The notes under the pieces were generated by a model. That model worked only from the letters and a program-made list of their open reading frames with translations. It had not been told where the DNA came from and did no database searches. The position numbers and the translations under genes are program-made. A stretch of 38,335 bases of DNA, taken from Ignavibacteriaceae bacterium. Its GTDB lineage: Bacteria > Bacteroidota > Ignavibacteria > Ignavibacteriales > Ignavibacteriaceae. Positions 1 to 38,335 of the stretch are shown here, piece after piece. The stretch spans positions 1-38,335 of the forward strand of contig JABWCA010000005.1 in NCBI GenBank assembly GCA_013359345.1. The letters run 5' to 3'. Within the stretch, counting starts at the first letter, position 1. Each line of letters opens with the position of its first letter.

Positions 1-4
1 CTGT

Positions 5-27
5 AGAGACGCAATGCTTGCGTCTCT
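5..27. repeat. REP-like palindrome, copy 1
   Basis: A perfect 10-bp inverted repeat, AGAGACGCAA and TTGCGTCTCT, surrounds the three-base loop TGC. Short palindromes of this kind close to a RAYT gene are the usual substrates of those enzymes. The palindrome itself is seen directly; its role as substrate is inferred from the adjacent gene. Confidence 0.85.
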
Positions 28-138
28 TGTGCTGTACATGTTCATAAAATCATTAATCCCGCCCAAAATTGAATTTTGCCCTTCCTTTAATCAGGATTCA
101 CAGGTCCTGTTACAAAATCCTTCTCACCAGATTATTGT

Positions 139-161
139 AGAGACGCAATGCTTGCGTCTCT
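139..161. repeat. REP-like palindrome, copy 2
   Basis: This is identical to copy 1 and in the same orientation, exactly 134 bp downstream. It has the same 10-bp stem and TGC loop. Confidence 0.85.
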
Positions 162-272
162 TGTGCTGTACATGTTCATAAAATCATTAATCCCGCCCAA
201 AATTGAACTTTGCCCTTCCTTTAATCAGGATTCACAGGTCCTGTTACAAAATCCTTCTCACCAGATTATTGC

Positions 273-295
273 AGAGACGCAAGCATTGCGTCTCT
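273..295. repeat. REP-like palindrome, copy 3, inverted
   Basis: It has the same 10-bp stem, but the loop is GCA, the reverse complement of TGC, and the flanking TACA lies on the other side, so this copy is inverted relative to copies 1 and 2. It ends 11 bp before the stop codon of the RAYT gene. Direct and inverted palindromes separated by a spacer make a BIME-like arrangement. Confidence 0.85.
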
Positions 296-306
296 ACAGA
301 TGACCA

Positions 307-861
307 TCAATCGTTTTGTCTTAAAGGATTATTCTTTCCGCCATAATTTGAGGGGTTGTTAATAATGTATTGTGAAATTGTTTGCAATTCCTCTTCGGTT
401 CTGATCATGTGTTCCCAATACCGTGACTGCCAGCCAAATTCAATACCTTTTGTCTTTGAGAAAGATGTGACAGCAGATTTGAAACCCCTTATTATCGAAG
501 GAAGATTTTTTCTCTGTGGTGAAAACTTATTGCCATTATCCTTATTCTGTTTAATTGATCCGAATTCAGAGTTAAATTCGTTTTCTTTAATGAATATTAT
601 CGAGTGAAAATGATCCGGCATTACAATATACTCACCCAGACTTATATTCATATCATACCGGATCTCAGGAGTTCTTTGCCATTCATCGGCTGCAAACTTT
701 CCCACCTCGGTTAGAATCACCTTTTCATTTTCAATGTGTCCCAAAAAAGGCATTCTTTCTTTTGTACAAATTGTAATAAAATAGACAGCAGCTGAATTGT
801 AATTCCAGTTTTGAAGCCTGGCACTTCTGATTTTGAACCTGTTCTGAAAAAGGTCATCCAT
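307..861 (-). CDS. REP-associated tyrosine transposase (RAYT), Y1/HUH family
   Basis: This is a single-strand DNA transposase of the IS200/IS605-like Y1 superfamily, expected to nick and rejoin REP hairpins. In the longest reading frame (to 924, 205 residues) the family opening SARLQNWNY and YFITICTKER is followed by the HUH-type HFH metal motif at residues 105-107 (MPDHFHSII). A candidate catalytic tyrosine lies at Y186 in QYIINNP. I place the start at the ATG at 861 because RAYTs usually begin just before the SARL segment and the extra 21 residues look atypical; the ATG at 924 remains possible. No terminal inverted repeats of a full insertion sequence surround it. It sits beside three REP-like palindromes, as is typical when a RAYT is domesticated with its repeats. 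Confidence 0.9.
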   Translation of the reverse strand: MDDLFQNRFKIRSARLQNWNYNSAAVYFITICTKERMPFLGHIENEKVILTEVGKFAADEWQRTPEIRYDMNISLGEYIVMPDHFHSIIFIKENEFNSEFGSIKQNKDNGNKFSPQRKNLPSIIRGFKSAVTSFSKTKGIEFGWQSRYWEHMIRTEEELQTISQYIINNPSNYGGKNNPLRQND

Positions 862-1161
862 AAAAATCTCATCTTTGATAATTTCAAAAATATTAAATCC
901 TTTAACGAACATAAAACTGTCCATAAATCGGGAGCCGGTTAATTTTATACATGATTAATTTTAAGCGCAAAAGATTAATAATTCCCTTTGCACAAGGTGG
1001 TAACCTGCAGAGATTTAATATCCCGGTATCTCTCAATCAGGTACCTGTTAGGGGTTCATTGCCAATTTGAAACCCACGTCATATAGCCCTCCATGGCTCC
1101 TTATCAACCTGTTGTAATATTTTATGCATAATTTCAGTAGATTTAAGAGTTTACTTTTCCA

Positions 1162-1190
1162 ATTAATCGCGATAAATCTATATGATTAAT
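1162..1190. promoter_or_regulatory. Inverted repeat over the HEPN/MNT start, possible operator
   Basis: ATTAATC (1162-1168) and GATTAAT (1184-1190) form an inverted repeat that spans the start codon of the HEPN gene. Outer arms CCAATT and AATTGG lie at about 1159 and 1197. GATTAAT also occurs at 953-959 and 973-979. Toxin-antitoxin operons are often autoregulated, so an operator is plausible, but this DNA is AT-rich and chance is a real alternative. I see no gene elsewhere between 925 and 1181. Confidence 0.25.
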
Positions 1191-1580
1191 GACATCAATT
1201 GGAAACAGAGATTTTCAAATTTTGAAAAATCCTTGAAATTAATAAAAGATCACAAGGATAAAAGCAATCCTGATGTGGTTGATAATGCAGCAATTATTCA
1301 TTTTTTTGAAATCACCTTTGAGCTTTCATGGAAGTTATTGAAAGACTACCTTACTGATGAGGGATTTTCAGATATAAACTCCCCCAGGGAAGCAATCAAG
1401 AAGGCCTTTGAATATGGTCTCATCTCTGACGGCAGAGTATGGATGAATGCTTTGGAAACCAGGAATCTGACTGTACACACATATGATGAGAGTAAAGCCG
1501 AAGAAACGGCAGAGAATATCAGGACAAAGTATTTTGCCATGTTTATTGAACTGTATGAGAAGTTAATGGAGAAAATGTGA
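1182..1580 (+). CDS. hepT: HEPN-domain toxin, HepT / HI0074 family
   Basis: This 132-residue helical protein is a HEPN-family RNase-type toxin, also annotated as nucleotidyltransferase substrate-binding protein. The diagnostic motif RX4HXY is present as R94-N-L-T-V-H99-T-Y101. In studied HepT/MntA pairs the Arg and His form the RNase site, and the Tyr is the residue AMPylated by the antitoxin. The family N-terminus (WKQRFSNFEKSL) and central FELSWKLLKDYL segment are recognisable. The gene lies one base upstream of the MNT partner, which fits a translationally coupled pair. There is no clear Shine-Dalgarno sequence before the ATG. All key residues are intact, so a working toxin is likely. The assignment is by motif recognition. 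Confidence 0.92.
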   Translation: MINDINWKQRFSNFEKSLKLIKDHKDKSNPDVVDNAAIIHFFEITFELSWKLLKDYLTDEGFSDINSPREAIKKAFEYGLISDGRVWMNALETRNLTVHTYDESKAEETAENIRTKYFAMFIELYEKLMEKM

Positions 1581-1581
1581 T

Positions 1582-1890
1582 ATGTTCGGATTTACAGATG
1601 AGGAACTAATTCAGATCCGTGAGATTTTTTCCTGCTATGAAGGTATTGAGAAGGCTTTGATTTTTGGCAGCAGGGCAAAAGGTAATTACAGGAACGGCAG
1701 CGATGTTGATATAGCGCTGACAGGGGCCGGAATCAATGCCGATATAATTTTAGAAATTTCCTCATTTCTTAATGAAGAGACATACCTGCCTTACAGATTT
1801 GATCTGATTGATTATAATTCAGTTAACCGGGTTGAGTTAAAAGAACACATTGACCGGGCAGGGAAATTAATTTATCAGAAGAAATCATAG
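1582..1890 (+). CDS. mntA: Minimal nucleotidyltransferase (MNT) antitoxin
   Basis: This 102-residue protein has the minimal nucleotidyltransferase fold. The catalytic signature GSX10DXD is complete: G29-S30 is followed by D41-V-D43 in GSRAKG and SDVDIAL. A further acidic site lies in RFDLIDY. MntA-type antitoxins neutralise the HEPN partner by transferring AMP to the tyrosine of its RX4HXY motif. The ATG begins one base after the toxin stop at 1580. Toxin-first gene order is usual for HEPN/MNT modules. Proximity to the RAYT and its repeats places the pair in a mobile-element-rich stretch, but I see no direct sign of joint transfer. Confidence 0.92.
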   Translation: MFGFTDEELIQIREIFSCYEGIEKALIFGSRAKGNYRNGSDVDIALTGAGINADIILEISSFLNEETYLPYRFDLIDYNSVNRVELKEHIDRAGKLIYQKKS

Positions 1891-1976
1891 ATTCTGATCA
1901 GATAAAAATATTTCATACTGGTATATCCACCGGATCTTTTGCACACCTGCAATTATAAAAAAATCTCCTGCACCCC

Positions 1977-2756
1977 CTATCTCTGTTCCCTCAGAAAAGA
2001 AAGAACATACTTGTTTATCTCTTCCTTTTGTTTTTTGGTTCCGGTGTCATCCATGGCGTTGTGCGGAGTATCGGGGAGGATAACAATCGTTATTCCATAC
2101 TCCTTCTTTTCCTGTTCATCAGGCAGGACGCCTTCATCGGCAGGCTGATCACTTGAACGGAGGGACCAGACCCTCACTTTTTTATTCCTGGGAAGCGGCA
2201 TTCTCCGGTTATCCAGAGTGATGATCTTTTTAACCACACCGGGAAACATCTCCGGAAAGAGGCATGATTTATCTCCCCCGTTGGAGTGCCCGATCAGCGT
2301 TATTTTGTCATAGTTTAATTCCGGATAGCGATTCTTAATCTCGTTAATGACAAAATGAATATTTTTTGCTCCGCGCTCCCAGTTGCTCCTTCTCACTGTC
2401 CTGACCTCACCGCCGATGGGAAGAAGGGAATCTGTAGGGAGTTCATGCTGTATGCTGACCACAAAGTACCCTTTCGCAGCAAGAAACTCAGTAAGGTATG
2501 TATACGCTGTGTTGCCCCCGCCCAGATTTGCACCATAACCATGACTGAAGACCACCAATTCTGCATTTTCCCGGTTCTTCTCCGGAGAATAGACTGCAAC
2601 AGGAATTTCCCTGTTCCTGGAAGCATCAAAAAGGGTGAGATTTTCAACGGTAATGTTCTTTGAGGAAGAATTATCATCAGAATCTGATGCGGATTTTTGC
2701 TGATTACATGCGGAAAAAAGAAGCATCAGCAGGAATAAAGGGTAAATCAGTTTCAT
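1977..2756 (-). CDS. Alpha/beta-hydrolase lipoprotein
   Basis: This is a 259-residue predicted lipoprotein hydrolase. A hydrophobic signal peptide ends in the lipobox LFSAC with C17, so it should be anchored in the envelope. The alpha/beta-hydrolase features are an oxyanion-loop HGYG at about 72-75, the nucleophile elbow GHSNG with S158, and a late His (H232 in DTPHNAM). The acid is probably D182 or D203. The shape recalls esterases and platelet-activating-factor acetylhydrolase-like enzymes, but I cannot name a substrate. A good ribosome binding site (GAGGTC) precedes the ATG. It lies 78 bp downstream of crtW on the same strand, so it may be the last gene of the carotenoid operon or a separate unit. 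Confidence 0.8.
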   Translation of the reverse strand: MKLIYPLFLLMLLFSACNQQKSASDSDDNSSSKNITVENLTLFDASRNREIPVAVYSPEKNRENAELVVFSHGYGANLGGGNTAYTYLTEFLAAKGYFVVSIQHELPTDSLLPIGGEVRTVRRSNWERGAKNIHFVINEIKNRYPELNYDKITLIGHSNGGDKSCLFPEMFPGVVKKIITLDNRRMPLPRNKKVRVWSLRSSDQPADEGVLPDEQEKKEYGITIVILPDTPHNAMDDTGTKKQKEEINKYVLSFLREQR

Positions 2757-2834
2757 GGTCAGACCTCATTTTGCGATTTTTTAGCTTTCATATATGCAGT
2801 GTTTGCATAATCACAGACAAAAAGCTCAGCTAAT

Positions 2835-3506
2835 TTACTGCCTCAGCTTATAAAGCTGCCACCACGGAGTTCTGGGAGATTCATGATGCTCGTAATGATA
2901 ACCGAAAAAGTAGCAGGTTAGCATTGCAAGCAGATGGTTTTTCTTCAGCGAACGGGCATTGTGCGGCTTCATTTCCTCCTCATGAGGTCTCATGTGAGGG
3001 AGGTAAGTGCCGAAATAAAAGAGCTGGAATGTGCCGAGAAATGCGGGGATTACCCAGAATGCCCATATTGCCGGCTCACTGAACTGAAGTTTAAGCACAT
3101 TGTAAAGAACACCCATCACAATCAGTTGTGATATTGTGGTGTATCTTACAAGAAATGTGCCCCACCAGATAAAAAAGTTCTGTGATTTTGTGTTAAAATC
3201 GGGGTCCTTTTCCTCGCCGGGATGTTTGTGGTGCATGAAATGGTTTTTAACCAGCCTCTTGTATGACATTCCTGCAAAGAGAAAGCATGAAAGATACCCG
3301 AAAAATCTGTTCACTTTATTGCTTCCGGCAATAGTCATATGCATAGCGTCATGTCCGGTGATAAACAATCCCGTGTAGAAATAACCCTGAAGCAGCATGT
3401 GCAGATACATGAAGGGATTTGACAGCGATACATCCACATAGGTCAGCGAGTAAAAGAGGTGACTGCCCCATACAATCAGAATCACGGCGGCAATTAAAAT
3501 ACCCAT
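2835..3506 (-). CDS. crtW: Beta-carotene 4-ketolase (CrtW-type)
   Basis: This 223-residue integral membrane di-iron oxygenase of the fatty-acid-desaturase superfamily is predicted to add the 4-keto group to a beta ring. The histidine clusters are all present: HDAMH (52-56), H89-FMHH-K-H95 followed by PGEEKDPDF, and HYEHH (204-208). The CrtW-specific strings GLFITGHDAMH, YFGTYLPH and a closing SPRTPWWQLY separate it from ordinary acyl desaturases and from CrtZ hydroxylases. Several hydrophobic segments fit four membrane spans. It begins one base after the stop of the CruF-like gene, so the two are co-transcribed. No CrtZ 3-hydroxylase is visible in the cluster, which favours a 4-keto product without a 3-OH. 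Confidence 0.88.
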   Translation of the reverse strand: MGILIAAVILIVWGSHLFYSLTYVDVSLSNPFMYLHMLLQGYFYTGLFITGHDAMHMTIAGSNKVNRFFGYLSCFLFAGMSYKRLVKNHFMHHKHPGEEKDPDFNTKSQNFFIWWGTFLVRYTTISQLIVMGVLYNVLKLQFSEPAIWAFWVIPAFLGTFQLFYFGTYLPHMRPHEEEMKPHNARSLKKNHLLAMLTCYFFGYHYEHHESPRTPWWQLYKLRQ

Positions 3507-3507
3507 C

Positions 3508-4173
3508 TTACAATCCTGCTTTCAAACCGATGTTTATAAATATAAAAAAATGGAGCTGGAACAGAATATAATAAAGCGGAACCCTGCTCTCAACTTTAAC
3601 TTTGAAAAAATGATAGAGATAGCCTGATATATATGATATTATGAACCATGCAATATAGTTCTGAAGAGGAATGGCACCCCCCTCCCAGGTCCAGTAATCA
3701 AACCTGATGGCGAGCGGCTCAAGTACATAGTCGAACATCACGGTGAACACGGCCGCAAGGAGAACCTGCAGATGCTTGTTGAGTTTCAGCTTCATACCCG
3801 ATTTCATCCCCCCGAGTATCACCAGAGTCCAGTTAAACCCAATGATAAGCGGCACCTCAAAAAGCTTAAGGCCAAGAGTGTCACCATATTTGTAGCTTCC
3901 GAAAATCAGTCCTGTTGCAACCCCGGCAACCTCAAGCAGAAAAGTGAAAGCAAAAGTGATTACTATCCACTTAATGAAAGCAGTGTTAATATCCTTCCTG
4001 ATCTCATAGAGCACGAGGCTCCCTGTGAACAGCAGCGTAAACGGAGTCAGCAGCAGCATAAGGTTATATGTGGCATCAATAAGATGACCCGCAACGCCCA
4101 CCGCATACATGACTGCAAGTATAACAACAATATAATTTATCCGCTTTACAGGTTCAGAACTCTGTCTTTCCAA
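3508..4173 (-). CDS. cruF: CruF-like carotenoid 1',2'-hydratase (DUF422 family)
   Basis: This 221-residue multi-span membrane protein belongs to the DUF422 carotenoid family, whose characterised members (CruF, bacterioruberin hydratases) add water across the terminal psi-end double bond to give a 1'-hydroxyl. Family strings seen are FGSYKYGDTLG, VPLIIGFNW, FDYVLEPLAIRF and FDYWTW followed by IPLQNYIAWF. About seven hydrophobic helices are visible. The start is a TTG at 4173 that overlaps the glycosyltransferase by 28 bp. An AAAGG about nine bases upstream supports this unusual start, and no better one lies nearby. A 1'-OH is what the neighbouring glycosyltransferase would need as acceptor. 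Confidence 0.82.
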   Translation of the reverse strand: MERQSSEPVKRINYIVVILAVMYAVGVAGHLIDATYNLMLLLTPFTLLFTGSLVLYEIRKDINTAFIKWIVITFAFTFLLEVAGVATGLIFGSYKYGDTLGLKLFEVPLIIGFNWTLVILGGMKSGMKLKLNKHLQVLLAAVFTVMFDYVLEPLAIRFDYWTWEGGAIPLQNYIAWFIISYISGYLYHFFKVKVESRVPLYYILFQLHFFIFINIGLKAGL

Positions 4174-5273
4174 ACGTTTTTACCTTTTTTAGTGAATATT
4201 ACCGATCTGATCCCGGTATAAAGCATTACCGGCATCTGAACAATATGAATAAGTGTGTTGATGATAATTCTGTCGCCCGCAATATAACTGATAAGCACAC
4301 GCGATAAAAGTATCGCCCCCGAACTGATCAGGAAAAGTGGTGAAACCGGAAAGAGGAGAAAAGGAAGAAAAAACACGATATTAAAAAATATCAGCATCGT
4401 TGTGAATGCAGGCGCCGGCATCCCGAATCCCGGGAAAAAGTTCTTAGAGAAGCCGCGGAGAGAGGCAATATAACCGTCATACATTCGGCAGAAAATCTGA
4501 TCACCGCCAAACCCGGTAAGCGTTCTGAAACCTTTGCTTTTGGCGAGCCTTACCAGTTCCATATCCTCAACAACCCGGTTCTTCACAGCCTCATGCCCCC
4601 CGATGGCTTTATAAACCTCCCGCTTCATCATGATAAACTGTCCGTTGGCCGCTGCAAACTTCAGGTTGCGCGAGTTAAGCACGTTACGCATAGGCAGGAA
4701 TGCCAGCAGAAGCCAGTGCATGAGGGGAGTCAGAATGTTTTCGCCAAAAGTATGAGTCACCTGCTTCGGGAATACCGAGAAGAAATCAAGCCTGTCTTTT
4801 TCAATGTTGTAAAGCGCAAGTTTAAGGGCATCGGGGGCAAAGGTGACATCTGCATCTATGAATATCAGATATTCCCCGCGCGCGGCTTTTGAAAGCTGAT
4901 GACACGCCCATACCTTGCCGACCCAGCCGGCAGGAAGCTCTTCACCTGAGGCAAGTTTCACCCGCGGATCTTTTACGGCATAGCCCGCAACAATCTCAGC
5001 AGTCCTGTCGGTTGATTTATCATCCATTACAATGACTTCATAATCAGGATAATCAAGGCTTGTAAGAGAATCTAGGCACGTCCCGATATTTTTCTCTTCG
5101 TTTCTGGCAGGAACAAGCACCGAGATTCCGGGGAATTCTCTGAATTTATGAGACGAATAACCCCTGTCATTTTTCTTCATGACATCGGCGGTGAAAAAAT
5201 TGTAAATTACAACTACAAAAGAAATCGCTGCAGGAAACGTGAGTACTGCAAACATGATCTCAGCCGGACTCAT
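4146..5273 (-). CDS. Family 2 glycosyltransferase, probable carotenoid glycosyltransferase
   Basis: This 375-residue membrane-associated GT-A enzyme is inferred to glycosylate the carotenoid 1'-OH, like CruG or CruC in other phyla. It has an N-terminal membrane helix, then SVLVPARNEEKNI, the nucleotide-sugar site MDDKSTDRT, the metal-binding DAD at about 141-143 in FIDADVTF, and VVEDMELVRLAKSKG. C-terminal hydrophobic spans follow. I choose the ATG at 5273 over the in-frame TTG at 5276 because it overlaps the acyltransferase stop as TGATG. The sugar donor cannot be told from sequence. The position between a PlsC-like acyltransferase and a hydratase is the main support for the carotenoid role. 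Confidence 0.8.
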   Translation of the reverse strand: MSPAEIMFAVLTFPAAISFVVVIYNFFTADVMKKNDRGYSSHKFREFPGISVLVPARNEEKNIGTCLDSLTSLDYPDYEVIVMDDKSTDRTAEIVAGYAVKDPRVKLASGEELPAGWVGKVWACHQLSKAARGEYLIFIDADVTFAPDALKLALYNIEKDRLDFFSVFPKQVTHTFGENILTPLMHWLLLAFLPMRNVLNSRNLKFAAANGQFIMMKREVYKAIGGHEAVKNRVVEDMELVRLAKSKGFRTLTGFGGDQIFCRMYDGYIASLRGFSKNFFPGFGMPAPAFTTMLIFFNIVFFLPFLLFPVSPLFLISSGAILLSRVLISYIAGDRIIINTLIHIVQMPVMLYTGIRSVIFTKKGKNVWKDRVLNL

Positions 5274-5929
5274 CAAAAAATTCTCCCTGCTGATGTCATC
5301 TGAGTTGCTTCTTCTCCTGCCGATCTTATATTATCAAGAAAGTACTGATAATAATCATCAAGCCCTTTCTTGTCATGCGGTATCTCAAACACTTCACCAA
5401 ACCTGACATAAATATCGGGCTTCTTTCCTTCGTAAAACTGAAACTTAAATGCAATGGGGATCAGCTGAGTCTGCTTCTCGCACCCCTGTGTAAACTTCTC
5501 AAGCCCCTTTTTGATTGTGAGCGGTTCTTTATCAAAAGGCTCAATGGCACCCTGCGGATAGATTGCCGCAAATGTCTTTTTTTCTTTCAGTATTTTCCGG
5601 GTGTATTCAAAGGTCTCCACAATCCCTTTCGGATTATTCAGCTTAATGGAATATGCCCCGAGGTATTTAAAGAAGTAATAAATCTTAAGCTGCTCTTCTA
5701 ACATCAGGATGTAAAAAGTGCGGTCGGGGTAAAACTCACGCTGAATTTTATGGATCAGGAAGCCGTCCCACCAGGAAAAATGGTTGGGGGTAAAAAGCAC
5801 GCTTTTAGCCGGGTCTGCGGCAGGTGGTTCGTTTATCAGGCTGAAGCTGTTGAAGTTTTTCTTAAACTGGGAATCGATGTAGGGCCTGAAGATTTTTTCT
5901 GCCCACCACTTATGCTGAGCCTCTATCAT
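5273..5929 (-). CDS. PlsC-like acyltransferase, probable carotenoid glycoside acyltransferase
   Basis: This 218-residue protein belongs to the lysophospholipid acyltransferase family. The catalytic HX4D motif is H50-FSWW-D55 in NHFSWWDGF, and the acceptor-binding motif is a variant, YPQGAIEP at 124-131 instead of the usual FPEGTRS. In green sulfur bacteria the related CruD esterifies the sugar of chlorobactene glucoside, and here the gene sits directly before a glycosyltransferase. I therefore infer acylation of the carotenoid glycoside. A general phospholipid role is the alternative. It overlaps the crtD stop by one base and the glycosyltransferase start by one base, so it is firmly within the operon. 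Confidence 0.78.
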   Translation of the reverse strand: MIEAQHKWWAEKIFRPYIDSQFKKNFNSFSLINEPPAADPAKSVLFTPNHFSWWDGFLIHKIQREFYPDRTFYILMLEEQLKIYYFFKYLGAYSIKLNNPKGIVETFEYTRKILKEKKTFAAIYPQGAIEPFDKEPLTIKKGLEKFTQGCEKQTQLIPIAFKFQFYEGKKPDIYVRFGEVFEIPHDKKGLDDYYQYFLDNIRSAGEEATQMTSAGRIF

Positions 5930-7410
5930 TATGCCGCCTCATACTTCTTAATCAGTTCTGATGCAATTTTACCCGAGAGGATGACAAGGGGTATTCCTCC
6001 GCCGGGATGTGCGCTGCCACCGCAGAAATACAAGCCCTCTATCTCACGGCATTTATTATCCTGGCGCAGGAAGGCAGCATACCGGTCATTGGAAGAAATT
6101 CCGTAAAGACTCCCGAAAGTGCTGCCGGTCTTATTCTCAATATCAGATGGAGTCAGCACGTGCTCGGTAAGGATATTCTCACCGATCTTTATTCCGGTGG
6201 TCTCTTCAATTTTACCGATGATATTTTCCCTGATCCGGCAAAGGTCGGGCACAGAAGTCCTGCCTCCGGTGTGGGGGGCGTTGATCATCACAAACCAGTT
6301 CTCATGGCCTTCGGGAGCATCACTTTTGTTAAATTTTGATGAGATGTAGATATAAACCGTGGGATCGGCGTATATCTCTCTTTTTTCAAAAAGAGAATTA
6401 AACTCGGCTGAGTAATCTTTTGTGAAAAGTATGTTGTGTCCCTCAAGCTTTTCATTGTTTCCTTTAACACCCCAGTAAAAAACGAGCGCCGAGGATGACG
6501 GTTCAAGCTGCGAATATCTTTTCCTCCCCCTTGTATGAACGCCGTCAAGCAGCTTGTTGTAAGATGAGAACACATCTGCATTTGTGACAACAATATCTGA
6601 TTTCACAGGCTTACCATCGGCAATAATGCCTTTCACCTGCCTGCTTTCAAGCAGAATTTTTTCTGTTCTTTTACCGAATTCAAACTTAACCCCCAGCTCG
6701 CGGCAGAGTTTATAAAGCCCCTCCGCAATGCCCCGAATCCCCCCATCAGCGGTGTATCCGCCGAGGGCATATTCAACATGCTGAATGATATTAAGGGTGG
6801 CGGGTGCCTTGTAAGGATCTGATCCGTTATAAGTGGCGTAGCGGTCAAACATCTGAACCACTTTCTTATTCCCGAAAAATGCTGCGTTGGCCTTATGCAT
6901 TGTTCTGAAAGGGTCAATCCGGAAAATATTCAGAAGTGTTTTAAGTGATTTTGCATTAAAAAATGTTCCCGCCTCCCTGAAACTTTTAAACAGGAACAGT
7001 TCATGGGTGAGGTCATAGATTTTTTTTGAATATGCAAAATACTTTTCAAAATTTCTCCTGGGCTCACCGGTTTTCTCACTGATCTCATCAATGAATCTGG
7101 GAAGGTCATTATACGCTGTTACCTCGGTGCCGTCGGGGTAGAAGTACTTACAGAGAACATCAAGCGGCTTTATTTTTATATAGTCACTGATGTTTCTCCC
7201 TGCAGCCGCAAAGAGATGTTCAAGTACGAAGGGCATTGTAAGGAGTGAGGGGCCCGTGTCAAATCTGAATCCCTCTGATGCAATATTCCCCGCTTTACCG
7301 CCGTAAGTTGATGAAGCTTCATATACTGTGACATCATAACCGGCAGCGGCCAGATATGCCGAAGCCGAAAGCCCGCCGAGTCCTGCTCCTATAACCACGA
7401 CTTTTTTCAT
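5929..7410 (-). CDS. crtD: CrtD-like carotenoid 3,4-desaturase
   Basis: This FAD-dependent CrtI-family enzyme has about 493 residues. The N-terminal dinucleotide motif is VVIGAGLGGLSA, followed by an acidic residue in VYEAS. RFDTGPSLLTMP is the usual family segment, and the C-terminal FAD motif runs through YFCGGSAHPGGGIPLV. It differs from the other CrtI protein here by carrying the CrtD-type block FDRYATYNGSDPYKAPATLNI and HVEYALGGYTADGGI. I therefore call it the 1-hydroxycarotenoid 3,4-desaturase. The ATG at 7410 has GGAAGG at good spacing; a GTG at 7416 would overlap the cyclase stop as GTGA. Its substrate would be the product of the CruF-like hydratase. Confidence 0.85.
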   Translation of the reverse strand: MKKVVVIGAGLGGLSASAYLAAAGYDVTVYEASSTYGGKAGNIASEGFRFDTGPSLLTMPFVLEHLFAAAGRNISDYIKIKPLDVLCKYFYPDGTEVTAYNDLPRFIDEISEKTGEPRRNFEKYFAYSKKIYDLTHELFLFKSFREAGTFFNAKSLKTLLNIFRIDPFRTMHKANAAFFGNKKVVQMFDRYATYNGSDPYKAPATLNIIQHVEYALGGYTADGGIRGIAEGLYKLCRELGVKFEFGKRTEKILLESRQVKGIIADGKPVKSDIVVTNADVFSSYNKLLDGVHTRGRKRYSQLEPSSSALVFYWGVKGNNEKLEGHNILFTKDYSAEFNSLFEKREIYADPTVYIYISSKFNKSDAPEGHENWFVMINAPHTGGRTSVPDLCRIRENIIGKIEETTGIKIGENILTEHVLTPSDIENKTGSTFGSLYGISSNDRYAAFLRQDNKCREIEGLYFCGGSAHPGGGIPLVILSGKIASELIKKYEAA

Positions 7411-7412
7411 CT

Positions 7413-8096
7413 TCACAGCCTTCCGAATTTCACTTTCTTCTGGTATATTTTATAAAAGAGGTACCAGAATGAAATCATTGAAAAGGAATAAAAAAAATCT
7501 TCCCAGGGAATGGTCAGAAATCTCGGTCCCCAGATTGCCTTGCTGCTGTACCACACAATGGGCGGAAAAGTAAGGAGATAATTGACTATCAGAAAAGGGA
7601 CATAGGTTATGAGCAGAAACAGCCAGTAGTTGCTCTCTCTTAACAGACGCGGGTATAAAAATTCACCGGCAATCAGGAAGATACCTGAAAACGCGGTGAC
7701 TGTTGAAGTGTAATACTGATCACGGAATATAACTGAGAGGGCGATGAAGAAAACCCCCGGCACAAGAAAACTGTATTTATAGATATTCAGCTCCCTCTCA
7801 CGGATGTAAAAACTCACAGTCTCATAAATAAAAAGGCAGGAGAACGGAACTGTAACAAAAAAAAGAACCTCTTCAAGAGGAAGATCAAAAAAGTAAACCC
7901 CGAGCAGGTATTCGGGTGAAAAACCCCAGTCACCTCTCACGGTTGCAATATGATCCCAGATAATAAAAGCGGGAGAAACAGTTAAAATTGAAAGGGCAAC
8001 AAATCTGAATTTTTTATAAAAGGAAAGCTTTTTCTCGAATGAAAGCAAAAAGGGGACAAGGATCGTCCCCAGATTGATCAGTAAATATTCACTCAT
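7413..8096 (-). CDS. crtY: Lycopene cyclase, fused CrtYc/CrtYd type
   Basis: This 227-residue membrane protein is built from two lycopene-cyclase-domain repeats that correspond to the separate CrtYc and CrtYd subunits of actinomycetes. The first repeat carries RGDWGF and DLPLEEVLFF, with FIYE after it. The second carries TFPPIVWY and RFLTIPWEDFFYSF. Both PxEE/PxED signatures are intact. About six or seven membrane spans are visible. It cyclises a psi end of lycopene to a beta ring; with CruF and CrtD acting on the other end, one ring per molecule is expected. Its ATG overlaps the stop of the upstream gene as ATGA. Confidence 0.87.
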   Translation of the reverse strand: MSEYLLINLGTILVPFLLSFEKKLSFYKKFRFVALSILTVSPAFIIWDHIATVRGDWGFSPEYLLGVYFFDLPLEEVLFFVTVPFSCLFIYETVSFYIRERELNIYKYSFLVPGVFFIALSVIFRDQYYTSTVTAFSGIFLIAGEFLYPRLLRESNYWLFLLITYVPFLIVNYLLTFPPIVWYSSKAIWGPRFLTIPWEDFFYSFSMISFWYLFYKIYQKKVKFGRL

Positions 8097-8671
8097 ATCT
8101 TTGCAAGATTAACGAGAAGCCTGCGGAGATTTTCGTTTTTATCTTTTGAAAGCCTGTCGGTTTCAATAACAAACTCAACAATGCCTTTCTGAACGCTTCT
8201 GTCAAGCTCAGAATAATCTTTCTGAAGCAGAAGGGTGTATATCATTTCAACATCCGCATCTCTCTCAGTGGAGTAATTAAAAAAGAAGGGGAGATAATGG
8301 ATAATGGAATATCTGACAAATCTCAGTTCAAGCGATCTCGGCTTTTTTCCGATTGCGAAAGCAAGTTTCTCAAGACCATCGGTCAGATAATCAACTTTTT
8401 TAAACGGGTTTGCATGATGCTTGGCAAGCAGGGTTTCGCTGGCTCCCAGATATCCGTAAATGAACGGATCCTGAGCCTTAACCTCAGCCTTGTATTTACC
8501 TGTAAGGAGATTGTACAGCTCCTGTGCTTTTTTCTCATCCTCAACACCCGCATAAAAAAGCTTGCGGATGAACTCTTTGGCTGATGAATCGACCTCTGCT
8601 ATAAAAAAGTTGTTTTTAGCACTTAAGAAAGCAGGGAAAAGTAAAAAGAAAAATGAAAGTACTCTTAACAC
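8093..8671 (-). CDS. Exported protein of unknown function within the carotenoid operon
   Basis: I recognise no characterised family. The 192-residue product has a clear signal peptide (hydrophobic residues 3-17, probable cleavage after FLSA) and no later membrane span, so it should be periplasmic or outer-membrane associated. The mature part is helical and rich in Lys, Leu and Glu, with the notable strings FKKVDYLTDGLEKL and LELRFVRYSIIHYLP. Similar small proteins next to crt genes in Bacteroidota are familiar to me, but I know of no assigned role. The GTG start at 8671 overlaps the crtB stop by seven bases, and its own stop overlaps the cyclase ATG. This tight embedding argues for a function tied to carotenoid production or placement in the envelope. 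Confidence 0.8.
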   Translation of the reverse strand: MLRVLSFFFLLFPAFLSAKNNFFIAEVDSSAKEFIRKLFYAGVEDEKKAQELYNLLTGKYKAEVKAQDPFIYGYLGASETLLAKHHANPFKKVDYLTDGLEKLAFAIGKKPRSLELRFVRYSIIHYLPFFFNYSTERDADVEMIYTLLLQKDYSELDRSVQKGIVEFVIETDRLSKDKNENLRRLLVNLAKI

Positions 8672-9504
8672 GTCTTTAATATTTTAACCTCAATAATTGA
8701 TTTGCTCAGGAGAATAAGTTTTTTCCAGTTGGGAACTCTCACTCTCTTTTTAAGCAGAACCTCCACATTAGAAGCTCTGATTCTGTTAAATAAATTTAAG
8801 TAATATGAGTAAGCCGAGTATACACCAAGCCTCACACCCTGCGGAAGTTGTCTGATTCCTTCAAGTGCAATGGCAAATTCATTTTCGATGCTTTCTTCAA
8901 GAATCGCCTTGTTTATATCATCAATGCCGGCTACTTTATTCACTCCGGGAAGATAAATTCTTCCTCTCTCTTCAATATCTGATCTTATATCTCTCAGAAA
9001 ATTAACTTTCTGGAAGGCTGAACCCAATGCTCTTGCCGATTCTCTCAGTTTATCGAACTCTGACTGATCACCGTTCACGAACACCCTGAGGCACATAAGC
9101 CCCACAACCTCTGCCGAACCATAGATATATTTATCATAGCTGGTCTGCTCATAGTACCCGTTATAGAGATCCATCTCCATACTGTCAAGAAATGCGTCAA
9201 TGAACTCAATATCAACATTATATCTGTTAACCACCTCCTGAAAGGCATGCAGAACAGGATTTGTTGAGACACATGTTTTTATTGCCCTGTAGGTATCCTT
9301 CCGGAATTCCTTAAGAAGGCTGAGTTTATCGAATCCGTGGAAAGTATCCACAATTTCATCTGCCACCCGCACATAGGCATATATGGAATATATTGGGTCG
9401 CGGTATTTTTTATCAAAGGCTCGTATACCAAGACTAAACGAGGTACTGTAGCGCTTTGTAAGCAGCTTGCTCATTTCCGAGCATGTTATGTTATACAGTT
9501 CCAT
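8665..9504 (-). CDS. crtB: Phytoene synthase
   Basis: This 279-residue squalene/phytoene synthase family enzyme condenses two geranylgeranyl diphosphates to phytoene, the first committed carotenoid step. Both aspartate-rich motifs are intact: D49-EIV-D53 in RVADEIVD and D172-IRS-D176 in NFLRDIRSDIEERGRIYLP. The N-terminal segment KRYSTSFSLGIRAF is also typical. The ATG has the strongest ribosome binding site of the cluster, GGAGGATC. It overlaps the end of crtI by 14 bases. No GGPP synthase (crtE) is present in the window, so the precursor must come from elsewhere in the genome. Confidence 0.95.
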   Translation of the reverse strand: MELYNITCSEMSKLLTKRYSTSFSLGIRAFDKKYRDPIYSIYAYVRVADEIVDTFHGFDKLSLLKEFRKDTYRAIKTCVSTNPVLHAFQEVVNRYNVDIEFIDAFLDSMEMDLYNGYYEQTSYDKYIYGSAEVVGLMCLRVFVNGDQSEFDKLRESARALGSAFQKVNFLRDIRSDIEERGRIYLPGVNKVAGIDDINKAILEESIENEFAIALEGIRQLPQGVRLGVYSAYSYYLNLFNRIRASNVEVLLKKRVRVPNWKKLILLSKSIIEVKILKTC

Positions 9505-10972
9505 GATCCTCCAGGATTCTTTCTGTTACTAAACGTGAGCTTATTATAACCATCGGCAATCCGGTGCCCGGAGTTGTTGAGGCACCAACATAATACAAGT
9601 TATTAAATTCTTCATCTTTGTTCTTTGGCCTGAAAGCGCCAACCTGATCCATATCATGCGCAAGGCCGAGCCCTGAGCCTTTGTAAAGGTTGAATGCATT
9701 CTGCCAGTCAACGGGATCCATGATCTTCTTGCAGATGATATTTGATCTGATATCAAATCCTGTTCTTTCTGAAAGATCACTTATTATATTATCAGCAAGT
9801 TCCTCCCTGTCTGACCAGTCTTTTTTATATCTGAGATCAGGCACGGGGCAGAGAACAAAAATATTTTCACATCCCTCAGGAGCGCATGAGGGGTCTGATT
9901 TTGATGACACATTCACATAATAGTATGGTTTCTGCGGGGCAATTTCTGATGTAAAAATGGTATCGGCATATCCTCTGAAATTATCCCCGAGAAAATAGTT
10001 GTGATGCTCAAGCACGGGTATGTTCCCCTTTACGCCCAAATAAAATGTGAACGGCGCGAGGGTCCAGTGCATTTTGTCAAGTTTTTCTTCCCTGAATGCA
10101 GGGCGTTTAAGGATACCGCCTCTGAAAGCCGCAGCATCGGAGTTGGAGATAAAAATATCTGCATCCCATGTATTGCCGTGATTATCAACCACCGAAACAA
10201 CTGACCCGTTGCTGTTCCTGACGCCTGTAACCTCGGTCTGATATTTTATCTCCACTCCTTTTGCTTCAAGAATTTTCATCATTTCAACAACAAGCCTGTA
10301 CATTCCCCCTTTAACTTTCCAGTAACCGTTGTGCCTCATCTCTGTGTAATTGAGAAGAGAATAAATTGCCGGGGTCTGGAAAGGGGTTGAGCCCAGGAAG
10401 AAAGCCACCAGTGAGAAGATCACTTTCACTTCTTCACTGTCAAATGTTTTCTCAACCTCGGTCCACATCGTCCTGAAAAGATAAGGAAGATGTTTAAGCG
10501 GAACCCTTGTCAGTTTTAATATATATTCAAGTTTATTATCAAAGTTTGTTTTTACAACCTTGTCTTCGGTGTCATGCCAGAACTGGCCTGCGCGCTGAAG
10601 ATATTTTTCCGCCTTTTCGGCAAGATTCGGTTCAATCCCCGCGAACTCTTTTTCAAGAAGTTTAAGATCCTTAAAAATCCTGAATGGTCTTTCATGCTGC
10701 CTGAAAAAAACCTGATATAAAGGTTCAAGTTCTTCCAGTTCCACAGGTGATTTCATTCCGACTGAAGCAAATAACTCATCAAGTTCATACGTCATGCTCA
10801 TAAAGGAAGGGCCCACATCAAAGGTGAAACCATCCATTTCCAGTCTGTTCAGTCTGCCGCCCGGCGTTGTGTGCTTTTCAAGTATGGTTACTTTGTAACC
10901 TTTGTCTGAAAGTCTGAGTGCGGTTGATAACCCGCCTAATCCGGAACCTATTATTAAAGCTTTTTTACTCAT
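9491..10972 (-). CDS. crtI: Phytoene desaturase
   Basis: This 493-residue FAD-dependent CrtI-family desaturase heads the operon. It shows ALIIGSGLGGLSTALRL with the GxGxxG motif at residues 9-14, FTFDVGPSFMSM, the family block GYWKVKGGMYRLV, and the C-terminal FAD region YYVGASTTPGTGLPMVI. Being first in the operon and paired directly with crtB, it is the likely phytoene-to-lycopene desaturase, while the second CrtI-type gene carries CrtD hallmarks. A conversion by both acting in series is expected. The ATG lacks a good Shine-Dalgarno sequence. The exact number of double bonds it introduces cannot be read from sequence. Confidence 0.92.
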   Translation of the reverse strand: MSKKALIIGSGLGGLSTALRLSDKGYKVTILEKHTTPGGRLNRLEMDGFTFDVGPSFMSMTYELDELFASVGMKSPVELEELEPLYQVFFRQHERPFRIFKDLKLLEKEFAGIEPNLAEKAEKYLQRAGQFWHDTEDKVVKTNFDNKLEYILKLTRVPLKHLPYLFRTMWTEVEKTFDSEEVKVIFSLVAFFLGSTPFQTPAIYSLLNYTEMRHNGYWKVKGGMYRLVVEMMKILEAKGVEIKYQTEVTGVRNSNGSVVSVVDNHGNTWDADIFISNSDAAAFRGGILKRPAFREEKLDKMHWTLAPFTFYLGVKGNIPVLEHHNYFLGDNFRGYADTIFTSEIAPQKPYYYVNVSSKSDPSCAPEGCENIFVLCPVPDLRYKKDWSDREELADNIISDLSERTGFDIRSNIICKKIMDPVDWQNAFNLYKGSGLGLAHDMDQVGAFRPKNKDEEFNNLYYVGASTTPGTGLPMVIISSRLVTERILEDHGTV

Positions 10973-11204
10973 TGTGTCAAATTGTGATATAAAATTCGGT
11001 CTTATAACTTATTAACGGCAGGCGGCACACAATAGTTCATGAAAACTCCGGAAAGCAGCCGAATAATTTTCATAAAATGATATATCTGAATAAGTTAGCC
11101 GGAAAGACACTCTTGCGGGAGTGAACGCTTATAACAAGGTTTTATTCCGAATAATTCCGGTCAGGATGATTTTTTTAAGACCGCGCGGCAACAAGGCGGA
11201 ATCA
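10973..11204 (-). promoter_or_regulatory. Presumed promoter region of the carotenoid operon
   Basis: This 232-bp gap between crtI and the upstream dehydrogenase holds no gene. As the crt genes downstream are overlapping or nearly so, the main promoter should lie here. On the minus strand an AT-rich stretch containing TTATAA about 30 bp before the crtI ATG is a weak -10 candidate. I see no convincing operator. The dehydrogenase stop has no T-tract terminator after it, so read-through into crt is possible. Confidence 0.35.
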
Positions 11205-12083
11205 TCAGGGGGTCTGTTTATTCCCCGCCATAAAAATTTTCACCAGAGCTGAATAATCCTCATGCCCCACCCCAAAATCAACAGCCTCTTTAAGAAGCCT
11301 GATTGTCAGTTCGGCAAGATCACTCCTGGCCCCCGCATCCCCTGCGGCCTCCTTCATATAAACGGCATCTTTGAGAAGGTTCTCAACCGTGAATCTCGGC
11401 TCAAAATTATCCTCAAGAATGGTTTTGCCCTTAAACTGCATTGTCTGCGAATTAAGAACGGAATGAGAAAGAATTTCAAGGAAGGTTTCTCCCTGCATCC
11501 CTGATTTCTGAACCATTGTCATGCTCTGCGAAAGCATAGTTATTGTGCCGGCAATTATTGAATTAAGAGCAATTTTCATTGCCGATGATTTTGCCGGTGC
11601 ATCAAACACCCATATTTTTTTTGAGAGAAGATTAAGAACGGGTATCAGCTTCTCAATCACCTCTTTATCGCCTCCCGGGAAAATCAGCAGCGAACCCTCG
11701 GTTGCCTGGGGAATACTGCCAAGCACTGGTGCGTGAATAAAATTCCTGCCCGCATTTTTATAATCATTATATAGTTGTGTGGTCAGAGCCGGGAGCACCG
11801 TGCTGCAGTCTATATGTGTTGCTCCGGCCTTAAGTGAAGAGAGTATTCCTCTCTCACCAAGAGCTGTCTCAGTTAATGCCTCATTATTTGTCACCATTGA
11901 AAAAACGATATCAGCCTCAGATGCAGCCTCTGCAGGTGAATCTGAAACAACTGCACCCGCCCGTTCAAGCCCGGCTGTTTTTTCTCTTGTCCTGTTATAC
12001 ACATAAAGTTCGTGCCCCGCACTCAGCAGTCTCTGGGCCATCGGGTTACCCATGGCGCCTGTGCCGGCAAATCCTATTTTCAT
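11205..12083 (-). CDS. NAD(P)-dependent beta-hydroxyacid dehydrogenase
   Basis: This 292-residue enzyme belongs to the 3-hydroxyisobutyrate / 6-phosphogluconate dehydrogenase superfamily and oxidises or reduces short hydroxyacids or semialdehydes. The Rossmann motif is FAGTGAMGNPMAQRLL at the N-terminus, with R31 in NRTREK after strand 2, which favours NADPH. The substrate-binding segment is DCSTVLP (92-98), and the family catalytic lysine is K170 with N174 in MKIALN. Plant and bacterial glyoxylate/succinic-semialdehyde reductases are close in motif pattern, so that activity is a reasonable guess. It lies 25 bp downstream of the MscS-type gene on the same strand, though nothing links the two functionally. 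Confidence 0.85.
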   Translation of the reverse strand: MKIGFAGTGAMGNPMAQRLLSAGHELYVYNRTREKTAGLERAGAVVSDSPAEAASEADIVFSMVTNNEALTETALGERGILSSLKAGATHIDCSTVLPALTTQLYNDYKNAGRNFIHAPVLGSIPQATEGSLLIFPGGDKEVIEKLIPVLNLLSKKIWVFDAPAKSSAMKIALNSIIAGTITMLSQSMTMVQKSGMQGETFLEILSHSVLNSQTMQFKGKTILEDNFEPRFTVENLLKDAVYMKEAAGDAGARSDLAELTIRLLKEAVDFGVGHEDYSALVKIFMAGNKQTP

Positions 12084-12108
12084 ATTAACTCAGAATCCCG
12101 GAAATTAT

Positions 12109-13593
12109 TTAATGGAAAACTATTTTAAAGAATGAATTCATCTTTGCAAAAATCTGTTCCGAAAGATTTTTTGCTTTTTCATGTTTTTCTTTGTCGCTCA
12201 GATTGGAAGCGGCCTCGGTCAGCTGAATCCTCCTTTTTGCAACGGCATCCGCAAGTACAGAAAGAAGTTCAGGCCTCTGTTCAAACACCGGTTTTACATG
12301 CAGGTGCGTGATTTCAAAAAGAACTGAATCTGTCTCAGCCCTTACGCTTGCTGCTCTCTTATCACCGGTAAGCATCGACATTTCCCCGAGGAACTGCCCC
12401 GGTATCAGCTTTGCAACAACTTTTTCCTTCTCTGTTTCGTCGGCTTTTATGCAGACCTCAAGGCACCCTTCAAAAACAACATACATTGACTGCCCCACTT
12501 CATGCTGCCTGATAACATATTCCCCTTTTTCAAAAAACCGCTGTTGCATGGCTCCGGCAAGCAGAGAGATCTCTTCATCATCAAGCGGATGGAAAATCTC
12601 TATCCTCCTGAGAAGTTTCACCCTGTCTTCAGGTGTGCCCGCATCAAGATTTCTTTTGCCCAGCGGCTGATAATAAACCTCAGATTTGGGATATGCAAAC
12701 GCTATGCCCGCTTCACTAAGGTGGTGAGCAATACTCTGCTGAAGCAGATCCATTGATTTGGCCGGTGATGACTGGTTTTTGATCCACGGCTTAATCCAGT
12801 ATCTCACTTTGTAATCAATTCCTGTTCTTGATATACCGAACAGAAGCACTTCAGGTTCAGGCTTTTTCAGAAGTCCGTGAGTTCCCAGCACTGCGTATAT
12901 ACCGCCAAAAATCACCCTTTTGGCACGCTCAACAGGCACTTCATGATCAAGGCAGAGAACAAACTCGAAACGGGAGTTCTCATCCTTTTTGTGATAGTTG
13001 GTCAGCGTTGAAATCCCGATTGTGCTGTTAGGTATTATGACATAGTTGTTTTCCTCGGTTCTGAGTCTGGTTGTTCTCCAGTTAACTTCCATAACCTCGC
13101 CCACCGCACTGTAGTCGCGGTTATGGATAATCACCCAGTCACCGATGATGTAAGGCTTGTCAATATTCACCGCAATGCCGGTGAAGAAATCGGCAATCAT
13201 TTTCTGAAGCGCAAAACCGAGCACCAGACCCAGAACCCCTGATGTGGCAAACAGGCCCGTAAGCGGCAGTTCAAAAATGAACCCCATTATTGCCGAAAGA
13301 GTAAGGATAAGCAGAATAAATGAAGAAACATTTCTGATAAGCCTTGGTATCTTCTGCCCCGTTATCTTTTCAATCAGCCCGTCCCACAGAAAATAATTAA
13401 TAAGCCGGTTGATCACCCAGCCCGCAATAAGCCATAATAATGTACCGGTAATTACTATCAGATAATTACCGTGCAGCATTTGTCCTATCTTTGCGGAGTC
13501 AAGCACAAAAAGTTCAGCAAGGGCAGCTACCGAAAAAAGCGCCGCAAAGATGATAACAGGAACCAGTATGTACGTGATTTTCTTTTTATGCAT
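12109..13593 (-). CDS. MscS-family channel with C-terminal cyclic-nucleotide-binding domain
   Basis: This 494-residue inner-membrane protein has four N-terminal membrane helices (to about residue 140). The MscS pore helix and beta domain follow (SGVLGLVLGFALQK, then ADFFTGIAVN and GDWVIIHNRDYSAVGEV), and then the MscS C-terminal domain to about 320. Residues about 340-460 form a cyclic-nucleotide-binding domain with GQFLGEMSMLTGDKRAASV, which holds the glycine-glutamate and arginine of the phosphate-binding cassette. This is the layout of bacterial cyclic-nucleotide-gated (bCNG) channels, which usually respond poorly to tension. cAMP or cGMP control is inferred from the domain only; no nucleotide cyclase lies in the window. 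Confidence 0.9.
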   Translation of the reverse strand: MHKKKITYILVPVIIFAALFSVAALAELFVLDSAKIGQMLHGNYLIVITGTLLWLIAGWVINRLINYFLWDGLIEKITGQKIPRLIRNVSSFILLILTLSAIMGFIFELPLTGLFATSGVLGLVLGFALQKMIADFFTGIAVNIDKPYIIGDWVIIHNRDYSAVGEVMEVNWRTTRLRTEENNYVIIPNSTIGISTLTNYHKKDENSRFEFVLCLDHEVPVERAKRVIFGGIYAVLGTHGLLKKPEPEVLLFGISRTGIDYKVRYWIKPWIKNQSSPAKSMDLLQQSIAHHLSEAGIAFAYPKSEVYYQPLGKRNLDAGTPEDRVKLLRRIEIFHPLDDEEISLLAGAMQQRFFEKGEYVIRQHEVGQSMYVVFEGCLEVCIKADETEKEKVVAKLIPGQFLGEMSMLTGDKRAASVRAETDSVLFEITHLHVKPVFEQRPELLSVLADAVAKRRIQLTEAASNLSDKEKHEKAKNLSEQIFAKMNSFFKIVFH

Positions 13594-13694
13594 ACCACAT
13601 AAATAAATTGAGTAAGCAGCAGGGTGATTAAAAAAACTAAAATTATATATTCGTAAATTAATTTAATCATTTATTTATTTTAGAAAATCTTTTG

Positions 13695-13710
13695 TTTGCC
13701 GGGCGGCAAA
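13695..13710. promoter_or_regulatory. Short inverted repeat in the divergent promoter region
   Basis: TTTGCC and GGCAAA surround GGGC in the AT-rich 142-bp gap between the divergent channel gene and the rhomboid gene. It ends 25 bp before the rhomboid ATG, so it could be an operator or a leader hairpin. The symmetry is perfect but short, and I have no regulator to assign. Confidence 0.3.
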
Positions 13711-13735
13711 TTCTTTTGTAAAAATATTTTAGCAG

Positions 13736-14398
13736 ATGTTCACCACTACCATAAAGAAACTGAGCGATGCCCTTACTTACCCTGTGCTTTTTGTGGTCAT
13801 ACTATGGGTCATCTTTTTTATAGGCCGTCTTACAGGGCTTGATCTCTTCAGACTGGGGGTGCTCCCGAGAACTTCATCAGGCTTGACCGGCATCCTTTTT
13901 TATCCGCTCATCCATTCAAACATCGGGCATCTCACTTCAAACACGCTGCCCCTGCTTGTTATGGGAATAACCACATTTTACTTTTACAGGAATTCGGCTT
14001 TCCCGATGTTTTTCCTGGTTTATTTTCTGAGCGGAATTTTTGTCTGGCTCTTTGCAAGATCAAACTCTTATCACATAGGCGCCAGCGGAATTATATACGG
14101 CTTTGCCGCTTTTCTTTTTTTCAGCGGGGTGTTCAGAAAAGACGTTAAGTCGGTGGCAATTGCCCTGCTTGTGGTTTTCTTTTACGGCAGTCTTGTCTGG
14201 GGTCTGCTGCCCCTTTCAGTGGGAGTTTCATGGGAGGGACATCTGTTTGGCGGACTCTCCGGAGTGCTTGCCGCTCATGTTTTCAGGAATTCCGATCCGC
14301 CCGAAAGAAAATATGACTGGGAAAACGAGGATGAGGATGAAGATTATGATCCGAGAAAACTTAAAGTTGACTGGCGGAAAGATATAAACGACTTATGA
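13736..14398 (+). CDS. Rhomboid-family intramembrane serine protease
   Basis: This 220-residue membrane protein with about six hydrophobic helices cleaves single-span membrane substrates. The catalytic dyad is S117 in GASGIIYG and H169 in EGHLFGG. The upstream block HSNIGHLTSN supplies the oxyanion-hole residues. A charged cytoplasmic tail follows the last helix, with a run of Asp and Glu (residues about 195-205). The stop overlaps the ATG of the next gene as ATGA, so it is translationally coupled to the Rmt-like methyltransferase, a pairing without an obvious reason. The substrate is unknown. Confidence 0.9.
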   Translation: MFTTTIKKLSDALTYPVLFVVILWVIFFIGRLTGLDLFRLGVLPRTSSGLTGILFYPLIHSNIGHLTSNTLPLLVMGITTFYFYRNSAFPMFFLVYFLSGIFVWLFARSNSYHIGASGIIYGFAAFLFFSGVFRKDVKSVAIALLVVFFYGSLVWGLLPLSVGVSWEGHLFGGLSGVLAAHVFRNSDPPERKYDWENEDEDEDYDPRKLKVDWRKDINDL

Positions 14399-15201
14399 CA
14401 GATTCCGAAAAGCTTGAGCAGATAATTGCGAAAACAGTTGCATCTAAAAAATACAAGGTGATTTTGCCCGAGACCATCAGGGATGTTTATATCACTGAGT
14501 TCGGGAGGCATAAAAACCTTAAGGCAACCGAGGAAGTGGCAAAGAAAAAACTGCACAGGATAAGAGCCGAGTACCTTGGCGAGCCCGATTTCAGGAAGGC
14601 AAAAGAGCAGCTCAAAACCGCATTTAATTCGGGTGATGATGAACAGATCCGCGAGGTCTGCAAAAGTATCTTCTCCGTTCATTCTTCAACAAGGGAAAGA
14701 AACTCCCTGCTTGAAGAGTATTATGAAAAGATTTTTTCGGTGACCGGCCGGCCTGAATCTGTGACAGATCTTGCCTGCGCATTTAATCCCCTTTCTTTCA
14801 GGTGGATGGGGCTGCCAAAATCAGTTTTATATTACGCTTATGATGTAAACTCAGCTTTTGTTGATCTCATAAACTATTACTTTGATCTTGAAGGAGTTAA
14901 ACAACTGGCATCCGTGCGAGATATTTATACAAATCCGCCTGATATAAGAACCGACGTGGCATATTTGTTTAAGATGTATTACTGCCTTGAACACAGGCTG
15001 AGGGGAGCGGGCTGGCATGTGGTTGAGCATGTCAATTCCCCCAAAGTGGCAATTTCATTCCCCACTATAAATCTCGTCGATAAAAAAACTGATATCCTGG
15101 GGGTTCACGAAAGCGGAATAAAGGAAAACTGCGCCCGCCTCGGCTGGAAACTTCACTATGTTGAGTTTGATAATGAAATAACCGTGGTGGTGGAGAAATG
15201 A
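14395..15201 (+). CDS. Divergent FmrO/Rmt-like 16S rRNA methyltransferase paralog
   Basis: This 268-residue protein is related to the 16S rRNA m7G1405 methyltransferases (FmrO, Sgm, Arm/Rmt) that give aminoglycoside resistance. Shared marks are ASKKY (16-20), FGRHKNLKA, LHRIRAEY (53-60), HSSTRER (96-102), an SAM-site D150 and SFPT (221-224). It departs from the family where activity is decided. The SAM loop GLNP has become AFNP in DLACAFNPLSF, and the conserved Arg-Ser-Leu plus glycine/lysine-rich segment after SFPT has been replaced by INLVDKKTDI. Either the target has shifted or the enzyme is inactive and regulatory. A second, better conserved paralog lies at 17121-17930. The ATG overlaps the rhomboid stop. 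Confidence 0.8.
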   Translation: MTDSEKLEQIIAKTVASKKYKVILPETIRDVYITEFGRHKNLKATEEVAKKKLHRIRAEYLGEPDFRKAKEQLKTAFNSGDDEQIREVCKSIFSVHSSTRERNSLLEEYYEKIFSVTGRPESVTDLACAFNPLSFRWMGLPKSVLYYAYDVNSAFVDLINYYFDLEGVKQLASVRDIYTNPPDIRTDVAYLFKMYYCLEHRLRGAGWHVVEHVNSPKVAISFPTINLVDKKTDILGVHESGIKENCARLGWKLHYVEFDNEITVVVEK

Positions 15202-15207
15202 TTCGGG

Positions 15208-15253
15208 TTCGTTGTTCGTTGTTCGTTGTTCGTTGTTCGTTGTTCGTTGTTCG
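15208..15253. repeat. Heptanucleotide tandem repeat TTCGTTG, 6.6 copies
   Basis: Six perfect TTCGTTG units are followed by a four-base partial unit. The tract starts seven bases after the stop of the upstream methyltransferase gene. As seven is not a multiple of three, copy changes are tolerated only outside genes, as here. Such tracts are prone to slippage. Confidence 0.97.
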
Positions 15254-15264
15254 CGGGTCACATT

Positions 15265-15337
15265 TTCCTGTTCTCCTGAGTCTTGTTCTCCTGTTTCCTG
15301 TTTCCTGCTTTCCTGTTTCCTGTGTCCTGAGTCCTGC
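15265..15337. repeat. Degenerate TTTCCTG heptamer tract abutting the rsmI start
   Basis: About ten imperfect units ending in CCTG or CTTG are spaced seven or eight bases apart. The tract runs up to the CAT before the rsmI ATG at 15340. The resulting leader is pyrimidine-rich, contains no Shine-Dalgarno sequence, and would bind poorly to the anti-SD. Reverse-frame open reading here is only a by-product of the repeats. Confidence 0.9.
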
Positions 15338-15339
15338 AT

Positions 15340-16059
15340 ATGAGTAAACTTTACATAATCTCAACACCTATAGGTAACATGGAAGATATAACACTGCGGG
15401 CACTCAGGGTGTTGAAAAAAGTTGACGAAATTGCCAGCGAGGATACGCGTGTTACAAAAACACTTCTTCAGAAACTTGATATTCCCTACCCCTCAAAGAT
15501 CTATTCATACCGTGATCAGAACGAAGAAAAGATGAGCGGTTATGTTATAGAGAGGATTAAAAGCGGGCAGTCGGTTGCACTGCTCACCGATGCGGGCACA
15601 CCCGGTGTGAGTGATCCCGGTTACAGGCTTGTATCAAAAGCGCGTGAGCAGGGAATTGAAATTGAAGTGCTGCCGGGTGCAAGCGCTCCTGTCACGGCAC
15701 TGATTGCATCGGGACTTCCCTTTTCATCATTCACATTTAAGGGATTCCCCCCAAGGAAACCGGGTCAGCTGAGGCGCTTTTTTGAAGCAGAGAAGGAACT
15801 GCCCCACTCGGTGATATTTTTTGAGTCAAAATTCAGGCTGGTGAAAAGTCTTGAGGCCGCAAAAGAGGTTCTCGGGAACAGAATTGCATGCGTCTGCATT
15901 GAACTGACAAAAAAGTTTGAAGAAATTAACAGAAATAATCTTGCCGCACTGATTGATCATTACAAAAAGCACCAGCCCAAAGGTGAAATTACCGTGGTGA
16001 TATCAGGTAGCAACCCGAAATTCACAGAAGAGGAGAGTGATGAGGAAGAACAGGATTAA
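15340..16059 (+). CDS. rsmI: 16S rRNA (cytidine1402-2'-O)-methyltransferase
   Basis: This 239-residue SAM-dependent methyltransferase of the tetrapyrrole-methylase fold 2'-O-methylates C1402 in helix 44 of 16S rRNA, in the decoding centre. The family opening KLYIISTPIGNMEDITLRAL is followed by ASEDTRVTKTLL, LLTDAGTPGVSDPG, the SAM-site VLPGASAPVTALIASG, and FKGFPPRK. Its length is slightly short of the roughly 280 of E. coli because the C-terminal extension is reduced. There is no ribosome binding site, since a heptamer repeat fills the leader. The start is nonetheless fixed by the canonical N-terminus. It overlaps tgt by 20 bases and lies between two genes for Rmt-like enzymes that target nearby G1405. 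Confidence 0.95.
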   Translation: MSKLYIISTPIGNMEDITLRALRVLKKVDEIASEDTRVTKTLLQKLDIPYPSKIYSYRDQNEEKMSGYVIERIKSGQSVALLTDAGTPGVSDPGYRLVSKAREQGIEIEVLPGASAPVTALIASGLPFSSFTFKGFPPRKPGQLRRFFEAEKELPHSVIFFESKFRLVKSLEAAKEVLGNRIACVCIELTKKFEEINRNNLAALIDHYKKHQPKGEITVVISGSNPKFTEEESDEEEQD

Positions 16060-17128
16060 TTCACTCAGAACCCTCTCGGGTGAACTTACATTTCCGGTAT
16101 TTTTTCCTGATGCCACACGCGGCTTTGTGAAATCGCTTGATACAAATGATCTTGATGCCTGCGGGGTTGAAGGCATTGTCGTCAACACAATTCACCTTCA
16201 GAGCAAACCGGGACTTTCAACCATCAAAAATGCCGGCAGAATTCATGAGTTTATTTCATGGGATAAACCGGTGCTCTCAGATTCAGGCGGATTTCAGGTG
16301 TATTCTTTTATTAACTCGGGCGGCTCGGGAGCCATCTCAAAAAACGGGTTCACCTATAAGCTTGACGGTGAAGATAAAAAGCGTGAGCTCACTCCCGAAA
16401 AATGTATCCAGATTCAGCTTAAGCTCGGGGCTGATATAATCTACTGCCTTGATTACTGCACTCACCCTTCCGCACCCTATGATGTTCATGAAGAAAGTGT
16501 GAGGCTTACAATTGACTGGGCCAAAAGGTGTAAAAAAGAGTATAACAAGCTGACCGCCACTTTTAAGGATAAAAACAGGAAGCCTCTTTTATTTGCAATT
16601 GTACAGGGGGGTGATCACCCTGATCTCCGCAAAAGATGCGCAGAAGAACTTCTCAGCATCGGGTTTGACGGCTACGGGTTCGGGGGCTGGCCCATTAATG
16701 ACAACGGCACCCTTATAGATGCTGTACGGGTTGTTGCGGATCTGATCCCCGAAGAATTCCCCACCCACGGGCTTGGCATCGGCAAACCTGAAAATCTGGC
16801 TGATGCATATAAAATGGGTTATGATATATTTGACTGCGTGATCCCCACCCGTGATGCCCGCCATAAACGACTTTATGTTTTCAATGGCAATTCACTGCAA
16901 AAAGGCAATTTCTACGATTATGTCTATATTGGTGATGAGAAATATATGAAGGATCCTGCTCCTGTTGAAGAGGGGTGCGACTGCCTCACCTGCACCCGGT
17001 TTTCACGCGGTTATGTGAATCACCTTTTCAACACAGGCGATCCTGTTTCGGCAAGGCTGGCATCAATACACAATATCAGGTTTTACACCCGCCTGATTGA
17101 TAAGATAAGGGGCGGCGCGCTTGGATAA
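16040..17128 (+). CDS. tgt: tRNA-guanine transglycosylase, divergent
   Basis: This TIM-barrel base-exchange enzyme of the queuosine pathway has about 362 residues. Numbered from the alternative GTG at 16037, the catalytic residues are D82 in LSDSGGFQV and the nucleophile D266 in FDCVIPTRDAR. VQGG (Q190) and the zinc site C314-x-C316-xx-C319 with H345 are intact. Several usually fixed segments differ: NTYHL is NTIHL, the FDECT segment is LDYCT, and the substrate-loop GGLAVGE is GGWPIND. The 7-deazapurine preference may therefore differ from standard bacterial enzymes. The ATG at 16040 with AGGAG four bases upstream is preferred. It overlaps rsmI upstream and the second Rmt-like gene downstream. 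Confidence 0.88.
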   Translation: MRKNRINSLRTLSGELTFPVFFPDATRGFVKSLDTNDLDACGVEGIVVNTIHLQSKPGLSTIKNAGRIHEFISWDKPVLSDSGGFQVYSFINSGGSGAISKNGFTYKLDGEDKKRELTPEKCIQIQLKLGADIIYCLDYCTHPSAPYDVHEESVRLTIDWAKRCKKEYNKLTATFKDKNRKPLLFAIVQGGDHPDLRKRCAEELLSIGFDGYGFGGWPINDNGTLIDAVRVVADLIPEEFPTHGLGIGKPENLADAYKMGYDIFDCVIPTRDARHKRLYVFNGNSLQKGNFYDYVYIGDEKYMKDPAPVEEGCDCLTCTRFSRGYVNHLFNTGDPVSARLASIHNIRFYTRLIDKIRGGALG

Positions 17129-17930
17129 ACCGGCCGAAGAGCAGATTTTCAAGTCTGTAACGTCATCAAAAAAATATAAAAATGTTGATCCCGGTGTTGT
17201 GAACTCTCTGATCCATGAAGGCGGAAAGCGCTTTAAAAAATCGGCCGATATCGAAAAGTATGTCAAGACCAAACTTCATCAGGTGTATGCCGCTTATTCA
17301 GGGAGCATAAACTATCAGAAGATAAATGAACTGATCTCAGAAATCAGCCCGTTAAACATCTCTGAGAAGATAAACCTTCTCCTTATGATGCATTCTTCAA
17401 CCTCAGAACGGCTGCCTTATTATGATGCCGTGAGAGATAACATTCTCAGGCTGACAGGCACACCCTTTAATCGTGTTCATGATCTTGCCTGCGGACTTAA
17501 CCCCTTCGCCTTCCCGCTGCTTTTTCCGGATGGCAAGACAATTTACACAGGCACTGATATTGACAGCAACCTCACCGGTGCTTTTGAGAGCTTCTTTGTG
17601 AAAACGGGATTTCCAGGCAGCTATCTCTGTTCATCAATAACAGGCGGCGGCCCTGTTTTTTCTTCGCAGTATATATTCCTGCTGAAAACCCTCCCCTGCC
17701 TTGAACAGCAGAAAAAAGGGGTTACAGGCGAAATACTTGACCGTCTTGATTTTGAATATCTTGTGGTCTCTTTCCCGACCCGTTCCCTCACGGGTAAAAA
17801 GAAGGGAATGAATGAGTTTTACGGAGCCGCATTCAGAAAGGTTATGGATTCCCGCGGATGGAAATACAGCTCCTTTGAGATCCCGAATGAATTATTTTTT
17901 GTTGTTAAGGGGGGAGAAGGCGCTGATTGA
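17121..17930 (+). CDS. FmrO/Rmt-like 16S rRNA (guanine1405-N7)-methyltransferase
   Basis: This 269-residue member of the Arm/Rmt/FmrO family methylates N7 of G1405 in characterised relatives and blocks 4,6-disubstituted 2-deoxystreptamine aminoglycosides. The family motifs are complete: SSKKY (15-19), LHQVYAAY (52-59), HSSTSER (91-97), the SAM loop DLACGLNPFAF (121-131), D146 in GTDIDSN, LLKTLPCLEQQKKG (187-200), and SFPTRSLTGKKKGM (217-230). The start appears to be the TTG at 17121, which overlaps the tgt stop; AAGGGG lies about 8-13 bases upstream. This overlap argues for a housekeeping operon and not a recently acquired resistance cassette. Activity on G1405 is inferred from motifs and has not been shown. 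Confidence 0.85.
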   Translation: MDKPAEEQIFKSVTSSKKYKNVDPGVVNSLIHEGGKRFKKSADIEKYVKTKLHQVYAAYSGSINYQKINELISEISPLNISEKINLLLMMHSSTSERLPYYDAVRDNILRLTGTPFNRVHDLACGLNPFAFPLLFPDGKTIYTGTDIDSNLTGAFESFFVKTGFPGSYLCSSITGGGPVFSSQYIFLLKTLPCLEQQKKGVTGEILDRLDFEYLVVSFPTRSLTGKKKGMNEFYGAAFRKVMDSRGWKYSSFEIPNELFFVVKGGEGAD

Positions 17931-17969
17931 GGACTGGGCGAATGCCTGAACAAAGAGATGCATTCCTGA

Positions 17970-18887
17970 TCAGTATTCAATCTCAAAATTCACTGAAAGA
18001 AACCGGATGTTCATGATATCGTCTTTTTTAAGGATGTTATAAACGGTTTCCTTAACCGGTTTATACCACTTCTTCGCGGAAAAAAATTCCTGATAAACAG
18101 AGTCTCTGAAAATTTTGCCTCTCGCTGCCAGTATTGTCATAATCAGATTTTTGGCATCCTGATTGTCAAGAGCTGCAACATCTTCTTCTTTAAGAAGCCT
18201 GCCTCCCGCCAGAATTAATTTCTCTGCCTTCAGATAATCAGCCGCTTTTGCAAGACTGCTGCTGTTCAGATCAACCTTCCCCTTTTTGCCGTCAGCAACA
18301 CCTTCACCGGTCGGTTCAGCTTTGGCTTTTTCGGAGAGCAATTTAAAAAGCTCGTCTTTATCAGGTTTGGCGGCGTTATCATCACGGTTTGCAGCTCTTC
18401 CCGGTGATGATCCCGTTTTTGTTTTTTCCTGCATGGTTACCTGCCCGAGAATATCAAGTCCCAGAAGAGCCATTTTCAGATTCATCATACGGTAATGAGG
18501 AGAGAATTCAAGCAGGTCTTCATCTGAAAGACCTGATGATTCAATTGCATCAGAAAGCCCGGTCTGAAGCTCCTGGAGCAGCAGAAAATTGTCTTCGGCA
18601 TCAAGTGAAAGTGAATCAAGCGCTGCCGAAATGATCCCGTACTTCACAGAATCTGTTTCAGCTTCTGCCAGGGTGGTTAATGAATCATAAGTTCTGAAGT
18701 AAAGCTCTGCCTTCTCAAGTTCATCTTTGATCAGAACAGAGAGGCTGTCTATGGTAAGGATGAAAGTGATATTCTTCACATACAGAATATCGGGATCCGT
18801 TTTTTCCTGCTCATAATCCTGCCCCTCTGCAGTTCCGCAGAACACGGCAAATATTATCAGAGCGGGTAACAGGTGTTTAAGAGACAT
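17970..18887 (-). CDS. Exported protein of unknown function
   Basis: I recognise no family. The 305-residue product has a signal peptide (hydrophobic residues 5-18, likely cleavage after GTAEG) and no further membrane span. The mature part is strongly helical and rich in Leu, Asp, Glu and Lys, suggesting an alpha-helical bundle or coiled coil. A basic/acidic linker with alternating Gly, Lys and Asp (about 160-205) separates two halves. The C-terminal half contains KKWYKPVKETVYNILKKDD. It is convergent with the Rmt-like gene, 39 bp away. A GAATGC...GCATTC pair lies in that gap, too weak to call a terminator. Confidence 0.75.
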   Translation of the reverse strand: MSLKHLLPALIIFAVFCGTAEGQDYEQEKTDPDILYVKNITFILTIDSLSVLIKDELEKAELYFRTYDSLTTLAEAETDSVKYGIISAALDSLSLDAEDNFLLLQELQTGLSDAIESSGLSDEDLLEFSPHYRMMNLKMALLGLDILGQVTMQEKTKTGSSPGRAANRDDNAAKPDKDELFKLLSEKAKAEPTGEGVADGKKGKVDLNSSSLAKAADYLKAEKLILAGGRLLKEEDVAALDNQDAKNLIMTILAARGKIFRDSVYQEFFSAKKWYKPVKETVYNILKKDDIMNIRFLSVNFEIEY

Positions 18888-19414
18888 TTTAACTAAAAAA
18901 CTTTCAGGAATAAATATGAATGTATACTGATTATATCACTTCCGCAAGCCACAGGTTCCCCCGCAACTGATATTCCGGATCACATATACGGTATGTGTCA
19001 CCCGCAGCCAACCGGCTGATAAGAAAACCACCTCCGGCATTATGCAGGTTTAAAAGCGGATTCAGGTGTCACCGCTGAGGTTTGAAGCCTCATGCAGGCA
19101 GTGCTTAAGAAATCGCTGCACCATTTTTTGCCGTACATTTGATCAGAGGGTGAACTGACTGGGGGCAGATGAACAGTGAGCGGGCTGATCAGGTGCGCAT
19201 AACCATTTTACTGACCTGCCGTAATCAGGTGTGCCGGTGCTGAGTTCTTTTCCATGGTCAGCCGGCAGATCCTCAATTGAAGAATAATTAACTTCCTGCC
19301 GTTTCAGGCAGGGTGCATCTCACAGAGAGATTCATAAAAAGACAGGCTGAGATGCAACCGGCGGATGATCCTGCCGGCTGCACAAAAGACCCGGTGCATG
19401 CCTCCGGCAGCACA
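18888..19414. other. Gene-free GC-rich intergenic region with inverted repeats
   Basis: I see no convincing gene in these 527 bp. A hairpin CCTGCC-GTTTCA-GGCAGG lies at 19295-19312. An imperfect inverted pair containing CAGCCGGCA lies at about 19259 and 19380, and CCGGC/GCCGG flank ten bases at 19358-19377. TCAGGTG recurs at roughly 19057, 19188 and 19226. The composition is richer in GC than most other noncoding gaps here. It lies beyond the 3' end of the signalling operon. It could hold transcript ends, a small RNA or decayed sequence. Confidence 0.4.
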
Positions 19415-19666
19415 TTATTCTGACTGAGAGCCTGAATCCAGCTTTTCCTTGATTCTGATAAGCTTTTTCTGAGCCTTATCTCCCATCCTGGCAATTCTGA
19501 CAGCATTTTTTAACAGCTGCGCATACTTTTCGGCCAGAACATTGTATTCAATTCTCAGCTCTATCAGATCAATTTCCTGTTTTGAAACAACCTTTTTTGT
19601 TCTTTCTATAAACAGAAAATCATCCCTGAAGATTTTTTCAGCTTCGTCATGCTGCATTTCACTCAT
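19415..19666 (-). CDS. Small coiled-coil protein, possible stand-alone SiaD-stalk-like SiaC partner
   Basis: This 83-residue, almost wholly helical protein has no membrane span or signal peptide. The segment VLAEKYAQLLKNAVRIARMGDKAQKKL resembles the helical linker found just before GGDEF domains in diguanylate cyclases, but no GGDEF follows. In Pseudomonas the SiaC protein binds the stalk helix of the cyclase SiaD. As this gene directly follows siaC, I infer a SiaC partner that has lost, or never had, the catalytic domain. A strong AGGAGA overlaps the siaC stop, nine bases before the ATG, showing coupled, efficient translation. The resemblance is by eye only; an unrelated small helical protein is possible. 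Confidence 0.75.
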   Translation of the reverse strand: MSEMQHDEAEKIFRDDFLFIERTKKVVSKQEIDLIELRIEYNVLAEKYAQLLKNAVRIARMGDKAQKKLIRIKEKLDSGSQSE

Positions 19667-19675
19667 TATATTCTC

Positions 19676-20050
19676 CTATTCTTCTGTAACTTCGAAAGGA
19701 TAGCTGACCTCATCTCTGAGTTCTTCACCCATCTCTTTGATATCTTCGTCATCGGCTTTGTAATACCAGTTCACTTTAACGCTGAGCCCGACCTTCGCAA
19801 ATTTATCAAGCTTATCAACAATGTCAGAAATATATTTAATTGAACTTGAATTAAGATAATCAAGCCTGAAGACAAAATTAATATCTCCGGTTACTTCCAG
19901 TCCGTACCTGTTAATCCATTTAAGCACAGACGCATAAAAGTCGCTTGTATTCTCGGGATATGACGAACCCCTTATTTCACAAATCCCGGATGCAGCATCC
20001 ATTGAAACAAAAGGGCTTGTCTTGGTACCCTGTATTATCAGATTTTCCAT
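19676..20050 (-). CDS. siaC: SiaC-family regulatory phosphoprotein (DUF1987)
   Basis: This 124-residue protein has the SiaC/DUF1987 signature: TSPFVSMDAASGICEIRGSS at the N-terminus, SYPENTSDFY with W45 in the following helix, and FRLDYLNSSSIKYI at about 61-74. In Pseudomonas SiaC a threonine in the equivalent NTSS motif is phosphorylated by SiaB and dephosphorylated by SiaA. Here that residue is S68 in NSSS, still phosphorylatable. The unphosphorylated form activates a diguanylate cyclase there. The gene abuts the fused phosphatase-kinase gene and has GGAGA at good spacing, so the switch proteins are co-produced. The family call is confident; the output is not known. Confidence 0.9.
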   Translation of the reverse strand: MENLIIQGTKTSPFVSMDAASGICEIRGSSYPENTSDFYASVLKWINRYGLEVTGDINFVFRLDYLNSSSIKYISDIVDKLDKFAKVGLSVKVNWYYKADDEDIKEMGEELRDEVSYPFEVTEE

Positions 20051-21745
20051 TTATTCTCCAGATTTAACTGATACTATTATATTTATAAAACATCTCTCAG
20101 AATCAATATCCGTCTCAGAGATCATCACGGGGTTTCCCGTTCTCCTGATCACTTCAGCAAGACCGATGCCTGCACCTTTTGAAGTTGATTCTGATTCCTC
20201 TTTAATTTTGTTTTTCCTGTACTCATTAAGCTGTTCAGCCGTGAGGGAATTTAAGTATTCAACCTTTTCTTTCACTCTCCTGTAGTTGGCAGCAGAGATT
20301 ATATTCTTAAAGCTCAGCTCAATGATTCCGTTCCTTAAAACCGCTTCAAAACAGCCGCCGGCTCTCTCATGCCTGTTAAATTCATTCCGGTCTTCCGAAT
20401 AATGAAGAATATTCTGCAGAAGCTCATTTGCACAGAAAAAAGCGGTTTTCACTGCCTTTGGCGTCACCCTCTCCTCAAGCCCAGCACGAAGTTTATCACC
20501 CAGCTCAACAACTATATCATAAGAAAGATAGCCGTTGTAATGAATGATTTTTGAATCATCGGAGGCAGCCAGTCTTATTCCGAGAATGGTGACATCATCT
20601 CTCTGTGATTCATTTCCTATATGCTTCTTAAAAGCTTCGGATAAAATAAGCCTCTGCTCAATAAGAGGCCTTGCATGAATCTTCTGAAGCAATGATCTCA
20701 GGGCAGAGATCCCGAACTTCTGATTTTCACTGTTGTTCTGATCAGTATAACCATCAGTGAAGAGATAAAATTCAGCTCCGCGCCCCGCATTTAATTCATG
20801 ATTTGTGTAACTGATCTTTTTTCTGTTATCACCAATTGATTTCCTGTCACCTTTAATTTCCATCAATTCACCGTCAATGAAAATGAAAAAGCTTCTGTAT
20901 GCCCCCGCCACGGTAAGAATACGGGTATCGGGGTTGTAAGCGCAGATTGCAATATCCATTCCGTCAAAAGTTGCGGTTTCCTCCTCTTTGCGCAGCTCTT
21001 TCTGCACACGGAGATCAAGGTTGTCAAGAATACGGCCCGGGTCAGTGATCTGATTCATGTTAACAATCTCATTCAGAAGAGTGTTTGCCACCATCGACAT
21101 GAACGCCCCCGGCACGCCATGACCGGTGCAGTCAACCACAGCAGCCAGTTTAATGTTTCTGATTGTTGTGGACCAGAAAAAGTCACCGCTGACAATATCT
21201 TTGGGGAAAGAAACCAGAAAACTTTCCGGAAAGACTTTATGAAGATGAACATCATTATGCAGAACAGCGTTCTGAATGCGCCTGGCATAATTAATGCTGT
21301 CGGTAATGTAAGTGTTCCGTTCTTCAAGCTCACTGTTTTTTGCAGCAAGATTTTCTCTCACTATCTTAAGCTCAAGATGATTTTTCACTCTTGCCAGCAC
21401 AACAGGCGGGCTTATCGGCTTGGTTATGAAATCAACTGCGCCGAGTTTAAGGCCTCTGGTCTCATCTTCAACCTGCGACATTGCGGTTACAAAAACCACC
21501 GGGATATCTTTTGTTGACTCATCCTCCTTGAGAATCCTGCAGACCTCAAAACCATCCATGCCCGGCATCATTACATCAAGCAGGATAAGATCAGGCCTGT
21601 TTTCACTTTTAACAATGGCAAGCGCCTTTTCCCCGTTAAGGGCAACGCTCTTTTTATAATTTCTGAGAACAGCCCCCAGAAGATCAATATTTTCGGGGGT
21701 GTCATCAACAATCAGTATTCTCTGGTTACTCAGATCGTTACTCAT
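20051..21745 (-). CDS. Receiver - PP2C (SiaA-like) - SiaB-like kinase fusion protein
   Basis: This 564-residue cytoplasmic protein has three parts. Residues 1-125 are a response-regulator receiver with phospho-acceptor D57 in LILLDVMMPG and a lysine in FITKPIS. A coil leads to a SpoIIE/PP2C phosphatase (about 175-395) whose metal ligands lie in IVSGDFFW, VDCTGHGVPGAFMS, LFTDGYTDQ and RDDVTILG. Residues about 400-564 match SiaB-type kinases (DUF6272): IHYNGYLSYDIVVELGDKL, an N-box-like ANELLQNILHYS, and a G-box-like KGAGIGLAEVIRRTG. In Pseudomonas the phosphatase SiaA and the kinase SiaB are separate proteins with opposite action on SiaC. Here both are joined behind a receiver, so a phosphorelay could set the balance between them. 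Confidence 0.88.
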   Translation of the reverse strand: MSNDLSNQRILIVDDTPENIDLLGAVLRNYKKSVALNGEKALAIVKSENRPDLILLDVMMPGMDGFEVCRILKEDESTKDIPVVFVTAMSQVEDETRGLKLGAVDFITKPISPPVVLARVKNHLELKIVRENLAAKNSELEERNTYITDSINYARRIQNAVLHNDVHLHKVFPESFLVSFPKDIVSGDFFWSTTIRNIKLAAVVDCTGHGVPGAFMSMVANTLLNEIVNMNQITDPGRILDNLDLRVQKELRKEEETATFDGMDIAICAYNPDTRILTVAGAYRSFFIFIDGELMEIKGDRKSIGDNRKKISYTNHELNAGRGAEFYLFTDGYTDQNNSENQKFGISALRSLLQKIHARPLIEQRLILSEAFKKHIGNESQRDDVTILGIRLAASDDSKIIHYNGYLSYDIVVELGDKLRAGLEERVTPKAVKTAFFCANELLQNILHYSEDRNEFNRHERAGGCFEAVLRNGIIELSFKNIISAANYRRVKEKVEYLNSLTAEQLNEYRKNKIKEESESTSKGAGIGLAEVIRRTGNPVMISETDIDSERCFINIIVSVKSGE

Positions 21746-21771
21746 ATTCTCAATATCTCTGTTTCTGATTT

Positions 21772-24700
21772 TTAAGTTCTTTCAGACGCCTCAGAAATCA
21801 GCTTTTCAACTGTCTCTGATGCGCCGTCAAAATCATACCCCTGAATCTGTTCGGTCAGTCTGGCAAGCAGATTCTGATCAAAAAAAGAACCCGAAGTATT
21901 AATGAACTCCTCAATTTTTGAGGCAGTGTCAAAATCATTCTCTTTAACCATCACTGCAAGTCTGTTAAGTCCGGCAAGAACCTCTTCACGGTTAAACTCA
22001 GCCTGTGCAGCGGCAGGTTTTTCTCCGAGTTCGGTCTTCAGTGATTCAAAATACTCCATGAGTTCACTGATCACATTCCGGAGATTATTTCTGAACTTAC
22101 TGAAGATCTTCGGTTCAGGATTGATATCATTCTTAAGATTCTCCTCAAGTTTTTTTGCCGCCTCAAAAAGCTGCACTGCGCCGAGATTACCCGCCACACC
22201 TTTAACCGTATGAGCAAGCCTTACTGCCAGCTCCTGGTTGCCTTCGGCAATGGCTTCCTGAATCTCCTCATCGGCTGTTTCTGATGTCATGGCAAATTTG
22301 CTCAGCAGTTTGAGATAAAGCTTCTTATTGCCGCTCACACGCGCAAGTCCGTCATGAGTGTTGATGTGCAGAAACGAGGGAATAGTGATTTCGTCATCCT
22401 TTCCTACCGGCTTTAACCCTGCTGATTCAGTTTCAGCAGACCTTGCACCTTTTCTTTCACCCGGCTGAATCCACTTCAGGAGAACCCTGAAAAGCTCATC
22501 GGGATCAACCGGTTTGGTGATAAAATCCTGCATTCCCGTTTCAAGGCATTTTTCCTTCACTCCCATAATGGCATCGGCCGTCATGGCAACAACGGGAAGC
22601 CCTGAATATTCGGGGATCGCCCTGATTTCCACTGTGGCAGTAAACCCGTCCATCACAGGCATCTGTAGATCCATAAGAACAAGGTCATATTTTGAGGGGA
22701 GTCCTGAGCTCTTCACCATCTCAACAGCTTCATGCCCGTTATTTGCAATGTCAATTATGAAGCCTGCGTTTTCAAGTATCTCTGATGCCACCTGCTGATT
22801 TATTTCATTATCCTCGGTGAGAAGAATTCTTGCACCGGTGATCGTTTCAATAAGATCGGAATATTTGGTTCCTTTTTCGGTTATCGCAGAAGTTGTTCTT
22901 GTCTCCCGCCCGAAAACTTCCATGATAGTGTCAAAAAGGGTTGAAGGCGATACAGGTTTTACCAGGAATCCTTTAATTCCGACTTCCCTGGCCCTCTGAG
23001 CCACTTCATCGCGCCCGAACGATGTTACCATAATGATCGTGGGGGTCTTGATTTTCTTTTCGTGTATTATGATTTTAGAAGTCTCAATTCCGTCGGGATC
23101 GGGCATTCTCCAGTCCATCAGCACAAGATCGAATTTGGTGGGTTCGCTTGTAATGAGATCGATGGCCTCATGCCCTGTGGAAGCAAGAGTGACATTGAAA
23201 GTAAATGATTCAAGCGCGTCTTTAAGGATAATTCTTGAAGTTTCATTATCATCGCAAACCAGTACATTAAGCCCTCTGAGATCAATTGAGGGCACAAACG
23301 CATCTTTATCCTGGTTATCCTGCATTTCAAGCGGCACGGTGAAACAGAACGTGCTTCCTTTGCCGAACTCACTTTCAAACCAGACAGTGCCGCCCATCAT
23401 TTCGGCAAGAGATTTTGAGATGGCAAGCCCAAGGCCGGTTCCGCCGTATTTTCTTGTGGTTGAGCTGTCTGCCTGTGAGAATTTTTTAAATATCTTCTCT
23501 TTCTGCTCAGCGGTCATACCTATGCCGGTATCACGCACAGATATTTCAAGCGTGATATTTTTATCCTTCTTATCCCTGACTTTTATGCCGACAACCACTT
23601 CACCTTTTTCAGTGAATTTAATTGCGTTTGAGCAGTAATTGTTGATAATCTGATTGATTCTGAGCTGGTCACCAATCAGCTTGTAAGGAACATCACGGTC
23701 AACCCGTATGCTGAATTCTATTCCCTTTTCCTGAATCTTATGAGCAGTCAGATTTGAGATGTTTTCAATGATATTTTCCAGATCAAAATCAGTACTTTCA
23801 ATTGTAAGCTTGCCCGCTTCAATTTTTGAGAAATCAAGGATATCATTAATTATGCCCAGAAGCGCAAGTGCAGATTTTTCAATTTTTGCGATATAGTCTT
23901 TCTGCCTCGGGTTAAGGTTCGTTTTCTGCACAAGATGCGAAAGCCCGATTATAGCATTCATGGGAGTTCTGATTTCATGTGACATTGTTGCGAGGAACTG
24001 GCTCTTTGCCTGCGTTGCCGCCTCTGCCAGTTCTTTTGCCTCGGTAAGCTGGTTCTGGATGTGTATTATATCTGTGATGTCAATGATTGACCCCACAACA
24101 CACTCTTCCTGATCATAAAAGATAGGAATAAATGAAACGAGACACTCTCTGAGCTCGCCGGTGCCGTACCTCTTAAATGTCACATTCTCATTATGCAGAT
24201 AACCTTCGGTTTTAACCTTTGCGGTCAGCCGGTTGCGCTGCTCAGGGTTGGCATACCATTCAAAAGACCTCATTCTCGTGAAAGCCTCACTATCAACCAC
24301 ATGAAACTCAGTCATCGCCTCATTTGCCCGTTTTACAATACCCTCTTTCAAGGTTATTACAGCGGTTGGAATGGGGATCAGGTCAACTATAATATCTGCC
24401 GCTTCTTTTGCTTTTCTGAGTTCTTCTTCAGCTCTTTTTCTTTCTGTGATATCCTTAAAGATTATAACCGCCCCAATCACCTTTTCATCTTTGAGAAGAG
24501 GTGTGCTGGCATATTCAGCAGCAAAGTGAGAACCGTCTTTCCTCCAGAGCACTTCATTATCTATCTGTGAAAATTCTCCGTAAGTGTAAGATCTGTACAT
24601 GGGGCATTCTTCAAGCAGATACACGGTCCCGTCTTCATGAGAGTGATGAATTATACCGTGGACGCATTTTCCCATGAGCTCTTCTTCAGTGAATCCGAGC

Positions 24701-27198
24701 ATTTCAAGCGCCCTGAGATTAATGAATGTCATATTGCCGTTCATGTCACACCCGAATATCCCCTCGTTCGCAGAATTAAGGATAAGCCTGCTTTTCTCCT
24801 CGGCTTCTGCCATGGCCTGTTCGGCTATAACTGCATCGGTAACGTCAAACCTCACAGAATAGTATTCAACCGGCTTTCTTGTGGGACCAAGCACGGGAAC
24901 AATAACAGTATCAAGCCAGAAGAGTTCACCCGATCTGGTTTTATTACAGATTTTATGCCGCCAGACAGAACCGCTCCCGATCGTTCTGTACATATCGGCC
25001 CAGAAGGTTTTGGGGTGATAGCCCGAGCTCACGATTCTGAAATTTTCACCTATAAGTTCTTCCCTGCCGTAACCTGATACTCTGCAGAATTCTTCATTCA
25101 CAGATAAAATATTGCCCTGCAGATCTGTTGTGGTTACAATAGCAGATGCATTAAGCGCTTTAGTCTGAGATGTCAGTTTTGAATTGAGCGCATTCACTTC
25201 AACAAGAATCTCTTCAAGAGTCTGTGTTCTTTCAGCAACCCTGTTTTCCAGATTCCTGTTAAGCTCAATAACCTCTTCCTCAGATTTTTTCTGTTCAGTG
25301 ATATCAATATGTGTGCCTACAGTCAGGTTAGAAAGTTCACCGTTTTCATCTCTTATGGTTCTGCCTCTTGCAAGAATCCATCTGTATGAACCGTCAGCGT
25401 GCCTCATCCTGAAATAACTTTCATATTCTCCGTCTGATGCCCCTTTAAGATACTCGCTGAATTTTAACCGGGCAGCATCGAGGTCCTCAGGATGCAGGAG
25501 CGCTTCCCAAGCCGAATTATAATTAAGTTTTCCGTCTTTTTCAACTTCGGCGATATCCATTCCCAGCATTGAAAAATATTCAGGGGAATACCAGATTGAG
25601 TTATCGGAAGAATTATACTCCCAGGCACCGGTCTTTGAGGCTTCAATAAGCGCCTTGTACCTTTGTTCATTTTTGGCGAGCATAACCTCATAATTTTTTC
25701 TTTCTGTTATATCGGTATGAGTGCCCACCATCCTTAAACTCTGCCCATCTTCATCAAACCCCACAACAAGGGCTTTGGCATTTATCCAGATTGTATCGCC
25801 GTTCTTTTTAGACATTCTGTAATCAAGCTCAGCCCCCTTGCCTGATTCCTTAATTCTTAGAATTGTTGAATACGTCATCTCCCTGTCTTCAGGATAAGTA
25901 AGTTCAATCCATTTTTCAACCGTGGGAGTAAATTCAAAAGGACTGTAGCCAAGCATCTCAAATATCCGCTCACTGAAATAGAGCTCCCTCGTTTTGAAAT
26001 TAAGATCAAAAATACCGTCATTTGCCGCTTTGAGAGCATACTTGAACCGGTGTGATATGTAATCAAGCTCCTCCTGCTTTTCACGAATGGCGGTGATCAT
26101 ATTATTAAATGAGTTGCCAAGTTCAAAAATCTCATCTTTTGTTGAAAGCACCTCAATATTCTGAGGTTTTACATCCGAAATTTTACTTACCTGGCCCGAA
26201 AGATATTTAATCGGTTTTGATATTCTGTTTGCCGCGGTAATAAGAATGATAATCAGCACAAGAACCAGTACCAGAGAAGTATATAAGCTGGTTCTCTGCC
26301 CCTGGGCAACTCCCTCCAGAATTTCATCTTCATCAACAAGAATGGCAATGCTCCAACCTTTCTGATGCACGGGGTGGGTATATGCCCAGTAATAAGTGCC
26401 GTCAAGTGAATCTGACATGATTCTCATTTTCACCTTTTCACCGGCTATCATTTTGCTGCCGAGCTTCCTTAAATCCTCACTGTTTTTTTCGCTGTTTTTT
26501 ACCGTAAGTATATTATCATAATAAATTCTTTCATCCTTTTTATGGTAAACATACTTGCCTGCCGAAGATATAATATAGATATCAAGACTCCTGAATGAGC
26601 CGAGATCCAGGAAAACGTTAAACCGTCTCACATCAAGAAGAACGCTTGCCACCCCCGCAAATTTATTATTATGATAGATGGGAGAGCTGGTGCTTATAAC
26701 TATTTTTCCGGTCTCTGCATCAATGTAAGGATCACTCCAGTAAACACTCCCGGTCTCTTTGGGTACTCTGTACCAATCCTGATTCTGATAATCAGAAATA
26801 GCGGAAATATCACGCACCAGAGTAGTGTCGTTAAATTTTGTGGCGGCATCGTAACGCACCCTGCCGTTGTTATAAGATGGTTCAAACGCAAACCGGGATG
26901 AAATAATTTGCGGGCTTCTGGAAAGATCATTTATAAGAAAAGAATAAGCTTCTTCTCGGGAGACAAAGTCCGAAAATCTGACAAAATCAGCTCCGGCATC
27001 ATTGATCATTTCAAGTTCATGCATTATATCGCTGACTCTCTTTGATTCCTCATCAGCAATTATCTTCATCATTGCATCAATGCTTTCCTGCTGATTAACC
27101 CTGTTAATGTAGCTTACGGCAAAATAGTTAATAGTCAGAATGATCACCAGGGGTGTCAGAATGAATATAAGCAGTCTTTGTTTGATGTTTTTCTTCAC
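21772..27198 (-). CDS. Giant hybrid histidine kinase: Cache-HAMP-PAS(5)-HK-REC-REC-HPt
   Basis: This 1808-residue membrane sensor has, in order, a membrane helix (about 8-30) and a periplasmic double-Cache domain (about 40-295, with DWYRVP and SSPIYHN). A second helix (about 304-323) and a HAMP domain follow, then five PAS domains between about 385 and 1045 with a coiled coil near 640-680. HisKA has H1074 in MSHEIRTPM, and the ATPase carries GTGLGLAIS. Two receivers have D1362 and D1510, and the HPt domain has H1663 in LAHTVKG. A helical tail of about 90 residues follows. The start is GTG at 27198, where the signal-anchor begins. It probably senses a small periplasmic ligand. The HPt is the natural donor to the receiver of the downstream Sia-type protein, 26 bp away. 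Confidence 0.92.
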   Translation of the reverse strand: MKKNIKQRLLIFILTPLVIILTINYFAVSYINRVNQQESIDAMMKIIADEESKRVSDIMHELEMINDAGADFVRFSDFVSREEAYSFLINDLSRSPQIISSRFAFEPSYNNGRVRYDAATKFNDTTLVRDISAISDYQNQDWYRVPKETGSVYWSDPYIDAETGKIVISTSSPIYHNNKFAGVASVLLDVRRFNVFLDLGSFRSLDIYIISSAGKYVYHKKDERIYYDNILTVKNSEKNSEDLRKLGSKMIAGEKVKMRIMSDSLDGTYYWAYTHPVHQKGWSIAILVDEDEILEGVAQGQRTSLYTSLVLVLVLIIILITAANRISKPIKYLSGQVSKISDVKPQNIEVLSTKDEIFELGNSFNNMITAIREKQEELDYISHRFKYALKAANDGIFDLNFKTRELYFSERIFEMLGYSPFEFTPTVEKWIELTYPEDREMTYSTILRIKESGKGAELDYRMSKKNGDTIWINAKALVVGFDEDGQSLRMVGTHTDITERKNYEVMLAKNEQRYKALIEASKTGAWEYNSSDNSIWYSPEYFSMLGMDIAEVEKDGKLNYNSAWEALLHPEDLDAARLKFSEYLKGASDGEYESYFRMRHADGSYRWILARGRTIRDENGELSNLTVGTHIDITEQKKSEEEVIELNRNLENRVAERTQTLEEILVEVNALNSKLTSQTKALNASAIVTTTDLQGNILSVNEEFCRVSGYGREELIGENFRIVSSGYHPKTFWADMYRTIGSGSVWRHKICNKTRSGELFWLDTVIVPVLGPTRKPVEYYSVRFDVTDAVIAEQAMAEAEEKSRLILNSANEGIFGCDMNGNMTFINLRALEMLGFTEEELMGKCVHGIIHHSHEDGTVYLLEECPMYRSYTYGEFSQIDNEVLWRKDGSHFAAEYASTPLLKDEKVIGAVIIFKDITERKRAEEELRKAKEAADIIVDLIPIPTAVITLKEGIVKRANEAMTEFHVVDSEAFTRMRSFEWYANPEQRNRLTAKVKTEGYLHNENVTFKRYGTGELRECLVSFIPIFYDQEECVVGSIIDITDIIHIQNQLTEAKELAEAATQAKSQFLATMSHEIRTPMNAIIGLSHLVQKTNLNPRQKDYIAKIEKSALALLGIINDILDFSKIEAGKLTIESTDFDLENIIENISNLTAHKIQEKGIEFSIRVDRDVPYKLIGDQLRINQIINNYCSNAIKFTEKGEVVVGIKVRDKKDKNITLEISVRDTGIGMTAEQKEKIFKKFSQADSSTTRKYGGTGLGLAISKSLAEMMGGTVWFESEFGKGSTFCFTVPLEMQDNQDKDAFVPSIDLRGLNVLVCDDNETSRIILKDALESFTFNVTLASTGHEAIDLITSEPTKFDLVLMDWRMPDPDGIETSKIIIHEKKIKTPTIIMVTSFGRDEVAQRAREVGIKGFLVKPVSPSTLFDTIMEVFGRETRTTSAITEKGTKYSDLIETITGARILLTEDNEINQQVASEILENAGFIIDIANNGHEAVEMVKSSGLPSKYDLVLMDLQMPVMDGFTATVEIRAIPEYSGLPVVAMTADAIMGVKEKCLETGMQDFITKPVDPDELFRVLLKWIQPGERKGARSAETESAGLKPVGKDDEITIPSFLHINTHDGLARVSGNKKLYLKLLSKFAMTSETADEEIQEAIAEGNQELAVRLAHTVKGVAGNLGAVQLFEAAKKLEENLKNDINPEPKIFSKFRNNLRNVISELMEYFESLKTELGEKPAAAQAEFNREEVLAGLNRLAVMVKENDFDTASKIEEFINTSGSFFDQNLLARLTEQIQGYDFDGASETVEKLISEASERT

Positions 27199-27227
27199 TT
27201 CATCACCTGAATAATAAATACCGCGGT

Positions 27228-30200
27228 TCAGATTCCGTAACCGGGGAAAAATTTATCAATTTTGTTTCTCAGAACTTTTGCACTGAATGGCTTGGAGATG
27301 TAATCATCAAATCCCGCCGCAATCAGGTGTTCCTCATCTCCGAGCGAAGCATAAGCGGTGCATGCAATGGCAACGGCATCACGGTATTGCTCCATCTTTC
27401 TGAGCTCCGTAAGAACTTCAACACCGTTTTTCCCCCCGCCAAGGTTTATATCAATTATAAGCAGGTTAAAATTGTTTGCCGATGCAATCTCAACAGCAGA
27501 ATAATAATCTGCACAGTCACTTATTTTCTCAATTTTTCTCAGAAAAGTTCTGGCAACATCAATTGCGAGAGGGTCATCATCCACAATCAGAATATCAGGG
27601 GCACCGGTCTGCACTTTTGCCGGTGCGCTCTCAGAGCCGCCTTCTGAAGTTTCAGCCGTCTGATTTCCTTCACCGTCTTTCACTCCGGCTTCAGGGAAAA
27701 CGAGCCTGAAGCTTGAACCTTCACCGGGAGTGCTTTCAACTTCAATCCTTCCTCTTAAGAGGTCAACATATTTTTTGGTGATGGTAAGCCCGAGGCCGGT
27801 GCCTTCATGAATTCTGCTCATCCCCTCGCTTGCCTGTCTGAACTCTTCAAATATAAGGGCAAGTGAATTTTCATCAATGCCTATGCCTGTGTCTTTCACT
27901 TCAACAGACAGATTTCTTTCACCGCCTGACACCATGACCGTGACCGAAACCGAGATGCCGCCTTCATTTGTGAATTTAACTGCATTATCAAGAATGTTGC
28001 TTAATATTGTGTCAAACATCCCGGGATCAAGCTCCCAGACCAAAGGTTGATCAGGCAGATTTATATTAATCTGAAGATTTTTTGCCCGAATGATATTTTC
28101 ATAGATCCTGACGGATTCAGAAACCGCTTCGCTGACATTCATTTCCTGATAGTCAATTTCCTGCCTGTTTGATTCAATGCGAGAAAGATCAAGAATCAGA
28201 TTAAGTGTTCTGAGCAGCCTGTGCCCTGAGTTAAATATCGTTTGAGCCATATCAAGAACATCAGAGTCTTTCACCATATCGGTCATGATTTCAGCATAAC
28301 CAATAACACCAATAAGGGGCGTTCTGAGCTCATGGCTCATGTTTGCAAGGAAATTTGATTTCAGGCTGTTCATTTCTTCTGCTTTATCACGTGCAGATAC
28401 AAGCTCCTCAATCAGCTTCTTTCTGTCGGTGATATCTTTCAGGAATGATATCATTGAATTATCATCGGTCTGGCTCATGGTTACACTCACTTCAACATAA
28501 AAAAGTGAGCCGTCTTTTCTGCGGTGCACTGCCTCCCATCTTCCGGAGCCATTTAAAGTAAGCTGCTTAATCCTCTCGCCGGAACTTTCAAGATCTTCAT
28601 TGACATCAAGCCTTGTGATGTGCATTTTAAGCAGTTCACTTCTGGTGTACCCCGTCATGCTGCAGTAAGCATCGTTAACTTCGGTGATGTAACCTTCCTG
28701 ATTAACAATTAAAAAACCATCCTGAGCCGTTTTCAGAATATTTGAAAACCTTCTTTCTGATTTTTTCTGTGTGATTTCAGCAAGCTTTCTTTCAGTGATA
28801 TCCCTGCCGACCGAGAGGAAATGGGAGATATTTCCCTCTTCATCCTTTACGGGGGTTATGTTCCTGTCTTCAAAGGCATAGGTGCCGTCTTTTCGCTTGT
28901 TAATCACCTCAGCACGGAAAGTCTCACCTGAAATGATGGTATCCCACATTGTTTTATAAAAATCCCTGTCTTTAATGCCTGATTTAAAGATCCTCGGATT
29001 ATGACCCACAACCTCATCCCGGTCATAGCCGTAAATATTAAGCAGAGCCGAGTTCACGTACTCTATTACACCGTTCCGGTTAGTGATAAAAATGGTATCA
29101 GCGGTCTGTTCAATTGCAAGCGAAAGCCTCTTAACCATTTCCTCATTTTTTTTAATTTCGGTCACATCTTTCATAACGGCAACAATATAGGCCGGCTGAT
29201 CATTTTTATCTTTAACAAGCGAAGCAGAACTTTCGCACTCTATCCATTTTTTATCTTTCCTGAAAACCGTGAGTTCCACGCCTTCAGAGTGGCCGTTTTC
29301 GGCACATTTCCTGAAATGCTCTTTTGCTGCTGCCTTGCTGGTCTTATCTATGAACTCATCACAGCTGTGCCCCACAATCTCAGAGAGGTTTTCAAGCCCG
29401 TACAAATTGAGAGTGTTATCATTAGCCCACTTAACATTACCCTCAAGATCAATGATCTTTATGCCTTCGTTCAGAGTTGAAAGCAGCTTTTCGTACAATT
29501 CGGCAGCTTCTTTCAGTTCCTCCTGTGTGTTTTTATCTTTGGTGATGTCAACATTTGTGCCCACAATTCTCAGCGGTCTCCCCTCAGAATCTCTTGAAAC
29601 CACTTTGGTTTTTGCCTGAATCCAGCGGTACCCGCCGTGGCCGTCATCCACCCTGAACTCACAGTCAGAAATGTCGGTTTCACCCTCAAGCATTGCGTTA
29701 ATCTTATCTATAACCGGATCTTTATCCTCAGGTAAAATATCCTGAATGAGGAATCCGTAAGAATCGTCGCTGGCTTCTGTCTCTCTTCTTATTTTATTAT
29801 AGGCAGGCGAAAAATACTTTTTGTTATTCTGAATATCCCAGTCCCAGATTCCCTCAAGCGATGCCTCCATGGCAAGCCTGAGCCTCTCCTCACTTTCTCT
29901 GAGCTGCGCTCCGGCCGTTTTTCTTTCAAGCCGGATCTTGTTTTCCCTCACCTCTCTTCTTATTGCCTCAGCCAGACGGTTCAGATTGTCTTTCATTATA
30001 TAATCGGCCGCCCCCTGCTTCATGAGCTGCACCGCAGTCTGATCACCTATTGACCCTGAAACCACAATGAAAGGAATTTCAGCGCCGCATGCTTTAAGAA
30101 GCTCAAGGGCATTAAGAGCGTTAAAACCCTTCATTGAATAATCTGAGAGAACTATTTCATAGGCATCATCCTCAAGCGCTCTTTTAAATCCTTCAGCATC

Positions 30201-30308
30201 GGTCACCCATTTATAATCGGGTTCAAAACCGCCTTTTTTCAGTTCTCTTAATACCAGCAGGAGATCATCTTCAGAATCTTCAGCCATTAAAACACGCAGC
30301 TTTTCCAT
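27228..30308 (-). CDS. Hybrid histidine kinase: REC-PAS(4)-HK-REC
   Basis: This soluble sensor kinase has 1026 residues from the start I choose. Receiver 1 covers about 1-120 with D56 in VLSDYSMKG. Four PAS/PAC domains fill about 135-630, the last with RFSNILKTAQDGFLIV. HisKA carries H659 in MSHELRTPL, the ATPase shows LDNAVKF, DTGIGI and GTGLGLTIT, and a C-terminal receiver has D953 in LLIIDINLG. There is no membrane span, so the signal is cytoplasmic or arrives through the N-terminal receiver. I prefer the ATG at 30308, with AGAGGA ten bases upstream, over the ATG at 30341, which has no ribosome binding site and lies inside the preceding gene. Confidence 0.9.
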   Translation of the reverse strand: MEKLRVLMAEDSEDDLLLVLRELKKGGFEPDYKWVTDAEGFKRALEDDAYEIVLSDYSMKGFNALNALELLKACGAEIPFIVVSGSIGDQTAVQLMKQGAADYIMKDNLNRLAEAIRREVRENKIRLERKTAGAQLRESEERLRLAMEASLEGIWDWDIQNNKKYFSPAYNKIRRETEASDDSYGFLIQDILPEDKDPVIDKINAMLEGETDISDCEFRVDDGHGGYRWIQAKTKVVSRDSEGRPLRIVGTNVDITKDKNTQEELKEAAELYEKLLSTLNEGIKIIDLEGNVKWANDNTLNLYGLENLSEIVGHSCDEFIDKTSKAAAKEHFRKCAENGHSEGVELTVFRKDKKWIECESSASLVKDKNDQPAYIVAVMKDVTEIKKNEEMVKRLSLAIEQTADTIFITNRNGVIEYVNSALLNIYGYDRDEVVGHNPRIFKSGIKDRDFYKTMWDTIISGETFRAEVINKRKDGTYAFEDRNITPVKDEEGNISHFLSVGRDITERKLAEITQKKSERRFSNILKTAQDGFLIVNQEGYITEVNDAYCSMTGYTRSELLKMHITRLDVNEDLESSGERIKQLTLNGSGRWEAVHRRKDGSLFYVEVSVTMSQTDDNSMISFLKDITDRKKLIEELVSARDKAEEMNSLKSNFLANMSHELRTPLIGVIGYAEIMTDMVKDSDVLDMAQTIFNSGHRLLRTLNLILDLSRIESNRQEIDYQEMNVSEAVSESVRIYENIIRAKNLQININLPDQPLVWELDPGMFDTILSNILDNAVKFTNEGGISVSVTVMVSGGERNLSVEVKDTGIGIDENSLALIFEEFRQASEGMSRIHEGTGLGLTITKKYVDLLRGRIEVESTPGEGSSFRLVFPEAGVKDGEGNQTAETSEGGSESAPAKVQTGAPDILIVDDDPLAIDVARTFLRKIEKISDCADYYSAVEIASANNFNLLIIDINLGGGKNGVEVLTELRKMEQYRDAVAIACTAYASLGDEEHLIAAGFDDYISKPFSAKVLRNKIDKFFPGYGI

Positions 30309-30312
30309 CAGC

Positions 30313-30753
30313 TTAAAATCCTCTTTTCGGGAATGCTTCATTAATCATGAGCCAGTATAAACCAAGGTTTCTTACCGACTCGGTGAATTCATCCATATTA
30401 ACGGGTTTCCTGACGTAACTGTTAACATGATATTCATAACACTCTCTTATATCGCTCTCTTCACTTGAAGAAGTGAGCACAACAACCGGGAGGTGCTTTG
30501 TTTTATTGTTTGATCTGATAAACTTAAGCACATCAATGCCGCTCAGCTTGGGAAGTTTCAGATCAAGCATTATAAGTGCGGGGAGTCTGGATTCATCAGC
30601 AGCGTTAAGATAATCAACTGCCTGCTGCCCGTCTCTGAGAACCATGATATCACTTTTATAATCGCCTTTATTAAGTGCCCTCAGAGTGAGAGCTTCATCA
30701 TCAGGATTATCCTCAACAAGAAGAATAAGGTTATTGCTCAGCATTTTCTTCAT
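30313..30753 (-). CDS. Stand-alone response regulator, Rcp1 type
   Basis: This is a 146-residue single receiver domain without an output domain. The acidic pair lies in LLVEDNPDDEALTLRAL, the phospho-acceptor is D64 in LIMLDLKLPKLSG, and K116 or nearby follows in YVRKPVNM. The NPDDE opening and the LKLPKLSG string are marks of the Rcp1 group, which partners phytochrome-type and multi-PAS kinases whose HisKA reads SHDLRAPL, exactly as in the upstream gene. It overlaps that gene by 23 bases. It may shuttle phosphate to the hybrid kinases that follow, for example to an HPt, since it lacks an output domain of its own. Confidence 0.92.
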   Translation of the reverse strand: MKKMLSNNLILLVEDNPDDEALTLRALNKGDYKSDIMVLRDGQQAVDYLNAADESRLPALIMLDLKLPKLSGIDVLKFIRSNNKTKHLPVVVLTSSSEESDIRECYEYHVNSYVRKPVNMDEFTESVRNLGLYWLMINEAFPKRGF

Positions 30754-33700
30754 CCGCTGTATTGTTTTTAAAGAAGAGATAAAATGTTGTACCCGCGCCG
30801 GGCATGCTCTCTGCCCTTATGGTACCCCCGTGCCTGTTCATGATTCTCTGAACCGTGGCCAGCCCCACACCGGTTCCCGGGAACTCTCCGGCATCATGAA
30901 GCCTCTGGAACACACCAAAAAGCTTGTCATAATATGCCATGTCAAATCCCGCGCCGTTATCCCTTATAAATATCTCCGTTCCCTCTTCACTGAAAGCAGC
31001 CCCTGCTTCAATCACCGCCTTCTCTTTTTTGGAGGTGAATTTAACCGCATTGCTGAGGAGATTTTCAAAAACATTTCTTATCAGTCCGCGGTCAGCCGTC
31101 ACTTCAATACCATCCTGCACATGAAATTCAATCACCCTCCCCGGCGCAGACTCCTTCAGATAATCACAAATTTCATTAATTAGGGCTGTAATGTTCACGC
31201 GCCCTTTTCTCATCGGGTTACGGGTTATCTTTGAGAGGGCGAGGATATCATCAATCATCTCACCCATTCTGGTTGTGTTAGCCCTTATCCTGCCAAAGTA
31301 TTTTTTGGCATCCTCAGGCAGCTGATCAGCAAAATCATCAGAGATGATTGAACTGAACCCGTTAATGGCCCTGAGCGGGGCACGCAGATCATGTGATACC
31401 GAATAGGCAAAAGACTCCATTTCACGGTTCAGATTTTCCAGTTCACGGGTTCTCTGCCTCACCTTTTCTTCCAGGTTCTGGTTAAGGCTTAAAATCTCAT
31501 CTTCGGCAAGCTTCTGCGCGGTTATATCCTGTGATGTGCCGAGAGATCTGATCAGAGTGCCATCGCTGCCGGTCTCATTCACCCATTTCGCCTGAATGAA
31601 TTTGATCCTCTCATTACCGAGAAGCAGACGGTGAACAGTTGAATGCTCTCCCTTCTCACTGAATGAATCACGGAACAGAGCTTCAAAAGAGGCCCTGTCT
31701 TCAGGATGAACCGTCTTAATAAAATCCTCAAATGTAAATCCAAACTCACTCTTCTCCACTTCAAAGATTCTGTACATTTCATCAGACCAGATAAGCTCTT
31801 TATCAGAAGCATTGTAAACCCAGTATCCCATTTTCCCGATCTTCTGCGCCTCTTTGAGCCTTTGTTCACTTTCTCTCAGAGCTTCGTTCATCTTCAGAAG
31901 ATCGGTTATATCCCTGGCAATGCCGAGAACACCCATATATTCACCGCCGGCATCATAAACAGGGGTTTTAATGGCTTCAAAAATTCTCTTTTCAATCCTG
32001 CCTGCGGGAGTCACCATTTCAATATTTGTAACCGGTCCGTTTTTATCAAATGCCTCCCGGTCATTTTTTCTGATAATTCCGGCTGTCTCCTCATCAAGAA
32101 TATCAAAATCAGATTTGCCTCTCAGTTCATCCTCTTTTATTCCCATTATTTTTTCAAACTGATGGTTGCACAGAACATATTTTCCATCAGGATCTTTAAG
32201 CCAGACCAGATCAGGCATTGTTTCAATAAGTGTGCGCAGCCTCCTTCTTTCAGATTCAATCTTCAGAGCAGCAAGTTTCTTTTCAGTTATATCCCTGAAA
32301 AATACAAGCACCCCATCTTTTCTCGGGTTTATGAAGTTCTCAAACCATTTCTTCATCGGTTCAAAATATTCTTCATGAACTACCGGTTTGCCGGTGTTGA
32401 TTGCTTCCCGGTAAGATGTTTCAAACGGACTTTCAACCAGAGCCGGAAACTCCTCCCACATCACTCTGCCCAGAATGTCAAGCCGGGTTTTGCCAAAGAT
32501 ATCGCAGGCATTGGAATTTATGTATGTGTAACGGTCAAACCGGTCAAGAGCCACAAATGCATCAGACATTGTCTCAAGAATGTTCACCACATAATCATGC
32601 TCTTTTTTCAGCTTCTGTTCATTTTTATACTGGTCGGTTATATCCCTGCCTATAGTGAGGAGAGCATATTTTTGACCGGCGGAATTTACAAGAGGGGTTT
32701 TGATGGTATGGAGCACCGCGCTGCGTCCGTCGGTGACATACTTAACCACCTCTGTGTTATGAATTGTTGAGTTGCTTTCATAAGCATAATCATCCAGTTC
32801 CTTATAGAACTGAGCCTGCTCAGCCGGAACAAAATCAAAATCGGTTTTCCCGAGCAGCTCATTTTCCGTATGACCGTAAAGAAGCTCAAACTGCTTATTG
32901 CAGAACAGGAAAGCGCCCTGAGGGTCTTTCACCACCACCACATCAGGCAAGGTTTCAACAAGGGTTCTCAGTCTCTTCCGCTCGAGTTCATATTTCAGTT
33001 CATTATCTTTTTCAAGACTGATATCCTGGAATGTTCCCCTTATTTTTTCTATCCCTGCGGAGCTCACCACAGGCTCGCCTATTGCCCTCACCCACTTGCG
33101 GTTTCCCTCGCCGGTCAAAACCGAAAGATCAAGATTGTAAGGCTGCCCTGTTGTTTTTACGGCTTCAAGCGCACTTAAGAACTGAATTGCGGAATCGGGC
33201 ATCAGATAATTCTTAATCTCATAAACAGAAAGATTCACCGCAGCTTCAATTTCAAATATTCTTGCTATTTCATCTGTCCATTGTGTTTTACCTGTGCTCA
33301 GATCATGCTGCCACCCGCCGATCTTCGCAATGCTGTTGGTGAGATTAACCAGCCCGTTGCTCAGTTTCAGCTCCTCTTCGGCAAGTTTCTTCTCTGTCTG
33401 ATCCCGGATGATCATAACCGATTCACCCGAAAGCGGATCCGCATTAACCCTTGCCTCATAATAATGTCTGCCATCAGGCATGGGGAGTGCATATTCAAAC
33501 ACATGCACTTCTGATTTAAGAAAAGCCTTCTCCAGTTCATTATGACAGATTTCAGCTATATCGGGAGGCAGAACATCTCTCATCTTTTTCCCTATGAACA
33601 TTTCCGGCCTCAGGAAAAGCTCATTTTCATTTGCCTTAAAATCAATGTAAGTGCCGTCCCTTTTTATTCTGAAGATGAGATCGGGCACGGCATCAAGAAG

Positions 33701-34900
33701 AACTCTCATTCTCCTTTCATTTTCCATGATTGTGCGCTCTGTAAGCTTTCTCCCGCTTATATCCCTGATAAAGCCAAAAATCATCATGCCGTCATCCTGC
33801 ATGAGCAGTCTTATGCTTATATCTGCATCCCAGTGTGATCCGTCTTTTCTGCTGTGAACAGATTCAAATCTTGCAAAGCCTTTTTCAAGCAAATCTTTCT
33901 TTAATGCCGCAGGTTTTTCGTGGTCACCTGATACGTCAAAATCAAATACAGATTTGCCGGTTATTTCATCCCTGCTGTAACCTGTAAGTTCAGAATATGC
34001 AGAATTTGTATAAGTTATTTCGCCGGCTTCATTAATTATTATGAATCCGTCGGTAGCTGATTCAAGAACGGCCTCATTCCTGATATCCCTGAGTCTGAGA
34101 TTCTGTTCATTCTCTTTGCGTCTGCTTATATCCCTGATTACAGTAAGGAGGGCGGGTCTCTGATTTAACCTGATTATTTTTGTGAATCCTTCAGCAGGGA
34201 AAGCTCTGCCGGTATAACTTACTGCCTCAATTTCAAATGAAGCCTCGCCATGCAGCTTAAGACTTTCAGTGATTTCAGCCATCTTAACCCTGTTCATTTC
34301 TCCTTCACTCATGAATCCGGTGATACTGATTTCTTCCAGGGTAACAGTATCGCTGATATTGTACAGTTTTCTGGCAGCCTCATTTATATAAATAAGCACG
34401 GGTTTCTCAAAATCCGATATATCGCGCAGAAAAAGCGCAAGGGGAAGTGAGTTGATAACCGTGAAGAGTTCTTCATTGCCGGTGAAGAGTGATTTCAGGG
34501 GTGAGACTGTAAGGATATAACCATATTGATCGCCGGAATTTCTGACCGGTTTGAGGGTGAAGCTGAGACGGGATTTTTCAGTTTTTTCTGCTGAGGCTTC
34601 CGGGAGAACTGATACCTGAACTGTGCCGCCGCCTGATTTATTTAATTCATCTGTTATGCTTTCAGCACACTTTGCTCCCCAGATCTGCTGTATGCTCTTA
34701 CCGGCAATATCATCTTCTTCCATTCCGGTAAGCTTTCGCAGTTCCATGCCTGCAATTCTGATTTTTAGTTCAGGATCAAGGTATGCTGCACCATACGGCA
34801 TTGAATCAATTATTTCACGCAGAACCTCAGACTGGCCGGCGGGAAAATATGACCCTGTGCTCTTCTCTTCCTGATTTTTATTATCTGCTGACTTATTCAT
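30731..34900 (-). CDS. Multi-PAS sensor histidine kinase, about nine PAS domains
   Basis: This 1389-residue cytoplasmic histidine kinase is the first gene of the signalling operon. I count about nine PAS domains between residues 25 and 1130. Several are recognisable by repeated openings such as RRRLRTLIETMPDLVWLKDP and RKRLRTLVETLPDVVVVKDP, which look like internal duplications. HisKA has H1170 in YSVSHDLRAPLRAINGF, and the ATPase follows with LLSNAVKF, DNGAGF and GTGVGLATV. There is no transmembrane helix and no receiver, so the phosphate must go to the Rcp1-type regulator encoded next. Which PAS domains bind a cofactor or ligand cannot be told by eye. Confidence 0.92.
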   Translation of the reverse strand: MNKSADNKNQEEKSTGSYFPAGQSEVLREIIDSMPYGAAYLDPELKIRIAGMELRKLTGMEEDDIAGKSIQQIWGAKCAESITDELNKSGGGTVQVSVLPEASAEKTEKSRLSFTLKPVRNSGDQYGYILTVSPLKSLFTGNEELFTVINSLPLALFLRDISDFEKPVLIYINEAARKLYNISDTVTLEEISITGFMSEGEMNRVKMAEITESLKLHGEASFEIEAVSYTGRAFPAEGFTKIIRLNQRPALLTVIRDISRRKENEQNLRLRDIRNEAVLESATDGFIIINEAGEITYTNSAYSELTGYSRDEITGKSVFDFDVSGDHEKPAALKKDLLEKGFARFESVHSRKDGSHWDADISIRLLMQDDGMMIFGFIRDISGRKLTERTIMENERRMRVLLDAVPDLIFRIKRDGTYIDFKANENELFLRPEMFIGKKMRDVLPPDIAEICHNELEKAFLKSEVHVFEYALPMPDGRHYYEARVNADPLSGESVMIIRDQTEKKLAEEELKLSNGLVNLTNSIAKIGGWQHDLSTGKTQWTDEIARIFEIEAAVNLSVYEIKNYLMPDSAIQFLSALEAVKTTGQPYNLDLSVLTGEGNRKWVRAIGEPVVSSAGIEKIRGTFQDISLEKDNELKYELERKRLRTLVETLPDVVVVKDPQGAFLFCNKQFELLYGHTENELLGKTDFDFVPAEQAQFYKELDDYAYESNSTIHNTEVVKYVTDGRSAVLHTIKTPLVNSAGQKYALLTIGRDITDQYKNEQKLKKEHDYVVNILETMSDAFVALDRFDRYTYINSNACDIFGKTRLDILGRVMWEEFPALVESPFETSYREAINTGKPVVHEEYFEPMKKWFENFINPRKDGVLVFFRDITEKKLAALKIESERRRLRTLIETMPDLVWLKDPDGKYVLCNHQFEKIMGIKEDELRGKSDFDILDEETAGIIRKNDREAFDKNGPVTNIEMVTPAGRIEKRIFEAIKTPVYDAGGEYMGVLGIARDITDLLKMNEALRESEQRLKEAQKIGKMGYWVYNASDKELIWSDEMYRIFEVEKSEFGFTFEDFIKTVHPEDRASFEALFRDSFSEKGEHSTVHRLLLGNERIKFIQAKWVNETGSDGTLIRSLGTSQDITAQKLAEDEILSLNQNLEEKVRQRTRELENLNREMESFAYSVSHDLRAPLRAINGFSSIISDDFADQLPEDAKKYFGRIRANTTRMGEMIDDILALSKITRNPMRKGRVNITALINEICDYLKESAPGRVIEFHVQDGIEVTADRGLIRNVFENLLSNAVKFTSKKEKAVIEAGAAFSEEGTEIFIRDNGAGFDMAYYDKLFGVFQRLHDAGEFPGTGVGLATVQRIMNRHGGTIRAESMPGAGTTFYLFFKNNTADEENAEQ

Positions 34901-35540
34901 TTTACCACCGGCTCTCTTTCTCCAGAGGCAACGGATACATAAATATTTTTTTGCCGGTTGTATTATTATCCCGGACTGAAACAGACGATATTATTAAAAT
35001 ATAAGCTGACTAATTGTGCGTATTCTTGTGTTATAAGTTAAATATTCCCCTCTTCAAAAACAACTTTAAGGCTATCACTTGTCTCATTCTGCAATCACTC
35101 ATCTCTTTTATAAGATTTAAGGCAAAATTTTAATGTTATATGCTATATATTAAACTTAAAAACATTCAGAAAAGGAAATCAGTCAAAAAATGATTTTCAG
35201 CGCAATTTTCAGATAATACATTGCAGGGCCCCTCAGGAAGTACACATTATAATAAAATCCCGGGGCAACACTCCGTGAATTAACGGCATATCAGTTTTTG
35301 CCATCAGGCGTCCTTCGTCATGAAAAACTCTCCTTAAATATGTAACATCCTTATGCCTGTTTATTCACGGGGCGTCTCACCCCATCACTTTTCTGCCGCA
35401 GGCTTATTCAATCAGCATTAATGCCGGCCAACGTGACTGCACATTACCTCATCTTAAATAAAATTCAGAAACAGAAAAAAAAAGCCGCACCCTGTTCATT
35501 TGCTCTCAGTGGTGCGGCTTAAAAGATTAAAAATGTTTTG
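34901..35540. other. Intergenic region upstream of the signalling operon
   Basis: These 640 bp hold no gene that I can support. The left part (34901-35040) is AT-rich and should carry the promoter of the seven-gene signalling operon on the minus strand; no clear -35/-10 or sigma-54 site was found. A small GGGG-CGTCTCA-CCCC hairpin lies near 35369-35383. The right part carries the terminator of the carboxypeptidase gene, listed separately. The length suggests room for regulation or a small RNA, but nothing specific was seen. Confidence 0.5.
35475..35520 (-). terminator. Rho-independent terminator of the carboxypeptidase gene
   Basis: AAGCCGCACC (35482-35491) and GGTGCGGCTT (35511-35520) make a perfect 10-bp stem with a 19-base loop. 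On the minus strand the stem is followed by a run of T (the A-run at 35475-35483). It lies 21 bp after the carboxypeptidase stop. Confidence 0.9.
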
Positions 35541-38219
35541 TTATTTAAGCAGGGTCATTTTCATCGTTTTTGTGAAGCTGCCCGCCTCAATTTTATATAT
35601 GTAGATACCGCTGGCAAGATTAGCTCCGTCAAATTCCGCATAATGAGCGCCGGCATCCTTTATCTCATTAACGAGTGATGCCACTTCGTTGCCGAGTGCA
35701 TCAAATACTGTCAGTTTAACTTCCGATTTTTCGGGCAGATAATAAGCAATTCTCGTTTTGGGATTAAACGGATTGGGATAGTTCTGAGTAAGCATGAAGT
35801 CAAACGGACGGAATGAATTTTCTGCCTCCGCAGGGCCGTAAATCACATAAGTGCCGTCATAATCATGCTGCTTGATTCTGTAATATGATTTGCCCGCAAG
35901 AGGGGTCTTATCATTCCATGAATAATTGCTTTTCTCCTGCGTGGTTCCTTTTCCTTCAATGAAAGCCATCTTCTGCCATGAAATCTGATCACCCGATCTT
36001 TCGATTTCAAATCCGCGGTTATTCAGCTCCGAAACCGTTGACCACTGAACAAGCGCACCGTTTTCATTAACAGTGCAGCTTAATCCCGTAAGCTCAACGG
36101 GAACAATCTGGAGCGAATAAATGCCGATATCATCAAGATACCAGCCATCGCGCACCTGTGAACCGTCTGTTCTTAGCTGAAACCTGATCAGTGAATTGGC
36201 AGAGTAGTTTGCAAGATCCATCTCTTCTCTCACCCAGTCTGATCTCACTCCGTCATAAAGCGGCTGACCCGGCGGCTGGAAACTTCCTGTGCCCGGTTCT
36301 GTGTAAAGTCCCGCAAGCGCAGTCCATGCTGAACCTCCGTTGGTTGAAACAGAAACCTGACCGTAATCCCAGTTGGCTTCCATGTCATATTTTGTCCAGA
36401 AGGTCAGTTTGGGTGCGGTTAATGCTCCCAGATTAACAGGATTGGTAAGCTGCAGGGTTACGGTTGCATTGCTTGCATAATTTCCTGTTTTACTGTCTGT
36501 AAATGAATTGGGAGAAGAAACATATGTTGTGTTTGTTGATTCCCATTTGGGAGTTGCCGGGTTTGCGGTAACAGTCCAGTTGGTCAGGGGGTTATTTGCT
36601 GAATCGAGCAGAGTGTAAACCGGTGTGCCAATGCTGAGCGTTATTGTATCACTGCTCATGATGTTTGCGCCTGTGAACACTTTGAACACAAATTTTGGTC
36701 TGTCTGCCACTGTTGCGTTGGGAGAGACCGCAAATGTAAGGGCATTTGTTAATGTTTTTTCTCCCCGCGCACTTATTGAATCAGCCTGCGCACTTGCCGT
36801 TCCGGTGGTAAGAAGGGGTGAAAGTGATTCAATTGAAGTTGTCAGATTGTAGCCTGTTGAAAGTCCCTGATTTTTAAGCACGGGACTCATTGTAACAAGA
36901 TCACCGGGATTAAAATACTGTTTGTCGTAACCGGGTGATTTGAGCGAAACATATTCGCCCGCAAGCCAGGTTTTATAAAGGTTGGGCCTTAAGTTCAGCT
37001 GAACGAGAGGGAAAATGCGGCTCTGAGAAGGCCAGAAACCGTCTGAAGATGCTCCCACTTCAAATGTGTATCCGTAAGCTTTTCCTTTTGTTGTCTGCTC
37101 ACCGTACATATAATCACGTGCCGTTCCGTTCGAGTTGTAACCGAGAGTCTGGTAGCTCGTGCCGTAATCAAACCCGTTGTAACGCGACATATATGAGGTG
37201 AACTCAACAAAAGTTGCATTATCAGGGGTGACCTGGTTTATATATCCCCAGGGGTAAATCATTGAATTATTATATGAATGATAGTTTATGTAGGTCTTGA
37301 AATTCCTTGGTTCAGCAAGGTTTCTGATAACCTGTGTTTCGGGCTCGGAAAAAGCTGAGGGGCCTCTGTAGGTTTCACTGCTTGGCGTATTGCTTGAACC
37401 GACATTATCATAACCCCACATATACCCGAAGTTTCTGTTGAGATCAACGCCGTAGCTGCCATCGCCGTTATTTCTTCTGTTTTTCCGCCACATGCCTCCG
37501 CCGTTGGGATTTGTCTGGCGGTTGTATTCATAGCCATCGGGATTAAAAACGGGCACAATGTAGATCTCACGGTTATCAACAAGATAAGTCACTTCAGGAT
37601 TAGTGCCGTAATTTTCAAGAAGATAATACATATAATAAAGCACCGTCATTCCTGAAATCGGTTCACGGGCATGAATAAGCGCGTCAAACAGAACCCTCGG
37701 TTCGTTTTCAACCATATTAGGATTATCAGAGATTTTAATTCCCCAGATTGACCTTCCCTGCTCTGTTGTTCCCAGAAGAATTTTTTGTGTCGCTATATTC
37801 GGGAAACGGGCAAAGGCAGAATCAAGCTGAGCTATTGCCTCCTGGTATGTGTAAAACCCCCCCATTGAGCCATAGCCGAAGCCTTCAACGCCAAACCGCT
37901 CACGGCTGTCGTTTATGAATGCCTGCTTTTCAGCTTCAGTGAGCTTTGGGATGGAACTGTAATATTCATTCCAGTCATTTATAATCACCTGAGGAGAAAT
38001 TCCCGCGGCAATAATCTGCTGATATTCATAATCAGAAACATATATCTCAAGATTACCTGATTTATCAAGGTAAGTTTCTTCAAGATCAATACCCGTGAGT
38101 AAAAGTTTGTTCCTGACTGTTTCATCATTAACATTAACTTTAACAAGCTTATAATTCTGAGCGGCTGCCGTGCCGGCCAGAATGAATAAAGCTGCTATAA
38201 TAAGAGACCATTTTTTCAT
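35541..38219 (-). CDS. Secreted M14 zinc carboxypeptidase with T9SS sorting domain
   Basis: This 892-residue protein has a signal peptide (1-20, cleavage near TAAAQ), a propeptide to about 115, and an M14 metallocarboxypeptidase domain at about 120-415. Zinc ligands are H183 and E186 in HAREPISG and H314 in NYHSYNN, the substrate-binding region is VDLNRNFGY, and the catalytic Glu is E387 in YTFEVGAS. Beta-sandwich and Ig-like modules follow, with an immunoglobulin-like stretch near LSCTVNENGALVQW. The C-terminal 80 residues are a type A T9SS sorting signal with NYPNPFNPKTRI and ending TKTMKMTLLK. It should cross the outer membrane by type IX secretion and degrade peptides outside the cell. 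A strong terminator follows. Confidence 0.95.
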   Translation of the reverse strand: MKKWSLIIAALFILAGTAAAQNYKLVKVNVNDETVRNKLLLTGIDLEETYLDKSGNLEIYVSDYEYQQIIAAGISPQVIINDWNEYYSSIPKLTEAEKQAFINDSRERFGVEGFGYGSMGGFYTYQEAIAQLDSAFARFPNIATQKILLGTTEQGRSIWGIKISDNPNMVENEPRVLFDALIHAREPISGMTVLYYMYYLLENYGTNPEVTYLVDNREIYIVPVFNPDGYEYNRQTNPNGGGMWRKNRRNNGDGSYGVDLNRNFGYMWGYDNVGSSNTPSSETYRGPSAFSEPETQVIRNLAEPRNFKTYINYHSYNNSMIYPWGYINQVTPDNATFVEFTSYMSRYNGFDYGTSYQTLGYNSNGTARDYMYGEQTTKGKAYGYTFEVGASSDGFWPSQSRIFPLVQLNLRPNLYKTWLAGEYVSLKSPGYDKQYFNPGDLVTMSPVLKNQGLSTGYNLTTSIESLSPLLTTGTASAQADSISARGEKTLTNALTFAVSPNATVADRPKFVFKVFTGANIMSSDTITLSIGTPVYTLLDSANNPLTNWTVTANPATPKWESTNTTYVSSPNSFTDSKTGNYASNATVTLQLTNPVNLGALTAPKLTFWTKYDMEANWDYGQVSVSTNGGSAWTALAGLYTEPGTGSFQPPGQPLYDGVRSDWVREEMDLANYSANSLIRFQLRTDGSQVRDGWYLDDIGIYSLQIVPVELTGLSCTVNENGALVQWSTVSELNNRGFEIERSGDQISWQKMAFIEGKGTTQEKSNYSWNDKTPLAGKSYYRIKQHDYDGTYVIYGPAEAENSFRPFDFMLTQNYPNPFNPKTRIAYYLPEKSEVKLTVFDALGNEVASLVNEIKDAGAHYAEFDGANLASGIYIYKIEAGSFTKTMKMTLLK

Positions 38220-38242
38220 CTGCTGCCCGTTTTATTATTCTT

Positions 38243-38335
38243 TTATTTTAAATATATCATTTTCATTTTAGTTATTTTCTGCCCGTCGTTAAGAACGCAC
38301 AGGTAAGTTCCTGATGAAAGTTTCTCTGCTTTATA
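38243..38335 (-). CDS. C-terminus of a T9SS-secreted protein, cut by the window edge
   Basis: The last 30 codons of a gene lie here and run off the right edge. They end with a TAA at 38243-38245. The translation reads SSGTYLCVLNDGQKITKMKM and then IYLK, the typical final strands of a type IX secretion sorting domain (compare SGIYIYKIEAG and TKTMKMTLLK in the neighbour). The stop lies 23 bp before the carboxypeptidase ATG on the same strand, so the two may form a unit of secreted proteins. What the rest of the protein does cannot be seen. Confidence 0.8.
   Translation of the reverse strand, partial: YKAEKLSSGTYLCVLNDGQKITKMKMIYLK

Follow-up and report, generated by a model that had tools for sequence, protein, structure and literature searches.

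Directly downstream of siaC in the genome of an Ignavibacteriaceae bacterium, we found an 83-residue open reading frame that looks like the docking helix of SiaD without its cyclase, and that is a candidate target of SiaC. In Pseudomonas aeruginosa, SiaB adds a phosphate to SiaC at position 68 and SiaA removes it, and it is unphosphorylated SiaC that binds the stalk (PMC7647112, PMC8457831). The SiaC-SiaD crystal structure places the contacts on the helical stalk (including SiaD residues R74, K77, V78, R80, I81, S82, D83, R84, Y85, Q86 and M88); SiaC T68 inserts between two SiaD stalk helices, and its phosphorylation blocks binding (PMC8457831). In the literature we found, work on SiaC concerns only its activation of a single diguanylate cyclase, in Pseudomonas. 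The authors of the 2021 structure raised the possibility that members of the SiaC family control neighbouring proteins elsewhere, naming no targets (PMC8457831), and we found no description of a stand-alone stalk, or of a range of stalk outputs, in a literature drawn mostly from outside subscription journals.

We think it fairly probable that the genes described here encode a partner switch ending in a free stalk. Hybrid kinases encoded upstream would phosphorylate the receiver of a fused protein, and the receiver, through a long helix leading to a PP2C domain, would set the balance between this domain and a SiaB domain; the PP2C domain would strip phosphate from Ser68 of SiaC, and the SiaB domain would add it. 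Unphosphorylated SiaC would bind and straighten the dimeric stalk, as on SiaD, which phospho-SiaC could not do, and the complex of SiaC and stalk would recruit or release another protein. The output would act in trans, because the stalk carries no enzyme here, and its best candidate class would be the TPR-AAA+ protein encoded downstream of the free stalk in most relatives.

Genomic context

The fused gene, siaC and the stalk gene lie on the minus strand of the window (the whole stretch of 38,335 nt that was analysed, from contig JABWCA010000005.1), among the following features:

30731..34900, minus strand: multi-PAS sensor histidine kinase, 1389 aa (Pfam: HisKA, HATPase and PAS repeats)
30313..30753, minus strand: stand-alone receiver, 146 aa (Response_reg, E = 3.5e-20)
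27228..30341, minus strand: PAS hybrid histidine kinase with receivers, 1037 aa (Pfam)
21772..27198, minus strand: Cache-HAMP-PAS hybrid kinase, 1808 aa (Pfam: HisKA, HATPase, two receivers and a C-terminal Hpt)
20051..21745, minus strand: REC-PP2C-SiaB fusion, 564 aa (Pfam, NCBIfam, AF2 model, catalytic motifs)
19676..20050, minus strand: SiaC, 124 aa, predicted phospho-acceptor Ser68 (PF09345, E = 2.8e-38; solved SiaC, E = 7e-22)
19415..19666, minus strand: free-standing predicted SiaC-binding stalk, 83 aa (motif, SiaD profile matches, AF2 helix, co-occurrence with siaC)
18888..19414, no strand: spacer, 527 bp, at the position of the TPR-AAA+ gene in most relatives

The seven genes, from 30731-34900 through 19415-19666, probably form one operon of approximately 15.5 kb, because they share a strand and lie at gaps of -29 to 29 bp (in order, -23, -29, 29, 26, 0 and 9 bp). 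The gene of the 1389-aa kinase is the first of this probable operon and overlaps the receiver gene by 23 bp; the receiver gene overlaps that of the 1037-aa hybrid kinase by 29 bp, and siaC follows the fused gene with no gap, as the original prediction had it. The 1808-aa hybrid kinase is the likely input to the fused switch. Hybrid kinases also stand upstream of the switch in other loci (L013, L015, L016, L017, L018 and L062), and the close relatives are metagenome-assembled genomes of Ignavibacteria and Melioribacter.

Three other genes of the window are recorded here as separate observations. Positions 17121-17930 (plus strand) encode an FmrO-family 16S rRNA methyltransferase (PF07091, E = 4.6e-38) in what is an environmental Ignavibacteria genome; this family is known for aminoglycoside resistance. 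A YARHG-domain protein is encoded at 17970-18887 (minus strand), 527 bp downstream of the stalk gene, and an M14 zinc carboxypeptidase with a T9SS sorting tail at 35541-38219 (minus strand).

The fused receiver, phosphatase and kinase

A receiver, a PP2C phosphatase and a SiaB-like kinase had been predicted to share one polypeptide, and both the Pfam and NCBIfam domains and the intact catalytic motifs bear this out; all three domains clear their Pfam cut-offs by a wide margin. The chain runs from the receiver (residues 1-125, approximately; Response_reg at 10-120, E = 2.6e-26) through a long helix (113-161) into the PP2C domain (approximately 150-392; SpoIIE/PP2C at 201-392, E = 1.2e-20) and the SiaB-type kinase (approximately 394-560; DUF6272 at 425-553, 79.7 bits against a cut-off of 26.6). 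The kinase part scores 100.7 bits with the NCBIfam model SiaB_fam_kinase (NF038262), above its cut-off of 85, and a Pfam search of the C-terminal domain at E 1 returned no match to HATPase_c_2; the SiaB identity proposed for residues 400-564 held, with both cut-offs passed, and these residues do not fall in the RsbW/SpoIIAB group. The best NCBIfam match of the PP2C part is to SiaA residues 395-657, the full-length SiaA model (NF038263) scoring 190 of 700 over profile positions 395-657 only, and the receiver stands in for the N-terminal part of SiaA.

In alignments, the N-box (NELLQN) and G-box (SKGAGIG) of the kinase are conserved, as are the PP2C motifs (DIVSGDFFW, DCTGHG, TDG and RDD), including the metal-binding Asp residues. 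An AF2 model of the fusion (three sequences, mean pLDDT 70; used for the domain folds, not for their arrangement) matches the solved SiaA-PP2C structure with a Z score of 22.9 and SiaB of the SiaB-SiaC complex with a Z score of 20.3 over 163 residues, and it joins receiver and phosphatase by the long helix.

The survey of gene order that had been proposed found the same fusion in L013, L016, L018, L061 and L083. It is not shared by the whole group, because five of the nine family- or order-level relatives with both domains encode SiaA and SiaB separately. In a tree of SiaC, SiaB and PP2C the window groups with L018, L016 and L083, all fused; because the fused L013 and L061 sit among or beside split lineages, the fusion is, on this tree, a trait gained, or reversed, more than once. 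The original idea of an opposing phosphatase and kinase under one receiver thus stands as regards the fusion itself, its principle being already known from HsbR and SypE. The fused chain is a novel combination of known modules, and a lesser novelty than the stalk because REC-PP2C-kinase chains are already known (HsbR). As a separate case, single chains with two SiaB domains adjoin siaC in L067 (4720-5814) and L147.

SiaC and the stand-alone stalk

The window SiaC matches PF09345 with 130.7 bits (cut-off 24.5) and reaches 109 of 150, below the cut-off, with the P. aeruginosa equivalog model (NF038265); judged by sequence, it is a member of the family and not an equivalog of P. aeruginosa SiaC. 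Position 68 is Ser in the window and Thr in P. aeruginosa, and in a residue comparison based on the contact list of PMC8457831 the SiaD-contacting residues Y65, N67, S68, S69, I71, D79 and E110 are kept. The pair formed by SiaC R103 and SiaD D91 in P. aeruginosa becomes D103 with R or K in most family loci. The contig set of this genome holds a single siaC and a single DUF6272 gene, and a SiaC-based scan of viral contigs gave no relative. Three tandem copies of siaC occur in Bacteroidales and related genomes (L116, L120, L122, L123, L126 and L148), with no recognised siaB or stalk gene adjoining.

The stalk gene begins 9 bp past the end of siaC. The original prediction held that the target of SiaC was missing or replaced; replacement is supported, and the candidate replacement lay inside the span that the prediction described and was overlooked. 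Residues 57-66 of the 83-aa protein form the motif RIARMGDKAQ, which aligns with KVARISDRYQ of SiaD such that R60, D63, K64 and Q66 stand opposite SiaD R80, D83, R84 and Q86; the SiaD contacts S82 and Y85 correspond to G62 and A65, and there is one predicted SiaC-contact motif in the window stalk versus two in SiaD. Single-sequence searches of Pfam, NCBIfam and the PDB with the 83-aa protein returned nothing usable, and profiles were needed. In profile searches of the PDB (177,635 sequences), SiaD (7e6g_A) was the top chain for two stalk profiles, at E-values of 0.03 and 0.055 that are individually not significant; one of these profiles had no GGDEF-bearing member, and the two matched both SiaC-binding motifs of SiaD in register. 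A search of the PDB with profile A1, built of free stalks only, did not list SiaD. The AF2 model of the stalk consists of short N-terminal helices and a long helix (34-82; pLDDT 86). Foldseek returned no match for this model, which is to be expected of so long a helix.

Search for a diguanylate cyclase

None of the window proteins scanned matched GGDEF, in agreement with the original prediction, and the whole genome (99.4% complete, 454 contigs) yielded one GGDEF match (contig C60; locus L002, G000). The domain lies behind GAF-like regions and reads NRKEF where GGDEF is expected; the N-terminal motif of the protein is degenerate, and there is no stalk match. Neither a working diguanylate cyclase nor SiaD, as a stalk with an active GGDEF domain, was found in this genome: the stalk is alone beside siaC, and the sole GGDEF is degenerate and unlinked. 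A full SiaD elsewhere, which had been named as one outcome that would refute the original prediction, was not found either. The classical SiaABCD arrangement would nevertheless make a SiaD-type cyclase elsewhere in the genome the target and c-di-GMP the output; such a gene could be missing from an assembly of 454 contigs, and some relatives in other classes encode stalk-GGDEF proteins beside siaC (L046 and L049). Since this genome, 99% complete, offers just one GGDEF, degenerate and without a stalk match, we consider this explanation highly improbable.

Occurrence of the stalk and its fusions

Within the family the free stalk adjoins siaC in all nine loci: siaC is present in nine copies in 7 of 80 genomes, and the free stalk in nine copies in the same seven, with one further match at E = 0.008. 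Across the phylum, siaC is present in 13 of the 14 genomes with a strong stalk match (the exception being G350), compared with 18 of 296 overall; three unlinked stalk genes occur in siaC genomes (G204, G211 and G342). In a survey centred on siaC (113 loci, 6,903 open reading frames after removal of duplicates), 42 of 47 stalk matches share the strand of siaC and are less than 200 bp away from it. These co-occurrence figures overstate the case, the models having been trained on siaC neighbours and the genomes being related.

Besides Ignavibacteriales, three Bacteroidales loci (L102, L104 and L113) have stand-alone stalks. Beside or near siaC in other loci, the stalk forms the N-terminal part of longer proteins, whose C-terminal part is GGDEF (L046, L049, L089-L091 and L093), class III cyclase (L059, L066 and L130), histidine kinase (L099 and L095), PP2C (L055/L096 and L125), a membrane segment (L061), GAF-HD (L153) or Ser/Thr protein kinase (L094). 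The stalk-GGDEF proteins are, by their domain content, SiaD-like. In L090, L091 and L093 one siaC and siaB come with two stalk genes, one carrying GGDEF and one a histidine kinase, so that a single switch apparently has two outputs. A stalk neighbour is missing from some siaC loci (for example, L051-L054 and L056-L058), and SiaC may therefore have additional targets. L056, L057 and L058 lack a stalk; next after SiaA, SiaB and SiaC comes an ABC transporter of 1023 aa whose N-terminus is TerB-like, which suggests another kind of SiaC target.

These loci without a stalk also favour the view that the stalk is an unrelated coiled coil (binding, for example, only a kinase or the AAA+ machine) and that the target of SiaC lies elsewhere, as do the ease with which coiled coils match one another and the marginal E-values of the PDB searches. 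Three observations speak the other way, and leave this view, to our minds, rather improbable: the conserved core of the stalk is the contact motif, not a general heptad pattern; the same domain heads the GGDEF proteins beside siaC; and this genome has no second strong stalk match.

A wider reading, which we hold tentatively as a possibility a little short of even, is that a transferable stalk of approximately 75 residues makes a modular partner switch for many enzymes (cyclases, histidine kinases, Ser/Thr kinases, phosphatases and HD enzymes), with SiaC as the reader, and that the stalk of Ignavibacteriales is now an adaptor on its own, linking the switch to an AAA+ machine and not to c-di-GMP. 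The stalk offers a sequence handle for finding candidate SiaC targets, the survey naming several enzyme classes and a free adaptor, and the role of a widespread domain of unknown function becomes testable in genomes without c-di-GMP synthesis.

The TPR-AAA+ neighbour

In L012, L013, L014, L016, L017, L019, L062 and L083 a gene for a TPR-AAA+ protein of approximately 1260 aa comes next after the free stalk, on the same strand; the protein combines TPR-like repeats with three AAA+ modules of the CbbX type (two in L019). This neighbour is missing from the window, L018 and L015, and a remnant of it was looked for in the 527-bp spacer and not found. AAA-linked stalks share the tail KYKELMDT.RN, which is lost in the window and L018, and which L015 has kept although its AAA+ neighbour is lost; a role of the tail as an AAA+ docking element would fit its loss in the window and L018. 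The AAA+ protein was rejected as a Sia-specific component: relatives are present in 60 of the 80 family genomes, mostly without siaC. The paralogues in this genome are on other contigs only. One that is nearly complete (contig C109, truncated upstream where the contig stops) groups with paralogues from genomes without siaC and so is no clear match for the missing partner; a fragment on C97 is too short to place.

The absence of the AAA+ gene gives rise to the last alternative, namely that the switch is decaying or a decoy, with no specific output left after loss of the AAA+ protein and a stalk that merely titrates SiaC or is itself vanishing. The tree suggests an AAA+ neighbour in the family ancestor that was lost in the window, L018 and L015; both the window and L018 combine its absence with a changed or truncated stalk tail, and a stop shortens the stalk of L018. 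Against decay, the motif region of the window stalk is intact and the gene has diverged mostly at third codon positions, as has siaC; the reading frames of the operon are uninterrupted throughout and every catalytic motif is retained; and L015 has kept the tail after losing the neighbour. We consider decay unlikely.

Comparison with known systems

With SiaABCD of P. aeruginosa (PMC7647112, PMC8457831) the window shares a PP2C phosphatase and a SiaB-type kinase, predicted to oppose each other on SiaC, the SiaC fold, the position of site 68 and, as a candidate, a SiaC-binding helical motif next to siaC. The window differs in that SiaA and SiaB are fused under a receiver, that the site is Ser68 and not Thr68, that there is no GGDEF domain, and that the presumptive target is a stand-alone stalk with one motif, not two.

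In HptB-HsbR-HsbA-HsbD of P. aeruginosa, a REC-PP2C-kinase chain (HsbR) under hybrid kinases and an Hpt protein sets a phosphorylation state (PMC6482189). The window shares the domain order, a likely input from hybrid kinases and Hpt, and a STAS-like phosphoprotein as predicted target; the kinase of HsbR is of the RsbW/anti-sigma type with HsbA as its target, whereas that of the window is of the SiaB/DUF6272 type with SiaC as its predicted target, and for the window switch neither a cyclase nor a sigma factor partner of the kind found there was identified. SypE of Vibrio fischeri, which acts on the STAS protein SypA (PMC3610818), likewise unites a receiver, a serine kinase and the opposing phosphatase in a single chain, in the order kinase-REC-PP2C; its kinase and target families differ from those of the window.

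The stalk-output proteins of other phyla (L046, L059, L094, L095, L099, L125 and L153) resemble the window in having a homologous stalk adjacent or close to siaC, usually with siaB, and differ in that the stalk is fused to a GGDEF domain, class III cyclase, Ser/Thr kinase, histidine kinase, PP2C or GAF-HD output and is not free. Set beside all of these systems, SiaC with a portable or stand-alone stalk, whose binding and output we infer from sequence, is the new part, and it is of more interest than the fusion.
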